Part shown: positions 1 through 64,000 of the stretch, in pieces | Layout of the letters: each line of letters begins with the position of its first letter | Numbering within the stretch: position 1 is the first letter of the stretch | Assembly: GCA_947646735.1 (NCBI GenBank) | Contig: CANTFK010000017.1 | Location: forward strand, 248,001 to 312,000 | Length of the DNA stretch: 64,000 bases | Direction of reading: 5' to 3' | DNA from: Peronospora farinosa | Lineage: Eukaryota > Oomycota > Peronosporomycetes > Peronosporales > Peronosporaceae | The notes under the pieces: model-generated | Told to the model about the DNA's origin: nothing | Databases searched by the model: none | Seen by the model: the letters and a program-made list of their open reading frames with translations, nothing else | Position numbers and translations under genes: made by a program

Positions 1-976
1 CGAACCTGATCTGTCCTGCAATAGGCGGCGTCGTCAGTGCTTCAGCATACAACTTCCTTGCAGTATCTAGCTGTGCATTTGCGACCGTCACCATTCGTTC
101 ATAGTCCTGGTGTTGCGTGCTCGGATGTCTCGGTCCACATATATTCGGGCTTACATCTCCTTCGTTGCTCTGTGCAAAGGCTGCAACAAATGCTTTCGGT
201 CTATCCATCAAGTGTTTTGTACCTTGCTCCCGTTCAAATTCATACGCTGCATATCCTTTATTATCTCCTGTAATTAACGTGTACCAATTCCCCATACTTG
301 TTGGATGGACTGCAAACCAATTGATCATTCCAATAGGATATCCATTTAGTCCATCAAACCTCCATAATGCCATGGTCTTATCCGTATCGTATTTATAGTG
401 AGCACGTTCTTCTTCTGGATTAGATAGATACGCATCAATTGATCGATTAACGGATGCACCAAGACAATGTCCAGTTGAAACTCGGATCATTGCTGGCTGC
501 AAGTATTCATGAGCTCTCACAATTGCTTCAACAATGCCAGAGACAACACATTCTAAATTCTGTCTATCTGCACCATGTAGAGGTGGATGTACACTATAAA
601 TAAAGTAATGGGATAAGCCACCAGGTGAACAATGGGTGTGTGTAGCACTAAGCATGACATTCTCTCGACTGTACGTGCCTTTTGGCAGCTTTGAATGTGT
701 CTCAAGTCTATCCACAACTGCCTGTGTAACCCATTCCGACACCATTCCAAGCTCAGCACAGACAAAGACACAGTGAGTGTCTGTCTGTATGTCATGGAAA
801 GCAAAAGCACGGGCTCGTAGACGCATGTGGATCCCAGAAGTCAATTGACCCATTTTCACATAACCAAACATACCAGCTTCAGCAGCGGGACCTGTGATAT
901 CGTACATGGCGGCGCCGATACGGAGACAGGCATTGGTATCTTTGAAGATGGCTACATTTGAATGGAATGCATTCAT
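1..976 (-). CDS. Neutral ceramidase, N-terminal 325 residues (cut by window edge)
   Basis: Neutral/alkaline ceramidases hydrolyse the amide bond of ceramide to sphingosine and fatty acid. The reading frame is open from an ATG at 976 (complement) to the window edge. Residues 112-120 carry the zinc-site motif THTHCSPGG, and residues 271-278 carry NEGDVSPN, the family motif with the nucleophilic serine; GAAMYDITGP at 21-30 is the usual N-terminal family start. An in-frame TGA lies 16 codons upstream of the ATG, so this exon cannot extend further. The N-terminus has no signal peptide, although many family members are secreted or membrane-anchored; an unseen upstream exon is possible. About half of the usual 650-750 residue family length is present. 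The gene diverges from the DEP gene. The family call is firm; substrate and location are inferred. Confidence 0.93.
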   Translation of the reverse strand, partial: MNAFHSNVAIFKDTNACLRIGAAMYDITGPAAEAGMFGYVKMGQLTSGIHMRLRARAFAFHDIQTDTHCVFVCAELGMVSEWVTQAVVDRLETHSKLPKGTYSRENVMLSATHTHCSPGGLSHYFIYSVHPPLHGADRQNLECVVSGIVEAIVRAHEYLQPAMIRVSTGHCLGASVNRSIDAYLSNPEEERAHYKYDTDKTMALWRFDGLNGYPIGMINWFAVHPTSMGNWYTLITGDNKGYAAYEFEREQGTKHLMDRPKAFVAAFAQSNEGDVSPNICGPRHPSTQHQDYERMVTVANAQLDTARKLYAEALTTPPIAGQIRF

Positions 977-1581
977 GGTCGAAGAGTGATGGTGTTTTGG
1001 ATTGCAACTTCAACCAGAAAAAGAAAAATCTAAAATGATGATGATCTTTTATAGGTAATAATGATGATCTTTGATAGGTAATGAAAACAGATGGTAATGA
1101 AGGACATGGCTTCATTGTGGTTAATATGTTTATGACCAATCAGACACATACGTGTTAGTTTGGGGATAGTCCCAATTTTAGAAAGTATCCGACCCAAAAT
1201 GTAGAGATTTGTCGAATGGTTTGTGCATAATGCTCTATCATCAAGGCAGTTCCATTATCGAGGCAGTTAGTGCTAAAAGCTCGATTGGCTGTATCTATGA
1301 CGTGCGACTATCACGTACAAAGCAACACGCAAGAGACTTTCGAGGTATTGGATAGAGGAGACATATTAGGATGATGTAAAAACATCGTGGACAGTACATA
1401 GAAAAACCGAATGTGATGATGTCTAGGGTTCCGTCAACCCATATGGATAAAAGCTAGCAACCAGATGGACGCACAGAGAAGGTTCACAAAGTAGACATAA
1501 ACATTAATTTGGGTCGACTATAAATTGTCTCACTGGCTCGTCGTAAAAAGCCAGTAAGTCGGTCACTTTCTGGTCGTCCTT
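977..1581. other. Divergent intergenic region, ceramidase / DEP gene
   Basis: A 605 bp gap between two divergent genes, so it should hold both promoters. The part near 1020-1080 repeats a GATGATCTTT-like word. I see no coding potential and no clear oomycete Inr/FPR core element. Confidence 0.5.
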
Positions 1582-3048
1582 ATGAGCAGGTATTTCTCTC
1601 GTGCTTTGTCTCGAGGTCAGCAGCAACCCGAAGACGAGGAGAAGCACGAGTACGAACACTCTTTGGTACCTAAATCGTCACTGTTACCGCCGGACGCTAC
1701 CGTCACAGGTCCCAAGCTCGATCCCATCCAGTTTTCCTCTATGGCGGGTCGATCACATCCTCCTCTGCCGCTTGTAGGCCATCGGTCGTCGCAGGACGAG
1801 ATTCGCGCGTTGCTAGCACGGACTACACAGGCACTGGACAAAATTGTAAGCATTCGCGAGTCTATGGAGGATCTCGTAGACTTTAAACAGTTCGATAGAA
1901 AGACGGAGCGTCTTTCGCGACCGTCGCGTGTTAGCTCTAGCATCGCAGAACTTGGGGAAAACCCAACGAGGTCGACGCCATCGTCGAGTTATGGCAGCAC
2001 TGAGGCATCGTCTCTTTCTGAGGACAATTTAGCGATGGACCGATCGACGAATTCCACGATCAACTCATCTTCGTCGCTTGAAGAGGACAGAGAATATGAC
2101 GTGGACAGGAACCGAGAGGATGATACGAATGGACACTTGTCCCTGAACAGACTGGACTCTGATGGTGAGCAACATGAACTGGAAATGGAGACGACAGAAG
2201 ACGGAAATCTGTATGATGATGATCCAGCCAGCAGTAGTTCCATTGCTAGCTCCATCTCAATGGTGGGAGATCTCGCACCTTTGAAGGAAGCTAGACTGGA
2301 ACGACTCAAAAGTATCAACATTTCGTTCCATGAGGGACTGCCGAAGGAGTTTTTCCAGTCGTTGTGCCGTTTTCTCAATTCCGCGCTTGAGGTCAAGACT
2401 CGACACTCGAGGTTTAACTTTTACAAAGATGCTTTTACGGGAGGTGACGCTGTTCGTGAGATGCTGACAAGTGGCTTTGCTGAAGACCATCCGACAGCTA
2501 CGAGATATGGCAATGTCCTTGTGCGACTTGGATTTATTGAGCATGTTTCCCGAACGGACGACCAGTTGCACAACTCTAAGGACAACTTTTACAGATTTAC
2601 CAAGGTGCTTGATTATGAAGACACATCGGAGGCTTTTGCCTCGGATACAGCTACGCGGAGACGCACGTCGATCAACGCTAACAATTACCGTGAGTCAGTG
2701 CTCTCGAACGAGTCCGCAGATTTGGTCGAGTACGATTTTGCCACAGCTACCGACGAGGTGCATGCATTTGTAACGGAAGAGACGTTGCACGTGCTGGCGA
2801 AGGTGCTGTATAAGATGTTCGAGCGCAAGAACAAACTTCTGTTCTACAAGGGCTTTGTTGGCTGCTTTTTGGGCGCTGAGGCTGTGAATGTCATCCGCGA
2901 GATGCGCATTGCTACTACACTCATTGACGCTGTGCTGATCGGGCAGGCGCTCCTGGACGAAGGTCTGATCGAGCCGATCGCCGCGACAGTCTCTTTTTTC
3001 CAGGACAAATACGTCTTCTACCGTCTCACGAAGATATCTTCGTCGTAA
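1582..3048 (+). CDS. Protein with two DEP domains
   Basis: A single-exon protein of 488 residues. The first 240 residues are low in complexity, rich in Ser, Glu and Asp, and probably disordered. Two DEP domains follow, at about residues 250-345 (with the FYKDAFTGGDAVREML core and the NFYRF end) and about 405-485 (LLFYKGFVGCFLGAEAVNVI to YVFYRLT). DEP domains bind membranes or GPCR tails in RGS, Dishevelled and related signalling proteins; here no catalytic or RGS domain accompanies them, so this may be an adaptor. The start is the first ATG of the open frame. The stop TAA is followed by about 400 bp before the convergent transporter gene. Domain identity is secure; the biological role is unknown. 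Confidence 0.85.
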   Translation: MSRYFSRALSRGQQQPEDEEKHEYEHSLVPKSSLLPPDATVTGPKLDPIQFSSMAGRSHPPLPLVGHRSSQDEIRALLARTTQALDKIVSIRESMEDLVDFKQFDRKTERLSRPSRVSSSIAELGENPTRSTPSSSYGSTEASSLSEDNLAMDRSTNSTINSSSSLEEDREYDVDRNREDDTNGHLSLNRLDSDGEQHELEMETTEDGNLYDDDPASSSSIASSISMVGDLAPLKEARLERLKSINISFHEGLPKEFFQSLCRFLNSALEVKTRHSRFNFYKDAFTGGDAVREMLTSGFAEDHPTATRYGNVLVRLGFIEHVSRTDDQLHNSKDNFYRFTKVLDYEDTSEAFASDTATRRRTSINANNYRESVLSNESADLVEYDFATATDEVHAFVTEETLHVLAKVLYKMFERKNKLLFYKGFVGCFLGAEAVNVIREMRIATTLIDAVLIGQALLDEGLIEPIAATVSFFQDKYVFYRLTKISSS

Positions 3049-3445
3049 TCAAGTCAGTCAATTGTACACATGCAGAAGCAAAGCAGGGTGATGATGCCGT
3101 CAAGGAAGCCCACGTTGTTCGCCAAGTGCGTGTATAAAGGCCAGTTCTACTTCAGTCCACCCTACTAAACTTGCTTGACTTAGCTAGCACCTTAGCAAGT
3201 CAGCATCGAAGAGTTGCTCATACTGCAGGAGGAGGCTACTTTTTGTTGGTAGCGCATATTTAATTCCAAACATCATTGCGCACATCCAGACACTTGATAA
3301 TACGTTGTGTCTCTCCAGCCTTCACCGACGTCGTCAGAACATCTAAATGGCAGCGTTGAATACCAAAGTTTCATTACTTCTTGCATCTCACATACAGCAC
3401 TACACAAAGTCATTAAATTGGCGGCATCGTGATTCATTCACAAGC
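3049..3445. other. Convergent intergenic region
   Basis: About 400 bp between the converging DEP and transporter genes. Only 3' untranslated sequence is expected. I see no gene or repeat in it. Confidence 0.5.
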
Positions 3446-5045
3446 TCATCCGTTCATGGACTTTGCTCCGGTAGAGGTCTCTTCATTGGCGTACAAAATC
3501 TTGTCCAGATCCTCAGAGTTGATGTGAGCAGCCTCTTCAAGATCGTGATCGTGTTTCGCATCGAATTCCTTGCCACGAGCCTCAGGCCCAATAAGCGTGA
3601 GCAAGAATACATAGACATACACAATACCCAAGAAGACGCAGATGACTTTGCCGTACTCGTATCGGCTCACACTGTTCTCGCCGTCCGGCAGCGGGAAGTG
3701 CTCTCCAAGTGAAGCTTCAATGGTTGACGAGGCCGACGAAACCAGATTACCGAGTTGATAGGCCGTCCCAACGACAAAGGCACTGTAGGATGGAGGTGAC
3801 AGCTCCATGAGATGGATGGGGATGACACCCCAAGCGCCCTGAACGCAGAACTGCTCAAAAAATGCAGCGATCATAATGGTCTCATTGCTGAGGTAACAGT
3901 ACGGATACAAGAGCGCAGCACCGATGACTGTCACGACGAGAATTGACAAGCGACGGCCAAAGACCTGCGAGTAGTAGCCCACCGTAGTACCACCGCAAAT
4001 AGCGCCCAGGTTGGCCACGACCTGAATCACAGTGACCTGGTTGGGGCTGAACTCGAACTGGTTTTTCAGCATAGTCGGATACAGGTCCTGCGAACCGTGA
4101 GACTGTATTCACATGCGTTCGAATAATCAGTATTATCATGAGTACAGTAACACGGACACATGGACGTACCATGAAGTTGAATCCTGCCATGAGAAGAACC
4201 ATGTAGCAGAGTAGCAGCCAGTGGCGCTTCAATGCAATCTTGCCTTCAGCTATGAAAGTCCGGGTCATGTTCTGACTCGCCTCACGCACACGCTGACGTT
4301 CCTGGAACACCTTTGTCTCCGGTAAGCACAAGCGGAAAATGATGATGAGAATTGGTGGACAAGCTCCAAACCAGAAGAGTGGACGCCAGCCATGGCTCGT
4401 GGTATTGACGAGAGCGCGAGCAAATACAACAGCTAAGAGGTAGCCGAAAGCGTATCCTTGTTGCATCATACCCGATACAATACCACGAGCAGCTAGAGGG
4501 CAGTCTTCAAGGGCTGTCGCAGCAACGTTGCCGTACAGGCCACCCATAGCAATACCAAAGAGCGCACGGATCCATAGGAACTGTGTGTAGGTCTGACAGA
4601 AACCAGTGGCTAACTCCAGGACGATGAATAAAACGTTGTTTACCACAAAGGGCCACTTGCGTCCCCATCGATCAGAGGCAATACCAAAGGTAATGGAGCC
4701 CACGGAACGTAGCATAAGCACGAGCGTAATACCCCATGTGATGTCAGTCTTGGTCTTCCCAAAGGTCTCGGACAGGTCTGATACCGTCATGGAAACGGTA
4801 AAGAAATCGAAAGCGTCCCACGTCCAAGCAACGAAAGCCACCAGGAATTGTAGCCACTGTATGCGGTTGAGCTGTGAGAGTACCACGAACGGGTTATTGA
4901 CGTTGTTCATGGGCGGCTTGAGTGTGGTAATCCGCGTGCTGCAGTACTCTCTCAATGAAAGGTCTTCGTCATTGTTTATCGGTTCACAAGTGCTCAATGA
5001 CCCGTTTGGAGAAGATCGCACCTGGTACGCAGTATCCGATGGCAT
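3446..5045 (-). CDS. JEN1-like MFS monocarboxylate/H+ symporter
   Basis: Major facilitator of the sialate:H+ symporter (SHS) group, which includes the fungal lactate/pyruvate permease Jen1. Two exons (5045-4170, 4102-3446) joined over a 67 bp GTACGT...CAG intron give 510 residues with about 12 membrane spans. Splicing creates NFMSHGSQDLYPT, an exact match to the Jen1 signature N-x-x-S/T-H-x-S-Q-D-x-x-P-T, which is direct support for the intron. Other marks are the DRWGRK loop after helix 2 and a W-x-W-D-A-F-D-F-F segment in helix 1, typical of the group. It probably imports short monocarboxylates with protons across the plasma membrane. The substrate is inferred from the motif only. Confidence 0.9.
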
Positions 5046-6370
5046 AATTGTTGCAGGTGGTACTGCCCAGAGGAAGAGAAAGTTTTCTACGAACTACTGA
5101 ACAATGCACTTGTGCTCTGGAGCGCACAATGGAAAATATCAAGTGGTTGTCAGTGGTCCGCTATCCTTCTTACAAACCAAAGATGGAGTACGCTTGAAGA
5201 TTCAACGGTTGATATGAGCCGGTGCAATGACCGGCAGCTGCAATGTCGGCTAGAGCATCACCATGGCTGATCCATTGCTGCGTATTCAGACTGGAGTTAG
5301 ACTGGCAAAGGATGGGGCGTGTTATCCTAATAAACTGAGACTCAGGCTCAACCATACATCCTTCATAGGCCGTGCCAAGACTTTTGCTACCTTGTATCAT
5401 AACCACTGACTAATCAGTGGTGTTCCTCATGACCCATTGATGGATTCTACTAATGAAAAAAAGTATTGCAATGACATTGTAGAATGTAGAGTGAGCTCAT
5501 ACATCGTCTGGAAGTAACGATGACAAGATGATGACAAGATGATGATGATGATCAGATTGTCTATTACATCTTTATGATTGCTTCAGATATATATCGGAGA
5601 GGAAAATCCCTGTCATGACTACGTCATTCTCCTATGCACGAGCTTATTCTGCTGGCTTAACCCGACAATCTTCACGAGGGACACTCCAAAAAGGCACGTA
5701 GGACCAAACATGAGCATATGCAGGGGGCATGTCGTGCCTTCTAAGTAAGACCGGGTACCAAATCGGCTGTCCCAGACGGGCCAGTCTGACTGATCCCTGA
5801 CATGCAGCTCCGGTCGGAATCGGAACGGACATAATCACGTTCTAGGGGAATTCGCTCCGAGGTGGCATAACACCTCGTGTATAAAGGCTAGACGAATGAT
5901 CTTTTTTCGTTGCTACGTCAAATACCGCTTCGAGCTTTGAATGTAGCGTTTCTATATTTTTTATTATTTAATGCGGTCACGTCAGACAAGCATGCGTGTA
6001 TGCACCTCAAGTCATCTTTACTGATTCTATATTGGCTCTTGAAGCTCTAGAGCTATTTCCTATAGCATTGGAATATCCTCGACTATTGCTCAAATTGGCC
6101 CAAATACACTGACGTTTGAACCAACAACGTCGGATCGGTGGGATGGAAGGCTGTTGATTATCACGTCATAGTGTTGTTGTCTCAGCCTTTCCTCCAAACT
6201 TCACAGTCGACACCGAGATTATCCTTCCAACAAAAGTGGCTTGTCACCATTTCAATAACAATTGCACGCGCACGTTATAGCATCGAAACTACATGTACCT
6301 AAGTACATGTAGCTTTGGTAATTCAACAGACCGTACTCCTCGCCAAGACCCGCCCGAGGGCGTCGTATTG
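5046..6370. other. 1.3 kb intergenic stretch
   Basis: Upstream of the transporter and downstream of the lipid-kinase gene. It contains a GAT/ACAAG microsatellite near 5518-5552 and short frames without recognisable products (5170-5406 and 5644-5838, both on the minus strand). No convincing gene is visible. Confidence 0.5.
6289..6312. repeat. Perfect 10-bp hairpin near lipid-kinase 3' end
   Basis: Arms CTACATGTAC (6289-6298) and GTACATGTAG (6303-6312) flank a CTAA loop. It lies 59 bp beyond the stop codon of the minus-strand lipid-kinase gene, so it would sit in that mRNA's 3' UTR. Function is unknown. Confidence 0.6.
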
Positions 6371-9300
6371 TCAGGAACAGTGCTCCTCCAGAATCACATT
6401 GTTATTGTGTGAAGAAGCCGAGTATTTCGTGACCGATTCGTACGAAGAGCATGGCGAACTGTTGTAATCGAAATCGCTTCGCGAGACGCGGCCGCAGTAA
6501 ACTTCATAATCCGACACGTGCGATATCGAGTGCCCTCGCGGTTTCATGCTTGTCCAGTCGCTATCGAGTGTAGACAAGTGACATTCCGATTTAGCTGGAG
6601 ATGGCTCGGAGATGAGTGAAGACTCGCTTATAAGGGACATATTGTCGACCAGCCGTGCCGCAACATTTGCGTGCTTTTCTTCGTCTGCCCGCAGCTTGTG
6701 GGCAGCGGTTACAGTTGATGTGCTGAGGATACCGGCAGTCACCACTGCAGATGAAACAGTCAGAGCGGGGCTTAAACGCGGCATGTCGGACTTCAATTTG
6801 AATCCACAGCGTTTGCGCATCCGAATCTCAAGCTCCTTCTCAATTCCAACAAAATAACGGCTTATGGCATTCATAAATCGACGGCGGTAAGAGATCGGAC
6901 TGATCACTGTCGGATCACGGAAAGTGAAGCTTGCCTTTGAAGTCGACTCCATCTTCTTTAAAAAATCAAACTGATGCAAATAGTCGATGAGTCCTACAAC
7001 AACTTGCCGCTTGTCTTCATCGAAGCGAAGCAACTATCGTTACAGACATCCAGAACAATACAACACGTCAATATATGTGACAAAATACCTTACCTGAAAA
7101 ACACAAACAAACCTACCAGTGAGTAATCGATGACACCTGCACGATACAGGAAGCCAGTGTCGTTCTGAATGGCAGTCTCAATGATCTCCAGATCTGGCTG
7201 CGACACAGGCACGGGGATACGCTCCGAAAAGTTGCCATCCAGCAATACTGGCAGATTCATGGAAACTTGAACGTTCGATACGCTGTTGAATGATGCATGA
7301 TGGTCCTTGTCATCGCTGTTAGATGCATTGTATCGACGGCGAAGAATTCCCTTAAGATCATACATTTGTCCCGGGGGAAATCCATACGAAAAGTTCTCCA
7401 TGATCACCACGTATTCCGTGTGCCTCAGTAAACGTCGACTATGGCTAAGCTTGAACAGACCAACGATCTTTGTAATGACTGTCGGCGCTGGAACCTCCAC
7501 CACTCGCGAAATAAACTTAATATACTTTGGAGCCATATGAACAAACATGTTGAACTCAGTCACCGATATACCCTTCAGCACGTAACGTTTGTCATGAGTC
7601 TGCAAACACATTCGCTACGTAAGTGACAGCCGCGAAGTAAAGTTTATTGAGAAAAGCAAAAGACAGCCCCAACTTACCATCGAAAAGAATGCGCCAGATT
7701 TACCTCCACTCGTATCCCACCGCTTGCTCTCAACAATGGAGTTCAGAAACTCCGCGTTCCCCGGAACAGTTAGCGCACGCAGCGCGTGGAACTGCGCAGC
7801 AAAGTATGCCACGCAGCAAAACTCGTGATTTGTCGAACCAACCGCATACGAAAACTTCATAGAAGTATGTTGCAAGTCTGCCGAGCGCAACTTGCTTAAA
7901 TAAATCGTTCTCTTCTCGTCGGAGGCTGTAGTAGTCGAGGCGCATGAGCGCGTATACTTAGTATCATTTGTTGGTGTGGTAACCACAGGAAGCTCCTCCT
8001 CACTTGAAGGCGGCGGTGGCGCAGATACTTCACTGCTTCTCGTGCTTTCAGCAGCAAGCAATTCTTCCGCAATATTCACCTTTTCATCAAAATGCGCCTC
8101 CAGCTGCTTGATGTACGCTGTCGAGCAAAGGGTGTATCCGATTAAAGAGCCGACGTCTTTGTCATGAACCTTTACGACGAATCCATTAACACCTTCGGGG
8201 AGCTCGAAATGACCATCACGCAATGCTGCTGGCATCTCGGTGTACGGCTTTATCCTAATCGTGTCGGAAAAGTGCAAGCCGTGACCGTAGCAGCTGGTCG
8301 CAGTACTGCTCGAGCGATTTGATTCTGGGACAGATAAACTTCGCTTGTCATGCCTCGATAAACTAAGAGAATTTGGTCTCTTCATCTCAAGCGAAGATCC
8401 CGATGTATATGACGACTCCAGCTTCCCAACAAATGAGTCTGACGTGGCTGTAGACAAATAACTCTCTTCATTTAGACTAGTTGGCTGCAGCCCCTTCTCC
8501 GCGGAAACGCCTTCCGTAAACCAATCAAGCGGAATTCGGCGCTTGGATGGAGAATCGGCTACAATCTTCTTGATGGTTGCGTGTTCCTGGGATGGGGCAA
8601 GGGATATGACACTTTCCTGTAGTCGACGGACTAACAAATACAGCTCTTTCAACAGCTTGTTACACTCAAGAACACTGGTCTGACCCGAACTCAGCAATGC
8701 ATTTGCGTCATCCTGAAACGCTGTGATAGATGCATGTGTTTCTATTCGTAGTCTCCGAATCTCTTTCATAGGCACACAGGGCCATATCGATGGTAAGAGC
8801 TCCTGCGCGGTACATAAATTTTCCTCCAAAATATCAATATTCTCGGATATGAATGCAATAGCCATCTCAATTCTTTCATGAAGAGCTTCACTGAACTGCT
8901 TCGCATAGTCACGACGACACCTCGCGTCCGTTTTGCATTTCGACTGCATCGTTGATGAAATAAACTTGTATGGTTTCCAAGCATCACGAGTGTGCTTTTG
9001 TTTGGTGCCATTGCTTTCTCCATTCACCTCGTTAATCGTCGAGGCACTGACGATCAAACCGTCTTCCTCCACCGACGAGCGCACACGTCGAAAGCTTCGA
9101 CTTCTTGAGCTGCTTTCAGACTCGTCCGCTGCAAAAAACGACGCTCGACTACGAACAATCATCTCACTAAGCGCTGAGATCCAGGAAGCGCGTGATGTGC
9201 CATCCACAGCATTCAATCGTAGTGTATGCTCTCCATTACATATACAAAAGTGGAACTGACGTGGCTTGGTCTCTTCCTCGACCAACAACGTCGTGTGTCG

Positions 9301-10053
9301 ATCAATAAGCTCTTCGCTCACCTGTACCATCGACGCTCGATCTCTCAAGCATACAAGACTGCATGAATCCCATCGTAACAAGAAATAGCGTAGCTTCCAC
9401 TTACGTGACAGTGAGCCTCTAACACCCAACCATCCTTCCTTCTGAATATCATCATCTGTAAAGTCCACATGCACGAAATTCAACGGTCGTTTCGTTGATC
9501 CTAGCTGAAAATATGCCTTGAGAGAGTCTCGATACACGAGATAGTACCGATGTGTTTTTACTAAACTCTCCAACAATTTTGATTCACAAATATCATGGTC
9601 CTCGGAGCTCCGTGACAGTGCTACGCTGTTCTTCATAGTGAGTGCAGCTCCTTCCGTAGACAAGGGCGTCCGAACTCGAGTGCGTATCCATCGTCTTCGT
9701 CTTAAAAAGTGATAACAACCTCGTTTGATTTTACTTGTTCCTTCAGCCAAACGACAATTAATCCGTTCAATAGACGAGCCGTAGGTCCATCCTTCCTCAT
9801 CACATTGTGTATATTCACTATCAGCCATCCAAGCATGACTCCACAGCCAATCAGGTGAATGCAATACACCCACTTCAAGTAAAGGCATTTCTTCGATACC
9901 ATTTAAACGGTCGTCACGACCCAAGACTCGTAATGCAGCACGTGTAAGCTCCTCGTACGTATTACCGCTACGATCGCAGAAACGCTCGAGTTTCCAGCCA
10001 TGAAAAGGTTGCAATACTTGCACCTCAAATGCCTCTTCAACTGCCGACTCCAT
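6371..10053 (-). CDS. DysF-PH-Fab1/PIKfyve-type phosphoinositide kinase
   Basis: Three exons (10053-7678, 7599-7117, 7033-6371; introns of 78 and 83 bp) give 1173 residues in frame. A DysF-like module lies at about residues 68-128 (DEEGWTYG and an RRRRWIRTR tail) and a PH domain at about 205-300 (QKEGWLGVRG to WISAL). The C-terminal kinase (about 640-1060) matches the Fab1/PIKfyve class: AAQFHALRAL, SGGKSGAFFS, the lysine in YVLKG, EYVVIMENF, DLKG, and DYSLL, which is restored by the second splice. The class makes PI(3,5)P2 or PI5P on endosomes. Unlike Fab1 it has no FYVE or chaperonin-like domain; PH plus DysF may target it instead. The motif after DLKG is ILRRR rather than the usual S-x-R-N-R. 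A 130-residue disordered tail follows. Confidence 0.88.
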
Positions 10054-13000
10054 TCACTTTTCGTCCGTGCTTGTAGCTCTAGCTGTGGCTCTAAGCTGTA
10101 GCTCTGACTGTGGCTCTAGTTGTTGTTGCTTGTTAGGAGTCCTGGAGGAGAGGCTACTATAAAGGAAGGTACGAATACTCCCTACCCCTGTCGTCGATTT
10201 TACAAACTTCTAGACGAATCATATGTGGAGAAGTAAGTTTTAAGCCAATGAAAAAACGGATTAAATGGTCTGATGTTTCAGCCAATAAATAGCGTCAGTT
10301 TGACGCTACTGGAAAACAATTGACTGAAGTAGTTTATCACCGGTTTCACATGTCCCCACCAACATGGCTACAAAACTTAAGACTTTCGTATGAATGTAAT
10401 TATATGAGACTGAAGCTGAATTGTTGCCGACCAACTGCAATTGTCGTCCACATATAAAGTCACACTCTGTAATGTACATCCTTCTCTTAAGAAACTCCAC
10501 CATCACTAATGCATTAGCTCAATCACTTGATGACGACGACCTTGGAAAGATACTTTGTAAGGGTGCGTCAGTCCAGTCTGCCACGTTCGCATTTACCCAT
10601 CATCGAATACATCAATGACCTCATCGTCCTTCCATCTCGTATGCATTCATTGACAACGTCTATCGAAATGGACCATGAGACTGTTCATGGCACGTCATCT
10701 TACTTGATCTTTGCCGTAGACGCACGTCTTCAGCTTGACTGTGTGTTTTTTCAGGACGACGCTGCTCTATTCAGTGTTTAGAGAACGCTCGCCCGATGAC
10801 CGCCAACGCTATCTGCCTCTTGAAGACACACTTTCCGTCCTTGTATGAGTTTCTAAGCCAATGCTCTTTGCAATATCAAATTCAGCGGAGGACCAAGCAA
10901 CATGGGCCAAGAGACCAAGAGCCGGTGCACTGGCCCCTTTGGCTTGGTGCGGGAAGTCCCTCGAAAGAGGAGGCTTTTTTCTCGCTGCGTGCGCTACGGG
11001 AGGCATCGCAACGTGCAAACTGAAAGGGCGCAACAACCTAGACACTTCGGAGGGAGGGGCACGGCAACAGTAGTTGTCACCTCACCTAGTTCCTGCTATT
11101 CTACGTTAGCCTTCAAGTCGCTGACCCGGTCGCCAAGCGCGAATTCCAGTTTCACGAAACAAACTTCCTTTGAACGTGACTTGACTGGACCAGCCCAGGT
11201 GGGTCAGTGGCCCATCGGGAATGATCAAAGTGGTATCAGGCGCTTTTTCGCAAACTCCCACGCTCTGTATGCACCGGGCTGGATAACCATTTCCACGTGC
11301 CCTTTGCGGCGTTTCTTCCGTAAAGCCTGATGTCTCGAGCTAGCAGACTGAGTCGACAAGGAGAAGACTGCTGTAGCTCTGGTAAAAGCTTACTGATATC
11401 GTGTAGTCATAAACACTTAATCGACGTTCTGATCTTTCTCACAATCCCCGACATTCCGCGGACTTGCAATACGACGAAAAGAATGACGGAAACATTGGGA
11501 AGTAAAATGTCGGGAATTTGTCTCTTGTTTGCTTTTGTCTCGATGAAGCATTAGCGTCCCCAAATGTGACCCCCAAGGAGATTTGAGGTTGATGTCGTGG
11601 ACACGCACGAATGGGTTTGCTACTACACGTTGCATGGTGCCACAAAAGCAAATCTAACAAGATTTGGTGTCGGATCTCGAGTTCAACACGATGGAATGCT
11701 ACAATTTTTATCTCATCTTGTGAATGGCGTCCGCGTTCTGCTCGCTGTCCCGAGCGTGTGACGTATGAATTGCGAAAGAAAAAAAGCCGTGAAGTTCACC
11801 TTGAACTAGAGCATGTGGTCTGGTTACGGCATTGCATTTTCACATTGTCCTAGTCTTTCGCAGCCAAAAAGCGCTTAGAAATATCGTAGGTCGTCACACT
11901 GCTCTCGAACATTCTCATGGGCGGTGGCGCAGGTGCTAAGCTTGACAAATGTGGCATCCTGTGATTATAGTAAGTACGTTGTACGATGATACACTTGCAA
12001 AGCTGATTACATTGTTGTCAATGAAGCTTGAGCACTACATGGTTATACCACGCAGAAGCTGCAAGGTGGAACTGGAAATAGAAACGAGTACTCTTCGCTT
12101 GGATCTCCTTGTAATGTTTTTTGGACGATGCAATCATGATAGCATGCGCAAAAAGAGGTTGTTGCTCGTATACAAAAGTATAGCAACATCCTCCTGATGC
12201 TCGTTTGAGATTGTGTTGGCATTCGGCTTGCCAATCGCTATTCTCACCACCCTGGAATGGCAGATTACGACTTGCCAAGCTAGTAGTACTTTTCCAAATT
12301 TGTCATTTCAAATAATTATTGTTCCAAAATGACAGATTTAGAAAAGTTTCCATGAAGATCGCCTGAAGTGACAACAGACTTTTGCTGCATATCCATCATG
12401 CTTGTCAATGCGTTTTGACATCAATGGGTCAGCTGGCGGTAACTCTCTGCCGCTCATAGTTCATTACCAATAAACCATCTTAAGCCCAGTTTTTCAGCAC
12501 GAAGAAGTGCGTGGTAGACAGCAGCTTTACAGCAGACGCCAACTAATTTTCAGGGTTCATAGAAACAAGCTCACCGCATACCAAGTATGGGTCGTGAATA
12601 GAGAGAGACAGTGAAGCAACTAAATCTCTTCATTTCGTCCGAGGGCAAGATAACCGTTGCCGCAAGCCTCCATGCTGCCAACGAGTGAAAGAATCACCAA
12701 AACACATATGCTGGACATGCCCGTGCGCACAACTCTGCTGTCAGAAGCTCATCTGTCACTACAGAAGAATGATGGGAGCTTGGACGGCCATCTACTAGAC
12801 ATCCTGCAATTACTACAAGTTCCATCAAGTCGTCTGCCCTCTCTCTCTCTCCCTCGAATCGTAAGTCTTTTTTCAGTGCACAATAAGCAACATATCAGAC
12901 GAGTGGCTACTAAAAGCTACAACACCTTGTTTCTCTGCTGGATGTTTCTTTCATCATCACCTTGTCGCCATAGAACTGAAAGGTCCCAAAAGCGTATAAA

Positions 13001-13434
13001 TTTTCGAAACAATGTGAAGATATACATACATACACTCCCCAACATGCGACAAAAGCTTGATTGCATCATCAAGACCTCTCAATCCATCCACCCTTCTGCT
13101 CTTATATGGAAAAAGCGATTCATTTCGTCAAAGTAACGTTTAAGTAGTACCGACCACTTTACCCAAAAAAGCGTCTCTCCCAAAAGACAAAGAAGTTTCT
13201 CGCGGGAAGCCACAAAGGGGCAGCAATCTTTCCTAACGACGTCAGCCAGTCAGTCAGTCAGTCAGTCACCCACCAAGGAAAAATACATTAAAACGAGGGA
13301 CCTCGTGATATATATTTAGCACTTTTAAAAAAAACGCCAGCGACACAAACTCAGGTGCTGAGATTTTACTTCACGGTTCTAAAAGTAGTCACTTGCCTTT
13401 AAAGAGATCACCCCTCGTAATTGGGCCAATTATC
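10054..13434. other. 3.4 kb stretch without a convincing gene
   Basis: Between the divergent lipid-kinase and SDR-FYVE-BTB genes. The longest frames are 10902-11330 (+, 142 residues, G+C-rich, Arg-rich, with overlapping open frames on both strands) and about 12657-13136 (+, 159 residues). Neither shows a known motif, a signal peptide or a clean intron structure. I see no tRNA, rRNA or transposase remnant. The end near 13,200-13,434 is probably promoter for the downstream gene. Confidence 0.5.
13247..13268. repeat. (CAGT)n microsatellite
   Basis: Five and a half tandem CAGT units about 170 bp upstream of the fusion gene's start codon. Confidence 0.9.
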
Positions 13435-16400
13435 ATGCTCTTTGGCTCACAGTACGACGAAGATGGTTGCACTGATCATAGTGGCAGTCCTGCGACACCA
13501 CCACCACCGACACCACGCAAGAAAAAATACGGCGTGACGTTGTCTCGTAAAGGCAGCAAGAACAACAATCGTCGAGATCGAGACCGAGGACGTCCTAGCG
13601 CCACTGCTTCTGTCATTGCAGCGAGTCCAATCAGCCCTTCGGTTGACTCCATTCCCTCGTCTTCTACGACCTCTGTGTCCTATTTACTGACCAGTCAGCG
13701 CAACGGCAGCAATGGCAACGTGAATCATCCGGGTTTCGAGAACAAGGCCAGTGCCTATGGCAACAATAATACAGCAGTAAATGTCGCAGCGTTGCTGCCA
13801 AAGTTACGACGACGAGGCATGAAGAAGAAAGGAGAGAGATTGAAAAAACTCAAGCGACCAGTGGACTGTCAATGTATGTATCCAAGTGTCTGGAAGCACT
13901 TGCAATTCCGGAAAAAGGTCGTGCAGTTGGCCACTAATTTAAGTGGAAAACCCATCTGCGTGACGGGTGTAGATGGCTTTTTGGCTTCGTGGATCGTGTG
14001 TGAGCTGCTTAATCGTGGCTACCAAGTACGAGGCACCGTACAGAACGGTAAGGACGATATTTCGGGACTATTGCAACTCCCCAACGCGAGCAAGAATTTT
14101 TCAGTCGTAGAGACGTCACTTTTGACACCTGAGGCTTGTGACATGGCTGTTCAAGGTCTGTAGTAGGTTCAAGATAGGATGGTCTGTTTTTTGTCAAGTT
14201 TTTATGTGGTGATCTCATGCTTGTTGTTGTCTTTCTTTTTGATTCGATAGGGTGCGACTTTGTCATTCACACAGGAACTCCTTCGTCCTGTTCGGTGCGA
14301 GACCCGTTGTCTGAGAAGCAGGAGCCAGGAGTACACAGTATTGGTAGTCGAATGCACTGTATCATTCCCATGATGACAAACTTTATACAAGCGTGCGCAC
14401 GATCACGTATCAAAAGGGTCGTCTTGACTTCGTCTATTGCTGCAATGGCTGACTCAGTGACACCGGGTTCGATCATTAATGACGCCTGTTGGAATGTAAC
14501 TTCATCGCTGGAGAAGAATCCGCACTTTTTGAGCTTGAAGCTGGCCGAGGAAGCTGCATGGCAGCTTGTGGATCAATTGCCGAGCGACCGTCGCATTGAT
14601 TTGGTAACGATGAACCCGGGGACTTTGTATGGCCCGATGCTTTTGAGGTCGAAACTCGCGCCTGGAAACCAAGTTATTTACGACTTAATTACGGGCAAAT
14701 ACTCGGCTTTGGTAGATCTGAATTGGAGCATGATTGACGTTCGTGATTGCGCCGTAGCGCATGTTGCGGCTTTGGAAAACAACGACGCTCGTGGGCGATA
14801 CATTTGCGTCAATAAAAGTGTGTGGATGAAGGACATTGTGGACGTATTGTCCAGCAATGGTTATAGTGGCCGTGATTTGCCGTGGAAGGTGGGCTTGCCT
14901 AGATGGGTTGGGCGTCTGCCAGCATACTCGGCACAGCTCGGGCAAGTCGGCGCTTCACTGTACACTTACGATCCCACCTCTGTGCGATCGTCGCCGTATC
15001 TAGGTGACAAACTGGTAGAGCATCTAAACATCCGTTTCCGCTCGGTTAATACGACGATTGTGGAATCAGCAAACGATTTACTGAAGTGGGGGCTTATAAA
15101 ACCTTGGGCAGAGGATCATGAGGCACTTGAATGTGGTTGCTGCCACCATGCGTTCACATTTTACCGACGAAAACATCATTGCCGGGTAAGCTTCGTGAAC
15201 TTGTCTTTGTTCATGACTTGAAGATTCACCATGTTTTTTGTCATGTTTACAACAGGAATGCGGCGTGATTATTTGCAATGACTGTTCAATGTCTCGAGCG
15301 GTTGTAGAAGGAACCGAAGGGCGTGCGCGGCTGTGTGATATGTGTGTAAAGAGTTGTATTCCAGACCTTCTTGATCTGTTGAGGGAAGAAGATCCCGACA
15401 AGAAGCGCACAGCGGTGGTCGCATTGGAGTCTTTGATGGAAAATCCGTTGAACCATGACTATATAACTCGTTTTGGCGGTATCCTGTTGTTAATGGACGC
15501 AATCCATTACCCTGATGAATCAATCTCGTCACATGCTGCTGGCACGCTTTGTGCCTTATCGTGCAGTGTATCTAGCACACTCCAAATGGTGCTCGAAGGA
15601 GCAGTTTTACAGATGCTGGAAGTCGAAGAAATGTTAAGCACATGGGCCATTTGTTTACAAGCACTTCGCAATATTTGGAAGCAGATTAATCGACAAGATT
15701 TTCGGCGGATGTTATACGCTGTCGCACGAGTATCTGCCGACGCTAAAATTGGTATGCCACAGCAATTTGTAATCTCTTGGTTGAAGCATGGTCTGATGTG
15801 TTTCCGTTTATATGTACAGGAGAACTTCGTGGCAACATCTTGCTTACTTTCGTGCACATGATGGATGTTGAGGAGATTCCAAGCCTATTGTCCGAAGGTC
15901 TGCTTTCTGTGTTGTACAACATGCTGCAGTCGACCGCAGAGTTTTCACGCTGCGCTGCTGCTCACGCTATAAAGCATTTGGTTCCACCTGGATATGACCC
16001 GGATGTGACGATTAATGTGCCGCCGTATCTTGTGGATGACCACGAGGAGCTTTTTCTAAACTCGTCTCTGTCGGACCTACAGTTCCTCGTGAAGGGCCAC
16101 ATTGCTCCTATCAATGCTCACAAGGTCGTCCTTTTCTTCCGCAATTCTTACTTCAAGAACTTGGTCAAAGTGAGTACCATTTGCATAATGAATGATCTCC
16201 AGTTGCTATTTGTCTTTGTCAAGGTGTGCCTACTTATGATCTAACATTCGTCGTTTGTTTACGTGATGCAGTTTGGTTCAACAACCAGTCAGACCGCTGT
16301 GATCGAAGTTGACAATTGCAGTTACGAAGTCTTTTCGATTCTGCTCCGTTTTTTGGTACGTCTGCCGCGAAAGCGATGTGAATGCAAGAAGAAAACGCTA

Positions 16401-17100
16401 ACGATGTATTCTTTCTGATACGCAGTATACCGGCAAAGTTGACATGACTGCGGATGTGGCTGAAGAGTTGCTTCGGGCGTCGTCCTATTATTGCGTGTAC
16501 GAGTTGCAGAAGCGTACGGAGGCTTTCCTTAGCGGCCAGATTTGTGTGGAAAACGTTGTGGATCTATTGACGCTGTCCGAAGAATGTAACGCTGACGATC
16601 TGAAGAAAAACTGTGTACCGTTTTTGATGCGACACATTCACGACGTCGTCCGTTTGCCCGCTTTTGAGGAGTACCGTGTCCGCTCAAGTGAAGAAGTACT
16701 GAAGGCGCTAACGAACATGCTCGGACCGGAGTGGGAAGCAAGTTATGCAAAGGTAAAGAAATCAATTGGAAACAAGGACAAGAAGAATGAAGTGGAGCGT
16801 GTTGACGCTGCGAAGACGGACGAAGAGGAAGATGTGTTTCCGGTCGTGCAGCAGGTGAACGAAATTGAGGAAGGGCCGCTATCGCCGCGTTTTCTGTTGA
16901 CACCCGTGCCACCTCCTAGTTTTTCAGGAAATCCGTCGGCATTTGCCACGAAGTCACCGCGGTTGAATACTGTTGGCGAAGATGTGGCGACTGAGGGTTT
17001 ACATTACATGAAGACGTTTGGCAATGAAGACATGCTCTTCCGTCGTTCTCGCAACTTTTCGGAGGATTTCTCCGAGGGGATATCGGAAGGCGTGTGCTAG
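13435..17100 (+). CDS. SDR/epimerase-FYVE-ARM-BTB-BACK fusion protein
   Basis: Six exons (13435-14155, 14251-15185, 15256-15751, 15820-16169, 16272-16355, 16426-17100) join in phase to 1086 residues. After a basic, disordered 170-residue head comes an extended SDR domain of the dihydroflavonol-reductase type: ICVTGVDGFLAS nucleotide loop, GCDFVIHTGTP, VLTSS. Next is a FYVE zinc finger at about 525-580, with RRKHHCRECG created by splicing. An ARM-like helical repeat region (about 580-790), a BTB/POZ domain (about 800-890, completed by two splices) and a BACK domain follow, then a Ser/Pro-rich tail. FYVE binds PI3P on endosomes; BTB-BACK proteins often act as cullin-3 adaptors. The catalytic Tyr of YxxxK is Phe (F333-LSL-K337). 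Every splice restores a domain motif, which argues against accidental fusion of neighbouring genes. Confidence 0.9.
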
Positions 17101-17347
17101 TTATTTTATATGAGCTGCAATGACGATTTAGTGTGCATGGCTGCCTAATAATCGATAAAAAAAGTCAATATTTCATTTGCAGCCCGTCTTTTATTCCTAA
17201 AAAGGGTTCTGACATACCTCCGTATTTTTATATAGGTAGAGAAATAGTCTCTTTTTCTCCATTACAGTCCTTTTTCTGGCAGAAAAGGGTCCAGTCGTTA
17301 GAATACAAGCATTCCGCAGGCGCGTGCCTTGATGGGAAGAGAGCTCA

Positions 17348-20300
17348 ATGGACGTCGCCAGGACGATGGCGCAGCAGCATACAGACGAGAAAAAGAAGTA
17401 CAAAGCATGTGGTGATATTGTAGTACGTGTGGGAGATGCATCCACGGGCGTCGTGCATGCAGTGACGCTGGTTTCTACCAAGTACTTTTTACTCTTTTTT
17501 GGGGTTAAAATGGGTCTAATTCGCCCCGCACTGCGTGTTAAAAAGTCGCATTTGCTCATACAAATTTCTATATGTTTGTATTGACACAGTGTCGTGGTTG
17601 AAGAGTTACGGGAAGAGCTGGAACGACTCAGTGGCGTTCCTACAGATGATCAGATTTTACTTTGCGGTCCGCCTTTTGCTCGTTTAGACCCACGTCGTGC
17701 CGTAGAGTACTATGGATTACCATCAGTACGCTGCATTTTTAATTCTTTGCTGCTAAGTTTTGACTCAAATTGAACTGAAAATTATCCTACTTTTTAATGT
17801 ACAGGAGGACAAAAAGGTGTTTTTATATGACCGTCGACTGCTGTCACAAGACGCAGTCACGTCTCCATCTGCAACAAGAGATTTAACTCCAGTTTATGTA
17901 GAATGTACGATGCTGTTTACATTTTGTGTGTGACTATTCGGTCGTCATCATGTGTGATACTCATGTTATTGGTTTATTGTAGTGCCATCACAGCCAATGG
18001 CTTCGTCAGAAGGTTCAAAGATGCTTAGTGAAAGTTCACATCCAATGATGAGAGCATTGGTGGAGTATGAAGGCTATTTCCAGCTACAGGTCAGCCAGAG
18101 TGAAGCATTGGAAAATGGCACGCGTGCCAACATTGCTGCATGTGAGCGCAGTGCACAGGAATTGCAGGTTCAGGAACAAGCTATTGACGCAGCTGTTGCT
18201 AATCTGGATTTGTTCAAGACGTCAATGATGAAACACTTTTCTCCGTTTTGGGCGGATTTTCAGGCAACAAGCGCCAAGAACGAACGTCTGTTGAGCCAGT
18301 TTGACAGCTATCTTGACGCGTTGGCTACCGTGAAGCTTCATCCTGCACTGACTACTGAAGAACGGAAGACGCTTTATGATTGTATCCCTGTCGAGAAGGA
18401 ACGTGCATGGGCTGCGCAGTGTGAGCAGTCGCACACGCATGTACAAGGACAGGTATTAAAACTTCAAGAGGTTCACGACGAGATTTGCAAGGAAGTCACC
18501 GATATGATGGCTGTACACGCCGAATCTATTCGGGAGTACAATGAAGCAAGTGCAGAATTGGAACAGATGAAAGCGTTGGGTAGCAAGCAAATGAATATCA
18601 CAAGTACCTTGCGTGGCAATCTACAGTACGTGCTGAGCAGCATTGAGGAAACGTCGACTTTAGCAAGCGGAAGTAATCCTATGCAGGCGTCTACGAATGC
18701 TCTAGACGTGTGTCGGCGCATTGATAAATTATACCAAGGCCAACAAAATATGGTATGAACGTGGATATGGTTGCATTTTAGCAAGGTTTGGGTGAAATGA
18801 TGCTGACGGGTATTTTGTGGTTGGTGTAGGTTCCTGATGCACAGAAGCTTACTGAAGATAGTGTGGCGCAAATGAATAAGATAGCATCCAGGAAATCTAC
18901 CACATTCGCACGGGTGCACTCCGTCCTGCGCCAAGTTTCAATCTCACAGTCAAAGATTCGAGATTTTGAGAATTCATTGTCTGTCTTTCGTGAAGCTCTA
19001 GCTGCTCAAAAGAAGCACTTTTACGAGCTTGAGCATCTGGACAAACTGCCAGGTACTTTTTCGTGTCATTGAAACGCAACACCTGGAGTGGGTTTGTTAA
19101 GATGTTTTACTGTGTGGATATGGTAGAATCGTACTTGGCTTGTTTAAAGGAGATCTCAAGGCGCCTCAAGTATGGTCATATGTTCTCGGACCGAATTCAG
19201 TCAATGGCGGAAGAACTTGCTCAGCTGCGTGAGGATGAAGTATGTCGCTAGTGGTCACAATAGCTAGATACGTTGCCTACTGCTAACTTTGTGCTATTCA
19301 CGTAGGTCCGACACCGTGAGGAGTTTTTGCGCAGCTACGGTCAGCACTTACCCCGTGATTTTGTTGCAGGACTTGCAGAAAAGCCGTCTCATTGTGAGTT
19401 CCGCATGCGTCCATTTGACCAGAGCCTTCCTCTTGTTGACGATGAGAACGACCAAGGTTTTAATCCGTACGAAGACAAGGAAGCTTTGGACAACTTTGTT
19501 GATTGCGAGGATCGTGGTAGTTTTTCTGAATCGGCCACTAATGTGGACCTCCACGGGTGCTACAATGAAGTGGAGGCGCGAGTAATAAAGCTCTCAACAG
19601 AGCTGGAACAGTCAAAGAAGAACTCGTACTATGATGGGTCTGGAAGCGAATCATTTGCCCGCTCAGACACATCCAAGACTAGCGCACAAGAGGGAGACAG
19701 CTCGTGCGAATTCCCGTTGGTAATGGCGCTGGCAGCAACGGCGGGCGGCATGACCAACTCCACGGAAGCTGATCGGTCGAACCTACTTGACCAAGAATTA
19801 GCCGCTGTGAGGCGAAACATTGGTGAGCACAGCAAGATGAGGAAGTGATCATTTAGTGGCGATCTGATTCATTTTTCTTCTGTCTAAAAAGGATCAGGTG
19901 CAGACAACAAGGACGCGACGATTGCCAAGCTGGAGGTTCGTAGTATATACGCGATATGACATGTAGCAGGTTTGTTTGAGCTAAGTCGCTGTGATGCTTG
20001 TCAAAGCAGAGTGAAAACCAGCAGTTTTTGCTGAATGCGGCGGCCTTTGAAGAATATCCTTTCCAACTGATTGCTTGCATGTGGGGTGATATTGCGTTTG
20101 ACATTTTCTATGTTTCCTTAACCGGTGCGGCGCCTTTGTTGTTTGCTGTTGATGTTTTTACGGAGATTCAGGAGCGATCGAAGCGTGAGAAGCAACTGAA
20201 GGACAACCAGTCCAAACTTCAGCAGACAATTAAGGACTTGAGTAACAGTGTTCGATCACAGCGGGCATCGTTGGCCCAGCTGCTTGGGCTACTTGAGCCT

Positions 20301-20911
20301 CCCGACATTGAGGACGATATCACGTTTGTAAACACTACCTATGATGTCATTGAAAGGCGTGTGAAAGAGCTGCTAGCCAGCGCTGAGTCAGGATTGGTAA
20401 GTAGCTGCTTTTTGCATTGTGGTGTCATTTCAACGGACCAGTTAATGATTCGAGATTGCGGTGCTATCAGGTGTTGCAGTCGGAATTGGAGCAGCGGCGG
20501 TCCGACTTTCGCTTCCTGGAGTCCGAGCAGGACATTAATGACTCGTTTAAGATTTCGTTTCGAAGCTTCAGTGTGGATGATCTGGCACTTTTCTTGCCGA
20601 CTTCAGCGCCCGGAAGCGATGCCCAGCGAGTGTATTTGGCCTTCCATCTGGGCTGTCCACACCGTTTTCTCTCGGAGGAATCTATCTCTTCTTTCAGCAA
20701 CGACGGTCAGAGGTACGATGTAACAAGTGCTTGTCAACTCTCTAGTGCTCCTTACTAATGTGGCAACTGCATTACCAGATACCCAGACTACGTAGTGGGT
20801 CGCATTGTACTAATCGACGAGCAGACCGCGACGGAAGGCAACAATCCGTACGCGCTGCATCTTGGGACCATGTTCTACGTCTTGACGGTTGCAAGCCTCC
20901 ATGAAAGCTAA
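17348..20911 (+). CDS. ATG11/FIP200-type autophagy scaffold
   Basis: Eleven exons (17348-17481, 17590-17725, 17805-17904, 17983-18752, 18830-19052, 19127-19239, 19306-19822, 19892-19935, 20010-20396, 20471-20712, 20779-20911) add up to 932 residues in phase. The N-terminus is ubiquitin-like (VVEELREELERLSGV, then LLCGPPF). A long coiled-coil middle follows, then the C-terminal Claw domain at about 825-930: YLAFHLGCPHRFLSEESI, YPDYVVGRIVLID and LGTMFYVLT, matching ATG11 and RB1CC1/FIP200. These proteins gather the Atg1/ULK kinase and cargo receptors at the forming autophagosome. The family call rests on the N- and C-terminal domains. Exon 9 is read straight through at 20,055-20,165, where the residues are unusually hydrophobic, so a missed intron there is possible. 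Confidence 0.87.
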
Positions 20912-21127
20912 CGAGCTATCTTCTATCCACCAAAGTTAAGACACACACACACACAGAAAGCACAAGTATTCTACCGCATAACGTGAATGAATGAATCGTC
21001 AGCGATGAAGGCAAATATTCCTGACGTTCCAAATGAGCCTTCACGTCCGTCCTGTGGTTTTTTTTCTACACTATCGAAACCTACAAGTCTTTTTTAGCAG
21101 CGTCTCATCACTTGAGACTTGTTCATC

Positions 21128-21763
21128 ATGAATGCGAATGAGACGCCCCTTGCCGAGACTACGACCACGAAACGTGCCGTTGAACAATTTGACCGGGAAT
21201 TCCAGCGCTACACTACGAAGCAGGTACTTACTTGAGCGTCAAACAATCTATTCCATTATCGTCTGAAAAACTAACAACTGTGGTCTTCTATGACTAGACT
21301 GGTAAAAGTGCACGGGCTGTAGCCATGGCTCGTGCAGAGCTGGCAAAATACAATGCACTTGTGTTTCAGGACAAGAAACTGGAAGAGGCTGGTTTGAAGA
21401 AGGGTCGGTTGACACCAGAGGTACGCGCGGTCTATGAGAAGAAGATTAAGGAATTGGGGGAAGCTCTGGACAAATTTCACCTCTCTGTGGCTGGCTACAA
21501 TCGAACCAAGGCCATGTCAGTACTGCTATGTGATCTATTCTGTTGATGAGATTGGCGTAGATGATAAGAAGTTTCTTGATGTTTGCTCTTGTCTTTGTAG
21601 CTTGTCGTTCGTGTTGCTCGTGGTGTTTGCACTTATAATGTTCTTCCAGCCGTGGGCCAAGCATTTTGAACACCCCGAGGATCTCACATATGATGAGTAT
21701 GCGACGCTCGAGGAGGAACCGATGGAGACGGTGAAAGCTGCGGGCATCAACGACGAACTGTAG
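21128..21763 (+). CDS. Small single-pass membrane protein, unknown function
   Basis: Three exons (21128-21223, 21298-21515, 21601-21763) give 158 residues. The first 105 residues are charged and helical (Lys/Glu/Ala-rich, likely coiled coil). One strong membrane helix follows (LSFVLLVVFALIMFFQPW), then an acidic tail of about 35 residues. There is no signal peptide, so a type II or near tail-anchored topology is likely. I recognise no family; the layout recalls SNARE-like or ER tethering proteins but no motif supports that. The second intron uses the weaker donor GTCAGT; without splicing the frame stops soon after. The gene converges on the GPCR-phosphatase gene 142 bp away. Confidence 0.7.
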
Positions 21764-21905
21764 ATGGTTTGTAACAATTCCTCTCTCCATCAACTCACTG
21801 AATCCAGCATAGCACCACCACCACCACCGGTTAATTGAAATCGACATGACGTTGAAAGCCATTGACTAGCACCTCTAGTAATAACTCCTCCCATTCGCTG
21901 TTAAC

Positions 21906-24900
21906 TTAAGCGTCGCTGGTGCGGTGGACGAGCTGCAGACTCATGGAGCCTGACATCGTCCCTGTATGTCGTCCGCCATGGGCGAGTTCCACAACGAAAT
22001 TGTTCAGCTTCTGAATCTCATCCGTTTGATCCTCATTGTCACTTTTCGTTGCCTGCGGAATGCAGATCACACCCTGACCAAAGCACGGGCCCTGAGTGCC
22101 AGCATGCACTTTAATCGCCACGTGCATGTTTCTAGTTGGTCGCGCAAAGGTGGCGTGCGTGATACCGCTGCGCACGAAGTCAGCCCACTTGACGTGAGCC
22201 ACGTTTGTCTTACATAGCAGTCGATCAGTGTTTTCCAAGTACACACCACCACTCATTGAATCCGCTAGCTCGAGTAGCTTGCGCTGCGCTGAAAAAATGT
22301 CTTCTGATGGCAAGGGGAAGACGATCGTCACCATGACTTGATATCCGTGACGATCATAGTGCGAGAACCGTTGATCGATATCAACCGAGTTACCAAACGA
22401 AAGGAGAGGAAAGCCGGCCTCGATATCAGGCTGCCACGATATGTTGCTGAAGTCCAAACGTATTCGACACTCGAGGACACCATTTACATCCTGCATTCGC
22501 TGAAGCTTCTTGGCTGAAAGCTCCGTTTCAATCGGCAGGATGTCGCGATTTACAAGAGCTTGGAATACTGCTAGTACTGGCTTGTGATCCGAACAGGTGA
22601 CTTCTTCGCAGGAGGCATATACAGCGCACCGCAGACGATGACGCATATCTAGCTGAGAGAAAAACAATATTCGGTCTGTATACGACGGAACCCGCATACC
22701 ATGACCCCCGACGGCAGTAGTGTAACACTCCTTTAGCTCCTCAATTGACCAATTTGCCGCATCAAAGTTTAGTGCGGCCCCACGCACACGGCGAAAAGTA
22801 GGCGGGAACGCAATCTTGGCCTCACAAAAGCCGTAGAAAATCTGCCCGTCTCGCATACCAGTTAGCAGCTCATCATGTGCTAGCACATCATCCCACACAA
22901 CCTTGTCGTCGTCCATGAGCTCGCAATCTGCTGAATACCGGATGCTGTTGATACTCCCGTTCGACGAAGCAATTGCTGACGAAGTGCTTTTGATACCACG
23001 CTCAAGCATGCTCACGTTAAGCTCATTGCTGTCCCTGTCGCTGCTAGCATCTTGAGAACTACCGAGGCCGAAAGAGCTACTGAAACCGCGACTACTCATG
23101 GGGCTCCACCGTCTGCCCAGCAGCCCGCGGCGCAAGCTGCAATTTCGCTTAGGTGGAGCAGGCTTTGCAGTTTCACACTGCCGTACCATGGATACGAGCT
23201 CAAGAATGGAATTTGCGTTCGCATCACGCTTTGTCAGCCTGTAGTTGAGGTCACCTAAAACAAAGCTGTGGTGATGTACGTGTGGAAACTCGAAGCCCAC
23301 GTCCTCGAGGTTCAAATGTAGTTCCTGCAGGATATCTTGCGAGTCCCGATTTCGTCGTCTTACTTTTGATTTTCCCTGTAACTCAGCACAACAGCCTCCA
23401 TAAGTCAACAAGTTACGTCACATCAATTGCAAACAGCAGCAACTTACCTTAGGGTCCGAGGACAAATGGCACGCTACAAATGCAAAAGAGGTGTCGAAAT
23501 ATCGAAAGGCAAAGCCTACAGCACCTTTGTTTGATGCACGGCCCAGTACTAAAGACTTGCCCACGTTGATTTCTTGCTGCACCACAGGCGGCATGTAGAA
23601 GGCACCACTTTCCACATCTGAGGACCTGATGAACACCGTAATAGCGATATGGCCATGGTAGCCCAACGAAGTGTTCTTGCTTCCAATCTCACGATTATAT
23701 TGGTGATATTTTGGTGCCCTGCGAGCAGCTTCACTTGCTGCTGGCCTTGGACAACCTCCATCAAGGTGCTGGCGAATCATGCTACGAGTATTTGCCAAGT
23801 GCAGACACTCCTGAAGGCCAATGACATAGATGTCGTGTCCGAGCGGTATCCACTTGTTCAATTGAGCAGGTGCCATTCTGGCTTCACCCATGTTGAAAGT
23901 AGTCACGAAGATGTTTGCAGGCTGACGATAGTGCTTCACCAGACTACGATCGGTGCTAGTACCCGTTGAAGGAAACGACTCTGAGGCTACAAACTTGTGC
24001 GCACGTACGATTGATGGCTTGCACAATACGATTCGGTACAGCTTGGTAAGCAGTCCTCCGTGGATAATGGCGGTGGTCAAGCCTTGTGTACAAAGAGTAA
24101 GCTGCATCAAAAGTGCCACCGCAAACCGCGCCGGTCCAAGCTCGTCGTCAAGTACTATACATGGTTCGTAGCGCATCGTTAGCACACCGACACATTTAGC
24201 GATGAACGAAAACAAAGGTACATAGTACTCACGTCGGTAGACTGTGCTAGGCGTCCAGAGCACGATGAACGCTGCTATATAGATCCTCAGCTTTGAGGTG
24301 ATCAGTGCCCACGACTCTTGTGCATCCAAATCAGCGTCCTGAAAGTCGCGGGAGATGCGGTTGTGCGTGACCCAGAGGATCACGCTGATGTAGAGAATGG
24401 CAACAATGACGAACAAGTAAAAGGTCCAGAACTGATCGGAGCGCGACTCGACCCAGCAGTAGAATGTAGCATCTCCAAACAGCCTCGCAGCGTAAAGCGC
24501 AACACTACAGCCCATTGCAGGTACAATGACAAGCAGCACGTAAAGTTTAAACCTGCTCTTTAGTCTCGCCTCACTGTCACGATGGACAATCTTCCGGTAC
24601 AAACAATGAGCAATTGCTGCATTCCAAAAGACAGACATGAGGCCAAACAAGTACAATACAAACGCCTGGACGTTGCAAGCTTCACTCATGTCATCTGATG
24701 TGTGCAAATTCCCAAACATTCTCGGAAACGAAAGACCAGCGTCAAAGACCGAGAGCACAACGACCATCTTCTGTACCATGGATACACCACTATGCAGTCT
24801 TGCAGAGACGTAGTGATGACGTACAATGTATAGACAACCGACCAGTGAGAGCGTGGAGCAGCACAGGATCATCGTATACAGCACATTCCGTTGAGACTCT

Positions 24901-24971
24901 GACAGCTCTGAATGATTACGTATCAAATCTGTCGTTGTCAATAATCGTGGATACAACGTCGTTGTTTTCAT
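21906..24971 (-). CDS. GPCR fused to inositol polyphosphate 5-phosphatase (GPCR-INPP)
   Basis: Three exons (24971-24233, 24154-23448, 23375-21906) give 971 residues. The first 310 form a seven-helix receptor related to Dictyostelium cAMP-receptor/Frizzled-like GPCRs, with WTPSTVYR at the end of helix 6. At about 350-740 lies a complete 5-phosphatase domain: FVTTFNMGEA, VIGLQE, NKGAVGFAF, FVACHLSS, FVLGDLNYRL, VPSYTDRILF and SDHKP. All catalytic motifs are present. The domain removes the 5-phosphate of PI(4,5)P2, PIP3 or soluble inositol phosphates, so ligand binding could directly control phosphoinositide turnover at the membrane. A C2-like tail follows. Oomycetes are known for GPCRs fused to PIP kinases and, more rarely, phosphatases. 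The 78 bp first intron has no in-frame stop. Confidence 0.92.
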
Positions 24972-25335
24972 ATGTCGTCACGGATCGTCTCAAGTGATTA
25001 CGGAGCCCTTAAAGGCTCACTTAGTTAGTTACTCACGTATTCACTCAATTGTTACCACCAAAAAATGCTTTCTCTGATTCTCAGGTGATAAAAGACTTGC
25101 TTGAACTGTATCTTGTCACAATGTGGCATGACAAGAGAACGGCCATTATTACAGATGGCTGTCTATATGATGGCAACAACCAGTCACTTCTGTAGTTTAT
25201 GTCTTATCTATGTGCAATGTATTACGGTTTGAAAGAAATACATAAGTGGGACGGACGTGTACTTTATGATACTGTAGGCTACACTTTGAATCAGAAAACC
25301 GTACTCCCCTTTTTATTTTATCAACTTATAGAGTC
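24972..25335. other. Divergent promoter region, GPCR-INPP / MscS-like gene
   Basis: 364 bp between two divergent starts. It contains several TCACTTAGTT/TACTCACG words near 25,017-25,040 but no confident core element, and no coding potential. Confidence 0.45.
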
Positions 25336-26938
25336 ATGATGGCCTTTAGCTTCTGGCGCGTGGGACTGGCGCTGTTAGTGACAGTAGCTGCGTTCTTACT
25401 GTCACGACCTGTGATTGAAGTGCTGCTTCATACAATTCGTTCTCGTCTCGACAAGCACGTACTGTACGAATCAACATACGATCTAATATCATATATGAAA
25501 GACAATACAATATCTTTAAGCTGATATTTGTTTGTTGCCACTATGCTGTACAGATGGATTGCGGATGTACAGCGTTATATGCTCACGTATATCTGGTGGA
25601 CTTTATTCTTGATTCTGGTGCGCGATGTCGTTGCTCGATCGATTTTAGATCTTGGTAGCGAAGAGGACGAGGTCTTGCAATATCTCGGTTACCTCCTGGC
25701 CATTCCGCTAGCACTTGGCACGTTTGCCATGCGAAAAGTCATGACGAATGTATGGTTCGTACCCTTTCGGTTTGTAGAGCATTATGTTCTTTATTTGTTT
25801 TTTCTTACTAATGCAACAAAAAAAATATGGGCGTAGCTTTTTGTCCGATACTTCAAGTGGGACCGTTACTCGGCGGACTATGATGCACGAATTTTTGTCA
25901 TCACCGAATCAATCAAGTTTGTGTGTGTCGTCTTCGTATTGATGGAGATTTTTTACATTTTTTTCCTTTCAAATTCCGTCATGCGCTCTTTGCTTGTCGT
26001 GGGGATTTTAAGTGTCGAATTAATTGCTGTTTTGTCTGGGTTTACAGTGGTAAGGGGGGTGCACCATTTTCTTTGTGTTTATTTACAACTCATTCCGGCA
26101 ATTATCTTGCTGTGTATTTTATTTTTGTTTTGGTTATGGACAGCTAAAGAATGTAGCAATGGGACTCTTTCTTATCTTTGCCGAACCTTTTCGAACGGGT
26201 AGTGAGGTTAAAGTTCGACGGATGTTGGGATTTATCGATCGAGTATCACTTGCTAGAACGACGATACGACGTACGGATGGATCGATGATTTTTGTACCAA
26301 ATGGCATCTTTGCTGATAATTACCAGACCAGCGGTAATGCCTTGGAAGCTCACACCCATTCAATTATGCTGCGGTTACATCCTGCTACACCTGCTCATAA
26401 GATAACGGAGCTTTTGCACGAGTTGGAAGCGGTACTGCCGACATTTGCTCTCACGGCCCAAGCAGTTGCTGCTCTACGCAGAGATCACCGCGAGGCTTAT
26501 ACCATCCAATCGAGAAGTGCTAGTAGTTTGAGTGCAAGTGCTGGAAGTGACGAAAGCGTTTTGAGAGACCAGTGCCAATCAAATGCAAGCAGCAACGCTA
26601 ACGCTGGCATATCTCGTACGCGCTTACGATCCAGCGCTAACTCTAGCGCGTTTGACGCAACTGGCCGGCCAATTTCACCGCCTCCTCCACCTGTCCGCGT
26701 TGAGCTTTACGCAATGTATAAGGTGAAAGTGACTGTACTTATGGATCGTGAACGATTTAGCACGCTTGAAAAAGCAAAGACAGAGGTACGGTACCTGTAT
26801 TCTGTCATGTAGGCATCAAGTGCATACCAATTGTGATATTGCGTTATTTGCTTTTGCTCGTAGGTGAATCTTGCGATTATTGACACGACCCAACGGCTGG
26901 GTGTCATCGCGCAGCAACAGATCACGGATTGCCGATGA
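25336..26938 (+). CDS. MscS-like mechanosensitive channel (copy 1)
   Basis: Five exons (25336-25463, 25554-25749, 25837-26049, 26144-26785, 26864-26938) give 417 residues. Several hydrophobic helices lead to the pore-lining helix/beta-domain boundary LKNVAMGLFLIFAEPFRTG, then the MscS beta domain with SLARTTIRRTDGSMIFVPNG, the usual RTxDG...PN signature. A Ser/Asn-rich loop follows (about 290-360). MscS-like proteins release solutes or ions on membrane stretch, at the plasma membrane or organelles. The gene faces the next one tail to tail, 143 bp apart, and exon boundaries at the pore helix match between the two copies, so they derive from an old duplication. The first donor site (GTACGA after CACGTACT) is chosen to hold the frame and is the least certain. 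Confidence 0.83.
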
Positions 26939-27081
26939 AGAGTGCCTCGTCATACTTTGATGCAAGGTTAGCGAATGCATCGTTGTGAGCAGTAAGCAGG
27001 CAGACTCCGACTGGACATGAATTGCATATGTAGTAACTGTTAATAGTACTTGCCTTCGATTAAGCACCAACGTTTGTATGT

Positions 27082-28791
27082 TTATACATGGTCGGCATGG
27101 TCTTCAAGAGGTCGACGGTATTGCAACATATTGTCATCACTCAGAATGCGTTGTCCAAGTGGCTCACTTGCCGGCGGTGCTCGCCTCCGTCGGAGACGGC
27201 TCGATGTTTCAGCAAGCGAATCTGGGCTAAAGCTCGGGTATCGTGCATTTACATCTGACGCTTCAGTTCCAGCCGATGATGGAAGGGCTACAGAATTTGA
27301 CGTAGTGTATTCTTCTGTTTTCCCGTGTAGATTCAGCTTGAGTTTAGTTATCAGCTCTGTAATGCGTAGGACGATCTAATACATTTGAATCAAGCACCCA
27401 CAATGAGAAACTGCTTTACACACACAGCCAATGCCACTCGCAAATACCAACAAACCTCTGTCTTTTCGGCCAACAATCTCTTTTTGTGTCGCTCCTGCGA
27501 ATAATAGACAACGTGTACAAGATACGGTGCCTCAATACTGATCCAGAAGCGGTCCCGCGGTTGATTTTCTTTCATCGCAAGCTGCTTGTTGGATTCGTAC
27601 ACGTTTATCATGCCCCACCCACCTCGTGGCTTGTCTAGTCCAAGAACGTTCGCTTTCAAATTCATGCGGCAATCCATCATGTGATGCATCAGATAATTAT
27701 CTAGCTCCTGGATAAAAATGCGGAGCACTGTCGTGGGTGTCGAGTGGCTCAAATGCACTTGAACGATACATCGCCGTTCTAGAATCTTGGTCTGCACCAT
27801 CACCGAATTTTCTAGCATGATACTATTGGGAATGTACGCCACACCCTTGTCATACTGACGCAGCGAAAACCCCTGCAAGAACAATCGTTCAACCACCCCT
27901 TCGTGGCCTTGAAACGACACATGAAGCCCGCTCTTTATCTGTTCATCTTGCAGCGACATCAATCCACCCATAATATTTTTCAGCTACAACATGATTCCAC
28001 AACAAACAAAAACATACAAGACGTCAGTCCAAGACAAACGAGAAAAAAACACCAGCATTTTCCATAATCACATACCCAAGAGTGCGCACCAAACACAAAC
28101 ACAAACTCCACCATAATGACCGCAACCGTAGACACCTGACCGGACTCAAAGTCCGTAAATCGACCAATCTCATCAATGATGCACGTTGACACAACAGCAA
28201 CTACCAAAAGCACTTTAATCACCTGAACAATAATAAAAACAATAACATTAACTCACAACAACCTTGGCACTTGTAAACAAATCAACCACATACTCCAATG
28301 CCCTCTGTAATGATCAACACACGACTATAATCATCGTCATCTTTTGACACAGCTCGACTCCATCCTTGCACACGAATAATTCCCCATGCCACGTAATTAC
28401 AAAAGGAAATCACGAGCCAAATCAAAGGAAATCCTAACACTAAAGTCGCAATTCCTTGTAAAGTGCCTGCATCCATGTCCATTAATGATTCCAGATCCAT
28501 TACGTACGTCGAAAACCAGGCCAATAGCACAAAAACAACCCAAGAAAGTGGGCGTAATAACATCTTCTCAAACTCCCGTAACCACGTAAATAAAGCAGGA
28601 ATAATCCGACGCACAACTCGTAGAGAAAATCGCACGACCTCGACACGTAAAATGTAAGACCCGACAAGGATCGTAAGACCTAAAAATAATCGCCATTGAT
28701 CAGCTGATGAAGTAGTAGAGACTGCCAATTCCGCTGGAGTTGTTGTCTCGGGCTGCTCCATATGCAGGGTATTCGATTCACTATTGCTCAT
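27082..28791 (-). CDS. MscS-like mechanosensitive channel (copy 2)
   Basis: Four exons (28791-28294, 28222-28076, 27983-27456, 27375-27082) give 488 residues. The N-terminal 45 residues are polar and hydrophobic helices follow. The pore/beta junction is LKNIMGGLMSLQDEQIKSG, and VERLFLQGFSLRQYDKGVAYIPNS replaces the RTxDG...PN signature of copy 1 while keeping the PN. The C-terminus is a disordered Arg/Ser tail. Intron positions in the last membrane helix match those of copy 1, but overall similarity is low, so the duplication is ancient. Its start lies 189 bp from the divergent SET gene. Confidence 0.83.
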
Positions 28792-28980
28792 TTTTAATGA
28801 TACTTTTATAAAATTTTATACACGTTTGTCGTTTGTTTAAGAAAAGAAAGCTACTTTTTAAATAAGAAAGCTACTTTTTAAAGAGCTCGAGCACTAATAA
28901 TAAGCTCTAAACAAAAACATATAATATTCTCAAAGTGAAAATACATAGAAATGCTTTAGAAACGTAGCCATTCACCAACC
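28792..28980. promoter_or_regulatory. Bidirectional promoter region, MscS copy 2 / SET gene
   Basis: Only 189 bp separate the two start codons, so the promoters must overlap or share elements. The 17-bp word AAGAAAGCTACTTTTTA occurs twice in tandem (28844-28860 and 28864-28880, period 20). Confidence 0.5.
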
Positions 28981-30560
28981 ATGACCCCCAAGTCTCCACT
29001 GCTGGAATGGATCAGTCGACACGTATCGACCGTAGCAGTAGCGCAAGATCTCATTGATCCTGTATCGATTGTTGAATCGTATGGTACAAATGATCGCTCT
29101 ATTGTAGCGCAAAATGAATTCGAGGCTGGTACTAAATTGGTGACGTTACAAACTGGAGCATTTCTAAATGGCACTTACTGGTTCGATAACAATGGAACTC
29201 AAATTAAAGAGTATATACATTCATTAAGACTCAATGGGACAGTGAAAACCACAGTGGCATTATTGGCCGAAGTTGCACGAGGTGACAAAAGTGATTTTAT
29301 TGGCTACATCCAGCAACTGCCAACGACTCTTTCGCTTCCTTTTACATGGGACAACACCCTTCGAGATATGATTCAACATACAAGTGTGTACGTAGTTGAG
29401 TATTTCATGGAGAAATGAAAGGTGGTTACATTGGAGAGATGAGATGTTGATGTAGGGTTTCGATTTTGGACGACAAACTCGTGCTTCAAATGTACTGGGA
29501 CTATGTCGTACCACTGGCCAAGAAGTTTGCAACAATTTGGCCGCATAACGTGTGTACGCTAGAAAAATTTCAATGGGCGTACTCAATAGTTTCGTCACGG
29601 TACGACGATCACTTTTGTTGTTGTTGTTGTTGTTGACGTTTGTGAAGATTATCGCTAAGTACTTTTGCACGGATAGTGCTTTTCAAGCCACAGATATGTT
29701 GGAGCCAACGCTACTTCCGGTAATTGATATGGCCAATCATGAGGCCAACAAACCGGTAGCGCATATTGTCAAAACCGACTTTGGTAGTTATGAAGTGCGT
29801 GGTCTATGATGAAAGCCACGTTTATATTGTGAATGGATTCCTCACTTCTTTGTGGTTGTTGAACAGCTGATTGCTTTGCGCAAAGTGGAGAAGGGCGAGT
29901 CTGTGACGATTTCGTACGGCGATATGTCGAACGCACAGGTAATGTAGCGTGGTTTTGGTCTATAGAAATCAACTTGCTATCCCATTGCTAACGTTATGAA
30001 CATATTAGCTCCTATGTCGCTACGGCTTTGTGCTGCCCACACTTTTGCCGTCGGATTCGATTCACATTACCAGTTCCGAGCTCACAAACGTTTTTGAAGC
30101 TTGCCCATGGAACAGGGACGAAGGAGATGAGCAGGCTGAGGAACATAACCTTTCTTTTGTTGGCAAAGGCAAGGGAACAGCCAAGACTAAAAATCTGGCC
30201 AAGCGTCGAAAACTGGCTCACCCGGAGAACGACGACAACACATTGTTTTTCTTTCTAAACGGAAATGCTGAGCAAGAGTTTGGGCTGAGTGAGGCGCTGC
30301 TGAGTTTCGTCATGGCATCCCAATTGCCTGCAGAGCGACTTTACGATGTGTTGGCTATAATTCTGCAAGAAAAGGACAAGTGGTACAGCAATTTGCTCGC
30401 GTTGTCTTCAGATAATTCCGCCTCCGATTTGAATGCTATCAAGCAGCTCTGCCGTCATGAACGGCAAGTCTGCCGCTGTGTCTTGTTGGGGCTGATGTCT
30501 CTGGAGGAAAGTTCGGATTCAAGTGACGATGAAGACAAAGTTGACATTGTCTGTAGCTGA
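28981..30560 (+). CDS. SET-domain protein of the SETD3/Rubisco-LSMT type
   Basis: Five exons (28981-29387, 29456-29599, 29677-29794, 29867-29938, 30009-30560) give 430 residues. The split SET domain shows GTNDRSIVAQNEFEAGTKLV at the start, SIVSSRAF (restored by splicing), LLPVIDMANHEANKPV with the conserved N-H, and ESVTISYGDMSNAQLLCRYGF, the SAM/substrate-binding end of the LSMT class. The class methylates non-histone proteins: actin histidine by SETD3, lysines by the plant enzymes. A Rubisco-binding-like helical domain and an acidic Ser/Asp tail follow. The exact substrate cannot be read from sequence. It ends 59 bp from the stop of the convergent lectin gene. Confidence 0.87.
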
Positions 30561-30619
30561 AAAAGGTGAATGAATAGTTTTGCTACTGGAAACGATGACG
30601 TTGACAATTTTTGGCATTT

Positions 30620-32656
30620 TTAGCTTACATTGATTCGGACATGCATTCTAAGATGTCCACCCTGAGAAGCTCGCGGGACCCACAATGTCAGTGAGCCACC
30701 GGCGGTCAAAGGTATACCGATCACGTTCTGGCGCCAACGATCTAGATACAAAACTTTGTCCTGCAAGTTTGCGATATTTTCGGTCACATTTACCGTAGAT
30801 CCAGCAGGCACACGCACTTTTTGGTATTTCTCGCTGCCTGAATGAATGACGACCGTCACATCTTTCGTGTCGATACTTTCAAAGATGAGATCCATTTTGC
30901 CATCGCCTTCCTTCGTCCACGTGCCATAGCTACCTTTAAATGCTTCGCCCATGGTTTTCAATCCGAGAGCATCGTACAGCGTCCCGTCGTCAATCTCACC
31001 AATGAAAGCAGTGGGTCCACAAACCGGCTGTACAAATTGTGACATCATCCACAAAAGACCCGACGGATCAAGACCACCTAGTACAGTAAGGGCCATGTTT
31101 GCTGAGTCCAGAAAGTACTCCTCTTCAGCAACGTTTCGACCCATGTCCGTCTGGTTTGTTTCGACAAGCTGGTCGACGATAGTTCCGAGCGTCTTTCGGA
31201 GCAAGTCACGAGTCTGAAACGCAACTTCTAAGGTTTTGATCTCCATGATCTCGCGCATGCAATTGTTGGTTGCGACAGGAATGTCCGTCAGAAGTAGAGG
31301 TGAATCACTGATTTCGACGCGGATGTCATTGACCGTGGCGGTGGGCATTTTGTTGCGAATCTCGCTTACTTTAGCGGTAATATGATCTGTGAGGTTTTTG
31401 AGCTGGAATCCACAAGTTGTGTTCGAGTCGAGAAAGACCTGTAGCTCTTGCACGGTTGAATTATCTGGAGAGCTCATCGCAGTGTCTTGTTGTAGAAGAG
31501 CGAAGACGTTACTAGCGGTCGAGAGGATTTGGTCGCCATTGACTATAACCTGTTTCACGATCACCTCCACAGTGATGTACACATAGTTGCTGATAACATA
31601 TCTCTTTTTGAACTCTTCCACACCGAGGCAAGTGGCGACAGCCATCGGCATGGCAAATAGCACAACATCGGACTGGTACGCAGCAGTAAGTAGTTCTTCC
31701 GTCGTTCCTTGTGGAGCCGTCACCCGCACGGCACTGAGATAGAAGATAAGAGACTTAACCACGCCAACAATGTTTGCAGCGCAAAGAAATTGTTGCTTTG
31801 CCTTCTTGAATGACTCAAACATTATGGAAGAGACTCCGGCAGTCACCGCGTTAAAAATTGCGGCAACCACAGCCGCAGACTTGGCAAGAATCTCTCCGGT
31901 ACAGTCGTCGTTCTGCGGAATGCACTGTTCGTAGCATGTCACCGGGTACGATAGCGGACATTGCGCTAAACAGCTCACTCCATTGGCGTTGTACCCTAAT
32001 GGGCACGATTTACCGCTGCCAAATTGCTCTCTCTTTCTATAGCATGCTGTGTCTTTGGCGTCGCCAATTGTATGACCAACCCAATTCCGTATTCGATTGC
32101 CATACCAGTCAGAGCCCATTGTATCTGTAAGTGTTTTAGTTGTCGCATTTATTCTTGTCCAGATAAGCCCCAATTGATCGAGTTCGCTTTCTGCACGACC
32201 GAAAAATCCACTGAGCTGAAAGCCTATAGGGGCGGTGATACTAGTGCTTTCATTTGTCTTTGTTCCTGCCTCGATTGAATTGCCTCTGTTCGTGGTAAAT
32301 TTGAGGTAGAAGATCCGCGAGCTCCGGAACTTCCTCCCCGAATTAATTTCCATGGCATTTACGTACTCTCCTTGCTTGAGAAAGAGTGAGTGGTCAGTTC
32401 CACTTAAGCCACCATGAGACAACATTAGTTCCGTTGGTGTCTCCGTTCGCAAAGCCACTGAAGTGATCCGCTTCTTGGCCCTGATTGAGATTAAGCAGGG
32501 ACTCTGACCAAACTTGACCAGTTCGATATCGGAGAACGCAGTGCCGCCGGACCCACCGATCGCCTCGCTCAGCTGAATATCTTCATCCAAGGTCACTCCG
32601 TCGACAGCAATGATACACAGAAGTACGAACGCTTGCAATAGCGTCAGTAATAGCAT
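30620..32656 (-). CDS. Secreted jacalin-like lectin protein (copy 1)
   Basis: An intronless gene of 678 residues. A strong signal peptide (about 1-21, LLTLLQAFVLLCIIAV) is followed by a jacalin-type beta-prism domain at about 28-170: GGSGGTAFSD, GEYVNAMEI, FQLSGFFGRAESELDQLGLIW. These domains bind carbohydrate, often mannose or galactose. Next is a cysteine-rich segment (about 200-260: SCPLGYNANGVSC, CLAQCPLSYPVTCYEQC), two amphipathic or hydrophobic helices, and a large unrecognised C-terminal region ending MHVRINVS. Many N-glycosylation sites fit secretion. It is paired head to head with a paralogue 2.5 kb away. Secretion and glycan binding are well supported; whether it acts on host, hypha or self is unknown. 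Confidence 0.85.
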   Translation of the reverse strand: MLLLTLLQAFVLLCIIAVDGVTLDEDIQLSEAIGGSGGTAFSDIELVKFGQSPCLISIRAKKRITSVALRTETPTELMLSHGGLSGTDHSLFLKQGEYVNAMEINSGRKFRSSRIFYLKFTTNRGNSIEAGTKTNESTSITAPIGFQLSGFFGRAESELDQLGLIWTRINATTKTLTDTMGSDWYGNRIRNWVGHTIGDAKDTACYRKREQFGSGKSCPLGYNANGVSCLAQCPLSYPVTCYEQCIPQNDDCTGEILAKSAAVVAAIFNAVTAGVSSIMFESFKKAKQQFLCAANIVGVVKSLIFYLSAVRVTAPQGTTEELLTAAYQSDVVLFAMPMAVATCLGVEEFKKRYVISNYVYITVEVIVKQVIVNGDQILSTASNVFALLQQDTAMSSPDNSTVQELQVFLDSNTTCGFQLKNLTDHITAKVSEIRNKMPTATVNDIRVEISDSPLLLTDIPVATNNCMREIMEIKTLEVAFQTRDLLRKTLGTIVDQLVETNQTDMGRNVAEEEYFLDSANMALTVLGGLDPSGLLWMMSQFVQPVCGPTAFIGEIDDGTLYDALGLKTMGEAFKGSYGTWTKEGDGKMDLIFESIDTKDVTVVIHSGSEKYQKVRVPAGSTVNVTENIANLQDKVLYLDRWRQNVIGIPLTAGGSLTLWVPRASQGGHLRMHVRINVS

Positions 32657-35199
32657 GATCCCAGCTGTTGGAGTGAGTTAATCGTAGTCTCAGCAGATTG
32701 AAAATGACTCTTGAGAGCATGGGGCGAGCATATGTCGTCCGAACGCCGTTTGGGCAAATAGAGATACCAGGATTAGCATGACGTGCTCTCTCACCGTCCA
32801 TTGTAAGTTGTACGCTGGCTTTCTATCACCACCTTTGTCACTACCCCATGGGGTGATAAAAACATGAGTTTGCCCAAGTTCGTCCCTAACATCTGCATGG
32901 GTGTTAGACGTTCTGGGCTACAAATCTACAAAGGTCGCCACACGAGATTTGCTTGGAAAGATGATTGTGAGTGACCATTGATTAGTTGATTCAGGTCATA
33001 CAACAACATTTATTAGAGCGTCAGTCACAAAGAATTCAAGCACCGTTTGATAGTTCATGCGGGCCTATATCAAACATGATGGTCTTCAGTTTTTTTTGCA
33101 GTCTACATGCAGACCGACGTCCCCTATCACAACAAACCGCTACGGAGCTTCGACAAAGTAAGATGAACGGGGGATGGTGCTTGAAACAGTACAAACATGA
33201 AGGTTGTGGCAGCAGTTGAGTGGAAACATTACGCAGACACGCAAGGTGTTTTTACAGACGAGATGATATCTCTGGCTGGATTAATGGTCATCAAGTATCG
33301 TAAGAATATCAGGGCTCGTGGCTTGTTGGTGCTCTAGATATCGACACAAGTGCTCGCATCAATGTGAGTTAGCATAAGTCAAGGTATCCAACTCCAAATA
33401 ATATGGACAGTATCATCAGTAAGCTAGTCAGACAGTGTGTATCCGCTCGATTTCTACGGCACTATTACGACAAAGCGGCTCATGAGGTTTGTTGGGTGGG
33501 CTGACTAGCATTGGCGTTGCGCGACTTGAGCGTAGCTGCCATTGCCACAACAAATACAATTTATACCTCATGTTTAGCTACGTCCACGAACATTCGGATA
33601 ACTACCAACAAGCGCACCAAGTATAATGTACGTGTATACAGGTATCCGCCCGCTCATCACTTCCCACTAGCCAAACGGCGGCTTCATTCGATCTGTAGTT
33701 TGAGTACCGACTTCTTACCTATCTATCCTGAACAATTTTCTGGTCGCACTTCACGTGTCCATGTATACTTGTTTAGTACCTCGGATTCGTATCGAAGCGT
33801 TAGGTGAGCACTTGTACTACGCGAAAAGAGGAACTTGTCATTAGTATGGCTGTTGCCAATAGCCCAGTCTATAAGTCATGAGGCAAGTCTTCAGTCTCTA
33901 AGTGTGTAACAAGATGAAAACGACGGATGGTGCCTCTTGCAACGCTTCTTGGTGTCACTCGCCTCCAACCAATGTAGCTAGTTTGATATAGATATATATG
34001 ATGACAGTCTTTCTTGCTCTTGTTTGTAGCGTTTAGCGTCAGAAATGCTACTGGAGTCATTCAACTGAGCAAAGCTTTTGGCATCTCACGAGTCGCGTGC
34101 TTGAATACAACTCGGTCGTATTTGAGCAGCGATAAATCATGAGGTGGATGCTGTTTTTAACGTTGTAGATTGCAATTCCAACTGTCTTGGAAGGATCCAC
34201 AACTGCATAAACGTCACACGGCCACGACCACTTCTAAAAAAAGCGACACTTGCGACGTTTGTACAGTCATTCAGGAAAGTCATGTGGAATCATATCTCAA
34301 CGATGTGAATGAACTGCTAACCCTTTTGTGCCTAAGAACACGTGGTATTGAGCCGGCTGAATTGTATCAAAAAATAACTACATTGTTATCGAGAAAAGCG
34401 TCATAAAGATAGATATCTCGTAACTAAATAGGGGTTGAATGTCGTATGGTGCACTCAAAAACAACAAGATGCAGTATTTTGTATGTATCGCGTCTTGCGA
34501 TGCTGTCCTATCTGCAAATGTGTTTACCTGCTATTATAGCTCTTTCATGGTGTCAAATGTTACCATTTTCGTCGATAAATGAGTCTTTTTTGTCTTGACC
34601 GAGACTTTACAGGTCGTTCGCTATGTACTTTTGTATAGCAATCTAGAATTCCGAGCACGATAAATTAAGGTTTTACATACTGAACACTATAATAATAAGC
34701 AAAACATAACAAATACCCACACATCGAGCAATCATTTGTGACCCTTTTTCGTCTTTTTCACTTTATACAATGTCTGCATTCTGATCCGGATTGGTCGATG
34801 TCTAGGGTCTGATATCTATCTGCCCATGTCAACTGGTCATGATGTTGAAAAGTCTAGTGATGCGCTTGTAGCTTAAGTCCTAAGCGCCAAAACCGCTCGT
34901 GATGCCTCAGCACAGAAGCTGAAGTTAAGATATATAATAATGTATCGACATATGTAGAACCATAATACGAAAAAGTATATAAATGTAGTAGGCAGTATAC
35001 CGACGACATAGCACAGGTTCTCGCAAATCAAAGAGCTAGACATGCGACGTGTAGTAGCATTTATGCATACCAAACACTCCTTAGAAGTGACACTATTATA
35101 CTTGTACTTTGTAGTCGAATCCCACTGTGGTCTTCCTGTTCAGCACTTGTTATTTTTGCATCAAGTTTTACATTTGTATTTGATTCGTCAAGCCAAAGA
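32657..35199. other. 2.5 kb region between the divergent lectin paralogues
   Basis: No gene is recognised. Short frames at 33511-33807 and 34170-34406 (+) and 33869-34060 (-) lack motifs or supporting structure. The sequence is A+T-rich with a TA-rich run near 33,990-34,000. It should contain both lectin promoters. Confidence 0.45.
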
Positions 35200-37257
35200 A
35201 TGTCGCACTGGGCGATAGCAGCGCTCCAGACGCTGACGAGTTTGCTTGCAATCATTGGAAAAGTAGTCGCGACGACGAATCATATCGCCTCGATCGATGA
35301 AGACATTCAGCTGAGTGAAGTTTATGGAGGTTCCTATGGTGATGCATTCTCTGATATGCCTTTCATTAAACTTGGCCAAACTCTGAATGCAATTACACTC
35401 CGTGGTGGCGAACGACTTATCTCCATTACGACACAAGTAGCGACACCGGCTCATGCAACGTGGAATCACGGTGGTTCGGATGGGGTAGAGGCTGTTCTCC
35501 TCCTAGATACTAACGAGTATGTCGACAAGATGGAAATTCATTGGGCCAAACGAAAAAAACATTTCCGTGTCTTCTTCGTCAACATTAGTTCAAGTGCGGG
35601 AAACCATGTCTGGGCTGGAACAAAAACGTCAAAGAGCACTACGGTGACTGCTCCTAAAGGGTTTCAGCTTAGTGGATTCTTTGGCCGCTCGGCAGGTGAG
35701 GTCGATCAACTCGGTGTTATCTGGACGAGAAGATCAGCCAAGACAGCACACCTTACAGATAGAATGGGTACTGAATGGTATGGCAAGAGAATTCGTAACT
35801 GGGTGGGGCCCACCCTTGGCTCTTCCACTGACTCGGCATGCTACCGGCAGACAAAGTCTTTTGGCAGCAATCGCATTTGTCCGGCAGGCTACAATGGGAA
35901 TGATGAGGCCTGCATTGCTCAATGTCCGTTAGCGTATCCCGTTTCGTGCTATCTGGAGTGCATTCCCCAGAATGATGACTGTGGCCTTGAAATTGTGCAG
36001 AAGGTTTCGGCTTTGCTTTCCGCTGTTATCAATGTGGCGACGGCCGGCATCTTTGGCGCTGTCATTTCGATATACAAAGATGTGAAGCGAGAATTCTTGT
36101 GCGCGGCAAATATTGTTGGCGTGATCAAATCTCTTCTCTTCTTCCTTAGGTTTCAACAGACGACAGCGCCCCAAGGAAATGTTGAAGAACTACTTGCTGT
36201 CGCGCTCCAAGCTGATGTTCTAGTCGTCGACTTACCTGTCGCAGTAAGCCATTGCCTTGGCCTCCCTGTGTCATCAGACTTTATATTTTCTGGTATTGTG
36301 ATGATGGTCGTGGAAGCTATTGCCAGGGTAGCCATTACTGAAGGAGATCAAGTGTTGGAGTACGGATCCAATATTTATCGCCTTATACACAATGTTACCG
36401 CGGTCAACACCACCCACACGAGCGTGGACGAACTACAGGATTTCTTGGATTCCGGCTCGACTTGCGGGTACCAGCTCAAGCGGCTCACGGATCATATCAT
36501 CCTCTCGGTCAATAAAGTTCGTGATGAGAATCCTAAAGCCACGACCAGCGATGTTCGAGTTAACATCAGCAGGTCTTCACTAGTTCTCAATGATATTCCA
36601 ACAGCAACCAACAATTGTATGAACGAGATGCTCGCCTACAAAACTCCAGTTGCCGCGTTTAAAACTCGCGACTTGCTGCGTAAGACGTTCGGCGTAATTG
36701 TGGATCAGCTAGTCCAGTCGGCCACAACTGACATGGGAGCTTTCGTAGCGGAGAGTGAGTTTGGGCTTGAGACCCTAAATTTGGCTCTCGCGTCATTGTC
36801 TGGGCTAGATCCGACACGATTTGTCTGGCTGGCATCCCAATTCGTTCAGCCGGTTTGTGGACCTACTGCTTTCATCGGTGAGATCGACGATGGATTGCTG
36901 CACGACGCGCTGGGCTTAAAAACTATTGACGAAGCGTTTGTTGGAAGTTATGGTGTGTGGTACAAAAAGGGTGACGGCGTTGTGATGCTTACTTTCACCA
37001 GCATCGATACAAAGGACGTGGAGGTAGTAATTCGCTCAGGTGGCAGCCCCATTGCGAACGTTCTAGTGGCTGCAGGCACGACGGTGATTTGGAATTCTAC
37101 TGTTACGAAGCTGCACGAGAAACCGTTGTATTTAGACCGGTGGCGACCAAATTTTGTTGGCATTCCGGCGTTGGGCGGTGGATCATTAAAGTTGTGGGTT
37201 CCAAGTTCATCTGAGGGAGGCCGTTTAATGATGCATGTGCGAATAAATGTTAGTTAG
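35200..37257 (+). CDS. Secreted jacalin-like lectin protein (copy 2)
   Basis: An intronless gene of 685 residues, collinear with copy 1 over its whole length and perhaps 55-60% identical by eye. It has an N-terminal hydrophobic signal segment (LTSLLAIIGKVVA), a jacalin domain at about 35-175 (DEDIQLSEVYGGSYGDAFSD to FFGRSAGEVDQLGVIW), the same cysteine-rich block (CPAGYNGNDEACIAQCPL), the same helices (AANIVGVIKSLLFFL) and the same end MHVRINVS. The most conserved stretch is the C-terminal QFVQPVCGPTAFIGEIDDG region, suggesting it is functional rather than a linker. Its divergent layout with copy 1 points to duplication with inversion. Confidence 0.85.
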   Translation: MSHWAIAALQTLTSLLAIIGKVVATTNHIASIDEDIQLSEVYGGSYGDAFSDMPFIKLGQTLNAITLRGGERLISITTQVATPAHATWNHGGSDGVEAVLLLDTNEYVDKMEIHWAKRKKHFRVFFVNISSSAGNHVWAGTKTSKSTTVTAPKGFQLSGFFGRSAGEVDQLGVIWTRRSAKTAHLTDRMGTEWYGKRIRNWVGPTLGSSTDSACYRQTKSFGSNRICPAGYNGNDEACIAQCPLAYPVSCYLECIPQNDDCGLEIVQKVSALLSAVINVATAGIFGAVISIYKDVKREFLCAANIVGVIKSLLFFLRFQQTTAPQGNVEELLAVALQADVLVVDLPVAVSHCLGLPVSSDFIFSGIVMMVVEAIARVAITEGDQVLEYGSNIYRLIHNVTAVNTTHTSVDELQDFLDSGSTCGYQLKRLTDHIILSVNKVRDENPKATTSDVRVNISRSSLVLNDIPTATNNCMNEMLAYKTPVAAFKTRDLLRKTFGVIVDQLVQSATTDMGAFVAESEFGLETLNLALASLSGLDPTRFVWLASQFVQPVCGPTAFIGEIDDGLLHDALGLKTIDEAFVGSYGVWYKKGDGVVMLTFTSIDTKDVEVVIRSGGSPIANVLVAAGTTVIWNSTVTKLHEKPLYLDRWRPNFVGIPALGGGSLKLWVPSSSEGGRLMMHVRINVS

Positions 37258-37519
37258 TTGTATTTACGTGCAAGTGTTGAAGAAGCAAAGTTTGGTGCTG
37301 TACACGTAGAATAGACTTTCATCCTGTTCAGTAACGAAGATGCAAGACATTCCACGTCGATAACGATATTCGCGTGTCTAAAAAACGCTCATTGTTTTGA
37401 CCATTGAAATTGACAGCACCACCGAAACAGAAGTTTACGGAGGGATGTTGGACTTTTACCTGAACCTTTTCCTTTCGGAGAGTGCTATCGCTGACAGTGT
37501 GATTAAATATACGGTATTA

Positions 37520-37543
37520 CCCCCAAAAAGGGGGATATCCCCC
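37520..37543. repeat. Two mutually exclusive G/C hairpins
   Basis: CCCCC (37520-37524) pairs with GGGGG (37530-37534) over an AAAAA loop. The same GGGGG can instead pair with CCCCC at 37539-37543 over an ATAT spacer. It lies about 270 bp after the lectin stop codon. Confidence 0.6.
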
Positions 37544-38301
37544 CTGTATATTAGCAATCCTACGTCCACTCCTGGGACTGTTTGACGTTTCCTCCATTCA
37601 GCATTCAGTATAATTACATGAACTAAAAATTCGTAAGGATAAACATCATGGTCTCAAATATATTCGTCATTAACACCAGTTCAGTAGCGTTTGACTTGCT
37701 GTAACAAATTGCTTCGACTCTACAAAAACTAATAGACATTCGATGATTATTGAAACTGTTTGCATTACATAGTCTTGTATTTGTCTTCACCTTTTCAGGT
37801 GAATGTGTAAATGAGTGGTACGTGCGTCACTTTATCAAGTCGACAGGCTATTAGCCTACGTACAAATGACGTACAGATCCACTACAGAATTGTATGTTCA
37901 GAATGTAAACTGGGGGTTATATATATATATATATCGTAAATCTTTTCCTATCATGTTGAAACTTCCATGTAAAAAGCGATCTTTAAACGCCGTATCCGGT
38001 CAAGAGTCAGCAGGACTCTGACCTCCTCGATGATTTGCATTCAGTCTTAAGTGGAAGTAATAGACAGGCTGGTGATACCAAATGGCCTTCACTAAGCAAA
38101 ACACACCGATACTGTAGCAGCCACTATTTCATAGTATAAGCTTTTGACCCATTTTTAAAAATAGTCAAGTCACAAATTGGCGTTATCTTCACAAAAAAAG
38201 AATCGTAGTTGTCAATTTCGACCTATCAGATACCTTCCATTACTTAAATCAAGTCTCCGTGACGTTAGGCGACAACACCCCGACACCTGGACTTGACCCA
38301 A

Positions 38302-38316
38302 TCACTTTGTAATTTG
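38302..38316 (+). promoter_or_regulatory. Possible oomycete Inr+FPR core promoter for myosin
   Basis: TCACTTTGTAATTTG fits the oomycete initiator TCAYTYY followed by the flanking promoter region A-W-T-T-T. It lies 65 bp upstream of the myosin ATG, a usual distance. The match is by eye only. Confidence 0.4.
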
Positions 38317-38380
38317 CACTGAAAACAATAAGCGTCATTAAAGACAGAATATAAGTCGATTGTCTTTCTCTATTTTACAG

Positions 38381-41300
38381 ATGACGTACTCTAGCGGAGG
38401 TGGCGCGACGCAGCCAACTAAGACACTAATATCTCGCACACTGTTGGAGCTCAAGATGGACGGCATTCCAGCGATGGAACTTCGAGTAGGAGAACTTTAC
38501 TGGAAACAGGAGGGACCATACGGCTGGACACTGGGTCAAGTCTTGGCTTTTGATTATCAGCAGCAGAACGCTACGTTTTGTCTGATTGATGAAGCCACGG
38601 GTGAGCAAGTATTACCACAGACGGAGCAAGTCGTGGACCTGCGACAGTCGCCAATGCTCGCTGCCAATCCACTGTTTAGTACCGCAGCAGACATGACGTC
38701 GCTACGTCATCTACACGAAGCTGCTCTGGCCAAAAACTTGGAGGACCGAGCAGCGTTGCAGCACCAGCGTCCATATACTTTCATGGCCAATGTATTGATT
38801 GCGGTGAACCCGTTACGTCAATTGCCAGACCCGGACAAGTTCCTGTTTGTCGGTCAACCTTTGGACCGATGTCCACCACACCCGTACAATGTGGCAGAGA
38901 ACGCTTATCGACAACTATGTGCGGTACGTGCTGTGATGCAGAACCAAAGCGTTATCATCAGTGGAGAGAGCGGTTCTGGCAAGACTGAAACGTCCAAGAT
39001 GATCCTGGATTTCTTGACGATGAGGGCAGTCCACAACCCGGCATTATCGTCAGCATCCTGCACTTCGGACGATGAGATGGAGCCGGAATTTACGGTGAAT
39101 AATCGACCTGTGCTGGGATGTAGAGGCCCACCTGGCTCGTCGACACTTGCCATGTCGTACCCGCAGTCTAGCGGCAAGAGGAAGTTATCTCCGGTGGTAG
39201 TGGGTGAAAGATTGATGGAAACGATTCCCATTTTGGAGTCGTTTGGCAACGCCAAGACACACCGCAACCATAATTCGAGCCGATTTGGCAAGTACATGAG
39301 ATTGCAGTTTGCTAACGAGACGCACGAGCTTTCAGGTGCCAGTATTGATACGTATCTGCTGGAAAAGAGTCGACTGGTGTTTCAACCGCAGGGAGAGAGG
39401 AATTTTCATGTGTTTTATGAATTATTGCACTCGGAAAACACTGAAGAGCTGGAGAAGAGCTTTCACTTGAAACCTAAGACGCCCGAGGCTTATTCCTACC
39501 TAAACCAATCGGGCTGCATGCGCTCTGATCTTATCGATGATGCAGAGAACTTTTGCAACTTGAAGTGCGCGCTGCAGTTTATTGGTATTCGTGAAAGCGC
39601 ACAGCACGAGATTTTCCGTCTCGTGGCGGGCCTACTGCATGTGGGCAACATCAAAATTAGCCAAGAAGACACTGAAGAAGGAGAAACAGCCTGCATCCGC
39701 CAAGATGACGTCGAGTCACAGGAAGCAGTGCGCCACGCTTCGGAGCTCCTGGGCGTTTCCACGGAGCAGCTCACGGACAGCATCTTGTTAAAGCGGATCA
39801 TGACACGTGGATCTCGACGCAATTCGATCTATTACATCAAACGTGATGTTCGAAATGCCGTGTATTCACGTGACACGATCGCCAAGACGATCTACGAAAA
39901 CACTTTCACATGGCTTATGTCGGAATGTGCTGCGGCATTGGACTATGACTCGTTCCGAAGTGATGTGGTGCCTTATATCGGCGTGCTTGATATCTTCGGC
40001 TTCGAGGATTTCGAACCAAAGAACCGAAATTCGTTTGAGCAGCTGCTTATTAACTATGCTAACGAAACACTGCAGAGTCTGTTTAACACGTGCATCTTTG
40101 AGGCTGAGCAGGAGCTGTACAAGAGCGAGCACATCTACCACCCGACAAACCGCACACTTTCTTTTCCGTTCCCTCTTGCCGGCCAATCGGTTATGGATAC
40201 AGATCCGGAGAATGACATTGATTTCTTGGCGGAGCAAGTTGCGCCCAGTGGTGACCTCGTGGCCTACTCGGACAACCGCGAGTGCTTGAATCTGATTGCC
40301 AGTCGTCACGGCGGCCTATTTGCAACAATTGACAACGTGTCGCGGCTGCCGATGCCTTCAGACCGAAAGCTTAACGAGCGCTTACACACACTCTTCAAAC
40401 GCCACCCGTGTTTCCCGACGCCGCATCCCAAGGACATTCGCGACACATTCCTTATATGCCACTACGCCGGCACAGTGTCTTACACGATCAACTCGTTCGT
40501 GGACAAGAACAACAACATCGTCTCAGACCAGTTTGAGGAGCTCCTGAAGAATTCGTCATCACGTGTACTGCAGGACTTGACTGGCAATACTCGCAATGGC
40601 AACCGTGCGCGCTCAGCATCTACTGTGTCGTTGAAGTCCACGGGGTTATCGCCTCTCGGTGGCGGCTCAGCATCTTCAAAACGTCTTAAGGGAGGAAGTA
40701 CGTCCAATCTATTCTCTACGCAGATGAAGGGCCTCACGACAGAGCTAGAAGGAACGAGTTGCAACTTTGTGCGTTGCATTAAGCCGAACACGCAAATGAA
40801 GGCTGGGCTGTTCGATCGGCAGTTTGTCGTCGAACAATTACGATGCTCAGGTACGGTGCAAGCTTGCGAAGTGCTTCGTGTTGGCTTGCCTACTCGTATT
40901 CTTTACGCCGAAGTGGTCGATGTGTACCGCAACTTACTGCCATACAAGGCATTTTGTCGCTTTGACTCGAACGACAAGCTCTTCACGCAAGCAATTCTGT
41001 GGGCTTACGACTTCCCGACTGCTGCCTATCGGTTGGGTGATACTCGTCTGTTTTTCCGAACTGGCAAGATCGATCTGTTGGACAAGCTTCTTACACCAGC
41101 TCCGGTGTCGAGCGAAAACTTGGGCAAGCAGTTACTACTCTACTTGCGCAAGAAGCACTGGATCAGTGCCATTACTGCTGTGGCCACTTTTAACGCGTTT
41201 AAGCGAATCTTCCAAAATGTTCGGTATCGTCGCCGTGCCACGATGATTCAGTGCATGGTGCGTCAGCACCTTGCTCGGAAGCGTGTGCGGCAGATTCGTG

Positions 41301-42307
41301 TGCAGTTACGGATGCACAAGCTATGGACCAGGATGTCGCACCAAGCACAGATCATGCGCGCGTATCAGGACCGCCCCGAGGACAAGATGATGCTACTTGA
41401 CAAGTTGCTCGCCAAGAACTACTTTTCTGTACAGCAACGCTGGTTGCTGAAGTGGCTGGGCCCTCTACAGCGCGTCATTTACTTGCAGAAGCGCTGGAAG
41501 AAGATCACTGCACAGTATATGGCGAAGCGTGGTTTTATACAGCTCTATGAAGCTGTGCGACGCAACCGCAGCGCAGTGCGTGTGCAATCACGTGTCCGTG
41601 CGATGATCGCTAGAACGCGTTTCCTCAAGCTTAAAAAGAAAGCTCTTGCTCGCCATCGCTGGCATGCTGCTTTTCTGAATGTAAAAGTCTTTGGTCTGTT
41701 CAAGCGGCAACTGCGTCTAATCCATGTAGACCGGCTGGAGAAAGACAATGCAACTTTGATGAACGGCATGGCGGCTGTGACAGACCAGATGAGGAAGGCT
41801 CAGGAGCAAGCCAGGACCGCGAAGCTGCAGCTCAAGCAATTACAAGTATCATACGACAAAGTGACGACTGAAGCCAAGCAACAGCATCAACGCGTGGAAG
41901 AATTGGAGCTAGCTCTGCAGGCCAAGCGATTTGAGGTCGCAGAGCTACGCCGGCAGACCATTGTGGGAGGGAGCCTTGTGGAGCGCATCATTCGCTTTTT
42001 CACATGCAGTGCCGCCATCTCCCCACCGTCTTCACCGCAAAGCATGGTCACACCTTCTCGATTACCGACATTGAGACTGCAGACGCAGTCGGCTTCGGAA
42101 GAGACATTTGACAAGGTTGACCGGATAGTCTGGGCTACGCCGCTGAGTGAGGCTGTCATAATTCCACAAGTGGATGAAGGAGACGTCGCCAAACGACGTA
42201 TCAGTGTCACTGCAATTGATGATGAGCCTGCGTTCGATTCGGAGGACGAAGAGTTTCGCTCGAAGGATGCCGACATGCTGTGGTCTGTGTCTCGGTACAT
42301 ATTCTAA
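38381..42307 (+). CDS. Unconventional myosin heavy chain
   Basis: A single open frame gives 1308 residues from the ATG at 38381. The motor domain spans about 85-900: P-loop GESGSGKTETSK (about 195-206), switch I NHNSSRFGKY, switch II DIFGFEDFE, relay FEQLLINYANETLQ, and FVRCIKPN with RCSGTVQACEVLR near the converter. An insertion of about 55 residues, rich in Ser/Pro, lies between the P-loop and switch I (loop 1). An SH3-like N-terminal fold (VGELYWKQEGPYGWTLGQV) precedes it. Degenerate IQ motifs lie after the converter (about 960-1130), then a short coiled coil (about 1140-1195) and an acidic tail with no known cargo domain. It is an actin-based motor, probably of a stramenopile-specific class. 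The open frame continues 7 codons upstream without ATG. Confidence 0.93.
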   Translation: MTYSSGGGATQPTKTLISRTLLELKMDGIPAMELRVGELYWKQEGPYGWTLGQVLAFDYQQQNATFCLIDEATGEQVLPQTEQVVDLRQSPMLAANPLFSTAADMTSLRHLHEAALAKNLEDRAALQHQRPYTFMANVLIAVNPLRQLPDPDKFLFVGQPLDRCPPHPYNVAENAYRQLCAVRAVMQNQSVIISGESGSGKTETSKMILDFLTMRAVHNPALSSASCTSDDEMEPEFTVNNRPVLGCRGPPGSSTLAMSYPQSSGKRKLSPVVVGERLMETIPILESFGNAKTHRNHNSSRFGKYMRLQFANETHELSGASIDTYLLEKSRLVFQPQGERNFHVFYELLHSENTEELEKSFHLKPKTPEAYSYLNQSGCMRSDLIDDAENFCNLKCALQFIGIRESAQHEIFRLVAGLLHVGNIKISQEDTEEGETACIRQDDVESQEAVRHASELLGVSTEQLTDSILLKRIMTRGSRRNSIYYIKRDVRNAVYSRDTIAKTIYENTFTWLMSECAAALDYDSFRSDVVPYIGVLDIFGFEDFEPKNRNSFEQLLINYANETLQSLFNTCIFEAEQELYKSEHIYHPTNRTLSFPFPLAGQSVMDTDPENDIDFLAEQVAPSGDLVAYSDNRECLNLIASRHGGLFATIDNVSRLPMPSDRKLNERLHTLFKRHPCFPTPHPKDIRDTFLICHYAGTVSYTINSFVDKNNNIVSDQFEELLKNSSSRVLQDLTGNTRNGNRARSASTVSLKSTGLSPLGGGSASSKRLKGGSTSNLFSTQMKGLTTELEGTSCNFVRCIKPNTQMKAGLFDRQFVVEQLRCSGTVQACEVLRVGLPTRILYAEVVDVYRNLLPYKAFCRFDSNDKLFTQAILWAYDFPTAAYRLGDTRLFFRTGKIDLLDKLLTPAPVSSENLGKQLLLYLRKKHWISAITAVATFNAFKRIFQNVRYRRRATMIQCMVRQHLARKRVRQIRVQLRMHKLWTRMSHQAQIMRAYQDRPEDKMMLLDKLLAKNYFSVQQRWLLKWLGPLQRVIYLQKRWKKITAQYMAKRGFIQLYEAVRRNRSAVRVQSRVRAMIARTRFLKLKKKALARHRWHAAFLNVKVFGLFKRQLRLIHVDRLEKDNATLMNGMAAVTDQMRKAQEQARTAKLQLKQLQVSYDKVTTEAKQQHQRVEELELALQAKRFEVAELRRQTIVGGSLVERIIRFFTCSAAISPPSSPQSMVTPSRLPTLRLQTQSASEETFDKVDRIVWATPLSEAVIIPQVDEGDVAKRRISVTAIDDEPAFDSEDEEFRSKDADMLWSVSRYIF

Positions 42308-43172
42308 GAACAAAATGCTTGTCGACTTGTGTAGAGAGTTGCTCGCGACCAGAAACCTGCATCTCTTACAAGTGTCCCGGAGCCGACTTATATTATTCGC
42401 GTAGCGCAAGAGCAAGATACTGTATGAAGAGATTGGCTTTTGTAAAGTACTTCAATGTAACAGCTTGCTAGAATCAACGCAAACACGCTGCGGACAATCG
42501 ATGTGCCCATGTCATTCTCACTTGTGTCTTGCTTACAAGACATGACTATCCTTGACACCAATGACGGATGACAAGTCGAGCTGCGTCGGAAATTGCTATC
42601 GTTGCTCAACGACAAGCTCGTTATTCCCACAAAGGTGTGTTTTAGTGGTGTGGTAGTTAGCCAGCTTCGCAAGTCGATCTTTAGAATCCTGGTGATTATC
42701 CTCAACTTAATCTGAAATGAGCACGACAACACCTTCCAAACAAATGGCAACCATTTAATTCGTCGTGCCGTGTCCACGACTTCAACGGAATCTTTTTCCT
42801 TCGTGACTGTGATTAGCAGGACCGAAATGACATTCTCGTACTCTTTCAACACTCGTATGCTGACTTGAACATGGCCAGAAACACCACCGCACCTGATTAC
42901 AGTAATAACTGTACCTGCTAATACAATAACAATCATCATCAGTTACCTTTGTGACAAGTAAGCTAAGACAGATAGCTCTTTGCTAGTCAAGCAAAACCGA
43001 TAGCTTAATTAAAAATGGCCCACTTGGCTATTTAGAGAACCTATCCCAAGAACAAGAAAAATTTAGTGAAAGCATACAAAATAGCAAAGTCAGGTACGAT
43101 TAGAAAAAAGCCCGCTTGGCCAAAGTCCATGCTAGCTTGAGTGATCATTACGATGAAACGGCTCGCGTGAGT
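42308..43172. other. Convergent intergenic region with an orphan frame
   Basis: Lies between myosin and CSN1. A minus-strand frame from an ATG at 42939 to 42388 (183 residues) overlaps the myosin 3' UTR. It has no motif, its composition resembles non-coding sequence, and I do not call it a gene. Confidence 0.45.
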
Positions 43173-44708
43173 TTACGTGTCGCGAATAATGATGTTGTTC
43201 TTGAGCAAGCTCATGCGCAAAAGCAGGTTGCGCGACTCTGCAGCATACTTGCGTCCCACTTCAAACGCACGCTCGTAAGTAGCAGCACGCTGATTCGGGT
43301 GATATGCATACAACACCTGCAAATAACAGACAAAATGTGTGGGTGATTCGAACACCAACGGGCGCACAGTACGCGCGATAGCGCATATACCTTTTGGTAC
43401 GAATCCATTCGCGCGCGGAGACGTTCCGCAGTAATCAACTCGCAAATCTCCTTTTCCAGGTCATCTGTTGGCGTATTGAACGTACATGCCATCTGGCGCA
43501 AGTCCACTGATAGATAGGGGTAGAAGTACTGGATAATTCCACGACTGCGAATCTCCTTGCATAATTTATCCACGTGCTCACAAAGATACAAGTCTAACTT
43601 GAGCTCAGGCTGCCATCACGTTTCAATCATAATAGTGTTAGCAAAAACATGTAGCAGCAGCACTATAGTTTATAAAAAAACATACTTTTCTACGCTCGAG
43701 CGTCTGCAGACAGGACGCGTAGTTGCTGGAGTAAAAGTCGGTAATGAGCTCGCGCAGCCACGGCAGCAGCTCCAAGAACGCTTTGAACGACGAGTTGTTG
43801 ATCACCTTTTCCTTCAGCTCTTCACGCTTAAAAGACGCCAAAGCACAAATTCCACCATACAGCGCAATGTCCTCCGCGTGCAGCACTTCATTATAACTCG
43901 CCCCAATCTCGGCACTGCACTCTATAAACTTGAAAGCAGCAGCATGATAGTTTTTCTCATGCAGAGCTACAAGTCCAAACGCTGACGCAATCTTTGATTT
44001 CAAACTGAACAAAAAAGACATTCAATCCAAACTGTCATTCAGCAACCCAAAAAACAAGCGAAAGTAGCGGTCATATAATACATACACAGCGTCACTTTGA
44101 GAGCTGCTCACTTGTTCCAATTTGGTCAAATAATTGGTCACATGTCCAAAATTACGCATGTGCAGAGCCACTTTGCTCACATTCAGACACATTTCAATAA
44201 TATGTTTGTCCGTCGTACAATAATCCCGCGCTTGAGCGAAACTCTTTAGCGCAGCAGGCAAATCACCCAACTTGAAATAAAAATCCCCCAAATCATTATG
44301 ACCCATCTAAAAAACCCAGTCAAAAAACACAAAATATCGTAAATCAGTACTTTAAAAACCGGTTCTCTCTCTTAATTCCGGTTCTTTCTCTTAATGTAGT
44401 ACCCGAATGCTCTCTTTGATCATCGTCGACTTGTACGAGTTGAGTTCCTGTTCCAGTCGCTCATGCTGCTTGACTGCAGTGTGCTTTACACTGTCAATAA
44501 ATATGGTCTCTTCCTGTGCCTTGTCGCCTAAAATCTCGACGTACAGCCCCATATTCAGTCCTCCCTTTAGTTCTCGGAGCAGCACACGCTTCGTTTCGGC
44601 CTGCAACGCTGGACATGTCTTGTACAGGAACAAAAGTCGCTCAGTGCGATTGCGGCCACTGTATTTAGCAACGTACGCTTCCACGTCGAAGCCCTCGAGC
44701 GCTGCCAT
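43173..44708 (-). CDS. CSN1: COP9 signalosome subunit 1
   Basis: Five exons (44708-44403, 44306-44086, 44004-43686, 43609-43391, 43316-43173; introns 74-96 bp) give 402 residues. Diagnostic parts are FDVEAYVAKYSGRNRTERLLFL at the start, [34 protein letters not shown] across the first splice (near the plant and animal CSN1 consensus), the PCI-domain core (IIQYFYPYLSVDLRQMACTF) and a basic C-terminal helix (NLLLRMSLLKNN). CSN1 is a scaffold of the complex that removes NEDD8 from cullins. The N-terminus is shorter than in animals and plants. The BTB-BACK fusion in this window would be a natural member of the cullin pathway it regulates, but that link is only inferred. Confidence 0.93.
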
Positions 44709-44882
44709 TATCTATGGGTTTTAAAGATACTTAGAAATAAAAACTTTCTTGTTTTACCGGTATTTTTTCGACGGCCGATAACTCTTTTTGTACCAGTAGA
44801 AAAGGGGTATATAATATTTGTAATATATGACCAACCACCGTGTCTCTTTTTGCATTGTTAAAAATTACTTACAGTATTCAAA
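44709..44882. promoter_or_regulatory. Bidirectional promoter region, CSN1 / YccV-TPR gene
   Basis: 174 bp between two divergent start codons. A TATATAATAT run lies at about 44808-44818 and a pyrimidine-rich GTCTCTTTTTGCATT at about 44840-44854, which could be initiator elements. Confidence 0.45.
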
Positions 44883-46499
44883 ATGACGTCTTCATTGGTG
44901 ATTGCGCTTTATCGGTTTGTACTGTTTTAGTCAAATTAAGGGAATAATTGATACTAAGGAGGTCCATTCAGTACATTATTGCGGTCTACTCAGACACTGC
45001 AGCATGAAGTGGAAGCTGGTCGGACGCTGTTTAATGCTGTCCGCTCAGGTGCCGTATCCTCATATACTGGCGTCAAGAGCGACTGGCAGCGTGAACGTCT
45101 GTTCGTACGTCGCTTGGAGGACATGACAGTGTTAACACGACGGAGACGAAGCGACAAAGCGTTTGCTGCAATTGTACGCGCTGGATTTACCCAATTAGTG
45201 GATAAAGAGGATAAAGCGGCTCTTGATGCTCGGATTGATGCCGCCTTTGATGCTCTTAAAGGCGTCGATGATCATAATGCATTAATTCACGAGTATAAGA
45301 CTCAAGGGGTTTTTGAACCAAAGGTTTGTTGTCGGGTTTTACGTATGACAAACAAATTGGAAGCTCTTATTTGATGTTTTGTATGTCTTTTAGAAACGGA
45401 CAAATGCGATCGAGTTTTTAGTTGGAGATGTGGTAGAAGTGAAAGGAGAGAAAAGAGGAGTGATAGTTGCGTGGCATGTCATCGCTGATACAGTGGAAGA
45501 AACTACAGGTGCTCGGATCGTGTACGATATTCTGCCGCACAGTCCTGACTTTAGGTTGGTTGATAAAGGACCCTCTTTTGTTCAAAAGGTATAGAAAAAG
45601 TCATAACTTTTGGTTGCTATTTTGCCCCCCACCAGCTTCGCTAGTAAGTTGTATGACGTGCCACAAGATGAATTACGACTTGATCAAGCGCCAAAGGTAA
45701 AACATGCGAAGAAATTACTACTTTCATGTGTATTTTTCTCATTTCTCAATGATCTTTCATCTGCTTGTGTCTGTTGTAGGCTGTTGTACATCCGGCACTG
45801 TTGCTTTACTTCGACGGATTTGAGGGTACTCACCATATCGCGTCTGAAGCTTTGGCAGCTAGATATCCAAGTGACATTATAAAAAAACCTGAAGATGCTG
45901 CAATAGTTGTCGCTACCCCGTCGATCATTCAACTCCAATCTGCCGACGAAGACAAATTACTGATGTACTTGCGCTGTGACGACAGTACGATTATCCAGTT
46001 TGCTATGGCTAGTCTTGAGGGAATATGGCTCGGTGAGGGTGGGCAAAGTGCACAAGATGAGGTGCAGCGTGCTGTTGAGCTTGCAGATCAGAAGAAATGG
46101 GACGAAGCCCGCGAGATGCTTAAGCAGGTCGTGCATGACTCTTCAGAGTATGCGTATGCATGGAACAAGCTTGCCATGGTGGAGTATCAAAGCGGTGCGT
46201 TTGGCTTGGCGTTGTGGTATTCCTAGTACTCACTTGCAGTTTGCTTGCGTTTGCTTTGCACGTTAGGCAAGTTTGGCAAAGCACTGAGTCACTTCGAAAC
46301 TGCGGTCAAGTTGAAGCCGCAACTTCTCGATGCTCTTGTAGGTCTCGGGATTTGCGCCACAAGGCTCCAGCGATGGAGTATAGCGCACAGCGCCGCAGTA
46401 CAATTGCTAAAAGTGCAGCCAAGCAACGACACTGCACGAATGCTCATTGAGCAAGCCGTGTATGCTACGCTGCAGGCGGAGTCAAGCACGAAAACTTGA
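44883..46499 (+). CDS. YccV-like (hemimethylated-DNA-binding) domain protein with TPRs
   Basis: Six exons (44883-44918, 44994-45323, 45394-45554, 45645-45696, 45780-46194, 46267-46499) give 408 residues in phase. The first short exon supplies ALYRF, resembling the start of a Complex1_LYR domain, followed by an Arg-rich helix pair. The centre (about 125-220) is a YccV/HspQ-like beta domain (FLVGDVVEVKGEKRGVIVAWH to HPALLLYFDGF), as also found in FBXO21-type proteins. The C-terminal half carries TPR-like helices (KFGKALSHFETAVKLKP). An LYR start would suggest mitochondrial Fe-S or complex assembly, but the motif is short and the first donor was chosen for phase. The central domain is secure; the function is not. 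Confidence 0.8.
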
Positions 46500-46768
46500 G
46501 CAGCATAAATACTTCAAAATCAGCTCAATGATTCAAGATCGCACGAAGTTTGCGATTACGATACGACTGTCTTCTTCTATCTCCGTTGCTATTGAAGTGC
46601 CTCAGCTAGACCCACTTCATGGCGTAAATCTAAACGATTTTGCAGGTGACTCAGCATCGTATGAAAAAATCGACACAGGTAAGAGCATAGAACTAGCATC
46701 GAAACGATTACAAGCAGTATTCAAGAAAGAGCGCAGATGCTACAACCTGTAGACGAACACTTTTAGGA
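46500..46768. other. Junction between gene island and retroelements
   Basis: An open frame overlaps the YccV-TPR stop in another phase and continues to 46752. Its ATG at 46528 would give about 73 residues of no known family, and it may be 3' UTR. Retroelement sequence starts just after it. Confidence 0.35.
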
Positions 46769-47199
46769 TGTAACGAGTTCGATGTTACACGTACTCGTTA
46801 AGTATCGCATTACTTCACGGGAAGGTCTAATAAGGTACGTAAAGGGCCAATTTATACACGAAAGTCCGTTAAGTATATGATACTTAACGGGAAGTCTAAA
46901 AGTATCCATGATTACTTTTGACCTGTCACTTGGGTGCGATACACAAACGTGATCCACCCTCGTGATGGTGATATCCATTTATGGATTCACATGGAAAGGG
47001 ATGGCGCTAGTTGAAGCTAGGCATCGCGACGTCTTAGAAGGACGTCAGTCGCAAGCTTCAATCTAGATTTAAGCTCATGCGTCAGGATACGCTTCTAAAG
47101 AGTCGCGTATCCAATCTATATATATATAGCCAATCAGTAGTGAAGTTTATATTTGATTACAATTCATTAAATATAGCTCAGTCTTGAATTTGCTTAGAC
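46769..47199. mobile_element. LTR, family A (left copy)
   Basis: Begins TGTAACGAG and ends AGACA. Positions 46893-47196 are repeated in inverted orientation at 59935-60238 with roughly 95% identity. It contains a TATATATATATAG promoter-like run and stems such as CCGTTAAGTA (46866-46875)/TACTTAACGG (46881-46890) and GGATACGC (47085-47092)/GCGTATCC (47105-47112). True orientation is uncertain, because it starts with TG and ends with CA in both directions. Confidence 0.75.
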
Positions 47200-47370
47200 A
47201 TACGCACCACGCACGAAATGCTGCAAAAGCTTCTGCGTGACGTCGGGGACTTTTCGTTTAAAAGTTCGTTGCACTCTTTCTTAAGCGAGATACAACTGGT
47301 GGTACGAGTCGACCAACCGCATAATCACCCTCGCACGCGAAGGTAAGACGGTCTAACCGCTTCCTCGCTT
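47200..47370. repeat. Repeat X, left copy (adjacent to LTR A)
   Basis: Starts TACGCACCACGCACGAAATG. It is a direct repeat of 53761-53940. On the minus strand both copies can be read as RLTF(A/V)CEG(D/G)(Y/H)AVGRL, so this is probably element coding sequence next to the LTR. Confidence 0.65.
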
Positions 47371-47474
47371 GTGCTGAAGTCAGCACCTGCTTAAGATGGG
47401 TCGGGAAATGTGGGAGCGCAGTAGGGGCGGGATGCCCTACGGTCGCGGACTCTGAAGCTACCCCTAAGTTCAGA

Positions 47475-49494
47475 GTGATCGAACAAATGGGTAGCATATT
47501 TTCTGAGGTTCCGAAAGGTCGGATCTCAACCCTTTTGGTCTATAGCGCTCGAGTACGAGGCTATGACCAAGTGATGACTCTTCTCGTGGAGTCGGGTGCA
47601 TCACAAAACTTTGTGAAACTCGCGGCTCTGAAAAAGAGACCGGCGAGTTATGAGTCGCTTTGCCAGTATGGCAAGCGAGAAGAGGCGATCGCTCGTTTAG
47701 CGAACGGCGCGCTCATTAAATCGGAGGGAGTTCAAGCTGAGCTCGCCTTCAGCTTTAGTGACTTCTTTTGTAAAGAGAAGTTCTCAGTGATAGGTATGGA
47801 GAGTCCGTATGATCTCATCCGAGGCATGCCTTGGTTGGCTATACACCAACCATGGATAGATTGGAGTACACGTACAGTCACTAACTCTACGCAAGACACC
47901 GTAAAGGATGTGCTCCTGAGAGAGGCCTATGCGATTAATGCTGTGTCCAACACAGTCGAGGGTGCGATGACGGTATGTCAATCGACACCAGGAATTACCC
48001 AGATCGAAAGGATTAGTGTAGTTGGAAGTGCCCTGGCAGAAAGCCAGGCGACACATATTCCTATCCAGGTCGAAAAGACTGGTGTAGTGAATGGGGCGAT
48101 GACAGGTAGTCATGCGTCCAATAGTCCTGCACATAGACGAGAGCCTGTGGCAGTTGATGGTGGGCTGACAGGAAGTCAAGCGCCACAAGAACCAGAACAG
48201 AGCCATGAGCCTGGTGCGGTTGGAAGGAGTGCGCTGGCTAATACGGCAACGACACCTTCTTCCAGGTCAAAGGTCGTGGTGACTCGGAACAACGAGCACC
48301 AGACGTATAAAGATGATCAAGGTCACGTCGAAGCGAGAGACCCTTGGATCAGTCTCCGTCCAAGAGTACGGACCTACGAACGAGTTGTTCGAGGCCGCCG
48401 AAGACCGAATGTCGGAGGCATCCTAAGTTGAGGTGGTCCAACTTGTCTTGGCATCTGTCGAGGAGATAGTAAATCTCTCGGAGATGACGTGGGATCTGTT
48501 TCTGTCCGAACTAAAGGAAGGAAAGATCCACGAGATAGTCGCGCCAGTTCCAGAAAAGAATGTGGTGGACTATTGCTCGTCGTCCACAGCGGATAAAAGC
48601 GTCTTGGAGACCGACAAAAAGAAACGGTTCGCTGCTCAAGTCTGGTAAGCCTTGAAGGAAAGCCCGTTCTATGATGTTCTGTGGAAACACCGTGATGTGT
48701 TTCCAGCAGAAGTTCTGAGCCGCCTACCGGCCGATAGGGGCATCAGGAACGAGATTGATCTGGAGCCTGGCACCAAGTATTGTGTGACCAGGCAATGAAC
48801 GCTGCCGAAGGAACAAGTAGATTACATCGATGAGTTCTTCTACAAACGAGCCAAGTCGGGACGTGTACGTGAGAGCAAGTCGCCTCACTACAGCCCGACC
48901 TTCTATGTGCGTAAAGCAACGGGTGGATGGCGCGTGGTTCATGCTTATAACAAGCTGAACACGGCCACCATTCCGGCTCAAACGACGATCTCTCGGAAAG
49001 ATATCTTGTTGAACTCCATGGGAAAGTCAACTATCTTTTCCGCGTTGGATCTGAAGGATGGCTACTATCAATCTCTTATGAGAGATACTGATGTAGCCAA
49101 AACGACAGTAAGCACCCCAAGCGGTATTCTGTGGGAGTGGCTTGTGATGCCACAAGGGTTGAAAAATGCTCCAACAACATTCAACCGAGTGGTGGCTCAC
49201 GTGATGCTTCAGCACCGCGCCTACGCGCCCCATTACTTTGACGATGTATTCGTGCATAGTAGGGCGGAGGACGGTCTGAGAGCAATAGAGTCGCACAAGC
49301 GTCATTTGGAAGCTGTGTTGCAGACACTGGGTGACGCCCAATTGTACTTTAACTTGCAAAAGTACGTAGCAGATGTCCCCGAGATACCTGTACTGGGCTG
49401 CATCGTAGGTACACATGGTGTACGAGCATACCCAGAAAAGGTAAAGGCTATCAAGGAATGTCTAGTCCCTCGACATGTGAAGGTGCCTCTCTAG
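47475..49494 (+). pseudogene. Ty3/gypsy protease-reverse transcriptase, degraded and truncated
   Basis: Retropepsin-like region first: LLVESGASQNFV, where the catalytic DSG is ESG, then YDLIRGMPWLAIHQPWIDW. A low-complexity linker made of repeated VxGxxTGSQA-like units follows. The frame shifts near 48,430 and has in-frame stops at 48646 (TAA) and 48796 (TGA). Reverse transcriptase then runs from IDLEPGTKYCVTRQ through WRVVHAYNKLN, FSALDLKDGYYQ and LVMPQGLKNAP to the active site YFDDVFVHS. Homology ends right after PRHVK, where RNase H should begin. It is non-functional. Confidence 0.88.
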
Positions 49495-49498
49495 ATAA

Positions 49499-50527
49499 CC
49501 GGTGCAAACGATAGCATGCACCGGACGTGTATCGTTTCTCAAACTTATTGTGGCAGCAGCATAAAGTCTTTGAAACCAAGCCTTTTTCAAACGATTAAAA
49601 AGTTTGTGACAAACGCGTTCCACGATTGGAGAAACGCGTTTGCCTCACGCTTCTTGTGTGGACCATACCATCGATGTTCAAGAAACACATCGATGTAATA
49701 GTCGTTCTCAGTGCGAAAGTTCTTCGCACTGGCTTCAAGGCCGTAAAGCTTTGACGCATCAAACAACGATATGGGGAACCGTTCGTTGGAATTTCCAGAA
49801 CAACGATCAAGCAGATGCTATAATAGCATCAAGGGCTTGCGATCAGGAGCAAGACGCAATACGTTGCGGTCTAAAGCCTCCTGCGTGGTGTCAAGTACCG
49901 ACACCACGTGCATTGATGTCAGTAGAAGCACTGACATCACCCTTACCGCCCCAATCGAGTCACTATCCCTCGACTCGTTTAGTGAGTCGTCTAATTAGTC
50001 AAACGACCCGAACGTTTCACGGTACATTCATTCACTCAATGTACCACGGACCCTCTTCGTAAGATTCGACGACGAGGTATCACCCCGAAGAAGCCCGGGA
50101 GTGGCACAGTTGGCTTTGAGTCGGATGCGTCATCCGACTCACCAGAGTAGTCAACGACTGACTCTGGGTCAACATCTTCACGTGGCGCTTCGCCACGTGA
50201 ACCTGCAACAGCCGTTGCAGGCTGATGTTGACTTCCAGCAGACACATTAGTGTCTGCTGGCGAGGCTGTGAAGCCTCAGTAGCGGCTGCACACAGGCGTG
50301 CAGCCGAGTTCTTGGCTGCCTTGGCAGCGACGCAAAATGACTTGGTCATAGCGTGAAAATTGTTGGAGTAAAAGAAAACCCAACAAGTGCTCCTTTTCCA
50401 TAGTAACTAAACAGTCACTAATGAGGCTGTTGGTTGAGGGGGGGGGGGTAACGGGGTGAGTCCGTTACATAACATTGACACTTATATGAAGTGTCAATAA
50501 AAATATTATTATAACTAATAATATTTT
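49499..50527. repeat. Zone packed with short perfect inverted repeats
   Basis: At least 13 perfect stems of 8-11 bp occur in about 1 kb. Left/right arm positions: 49499-49506/49517-49524; 49709-49717/49723-49731; 49814-49821/49823-49830; 49884-49892/49900-49908; 49915-49923/49930-49938; 50021-50028/50038-50045; 50118-50127/50131-50140; 50177-50187/50191-50201; 50202-50209/50214-50221; 50235-50245/50250-50260; 50283-50291/50298-50306; 50474-50483/50489-50498; 50500-50510/50517-50527. A 9-bp outer stem (50168-50176/50224-50232) encloses two of them. Shorter stems lie at 50062-50067-type spacings between. Confidence 0.9.
49560..50349 (-). pseudogene. Degraded retroelement gag-like reading frame
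   Basis: On the minus strand an ATG at 50349 starts an Ala-rich frame (MTKSFCVAAKAAKNSAARL). The next frame continues with SAGSQHQPATAVAGS and an acidic block, then FFGVIPRRRILRR. Further left, after more breaks, an aromatic frame (DYYIDVFLEHRWYGPHKKRE) is readable. It resembles the N-terminal part of a retroelement gag but carries no zinc knuckle or other firm motif. Frameshifts and stops make it inactive. The stretch overlaps the hairpin zone. Confidence 0.4.
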
Positions 50528-51485
50528 GACAATATTACCTTTTCTTATAATATCGTCTCTAAATCTCGTTGAAGTTGGAGATGCCCTCTAATTGATATAT
50601 GGGCCATCATATCAACCAACGCGCTGACCAGTGACCGACGGACACGCGCAATGAGTGGAGGGCAAGTTGTCAACATACATAGTTGTAGTTAATATAGTTA
50701 ACATAAGTTATAATAATTAGTTTTATTAGATAGTTAAATTTATTGAATACGTTTTCTTTTTCGTATCAACTCAGCGTTTGTTTACATGATTTATTTCTTC
50801 TGCTCACGTGTACGTGAAGTGATTGAGGCTTCTTCTTCACTGTCATCAGTGAAGGTAGACTATACTGTTATCAGTATAGTCGGAGGTTGCTTCATAAAGT
50901 AGCCTATTAATGAGCTTAGGCACGTTATGAAAAGGGCCTGACGCGATGGACCGTGCCATAGTCCATTAATAAACGTAGGCACCTTAATGAGCTCTTTTAT
51001 CGGGCCCACAGTAATGAACGCCGACAGCGAATGCATCTCCTGCTTTTACTCTTGCAGAGATCGTTTCGCCTGGTGTGCTCCATAAGTAGCACACCTGACG
51101 TAGCACTTCATTTTTAAATGGATGGTACATGGCGCGAATATTTGTCTTAAAGATCGCCCAGGATGAAGCGCATCGGCGTTTGCCATAAGCGCAGCGTAAG
51201 CCCGCACTAACGCTTTGCCACGCAAATTTGACATGGCATACGACAACATCCTAGTATCGTCTTCGATGAGCTGCGCCATACCGCATTGCTTCACATTGCT
51301 TCACTACTAAAAGACAACGGAAAATCGTATGTGGGGCAATCCCATCAAACCTCGGAGGGTCCAAATGGGCCTCGCATCATAAGATGGGCAGAGAGCGTCT
51401 CAACACTTCTGTTGAGCGTTGGTCCTAGCTCGATCATGCAAAAGCTCATTCTAAGTCTTACTAAAGAACTCAGCCATAGTTTGGC
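50350..51485. other. Retroelement-derived sequence with gag fragment
   Basis: Contains a poly-G run (50439-50448), GTAACGG/CCGTTAC arms (50448-50454/50462-50468), A+T-rich sequence, two further strong hairpins (CTTCACTG/CAGTGAAG 50835-50842/50847-50854; a 10-bp stem 50858-50867/50872-50881) and a minus-strand fragment at 51046-51294 reading TRMLSYAMSNLRGKALV, a gag-like peptide common in oomycete gypsy elements. No intact gene. Confidence 0.5.
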
Positions 51486-51811
51486 TGTAATGGGCCACAA
51501 TGCATTTGCAACACAAACAGAAATAAACAATTACATCTGTGGCATGTTGTGACCGAAAGCGTGGCTTATTTTTTTTGCTTTATTATTGGAGCCTAAAGAC
51601 CCAATATGGAATAATGATAAATTAACCTGAAAATGTGTGGTTCCTGAAAGGCGGGAACACGGTCGTATGTATTACGACTTAATTATCTCTTCGTAATTAG
51701 AAATCAAAATAATGAAATCGTACTTAAAAATACTTGATACGTAATACTTGGGCTTGAGTCTTCCTCAAGCGCGCGTGTAAGCTAGTGACGGTACGTTTTA
51801 TCCACGTTACA
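51486..51811 (+). mobile_element. LTR, family B copy 1 (5' LTR)
   Basis: Begins TGTAATGGGC, ends CACGTTACA, 326 bp. It aligns along its length with 61524-61865 and with the inverted copy at 54257-54857. A degenerate primer-binding region and gag follow at once, so it is the 5' LTR of a plus-strand element. The preceding five bases are TTGGC. Confidence 0.85.
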
Positions 51812-51837
51812 ATTAGTATCACTTAGTAACTCTTCCC

Positions 51838-53755
51838 TTGCACGAGTTTGTAATTAGCAAATTGTCGTACTTTGTTGCTCCAGATTTATTTCTAGAGCAC
51901 GCGACATTCACCCATCTCACTGATGTTGAGTGGGATGCCATTTATCCCCATGTAGCGATATCGGGAAAGGCATTTGTCACGTCGCTGATGATATCAGCGA
52001 CTTCTGACGTGCAACATCTCGCCATACACGACTTCATTCCCGCAAGCTCGCCGAATCCAATCGGCGACGTTTAGCTCTCTCGCGACCTATACGTAATGAT
52101 GCCGTGAAGATTGAAACCTCCTTCTAATCAGGAGAAGGTAAAGATCGATTGTCGCTGAATCGATGGTTCCGAGAAGTTGATATCGCCATCGCCTCAAGAC
52201 TTCTCAAGGCGAACCAGGCGAAGGTTAGCTTCCTCATTTTCCATCTTACCGGGAAAGCCAAGGAATGGTGTAACGGACTAAGGACCCGTTACCGTCTTAC
52301 ACTAAAAGGGCGTTGAGGAAGCGCTCCTAATTAACTCGTAAATATAACTCTGTTTTATTTTTGTTTTAGTTTTAATTCGCAGTAAGTGCGAATATATTCC
52401 CTAGCTCATACATGCATTTCATTAGGTGCCAATTCTTGTGCCGAAATTTCGCCATAGTGGGAACCACTCAATATGCAAGGCAATTTATCATTGGCTAATT
52501 ATTAAGTCTGGCACCCCGATAATAAACAAATAATAAAAAATGACGCACAGTATCCGCTAATCGGATACTGCCCTATGCCTACTTATGTAATTATGTATTA
52601 TCCCTATAACTCCTTATGTAATAGGTTGCCCTATACAAATGGGCCTTTTTCGTTGTGGACGAGCACGCGTTTCCCACCCTGGATGCCATCCAGGAAGATC
52701 TTCGTCTTGCCTTCGAGCCACCGCAAGAGGAGACATTAATGCGCTTCAGATTCCTGTCTATGCGACAGGGCAAATGGCGATGCGCGACTACGTGCATATG
52801 GCTAGGCATCTGGAGTCGTGTATTATCACGCACTCCATGGACATATACACGCAGGTGAATGTCTTGGGGATGGTATGCGTGAAGGGAAGACCCGCGTATA
52901 TCTCGAGCGCGCAAATCCTGCCACATTGGAGGAGGCATTTGCCATTGCCTTCCGTAAGTCCTCAAGGGACACCAAAGCCTACGCCAATCCCTTAATTGTT
53001 ACCCTTTTCCGGACTTTTGGTCCGGAATCTATGGAGATCGACGTCATATGATCGACTACGTGTCACTTCTCATAGATTGACGCTCACACCGGGTGTCAAA
53101 TGGTATTCTTACGATGTCGAAAGCTAGGGCATCGCGAGGCACTCAGCCAGAGCCGATATTGGCGCATGTAGTGGACGTCCATCATGAAGGCGCTGTACCG
53201 GCCGCACGCGTAAAAATCGGTCGGGACCAGTATATGCAGGGCACCCTACTGGTTGGAATGAGGATCCGATTCCTGGTGGCAGCTCAACCTTTCATCCCAC
53301 TTGCGCTGATCACACCTTTAAATGCCGTCACTTTAAGTGTTGATTTACATTTTATTATTGTAAGCTCACATGTCGCCGATGTTCAGCGACCTCTATGAGC
53401 GCCCCTGGACTCAGGAGCGACGATGATTTCTTTAGTAAATTTTGTTTATCCATGCTACCTCCCAGCATCTAGGTCCGCAATGGACCTGGCAAAGTCGTTG
53501 TCAAGTTGGCTGATGGGAAACCACATCGCGTGTCGCAACGCGTAATGTCGTTGCCATATACGTTTAACGGGTTTTGCAGTAATGATTATTTCTTGATGAT
53601 CACGACGAATTATTTGCATTCGATCGCACCCAGATCGACTGGCTAGCCAGATCAGTGAGACGTCGACGCAAGTTTGACGTCAGTGAGTGTTTTACCATCT
53701 CTTGTCGTTTACAAGTGACATAATTAATGTCACAGTCGTGGATTGTGTCTCCACG
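51838..53755 (+). pseudogene. Family B gag-protease, degraded, with nested solo LTR
   Basis: Reads as a diverged copy of the gag at 61892: HEFVISKLSYFVAPDLFLEHATF at the start, [20 protein letters not shown] after the first break, then past the nested LTR the segments around [13 protein letters not shown] and TLEEAFAIAFRKSS. Protease remnants lie near 53,340-53,640. Many stops and frameshifts are present. It ends abruptly at 53755 in the spacer after protease, exactly where the inverted half at 59934 begins. Confidence 0.8.
52270..52637. mobile_element. Solo LTR (third family) with 5-b target duplication
   Basis: A 368 bp block starting TGTAACGGAC and ending CCTATACA interrupts the degraded gag. 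It is flanked by AATGG on both sides (52265-52269 and 52638-52642). Removing it and one AATGG restores the alignment to the uninterrupted gag around 62,310. No internal element sequence is present, so it is a solo LTR left by recombination. Confidence 0.9.
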
Positions 53756-54256
53756 AGACATACGCACCACGCACGAAATGCTGCAAAAGCTTCTGCGTGA
53801 CGTCGGTGCCTTCTTGTTAAAGAAGTTCGTTGCACTCTCGCTTAAGCGAGAGACAACTGGTGGTACGACTGCTTAAGCAGTCGACCAACCGCATGACCAC
53901 CCTCGCACACGAAGGTAAGACGGTTACCCGATTCCTCACGCTTCTTGAAGGTGTGTGCTAGTAGCACGTGGCAGGCTTTTAAAAGTGCCCGTCTACACTT
54001 GGTAGCACTAGTATTCCTTCCCACGACCCGCCTTTCTAAACGTGCGTATGAGTGAGAATAGACCTCAATATGGATTGGGCCCAATTCCCTCTCTCCCAAC
54101 ATTATAGGGAGTTGAATGAGCATTTGGCTTTAATTTGGTTGAACAAGCCCTGGTCAGCCTCTTGGGTTGTCCTCCTGAGCAGCATGTTGCTCCGTCAGAG
54201 CAATTGAGGCGTTTGTGCTTGGACAGCGCAAAAATGCGTCCGAGGCAAACAGGCAA
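53756..54256. repeat. Repeat X, right copy (at inversion junction)
   Basis: AGACA plus a diverged copy of 47200-47370, extending further right. The minus strand has broken frames (NRLTFVCEGGHAVGRLLKQS). Its left end abuts family B protease sequence, whereas in the left copy it abuts LTR A. Confidence 0.7.
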
Positions 54257-54857
54257 TGTAATGGAGTATAGCGACCGTTACTAGCTTACACGCGCGCTTG
54301 AGGAAGACTCAAGCCCAAGTTTTAGGTTTTCGTAACGGTGTTACTAGCTCTAGAGAGGAAGTCGTTGGCGCTGTCATAAAAGGATTCTGACATTGTTTGT
54401 TGTGTTTTTCTGCTACTATGATGAACTAGCTGTTCTTGTTTTCCATCACTCCTGTCCAATTAATCATCCATCCACGCTCTTGGCCACTCAATTTCCCATC
54501 TATCGATCACGTTCGAACTATCGCTGAACTAATCGCCCTACACCTTGCGAAGTCGCCAGCCGTTACTCTAACCATTACGCATATATGCCTATTTCTACCA
54601 AAGGTATTTAGTAACTTTAACTCTGATTGATATTTTTGTTTTATTTTGTACTAATTATGAAGAGAGAATTATGTCGCATTGCATACGACCGTGTTCCCGC
54701 CTTTCAGGAACCACTCATTCTCAGGTTAATTTATCATTAGTCCATATTGGGTCTTTAAGCTCCAATAATAAACTATTAATAATATGCCACGCTGTCGGGC
54801 ACAGCACGCCTACAAATTTAACCGTTTATTTCAGTTTGTGTTATATGTACCATTACA
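54257..54857 (-). mobile_element. LTR, family B copy 2 (3' LTR of a minus-strand element)
   Basis: In minus orientation it begins TGTAATGGTAC at 54857 and ends CTCCATTACA at 54257. It aligns to the other B LTRs but carries about 260 bp of extra sequence at roughly 54330-54603. A purine-rich AAAGAAGGGGTGA tract directly upstream (54858-54870 complement) is a polypurine tract, marking this as a 3' LTR. The five bases after it (minus strand) are TTGCC. Confidence 0.85.
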
Positions 54858-54937
54858 TCACCCCTTCTTTAAAAAGCACTCACCAGCCTTGAGTGCTCAA
54901 CAATCAAAACTCCAACGCTCACAACCGAATCAAGTAA

Positions 54938-56203
54938 TGGCCGAACAAACGACTCCCAATACTGCAGTACTCTCAAACACCATTCGAGGGAGTGCAACCA
55001 TCCACTTGTTGGACCAACAACTCATTGCTAGCGCACTGTATGACTTTTCTGGAGCTCGCGCTTCTAACTCACAGGAAACGATGCAGGATTACTTCCGATG
55101 TTTTGCGAATTGACGCGGAAAGAGTCTTGAAGGCATCGCATACGAAACTCTGCAACGTTTCTGATGCGCCTTCATCCAACGTTGGAATCGGATTCTCGAG
55201 GATGAGCGCAGTGGCTCGCCAATCATGAGGATCTTCGCGCCGATCACTGCATCGGCGCGCTACGCGAAGTTGTTCGAATAGCCATGACGAAGACCGACTC
55301 TGCTTCGTGCACGTCAACAAGGATGTTGCTCTTGCGACTTGATGCCACGCTTAACTTGTAAAGAATGACAGCGACACATTGCTGAGTGCCCACTCAGCGA
55401 ACGAGCTTGGATAGTGACGTATGAGAGCATTCTGAGCAAAAGAAGGACTGCAGTTATTCGTGCTGCACCTCGCTGGCAACATTACTCGCGACAGCGGAGT
55501 CGATCTACGCTGAATGACCAGCCAGAGCAGCGACACGTTCGCCTGCTCGTCCTGCTACGAGGTTCTCGTTTCGTAATCTTGGTGACATATATGCACCACG
55601 ACGTTCTCGCTCACGTCATTTTTCTCGTTTTTGACGACGTGGCTCGTTTCACAGTTCTCGTTCATCACGAGAACTTTTACGCTCGCACTCGCATCGGAGT
55701 AGCGCGACTCCGTGGAATCGTATTACCGAACAAATTCTGGAACGTCACGAAGAAGCAAGGAATGCGGTTCCTACGTATCCTGTTGAGAACCCAAGCCAGC
55801 GTAAACGATATTTGCGCGCAGATGGAACCGCGCGCTTGCATAAACCGACTGTAGCACTGCTCGGGGAGGGTCCTCGTGACCTACAGTCCTATCCACAATA
55901 TAGCGTACCATTGCTTCCGCATCTACAAGCGGTGGTATCCCTCACGATGGTAATACTGGCTTCTTAGTTGCCCAGGGCGATGTTGGTCAGGCCGTAATCA
56001 AGGCTGACGATGCCCAGCTAAAAGCTGAGGCTGCCCTTAAACGTGCTGCACAGGCGGAAAGAGCTGCGAATGAGATCAAGCAGTCTAGCCTTGAACTTCT
56101 CGAACGGATGAGGGTTCTGGAACGCCATGTACTTGGTCATGTACAGACGATAACGCAATCGCGACCGATGTCATCGGCGTGTCGAGTACGACAAGAAGGC
56201 TGA
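54938..56203 (+). other. Unidentified broken coding sequence antisense to the pol element
   Basis: An ATG at 54938 opens MAEQTTPNTAVLSNTIRG. The frame then breaks several times. The last stretch (about 55930-56203) is an open Ala/Glu/Lys-rich coiled-coil frame (AQLKAEAALKRAAQAERAANE). I recognise no family. It lies between the integrase end and the 3' LTR of the minus-strand element, on the opposite strand, so it may be a gag-like fragment of an inserted element. It is also rich in hairpins (55006-55020, 55236-55259, 55381-55398, 55653-55675). Confidence 0.35.
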
Positions 56204-59200
56204 TCGATCCATGGACCCCTGGATCCGGCATCGGAGCCAAGACGTGAAGCTCAGCCGGGCGATATTCCTTTATCCGCCCGACGTAGAACGTGGGGTGGAG
56301 TTGCAACGAAGAAGTAACATCGAGTGTGTTAGCATCGCCGATTGCTTCAAAACCTTTAATGGACCGATAAAGCGTGGCGCGAGTTTACTCGCGCCCAGGT
56401 CAGTAACCGCTAAACTTCTAATTTCTTTGGTAGACAACAATACACGATATCCTTTTTAAAACTTGCTCATCTTCTTCCTGCCATGTTTATCAGTTTTTCA
56501 TTCGGCTTATCCACTGCAGACTGAAGTTTGTCGAGTACAAATCGGGTGATGGCTTGACGTTGGAGAATAAACTCCGACACAGCCATGTCATCAATTTGTC
56601 GCGCCGGCTAAATCGGCGCGCAGTTATAAGTAAATAAACTCTAAACCAAAGACGATCCAATCAATGTCTGCGCAGTCCATCGAGCTAATGGGTACGTCAC
56701 GTCATGTGGCGTCAAAGCAGCAGTCTTTACCTTGAATCGGGTTACTACATTTGCGCTCAAAATACTGTAAGGTGCACTCGATTGTTGTTCATCATCGTCA
56801 CCTCCTCCAGAGTGGTGCCAAGAGGTGCCGTGGGCTGCCCATGGCAAGAAGAGTTGAAACTCGAGGGTGTCGAGACGAATTACAAAAAATGGCGTTAACC
56901 CTGTTGACGCGTGTACGGCGTTGTTGAGTGCGAACTCAGCGAGTTGTAAAAATAAACTCCAACTTGTTAATGAAGTAACTTCGAAGAAGGTCTTCGAGGA
57001 CCCAGTTCACGCGTTCGGTTTTCCCATCCGTTTCCAAGTGGGACGCAGTCGACATCGGCAGTTTTGTCCCGAGGAGCTCGAAAAGTGATGTCCAAAATGC
57101 GGACGTAAATCGCGGATCACGGTCCGAAACAATGTTTTCTGGAAGGACATGATGACGGAACACCGCGTCGATGAAGTGCGCCGCGGTCTCTGCCGCGGTG
57201 ATCTTAGCGCGAACAGGAACTAAAGTTGTCATCCTGATAATTATGTCAACAAAGACCAAGATGCCCGTTCGAGCTTGGCTATCGGGCGCAAGCCCGAAGA
57301 TAAAGTCCATCGAAACTGATCTCCAGGCCTCTGCTGCAATTGGCAACGATCGCAAGGGAGCCTGTGACGATGGAGATGGCTTCACACGCTGGCATATTTC
57401 GCACGTTCGGATCCAGTTGCGTACCCACTTATACATGTGGGGCCAGAAGAAGTCTCGAGACACAGCCGCGAAAGTCTTTTCGCGGCCTAAATGGCCGCCA
57501 GCAGGAGCATCGTGATACTCGTGAATGATTCTTGCACGCAAATCCATTTCGTTGGCAATCACCGTGCGAGGAGAATCGAATTGGTCGATGCTATATAGAA
57601 GCAAATCGTCGTCTAAACTGTATTGATGAATATGATCGCGCTTGGTTAGGGAGTACCAAATCGCTGGGACGACGCAGATACTCGATACTGTCTGCATAGT
57701 CTGAATCTCTTTTGTACGCTGAGACGATCTCATCAAATAAACACAGCTCGGGTGTAACCCGAGTTAGATTCAGCGATACACACATTGCACATCGGTCATC
57801 ATCGTCCTCGTCATCAGTAGCCTGGCGACTCAGAGCAGTCCGAGGATCGTAGTCGGGGTATCGTGACAGATCGTCAGCGAGAATATTGGTCTTGCCTGGA
57901 ATTTTAATGCACGAAGAAGTTGTACTCAGAAAAGAATGAGAGCCATCGTGCCATCCGTTGGTACAGGTGTGGGTTCTTCATCGCTGTGCGTAGCGATACA
58001 TGATCGGTGTACAAAGAAAATATACGTTCACCAAGCAGATGCACGCCAAAACTTGATGAGTGCGTAGCGCATCGCTAACAACTCCTTGTCATAAACCGGA
58101 TAGATCCTCTCATCTGGCTTCATCTGTCGCGACTATTAGATCACGACTCGTACACGGCCCTCATCATCAAATTGCATAAGGGAACAACCGATTGCGAAAT
58201 TACTGGCGTCGCATACCACGTGGAATGGCTTAGAGTCGTCCGGTAGGACCAGCACCGGTGCTGACGCTAGGCCCTTCTTCACTGCATCGAAAGCCTCTTG
58301 ATGCTCGGCTCGCCACGACCACGTGGCGTATTTCTTTAAAAGTAACGACATAGGCTGTTATATAACCGGCGTAATCCTTTGTATACATGTAACTAGCCAA
58401 TCCGAACCACTGACGCAACTTTGTAGGAGTCTTTGGAGTAATCCAAAACCCGATTGACGACACCTTCTTTGCATAAGCTCAAACTCTCAATTTACTCACA
58501 TAAAAACCCAGCAACGAAGTCTCTGATGCACAAAAGACACACTTCTTGAGATTCACATAAAAAATTGTTGTCTCGCATGACTTGAAACACCTGTTACAAG
58601 TGTTAGAGGTGAGCTTGAAAATCACTGAGGCTGTCCTCAGCGCGACTGTGGACAAAGATTTCATCAAAGTACCTCAAAGCGAAATTCCGAAGCGGCCTCA
58701 CACCTGCGACACCATGATATTGATAGTTGCCGGGGCATTTTTCAATCATTTTGGCATCACCAGCCACTCCCATAACATGCCACTCGGGGTACTCACCACT
58801 GTGAGTGGTATGCCGCTCGGTCGCATCAAAATCTGATAAAAGCCATCGGTCAAGTCGATGGCACTGAAGATGACACTTCCTGACATGGAATTCAGCACCA
58901 TGTCCTTCCTGGAGGTAGACGTTTACGCAGGAATAGTGGCATCATTTAACTTATTGAACGCATGCACTATCCGCCAGCCTCCCGTAGCCTTCTTCACGCA
59001 GTAGGTTGGACTCGAATGGGGTGAGATGCTCTCACGCACATGACCCGTCTTGCGGCGGCCTTAGAAGAATGCGTCAATAGCTTCGACTTGATCTCGAGGC
59101 AACGGCCACTGCCGTGTCACACAATACCTCGAGCCTGGCACGAGATCAATCTCGTGCCGAACACCGCGGTCCGCAAAAAGTTCAGCCGGAATCTTGTCTG

Positions 59201-59934
59201 GGGACACGTCTGCATACTCACGACCAATGTGGTGGTCAGAGTTACTAGACTCGCACAGAGCCTCACACGATTGCGATGCAAATACTTCTTCTCGCCGCTG
59301 ACGTTGGATCAGCGCTTCGAGGACACGTTACATGCTCCTCGTTCGTCACGGTAACCACCTCATAGTAATCAGACACACTTGTTCCACAGTGCTTTCCAAA
59401 AGGTCACGTAGGAAGTGCTTCCAGGAAAGCCCTGGAAGGCTTGTAATTGAAGACTCGTACTCGCGACTTCAATGTATTGGCGCCTTTGTGGACTCCCTTT
59501 CGCGTACAAGATATCGTGGACACATTTTAACGCTGACTTCTCAATGCTGTTGTCCCCATCGTGCTTCAAGTCACTTCTCGAAGCTGGCCAACCGCATCCA
59601 GGTGATTAACCATCATTCCCCTCTAAGCACTGAATTTACCCATCCATAACGCCGAAAACACAGGACAAGAGTAGCAAATACTCGACCGTCGACACTTAGT
59701 GCGGGATCTCTGCTCAACCACATTTGTACAGATGGGGCCTCGGTACATGCCACTGCATTCACGTGCGGTAACTCCCTTTTCAACCGCGTTAATGTCGCCC
59801 AGAAACCCCTGTTTGACCGCGTCGTCCTCTTTGTTCTTCTCGCTGTGAAGCGAGGAGTTACTGTCACTTGTGTCTTAAAGGACAGCGAAAGCAGTACAGA
59901 GAGGGCCGACGCTCGCTCTTTGCACCAACTGCGT
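56085..59934 (-). pseudogene. Family B pol (RT-RNase H-integrase), inverted half
   Basis: On the minus strand, from the right: a degraded copy of the post-protease spacer (59,600-59,934, matching 63,500-63,760), reverse transcriptase with many stops (KKATGGWRIVHAFNKLN; active site RYFDEIFVHS, where YxDD has become YFDE), RNase H (HVVCDASNFAIGCSLMQ) and integrase (56936-57736). The integrase keeps its HHCC finger and catalytic D, D and E (SMDFIFG, VSDRDPRF, DGKTERVN). A LHPTFYVGRIKEYRP segment follows (56085-56306), the usual link to a chromodomain. It is inactive because of stops and frameshifts. Confidence 0.88.
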
Positions 59935-60276
59935 AAGCAAATTCAAGACTGAGCTTTATTTAATGAATTGTAATCAAATATAAACTTAACTACTGATTGG
60001 CTATATATATATACAGATTGGATACGCGACTCTTTAGAAGCGTATCCTGACGCATGAGCTTAAATCTAGATTGAAGCTTGCGACTGACGTCCTTCTAAGA
60101 CGTCGCGATGCCTAGCTTCAACTAGCGCCATTCCTTCCCATTTGAATTCATCAATGGATATCACATTCACGAGGGTGGATCACGTTTGTGTATCTCACCC
60201 AAGTGACAGGTCAAAAGCATTCATGCATACTTTTAGACCAAACATTAAGTATATTAATAAACGTTTGCATGTAACT
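59935..60276. mobile_element. LTR, family A (right copy, inverted)
   Basis: The reverse complement of 46893-47196 over 59935-60238; weaker similarity runs on to about 60276. Its last five bases (AGACA in LTR orientation) are missing here and lie instead at 53756-53760, at the other inversion junction. Confidence 0.8.
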
Positions 60277-60394
60277 AGATGCCCTGTTATACCATCCCCG
60301 TTTTAGAACGATTTTTACATTTTGTATAACATCGCCTAGGAGACAGAGAGACTGCGAGTCGTTATAAACGCGCTGATTAGTCTATTCAATTCTC

Positions 60395-61307
60395 ATGCCA
60401 CCGAAACGTGGTAAGGCTGATGGTTCGTCTGCAAAGGCACCCATGCAGTCCAGCACTAAGCGCACGCGCCGCGATTTATCGCAGTCGTCGCAAAGTGCTT
60501 TAGGCAATGAGGCGAATCTTCCATCTCACTATAATGTGGATGAAGATCCATCTTTCATTGTAGACTGCAATGAGAGTACGCCATTGTCATCACCCCAAAG
60601 TGGAGATGAGCAAATCGCGTTGATAGGACATATGTCCCCATCATTTGTGGCACCCGTCCTTGAGGGAGCGTCGATGCTTCCTGCAAGTGAAGGTAAAGCC
60701 TCGTCGCCTGCGCCTACGAGCGCAGCGACTAAGACTAAACGCGCTGCTTCAAAAGAAGTAGTCGCGACTCAATCATATGTGACTCCTCATGCTGATGTCT
60801 TGACAATCCATGATGGAGAATCAGACTCAAGCGAGTGTGAGCTTAAAGCTCCACCAAGTAAACCTTTGGCCTCACTATCCCTCCGTCGCGTGGACGGCTA
60901 CGTGAGTGGTGGCTTGCCACCAATGCCTCCTCCATCTGAGTGGATGAACTCGGATGGGTGGGCTTTTGCAGCGTGCAACTATAGACGCTCATAAGTTTTA
61001 TAGCGTCTTTCCCTTGTGGAAAAAGCAGGGCAAAGCACTTGGTCGTGCTTTCCCGATTCCAGTCGTTCTGCCTTCTAATGAAACAGCCGACGAATATGAA
61101 GCAGAACTTCGGCGCCGTGTTACCTTGCATGTAGATGCAACGAAACAACGGTCGCAGCGAGTCAGCTTCGCCATGAAGCGTGCGCATGAAATTTTGGGTG
61201 GTAAGCGACCCCCAATTAATTCTCGCCACGCTTCTTCTGCTAGTCCATCCGGACCTAGCAGAAAGACGACAGCTTGTGCTGCTTCACATAAGCAGCCACC
61301 AGCCTAG
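60395..61307 (+). pseudogene. Retroelement-associated ORF with one frameshift, unknown family
   Basis: An ATG at 60395 opens 199 residues that are Ser/Pro/Ala-rich and basic at the N-terminus (MPPKRGKADGSSAKAP). One base appears lost near 60,965; the next frame continues HKFYSVFPLWKKQGKALGRAFPIPV, a charged helical stretch, and a Ser/Lys-rich end to 61307. It could be the gag of another element. Hairpins lie in the tail, for example 61282-61300. Its 3' end overlaps the antisense chromodomain frame. Confidence 0.45.
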
Positions 61308-61523
61308 GCACGTAGACGCGCAAAGCGTCCACAGGCTCCCACGAGTCAAAACTCGTTGGGTAACCCTTCCATTGGACAAGGATTTGGAGCTTTCGCTTCA
61401 CAAACCGGTGGGCCAACAGCCTTCCAACAAGGAAGCGCGTATTCCCTTCCGTGTCCACCAACACAGGTGGCGCCCGATAGGAGTGGCGATTACGCCCACT
61501 TACTCGCGGCTGCCTACCCTGCT
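61255..61523 (-). pseudogene. Chromodomain end of a gypsy integrase, cut by LTR B
   Basis: The minus strand reads VLVDTEGNTRFLVGRLLAHR, then LQILVQWKGYPTSFDSWEPV, the chromodomain of chromoviral Ty3/gypsy integrases, ending at a stop at 61255. Its upstream part is cut by the LTR that starts at 61524, so LTR B inserted into an older minus-strand element. Confidence 0.8.
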
Positions 61524-61865
61524 TGTAATGGGCTACATTACACATATAGCATTAACACAAATAAACAATTACATATGTAGGCAGGTGCTGGGCCCGAATA
61601 GCGGGCACAGCGTGATAATTTATTATTGGTTTATTATTGGGCCTAAAGTCCCCAATATGGACCAATGATAAATCAACCTGAAATTGTGTGGTTCCCGAAA
61701 GGCGGGAACACTGTCGTATTTATTACGACTAAAATCTTCATAATTAGTACGAATTAAAACTAAAATAAAAATCAGAGTTAAATTTACTTAATACCTAATA
61801 CTTGGGCTTGAGTCTTCCTCAAGCGCACGTGTAAGCTAGTGACGGTACGTTCTAGCCCCGTTACA
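61524..61865 (+). mobile_element. LTR, family B copy 3 (5' LTR)
   Basis: 342 bp, from TGTAATGGGC to CCCGTTACA, with 5-bp inverted ends (TGTAA/TTACA). Internal stems include GTTCCCG/CGGGAAC (61691-61697/61703-61709) and GCTTGAG/CTCAAGC (61806-61812/61818-61824). Confidence 0.9.
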
Positions 61866-61867
61866 CC

Positions 61868-61885
61868 TGGTAGCACTTAGTAGTC
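61868..61885 (+). other. Probable primer-binding site
   Basis: TGGTAGCACTTAG starts two bases after the LTR, as expected for a site pairing with a tRNA 3' end (...CCA). The tRNA is not identified. Confidence 0.6.
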
Positions 61886-61891
61886 CTTCCT

Positions 61892-62941
61892 ATGCACGAG
61901 TTTGGGATGAGCGAATCGTCGTACTTTGACGCTCCAGATTTATTTCTGGAGCACGCGATCTTCCCCCATCTTACTGGTGTTGAGTGGGATGCCCTTAATC
62001 GCCTCGCGGCGATATCGGGAGAGGCATTCGTCGCGTCGCTGATGAGATCAGCGACCCCTGACGCGCAACGTCTCGCCATACATGAGTTTATGGCACGCGA
62101 GCTCGCCGAATCCAACCGGCGAGGCTTAACTCCCTCGCGCCCTTCACGTAATGAGGCCGTGAAGATGTAAACCTCCTCCTACTCTGGAGAAGGTAAGGAC
62201 CGGTTATCGCTGAACCGGTGGTTCCGAAAAGTTGATATCGCCATCGCCTCGAGACTTCTTGAGGCTCCACAGGCGAAGGTCAACTTTCTTCTTTCCCGCC
62301 TCACCGGGAAGGCCAAGGAGTGGGCCCTTGGTAAACTCGTTGTGGACGAGCACGCATTTCCCACCTTGGATACCATCCAGGACGATCTCCGTCTTGCCTT
62401 CGAGCCACCACAAGAGGAGAAACTGGTGCGATCAAGATTCCTGTCGATGCGATAGGGTAAAATGGCGATGCGCGACTACGTACAGATGGCTAGGCATCTG
62501 GCGTCGTGTATTATCACGCACCCCATGGACATGTACACACAGGTGAATGTCTTTGTGGATGGTATGCGTGAGGGGCAGACCCGCTTATCGCTGGAGCGCG
62601 CCGAGCCTGCCACATTGGAGGAGGCATTTGCCATCGCACTCCGTGAAGACTTTAGGGTCACAAAGGCCTATGCCAAACCCTCGGTCGTCAGCGTTCCCCG
62701 GCCTTCTGGCCCAGAACCTATGGAGATCGACGTTATTGAGTCGTCGGGTGACCGGCGACGTGTCTTTCATCATAAAGGTGACGCTCGCACCGGGCGTCCA
62801 ATGGTTTGCTTTCGTTGTCTCAAGCCAGGACATCGCGCGGCAGAGTGCCGTGCGCCAGCCCCATTATCGGTGCAAGTAGTGGACGCCCATCATGAGGGTG
62901 CTGTACCGGCCGCACGTCCAAAAAACGGTCGGGACCAGTAG
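61892..62941 (+). pseudogene. Family B gag, near-intact with two nonsense codons
   Basis: A 349-codon gag frame starting MHEFGMSESSYFDAPDLF. A capsid-like helical region follows ([28 protein letters not shown], then DYVQMARHLASCI). The nucleocapsid zinc knuckle is CFRCLKPGHRAAEC (C-x2-C-x4-H-x4-C, near 62806-62850). Only two internal stops break it, TAA at 62168 and TAG at 62453; the rest is in one frame. It ends at TAG 62939 just after a frameshift signal. It packages element RNA in cytoplasmic particles in intact relatives. Confidence 0.85.
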
Positions 62942-62961
62942 GTGCAGGGCGCCCTACTGGT
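62920..62961 (+). promoter_or_regulatory. Programmed -1 ribosomal frameshift signal (gag to pro-pol)
   Basis: The slippery heptamer A AAA AAC (62920-62926) lies in the gag frame (codons CCA AAA AAC). After a 7-nt spacer comes a 9-bp perfect stem, ACCAGTAGG (62934-62942) with CCTACTGGT (62953-62961). The gag stop lies in the stem. A -1 slip moves exactly into the protease frame, which stays open to the window edge. Confidence 0.75.
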
Positions 62962-64000
62962 TGGAACGGAGGTCCGGGTCCCCCGGTGGCAGCCCAACCT
63001 TCCAGTCCTCCTGCGCTACGCGCACGGTTAAATGCCACCACTACGAGTGGTGATTCACGTCTGATTATTGTCAGTTTACATGTCGCCGGCGTCCGGCGAC
63101 CTCTGCGAGCACTCCTGGACTCAGGAGCAACAAACAATTTCTTTCGTGAATCTTGTTTGTCGATGCTGCCTCCCAGCATTCAGGTCCGTGAGGGACCTGG
63201 CCAAGTCGTCGTCAAGTTGGCTGACGGGAAACCACACCGCGTATCGCGGCGCGAAGTGTCGTTGCCGTATACGTTTGATGGCTTTCGCAGTAATGATGAT
63301 TTCTTGGTGATCGCGATGAATTATGCATTCGATTGCATACTGGGCATGCCATGGTTGGCACGTTATAAGCCCCAGATCGACTGGTTAGCCAGATCAGTGA
63401 GACGTCGACGCAAGTTCGATGTCAGTGAAGTGTTTACCCATCTCTTGGTATCTCCAAGTGACTGGCCAAACGTCACAGTCGTGGATCGCGATTCCACGAC
63501 GTTGGCGGTGCACAGAGCGAGCGATGGCCCTCTCTGCACTGCTTGTGCTGTTCTTCGGGACACAAGTGACAGTGACTCCTCGCTACAGAGCGAAGAGGAC
63601 GACGAGGACGACGCGGTCGAACAGGGGTTCCCGCGCGTCATTAATGCGGTTGAACAGGGGTTCCCGCACGTGGATGCAGTGGTTGAACCGGGGTTCCCAT
63701 CTGCACCTATTGTGGTCGAGCAGGGGCTCCCACAAGGGCATTGTGGCGACGAGCAAGAGCTCGCCAGCGAGTGTGACGCGGACGGACAGGAGTCCTCACG
63801 CGAGAGCATGATGGTCAAACCGGGGTTCCCATCATCACCCACTGTGGTCGAACCGAGGTTCCCACATGGGCATATTGTGGTCGAGCAGGGGCTCCCACAC
63901 GAGTACAACGTGGACGGACAGGAGTCCCCACGCGAGAGCATGATGGTCGAACCGGGGTTCCCATCATCACCCACTGTGGTCGAACCGAGGTTCCCACATG
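62926..64000 (+). CDS. Family B protease-pol, open to window edge
   Basis: In the -1 frame relative to gag, open for 1075 bases. Retropepsin region: SLHVAGVRRPLRALLDSGAT with the intact catalytic D-S-G, then ILGMPWL and the QIDWLARSVRRRRKFD end. An acidic stretch (SLQSEEDDEDD) and a run of 11-residue repeats follow. RT, RNase H and integrase would lie past the window. There is no ATG near the start, as expected for frameshift expression. The lack of stops, against the heavily decayed copies at 53 and 57 kb, suggests a younger insertion, although gag carries two stops. Confidence 0.82.
63616..64000 (+). repeat. 33-bp tandem repeats coding VEQGFP-type units
   Basis: Units of 33 bases encode 11 residues beginning V-E-(Q/P)-(G/R)-(F/L)-P. 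Four such units, including one that reads DGQESPRESMM, form a higher-order unit of about 132 bases, with a second round starting before the window edge. Partial units survive on the minus strand at about 59,740-59,830. Confidence 0.85.

Follow-up and report, generated by a model that had tools for sequence, protein, structure and literature searches.

Short perfect hairpins throughout a chromodomain Ty3/gypsy retrotransposon family of Peronospora farinosa

Short perfect hairpins fill a Ty3/gypsy retrotransposon family of the oomycete Peronospora farinosa from end to end, coding sequence included. We consider it about an even chance (probability roughly 0.5) that self-pairing of both strands has been selected, fed partly by template switching; any purpose of such pairing is hypothetical. 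The window, a stretch of 64,000 nucleotides (contig CANTFK010000017.1, positions 248,001 to 312,000), carries the 3' end of one copy. A first-pass annotation had described positions 49499-50527 of the window as about 1 kb of gypsy retroelement DNA with at least 13 perfect hairpins, having stems of 8-11 bp and loops of 1-13 nt. A program search (stem of at least 8 bp, loop 1-15) found 15 perfect inverted repeats in this stretch, with stems of 8-12 bp and loops of 1-13 nt. The minimum count and the loop range were thus borne out and the upper stem length was exceeded by one 12-bp stem (50500-50511/50516-50527), the longest. In 200 dinucleotide shuffles of the stretch the mean was 0.19 repeats and the maximum 3, and the gene island (window positions 1-46000) is not equally rich, with 9 perfect inverted repeats in total or 0.20/kb. 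The excess of hairpins is confirmed, and the density is far above chance as the annotation had estimated. Its view that composition is insufficient as a cause was likewise upheld, as stems of A/T only and G/C-rich stems both occur and the shuffles are far lower. Stems of at least 8 bp comprise 286 of the 1029 bases, and stems of at least 6 bp 428. Beyond 50527, the 3' LTR adds two further hairpins (50835-50854 and 50858-50881). The hairpins, to which no strand is assigned, are:

49499..49524, stem 8, loop 10
49610..49642, stem 10, loop 13
49669..49695, stem 9, loop 9
49709..49731, stem 9, loop 5
49814..49830, stem 8, loop 1
49884..49908, stem 9, loop 7
49914..49939, stem 10, loop 6
50021..50045, stem 8, loop 9
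50117..50141, stem 11, loop 3
50168..50232, 9-bp closing stem (50168-50176/50224-50232) around the hairpins 50177..50201 and 50202..50221
50177..50201, stem 11, loop 3; the loop (CTT) is exactly inverted relative to the AAG of L013, a locus of the intact copy described below
50202..50221, stem 8, loop 4
50235..50260, stem 11, loop 4
50283..50306, stem 9, loop 6
50474..50498, LTR hairpin, stem 10, loop 5
50500..50527, LTR hairpin, stem 12, A/T only, loop 4
50835..50854, LTR hairpin, stem 8, loop 4
50858..50881, LTR hairpin, stem 10, loop 4

The hairpin-bearing element begins at 49484, upstream of the stretch first noted, and is fused there to a different gypsy element. We refer to the two families as A and B. 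The parts of the window involved are:

47325..49483, + strand, piece of the other gypsy family (B) covering RT and the N-terminal part of pol, broken off within pol at the junction (RVT_1, E=1.9e-21 on 48799-49491)
49484..50899 (end approximate), + strand, 3' portion of a chromodomain Ty3/gypsy element of family A, with pol-LTR interval, polypurine tract and 3' LTR; 5' truncated
49484..50435, - strand, remnant of an antisense reading frame, roughly the N-terminal half of the 633 codons of the intact copy; all three antisense frames broken
50436..50448, + strand, polypurine tract (G run) preceding the 3' LTR, placed from the sequence and the LTR boundary in intact copies
50447..50899, + strand, 3' LTR, ends approximate and last bases decayed; intact copies read TGTAACGGGG...CCCCATTACA

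Positions 47325-48428 gave no Pfam match. Window 47454-49483 aligned with 5439-7466 of locus L022 at 90% identity, and 49201-49483 matched family B in L031 at 92% identity, the alignment ending at 49483. At 49483/49484 two gypsy families are joined inside RT, which may have arisen by nested insertion with deletion or by recombination. To judge from its sequence the window copy, a member of family A in a broken chimera with family B, is truncated and dead.

In a genome search 40 of 532 first-look candidates were scored, and all 40, the window included, matched the stretch at 84-100% identity; family A thus has at least 40 copies. From the 39 copies outside the window, 24 were used for the 3' region and 20 had pol flanks. 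The match spans about 49484 to about 50890 in all 20 of the 9-kb loci, with L014 stopping earlier and L020 beginning 4 bases later. Such common boundaries raised the suspicion that a distinct mobile element of 1.4 kb had inserted into gypsy DNA; this was rejected because the family-A copies share upstream pol among themselves, not with the window. An intact copy on contig C42 (L034 and L013) measures 8192 bp end to end and has LTRs of 463 and 462 bp that are 98.9% identical, start with TG and end with CA; a G run, the polypurine tract, precedes the 3' LTR. The copy is laid out as gag, pol (protease, RT, RNase H and integrase) and a tail with SH3-like domain and chromodomain, with the antisense frame opposite; the tail of pol is a separate overlapping frame. 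Pfam matches above cut-off in family A were Retrotrans_gag, RVP_2, RVT_1, RT_RNaseH, Integrase_H2C2, rve, SH3_Tf2-1 and Chromo, and a candidate zinc knuckle of gag scored 18.8 bits with zf-CCHC (cut-off 20.8), the CCHC pattern being visible in the translation. By its predicted domains family A is a Ty3/gypsy LTR retrotransposon with a chromodomain, and the annotation of the stretch as gypsy DNA was correct in that it is the 3' end of this family. The full C42 copy appears to sit within an LTR that belongs to another, inverted family-A copy. Another copy, L022, has a 0.9-kb patch (2550-3450) that is 81-83% identical to 39 other listed copies and is ordinary family A in the remainder; the patch suggests a trace of a lost subfamily or of recombination.

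The intact copy showed that the hairpins are not confined to a special region of about 1 kb, as had been thought, since the whole 8.2-kb element is saturated with them, coding sequence included. It contains 114 hairpins, located in LTRs, gag, pol and antisense frame. Stem lengths peaked at 8-9 bp, not at the shortest stems (8 bp in 37, 9 in 38, 10 in 24, 11 in 9 and 12 in 6), and loop sizes peaked at 4 nt (31), followed by 5 (18) and by 6 and 7 (11 each); loops of 4-6 nt were found in 60 of the 114. Compared with the means of 100 synonymous shuffles, gag has 19 hairpins (0.75 expected), pol 45 (1.58), the tail 16 (0.52) and the antisense frame 32 (1.25), while five ORFs of the island have 0, 0, 0, 0 and 1. 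Folding energies gave the same picture. All 20 sense tiles of 400 nt had z-scores of -7.6 to -14.4 with a mean of -10.3 (20 shuffles), the 20 antisense tiles had a mean of -10.1, and ten island tiles had a mean of -0.04. Saturation from end to end makes packaging, dimerisation or export signals, which the first-pass annotation had put forward, poor explanations by themselves; two of its other proposals, selected structure and template switching, have both left traces.

A 9-bp stem enclosing two hairpins had been reported and is present in the window at 50168-50176/50224-50232; its homologue in the intact copy closes two hairpins with 2 bases unpaired. Such nesting is rare. The family-A copy has 27 long-spaced repeats (11.6 expected from the island), just 3 of which enclose hairpins, and multi-branched higher-order folding was rejected on this count. 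Helices rarely extend past the first mismatch. Tetraloops of the RNA type were also rejected, as GNRA occurred in 2 of 20 four-base loops counted by eye. At gathering scores Rfam gave no matches in the window. Stem length was weakly correlated with GC content (rho -0.31, p=0.0014, n=102 for the whole element; -0.18, p=0.09, n=86 for the coding part), and hairpin energies were less spread than those of random arms in 198 of 200 draws, also a weak effect.

What had looked like a plain noncoding hairpin array is an antisense reading frame in the intact copy, and the former description was dropped. The frame (L013:3126-5024, minus strand) is open over 633 codons, or 572 counted from the ATG at L013:4841, overlaps the tail of pol and runs into the 3' LTR of the C42 copy. 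In the window the three antisense frames over 49484-50442 have 15, 16 and 10 stops. The frame behaves as coding by sequence criteria, since third positions outside stems vary more (0.0350) than first (0.0229) and second positions (0.0213) and the sense frames across the region have 17, 15 and 11 stops. A protein search in which 8000 candidates were scored gave 131 matches, and the best relatives among the 120 listed are from Peronospora: identities were 80-92% in Peronospora effusa and 35-53% for the P. matthiolae proteins listed, among which a single cluster represents 1335 sequences. Pfam gave no significant match for the frame (best E 0.012, under the cut-offs and weakly coiled-coil-like), two of its relatives matched 0 Pfam families, and one scan of viral contigs found no such protein. 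An antisense frame with relatives across Peronospora is a possible reason why both strands matter.

Within the genome, strong folding was found in both gypsy families. The folding excess over synonymous shuffles was 46% for gag, 42% for pol and 43% for the antisense frame of family A and 31.7% for pol of family B, compared with 1.2, 0.8, 9.1, 0.3 and 2.6% for five copia ORFs and -0.9, -0.8, 0.5 and -1.0% for four island ORFs. Family B achieves this by other means. Its pol folding is built from surplus stems of 4-7 bp, with interrupted helices in one drawn 700-nt stretch, and its 4.9-kb ORF has 7 perfect stems of at least 8 bp where 1.2 were expected; its LTR has 8 in 604 bp. The copia ORFs contain 5, 3, 7, 1 and 2 hairpins (1.08, 1.24, 1.22, 0.58 and 0.94 in shuffles), a modest excess in three of the five, and the repeats taken as copia LTRs contain 0, 2, 3, 2 and 0. 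G-U pairs make up 4.2-5.4% of the predicted pairs in A and B, and for copia and island DNA the share is 9.3-14.4%. The remaining repeats of the window have 8.3-13.5% G-U and a folding excess of 6-20%. With A and B strong and copia and island weak, extreme folding is a property of these Ty3/gypsy lineages, which reach it in different ways. The family-B LTR in L031 has its own hairpin set, in which several stems are kept and loops are variable, with about 24% divergence outside stems across related LTRs. One copia terminal repeat (L072) carries an 18-bp perfect hairpin with a loop of 3. Elsewhere in the window, 63615-64000 contains tandem repeats in a gypsy-like reading frame (pairs 72-85% identical), and 30620-32656 and 35200-37257 are inverted related ORFs with 65-67% DNA identity over parts, the second with a jacalin-like lectin domain.

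Stems were compared with their surroundings by counting variants. For pol and the beginning of its tail, with the window copy and L013 itself left out, 8 of 253 third positions in stems had shared variants, as had 46 of 700 outside hairpins and 18 of 88 in loops, while first and second codon positions showed no significant difference between stem and non-stem sites. In the antisense frame 28 of 132 third positions in stems were variable and 73 of 215 others. Combined, third positions in stems are about half as variable as those outside (OR 0.52, p=6.9e-6, with sites taken as independent though the copies are related). Singletons at third positions were scarcer in stems too (40/245 versus 183/724), which would be odd for mutations later than insertion; these data would also be compatible with stems mutating at a lower rate. 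As a test of whether the coding partner explains the effect, third positions paired with third positions were examined; 8 of 44 were variable, and outside stems 247 of 788 (p=0.067). Of 60 coding stems, 10 have their third positions facing each other, the phase hardest to build synonymously, where equal phases would give 20. Codons within stems match family B less often: residues agreed at 48 of 103 pol codons lying fully in stems and at 344 of 536 stem-free codons, from which it appears that hairpins sit where the protein yields. In the LTRs the two families differ. Stems of the A LTRs are no more conserved than the rest (0.062 versus 0.052), and in the 10 B LTRs stems diverge by 0.136 versus 0.244 elsewhere.

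Loss of folding energy was compared with simulated drift (four random-change runs per copy) for 14 well-covered copies; the other 5 of 19 cover fewer than 4800 of the 5250 reference positions. The loss was below the drift mean in all 11 copies diverged by at most 2.7%, although L021 and L028 fall within the spread of the simulations and L011 is barely beneath that spread. The older copies L026 and L027 (3.7-4.4% diverged) have lost as much folding as under drift or more, and L022 (6.6%) somewhat less. The drift runs ignore protein constraint, so part of the difference may come from coding.

Changes on the two arms of a stem were examined in LTR sets without duplicates and without rows identical to the reference at 97% or more (B) or 99% or more (A). 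The 51 A LTRs had 117 both-side Watson-Crick cells, and 1-42 with slid partners; most derive from one hairpin and represent few events. For the 10 B LTRs the figure of 12 was barely above the controls (2-11). Two perfect versions of one A-LTR hairpin occur, with several differences between them in each arm, and L018 and L068 carry opposite hybrids of the two, a pattern that fits recombination or one-arm intermediates. Under selection on the sense RNA, one-sided changes to G-U would be expected to be better tolerated than those to A-C. Outside the LTRs, shared changes gave 15 G-U versus 12 A-C and singletons 77 versus 83; distinct change types in the 3' region numbered 91 G-U and 83 A-C, and the element's own one-mismatch helices comprise 19 with G-U, 25 with A-C and 24 with others. 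LTR cells lean to G-U (62 versus 40 A-C in A and 42 versus 29 in B), these being cells and not events. Since G-U is not favoured over A-C outside the LTRs, selection on the sense RNA alone is unlikely, and a DNA-level or purely mutational cause is compatible with the same result.

Template switching has occurred at family-A hairpins, as shown by footprints in the sequences of several copies. Exact loop inversions were found in L019 (CCT/AGG), in L018 (GAT/ATC), in L010 and L018 (ATTA/TAAT) and between the window copy and L013 (AAG/CTT), and L011 has a near-exact one. In L018 a hairpin is duplicated with its loop inverted (AAAGTA/TACTTT), and in L016 there is a fold-back, a reverse-complement copy of the LTR end. 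Scanning for matches to a nearby reverse complement gave nine windows, spread over six places in five copies, and for matches to a nearby direct copy none. After sifting, which removed L012 and L020 as apparent alignment shifts and L022 5343 as the alternative LTR hairpin, L016, L018 and L022 2984 are left.

These observations are best accommodated, in our view, by two-strand selection together with template switching. The whole family-A sequence would have evolved such that each strand folds into consecutive short hairpins, the pairing being kept, we infer, by selection in the active lineage. Short-range inverted template switching, in which one arm is copied from the other, may supply some of the new or repaired hairpins. 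As to purpose, the folding might hinder the pairing of sense and antisense transcripts or cDNA, whether with small RNAs or among themselves. In the host there are four matches to the Piwi domain (Argonaute), and two of its ORFs carry RNase III domains in pairs, which makes a shield against small RNAs conceivable. Selection on both strands plus switching fits most of the observations; the equal variability of stems and non-stems in the A LTRs does not fit.

A purely mutational origin is rather unlikely. Copying, by reverse transcription or host replication, would switch template at inverted repeats and homogenise their arms, so that hairpins accumulate without benefit and coding constraint decides which survive. 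The loop inversions (L019, L018, L010, window/L013 and the near-exact L011), the duplicated hairpin of L018, the fold-back of L016 and the scan matches to reverse complements at L016, L018 and L022 2984, with none to direct copies, are what it predicts. It also explains the strand symmetry and the Watson-Crick stems in which G-U is not preferred outside LTRs. Arm homogenisation with spacer inversion is known in yeast genes (PMC8604942), and template switching has been proposed as a maker of RNA hairpins (PMC8794818). However, the five copia ORFs fold little (0.3-9.1%) and have a modest hairpin excess, so the switching rate would have to be lineage-specific. Moreover, about 5 inversions stand against some 316 distinct one-sided stem changes outside LTRs. 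Neutral homogenisation should, we reason, not lower substitution in stems, and template switching as the sole cause predicts equal variability of stems and non-stems; yet stems in pol, the antisense frame and the B LTRs vary less, those of the A LTRs being the exception.

A more specific form of the two-strand reading, a folding shield, is unlikely as it stands. Here gypsy sense RNA, antisense transcript and cDNA would all be selected to fold into short perfect hairpins, with stems too short for Dicer yet so dense that sense-antisense duplexing and pairing with small RNAs are impeded. The need for both strands to fold would cause G-U to be shunned and stems to become perfect palindromes, and these would attract template switching, which would re-perfect the stems. 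If the shield is real, no described coding nucleic acid of such length known to us would be folded as strongly and evenly as family A.

Selection on the sense RNA only, for stability, packaging or shielding as in the genome-scale ordered RNA structure of persistent positive-strand RNA viruses, is quite improbable. It would account for the folding excess in every tile, the fewer shared variants at stem sites, the substitutions that spare structure and the lean of LTR cells to G-U. It does not account for an antisense strand that is at least as structured as the sense strand (folding-energy excess 49.2 versus 47.7% in A and 39.7 versus 34.0% in B), for the low share of G-U pairs in A and B relative to copia and island DNA, or for G-U being no better tolerated than A-C outside LTRs. 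Even less probable is selection at the DNA level, with hairpins or cruciforms that matter in cDNA or integrated DNA for integration, chromatin or recombination. Watson-Crick pairing and strand symmetry agree with it, but there is no evident reason for coding DNA to need hairpins everywhere, and the stems, at 8-10 bp, are short for extruding a cruciform. Chance, composition or codon usage can be dismissed, as dinucleotide and synonymous shuffles fail to reproduce the counts and A/T-only and G/C-rich stems coexist.

Folding of coding sequence over whole genomes has been studied mainly in RNA viruses. Among the matches listed from an open-licence library there was no report of a retrotransposon saturated with hairpins, which agrees, as far as it goes, with the first-pass annotation, whose author knew of no description in oomycete gypsy elements. 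The Chronos group of oomycete chromodomain Ty3/gypsy elements (PMC5348765) resembles family A in its protease-RT-RNase H-integrase order, in a chromodomain ending pol and in its occurrence in Peronosporales. It differs in having a second, archaeal-type RNase H, whereas family A shows one RNase H region: in L013:1-2661 a Pfam search found no second RNase H, with two overlapping RT_RNaseH models at 365-495 and integrase from 612. The words 'hairpin' and 'inverted' do not occur in that paper. Plant Retand/Grande-type elements (PMC11963269) share a long antisense ORF between pol and 3' LTR, but are a non-chromovirus lineage with a TRP28 domain in the Retand antisense ORF, and family A has neither TRP28 nor another significant Pfam match there; 'hairpin' is absent from that paper and 'palindrom' occurs twice. 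Hairpin-primed chromoviruses and polypurine-tract stem-loops are mentioned, for single places only, in PMC3601003. The P. effusa pangenome paper mentions active LTR Gypsy families (PMC11540230), and its main text lacks 'hairpin', 'inverted repeat' and 'palindrom'.

Template-switch mutation at short inverted repeats (PMC8604942 and PMC8794818) is alike in arm homogenisation, exact spacer inversion and multi-base changes; those papers concern single-place events, whereas in family A the whole element is saturated and stems appear constrained. The many genomic copies record hairpin origin, switching and decay, and allow a direct test of whether selection keeps the perfect stems or template switching makes them. 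The nearest known concept is genome-scale ordered RNA structure. As described in PMC7642675, it shares with family A the consecutive stem-loops through coding sequence, the folding energy above shuffles and the rarity of repeated variants at paired sites. Folding excess throughout is seen by computation in family A, and variation is depleted at paired sites in its coding parts, not in the A LTRs. The differences are that the viral case is an RNA virus and ours a retrotransposon, and that in family A both strands are equal and the stems are Watson-Crick with few G-U pairs. In the same source the folding excess of SARS-CoV-2 is 15%, that of hepatitis C virus 7-9% and that of a bird coronavirus 23.4%, compared with 42-48% for family A by similar, not identical, methods. 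The excess of family A is thus about twice the highest virus value given there, and it is equal on both strands.

Follow-up and report, generated by a model that had tools for sequence, protein, structure and literature searches.

Perfect hairpins along a chromodomain Ty3/gypsy retrotransposon family of Peronospora farinosa: selection or self-templated copying?

The case for structure spread over whole replicating RNA genomes comes mainly from animal RNA viruses. A stretch of about 1 kb in the genome of the oomycete Peronospora farinosa, at positions 49499-50527 of the 64,000-nucleotide segment analysed here (the window; GenBank assembly GCA_947646735.1, contig CANTFK010000017.1, positions 248,001 to 312,000), raises the question of whether a transposon can have a comparable property, and of what would make and keep it. 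An earlier note, made from the sequence of the window, had described this stretch as gypsy-type retroelement DNA composed almost entirely of consecutive perfect hairpins. Our analyses find such a property in a retrotransposon family, far above the level given by composition or codon use. The family has hundreds of candidate copies, many of them broken, which provide a built-in neutral control and make the choice between selection and a copying artefact directly testable. If the hairpins are a shield, they would be a novel means by which a transposon coexists with RNA silencing; if they result from a drive in copying, they would represent a reverse transcriptase rewriting its own genome. In a literature search, with subscription journals outside its scope, no title or abstract opening among those listed described hairpin-packed LTR retrotransposons or an oomycete equivalent.

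The 3' end of a gypsy family and its hairpins

A direct count, allowing loops of 1-15 nt, gives 19 perfect stems of at least 7 bp and 15 of at least 8 bp in 49499-50527, where the earlier note had claimed at least 13 hairpins. In 1000 dinucleotide-preserving shuffles the means are 0.84 and 0.21 and the maxima 6 and 3 respectively; the counts are therefore far above controls, and the note's arithmetic estimate of roughly 0.2 chance stems per kb proves to have been accurate. It had allowed that the gene island at 1-46000 might be equally dense in hairpins, but the island is at chance level (9 stems of at least 8 bp against 9.2 expected; 60 shuffles), while the remaining transposon-rich DNA of the window, 50528-64000, is enriched, but more weakly (25 stems against 2.6 expected). 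The view that composition is not the cause agrees both with the dinucleotide shuffles and with the G+C content of the stems, which is approximately 0.52 against a background of 0.51, and an A/T or G+C effect is ruled out on the same two grounds. When 49499-50498 is folded as RNA and set against 20 shuffles per strand, z is -15.0 for the + strand and -19.9 for the - strand, compared to z = +1.4 for a single gene-island kilobase. A search of Rfam with 49000-51000 produced nothing above threshold, its one match (E 0.9) lying below the gathering cut-off.

The stretch belongs to a family, named A here, with hundreds of candidate copies in the source assembly that was searched (46.9 Mb, 274 contigs). 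Using the stretch as query, 532 candidates were obtained, of which 40 were scored and yielded 40 near-full-length matches of 84-100% identity, the window copy included, together with 9 short ones; LTR queries gave 657 and 631 candidates, with 40 scored from each. The copy set comprised 20 copies with 4-kb flanks, to which 2 more 3' ends and 11 LTRs were later added. All 20 fetched copies align from approximately 49484 to approximately 50890 and all continue further 5', hence the window copy (49484..50899, + strand, 17 perfect stems of at least 8 bp) is a 5'-truncated 3' end. Upstream, copy L013 has an open reading frame (ORF) with the Pfam domains RVT_1, RT_RNaseH, Integrase_H2C2 and rve in that order, representing reverse transcriptase (RT), RNase H and integrase, and at 2614-3846 it has SH3_Tf2-1 and Chromo (E 3.2e-14), a chromodomain C-terminal to the integrase. 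The gag side, at L017:2391-3515:-, carries Retrotrans_gag (5.8e-13), Ty3_capsid (1.7e-7) and a weak zinc knuckle (zf-CCHC, 0.0015) that is below cut-off. The LTR measures about 0.45 kb and has TG...CA ends, reading TGTAAC...ATTACA in most of 36 aligned LTRs.

Judged by these domains and alignments, the feature is the 3' terminus of a family of chromodomain Ty3/gypsy elements (chromoviruses), and the earlier assignment to gypsy retroelement DNA of an oomycete is borne out. The 1-kb limits given to the feature are not, since it extends over 49484-50899 and belongs to a much larger element, several times its length, that is hairpin-rich throughout. A separate foldback or MITE-like insert within a gypsy copy was rejected, because other copies run upstream through chromodomain, integrase and RT. 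Family A is like other chromodomain Ty3/gypsy elements in its gag with zinc knuckle, RT, RNase H, integrase, chromodomain and LTRs, and differs from them by its hairpin packing and by a long conserved antisense ORF overlapping the chromodomain ORF. The named proteins most closely related to those of family A come from Peronospora effusa, P. farinosa and P. matthiolae; a pol query found no relatives in IMG/VR.

In the window copy, the 3' internal region between chromodomain ORF and LTR (49484..50446, + strand) has 13 stems of at least 8 bp, and its counterpart in L013 carries the start and middle of the conserved antisense (- strand) ORF. The 3' LTR (50447..50899, + strand), delimited by the alignment of 36 LTRs in which it is included, has 4 such stems, is the only LTR of this copy and is preceded by a poly-G purine tract; both of its ends are mutated, where most other copies have TGTAACGG...CCCATTACA. 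Hairpins of the internal region, given without strand, are found at 49499..49524 (8-bp stem, loop of 10 nt), 49610..49642 (10 bp, loop 13), 49669..49695 (9 bp, loop 9), 49709..49731 (9 bp, loop 5), 49814..49830 (8 bp, loop 1; perfect over 8 bp in the window copy only, 1 of 21 aligned), 49884..49908 (9 bp, loop 7), 49914..49939 (10 bp, loop 6), 50021..50045 (8 bp, loop 9) and 50117..50141 (11 bp, loop 3). The 9-bp stem 50168-50176/50224-50232, described in the earlier note as enclosing two hairpins, is readable in the sequence and present also in the predicted fold (50168..50232); it surrounds the hairpins at 50177..50201 (11 bp, loop CTT) and 50202..50221 (8 bp, loop 4), beyond which lie those at 50235..50260 (11 bp, loop ATTA) and 50283..50306 (9 bp, loop 6). 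Two hairpins of the LTR are located at 50474..50498 (10 bp, loop ATATG) and 50500..50527 (12-bp stem of A and T only, loop 4).

At 49483/49484 there is an abrupt junction, where the RT of another gypsy family, B (47454-49483), is succeeded by the 3' end of family A with little microhomology at the joint. Because family B was not found again in 50900-53800, beyond the family A piece, the junction looks like a chimera or a deletion and not a simple insertion. In L017 (reverse complement 5447-9065), a second family A copy seemingly starts right where the LTR of another ends, an arrangement like that of a tandem in which both copies use a single LTR.

Hairpins along family A and in other families

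In L013, the density of stems of at least 8 bp rises from 9.3 per kb in pol through 14.0 (chromodomain part) and 15.5 (3' region) to 16.3 (LTR). The corresponding ranges over 20 copies are 1.1-10.4, 3.1-14.0, 9.3-16.5 and 6.1-16.3, where the two lowest pol densities belong to L012 and L020, which are truncated there, and the value of 3.1 to the diverged L022. The gag side of L017 has 16.7 per kb, and gag, pol, antisense-ORF region and LTR of L013 and L017 are all within 9-17 per kb. Under a first-order Markov null, positions 1-5456 of L013 contain 69 stems of at least 8 bp against 1.07 expected (64-fold) and the gag side of L017 contains 38 against 0.52 (73-fold), with genes in the same test having 9 against 9.35. 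The 882-codon pol ORF has 26 stems, whereas 500 synonymous-codon shuffles average 0.88 and never exceed 6; such shuffling wipes out the stems, and so the excess does not come from amino-acid or codon content.

Stem length appears bounded. In 7.7 kb, two counts summed, stems of 7, 8, 9, 10, 11 and 12 bp number 19, 38, 34, 23, 9 and 3 respectively, and none is longer. Among stems that reach 8, 9, 10 and 11 bp, 36, 49, 66 and 75% stop at that length, 75% being the value for chance pairing; above 10-11 bp, where stems are few, extension is no more frequent than chance. The commonest loop length is 4 nt, and hairpins with stems of at least 7 bp make up 38-41% of the sequence. Even spacing of hairpins was rejected, their placement being random or slightly clustered, as was a tuning of stem length to G+C, and hence to stability, for which there is a weak correlation only (rho -0.22, p 0.03 for stems of at least 8 bp; p 0.12 for at least 7 bp).

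Opposite the chromodomain ORF, L013 has an antisense ORF of 588 aa (4939-3173, - strand), and the same arrangement is seen at the five places compared in the source genome (G000; C1, C13, C189, C206 and C258). Homologs in P. matthiolae have 38-53% identity, many over at least 90% of its length, and relatives there form clusters of 1335 and 524 members. Within family A, internal branches have a slight synonymous excess in the antisense frame (16 of 42 against 12.3 expected), and none where it overlaps the chromodomain ORF (4 of 21 against 6.2); hence the putative coding role draws on conservation across species. Retroviruses such as HTLV-1 have antisense genes (HBZ), which the family A frame resembles as a long minus-strand ORF near the 3' end. 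It differs from HBZ in that its predicted product has no Pfam family above cut-off and no sequence match to a solved structure in PDB.

Hairpin content varies widely among other elements of the genome. With family A DNA masked, 20 copia loci, chosen as the best among 151 matches, carry 58 stems in 73 kb (0.8 per kb), and gypsy B (L022) has 3 stems in 3.6 kb, 4.8 times chance. A third gypsy family, C, represented by one 2.5-kb stretch (L062) that is open through RT to integrase and has 62% amino-acid identity to A, contains 11 stems where 0.44 are expected, 25 times chance, falling to 0.79 after synonymous-codon shuffling. Third codon positions of A and C are 33% identical. The part of A aligned to C holds 23 A hairpins, of which a single one shares its centre with a C hairpin (0.05 expected) and 8 overlap a C hairpin (4.8 expected, sd 1.6). 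Most hairpins thus lie elsewhere in C, and it is hairpin content rather than any particular hairpin that persists. The two gypsy families share the property, but the majority of their hairpins have turned over, and tolerant sites tend to some extent to be reused. The excess is weaker in the flanks of L024 and L025, to which no family is given (13 and 18 times chance), and in old copies within the window (8-9 times chance), and could there reflect decay of once-perfect stems.

Substitutions in the copying lineage and in dead copies

Substitutions were placed on polarised trees built from 14 copies (pol), 21 copies (3' region) and 36 LTRs, all from one family in one genome, with branches adjacent to the root excluded. 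The first 560 aligned residues of L009 are unrelated DNA and the source of 17 false compensated pairs; they were masked in the singleton, covariation, pol and joint 3' region and LTR tree, double-change and antisense-frame counts. The 3' region tree count is unmasked for L009 but begins past the unrelated stretch. The pol tree is without L009, L012, L014, L018, L019, L020 and the window copy, all of which except L009 are incomplete or out of place in that part.

In the pol tree, 10 of 94 substitutions on internal branches hit stems, where 30.3 are expected, compared to a mild depletion on terminal branches (173 of 701; 227.6 expected). The same difference is found in the 3' region (internal 7 of 46 against 20.5 expected, terminal 136 of 390 against 175.5) and in the LTR (internal 6 of 54 against 21.6, terminal 97 of 355 against 132.8), with Fisher p values for internal versus terminal branches of 0.0016 (pol), 0.007 (3' region) and 0.011 (LTR). 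On a joint tree of 3' region and LTR, 27 of 95 internal substitutions hit stems (40.6 expected). Stem avoidance is stronger on internal than on terminal branches, and therefore the force acts mainly in the copying lineage, the bias being weak or absent in dead copies. Internal changes that complete a stem are in excess in pol (16 against 7.3 expected) and are not enriched on the joint 3' region and LTR tree (7 against 7.9).

A matched test in pol and the chromodomain ORF held codon position, base and synonymy equal. Internal synonymous changes hit stems in 6 of 70 cases (23.0 expected), and 8 of 23 internal non-synonymous changes complete a hairpin (1.6 expected). On terminal branches, 37 of 445 non-synonymous changes are completing (34.8 expected) and 117 are in stems (138.9 expected); terminal synonymous changes favour completion too (28 against 16.5). 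Among 1296 singleton variants, stem completion is as expected (104 against 99.4), and variants within stems are slightly too rare (416 against 465.9, about 3 sd; 416 against 458.9, P 0.02, in another test). We ascribe these mild biases on terminal branches and in singletons to changes made before insertion.

These counts bear on the proposal that the hairpins are an effect of the host, in that near-palindromes are converted, once inserted, when transposon-rich DNA is replicated or repaired. In its favour, the whole of 46-64 kb is enriched in hairpins, loop inversions (described below) are carried by one or two copies each, and terminal synonymous changes favour completion; but singletons and terminal non-synonymous changes lack a completion bias, and the copia loci of the same genome are poor in stems. 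The proposal is thus largely contradicted, we give it hardly any credence, and post-insertion conversion as the main cause was rejected on the completion counts.

A tree-free test, with stems defined by the single copy L013 and circular shifts as the null, gave a similar depletion for variants present in at least 3 copies: 25 of 129 hit stems of at least 6 bp, where 46.0 are expected, and 0 of 2000 circular shifts were as low. Variants in exactly 2 copies have no stem depletion (54 against 56.5). With stems of at least 8 bp the effect is weaker (17 against 29.7, P 0.014, for at least 3 copies; 16 against 21.5, P 0.18, for at least 4). Covariation is weak overall, with 4 pairs in the whole element against 0-2 in slid controls, and 5 against 0-2 in the LTR. 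On balance we think it somewhat probable that selection, acting in the course of the element's own copying, preserves the hairpins and adds new ones.

Template switching, strand and candidate roles

Template switching happens at family A hairpins and may supply variants. Loop variation is seen at 149 hairpin positions in the element and 30 in the LTR, and four of these positions have loop alleles that are reverse complements of each other. Three have arms of approximately 10-11 bp: the loop at 50235..50260 is ATTA, and TAAT in L010 and L018; that at 50474..50498 is ATATG, and CATAT in L050; and that at 50177..50201 is CTT, and AAG in L020. The fourth pair, TATCT/AGATA, distinguishes two individual copies. 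In yeast, template switching between inverted-repeat arms yields loop inversions (PMC8604942), and those in L050, L010, L018 and L020 are spacer inversions of this origin. In L016 (3624-3700, at the LTR end) one arm of the terminal hairpin has been overwritten by the complement of the other arm, and the stem is longer than any in the 7.7 kb. Furthermore, a block exchange in two neighbouring LTR hairpins comprises four compensated pairs (three and one) on the branch to a newer subfamily, with L018 in an intermediate state; this branch touches the root in the LTR tree and is hence outside the LTR count. Family A shares with the yeast events the homogenisation of arms and the inversion of loops at perfect inverted repeats whose arms measure about 10 bp. 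In yeast the events are scattered in host genes, whereas family A has tens of hairpins per element and its stems are avoided by substitutions in the copying lineage.

A non-adaptive drive could produce hairpins by the same route, if the strand being made by reverse transcription folds onto itself, takes its own other arm as template and then goes back to the original one, so that each cycle makes quasi-palindromes perfect and purifying selection on proteins only limits where this is tolerated. Perfect Watson-Crick pairs without G-C or G-U preference and random spacing are what copying gives; loop inversions are a known product of template switching (PMC8604942), and the overwritten arm of L016 and the LTR block exchange with its L018 intermediate also speak for it. 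Residues in stems are also less conserved among homologs than others (0.57 against 0.68). However, compensated double changes number 0 on internal branches of the pol tree and 0 on internal non-root branches of the LTR tree, leaving the block exchange on the subfamily branch as the exception. About half of corrected stem mutations should become such pairs, and their absence outside the block exchange tends to speak against arm copying. It is the non-coding LTR, with about 15 stem hits too few on its internal branches, that carries this argument, because protein selection could hide pairs in coding DNA. Completing changes are nearly all single-base and fall on both arms alike, the arms are equally conserved (0.571 and 0.566), and directional overwriting of one arm was rejected for want of any difference between them. 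Pairing pressure also stops at 10-11 bp, yet fold-back can make longer arms, as in L016. We regard such a drive as the main rival, and as unlikely. The earlier note had listed repeated template switching among possible causes, and it is indeed seen at these hairpins, but from the substitution pattern we conclude that selection is the better account of their maintenance, and infer that selection, and not biased reverse transcription, is the cause.

The form of the stems gives some indication of the molecule on which selection would act. Mismatched pairs in L013, counted without L012, L018, L019, L020 and the window copy, comprise 10 G-U against 17 A-C, and in 7.7 kb there are 13 against 24; internal stem changes, summed over pol, LTR and 3' region with slightly different stem thresholds, comprise 9 G-U against 6 A-C. 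Both strands fold equally well, and in 49499-50498 the - strand folds at least as well as the +. Since stems have background G+C and no G-U excess and the strands fold equally, sense RNA alone is unlikely to be the target; selection for sense-RNA stability would favour G-C and G-U, and the absence of both counts against it. Either both transcript strands or DNA intermediates may matter, the conserved antisense ORF being a point in favour of a part for both transcripts. When A-C and pyrimidine-pyrimidine mismatches are pooled (38) and set against G-U and purine-purine mismatches (17) on the sense strand, the difference (p 0.006; p 0.10 for A-C against G-U alone) suggests that the minus strand matters, although the mismatch classes were pooled only once the data had been seen, and the lean does not recur among internal changes.

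The strand comparison also weighs on conventional cis-acting structure in sense RNA, serving packaging, dimerisation or export, which the earlier note had put forward. The predicted fold is deep (z -15) and retrotransposon RNAs do have signals of this kind; Ty1 RNA, for one, reportedly has kissing loops as a structural signal. Yet roles of this sort would call for localised sense-RNA signals, whereas the hairpins are everywhere, pol included, and mostly at different positions in family C, they have no sense G-U preference, the minus strand folds at least as well, and Rfam gave no match above threshold. Cis-acting signals are thus largely refuted and strike us as very improbable; of the note's selected RNA structure, selection is what we favour, and packaging, dimerisation and export are what we set aside.

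If selection maintains the hairpins, they would keep the single-stranded nucleic acid of the element self-folded. With stems about one helical turn long, sense and antisense transcripts would each fold up, and transcripts folded in this way would anneal less to one another or to small RNAs, while the stems are probably too short to feed Dicer; the predicted benefit is a shield from silencing. In Phytophthora, transposable elements are the main origin of 25-nt small RNAs, and per megabase the highest small-RNA output comes from inverted and tandem repeats (PMC3804510).

The nearest concept is the genome-scale ordered RNA structure (GORS) of RNA viruses (PMC3950689). Family A is like it in folding beyond composition-matched shuffles, in having structure across coding and non-coding sequence that exceeds composition and codon content, and in positions that are not fixed between families A and C; in viruses the property is tied to escape from host RNA sensing. 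Family A differs in being an oomycete LTR retrotransposon with perfect Watson-Crick stems bounded at 12 bp, which are found also in the LTR and opposite the antisense gene and have no G-U, G-C or sense-strand preference; the tolerance of G-U and better folding of the sense strand that would mark a structure of sense RNA were not observed. More tentatively, we raise the possibility, doubtful as it is in this full form, that family A carries a second, sequence-independent layer of information: strand-symmetric one-turn hairpins over gag, pol, the minus-strand gene and the LTR, renewed at new places as families diverge. Such hairpins would be selected on both strands or on minus-strand cDNA, and not on sense RNA, and would serve either to armour the element against RNA silencing or to protect its single-stranded cDNA.

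Other repeats are present in the window. Two copies of another element, at 51486-53756 and 61524-63499, are 78-81% identical and have a moderate hairpin excess, perhaps representing a decayed hairpin-rich family; an ORF with a sub-threshold zinc knuckle is located at 62462-62941, within the second of them. The gene island contains an inverted pair, 30621-32270 and 35613-37256, of 65-67% identity, which are probably paralogous genes, and the end of the window, 63615-64000, consists of tandem repeats of 72-85% identity.
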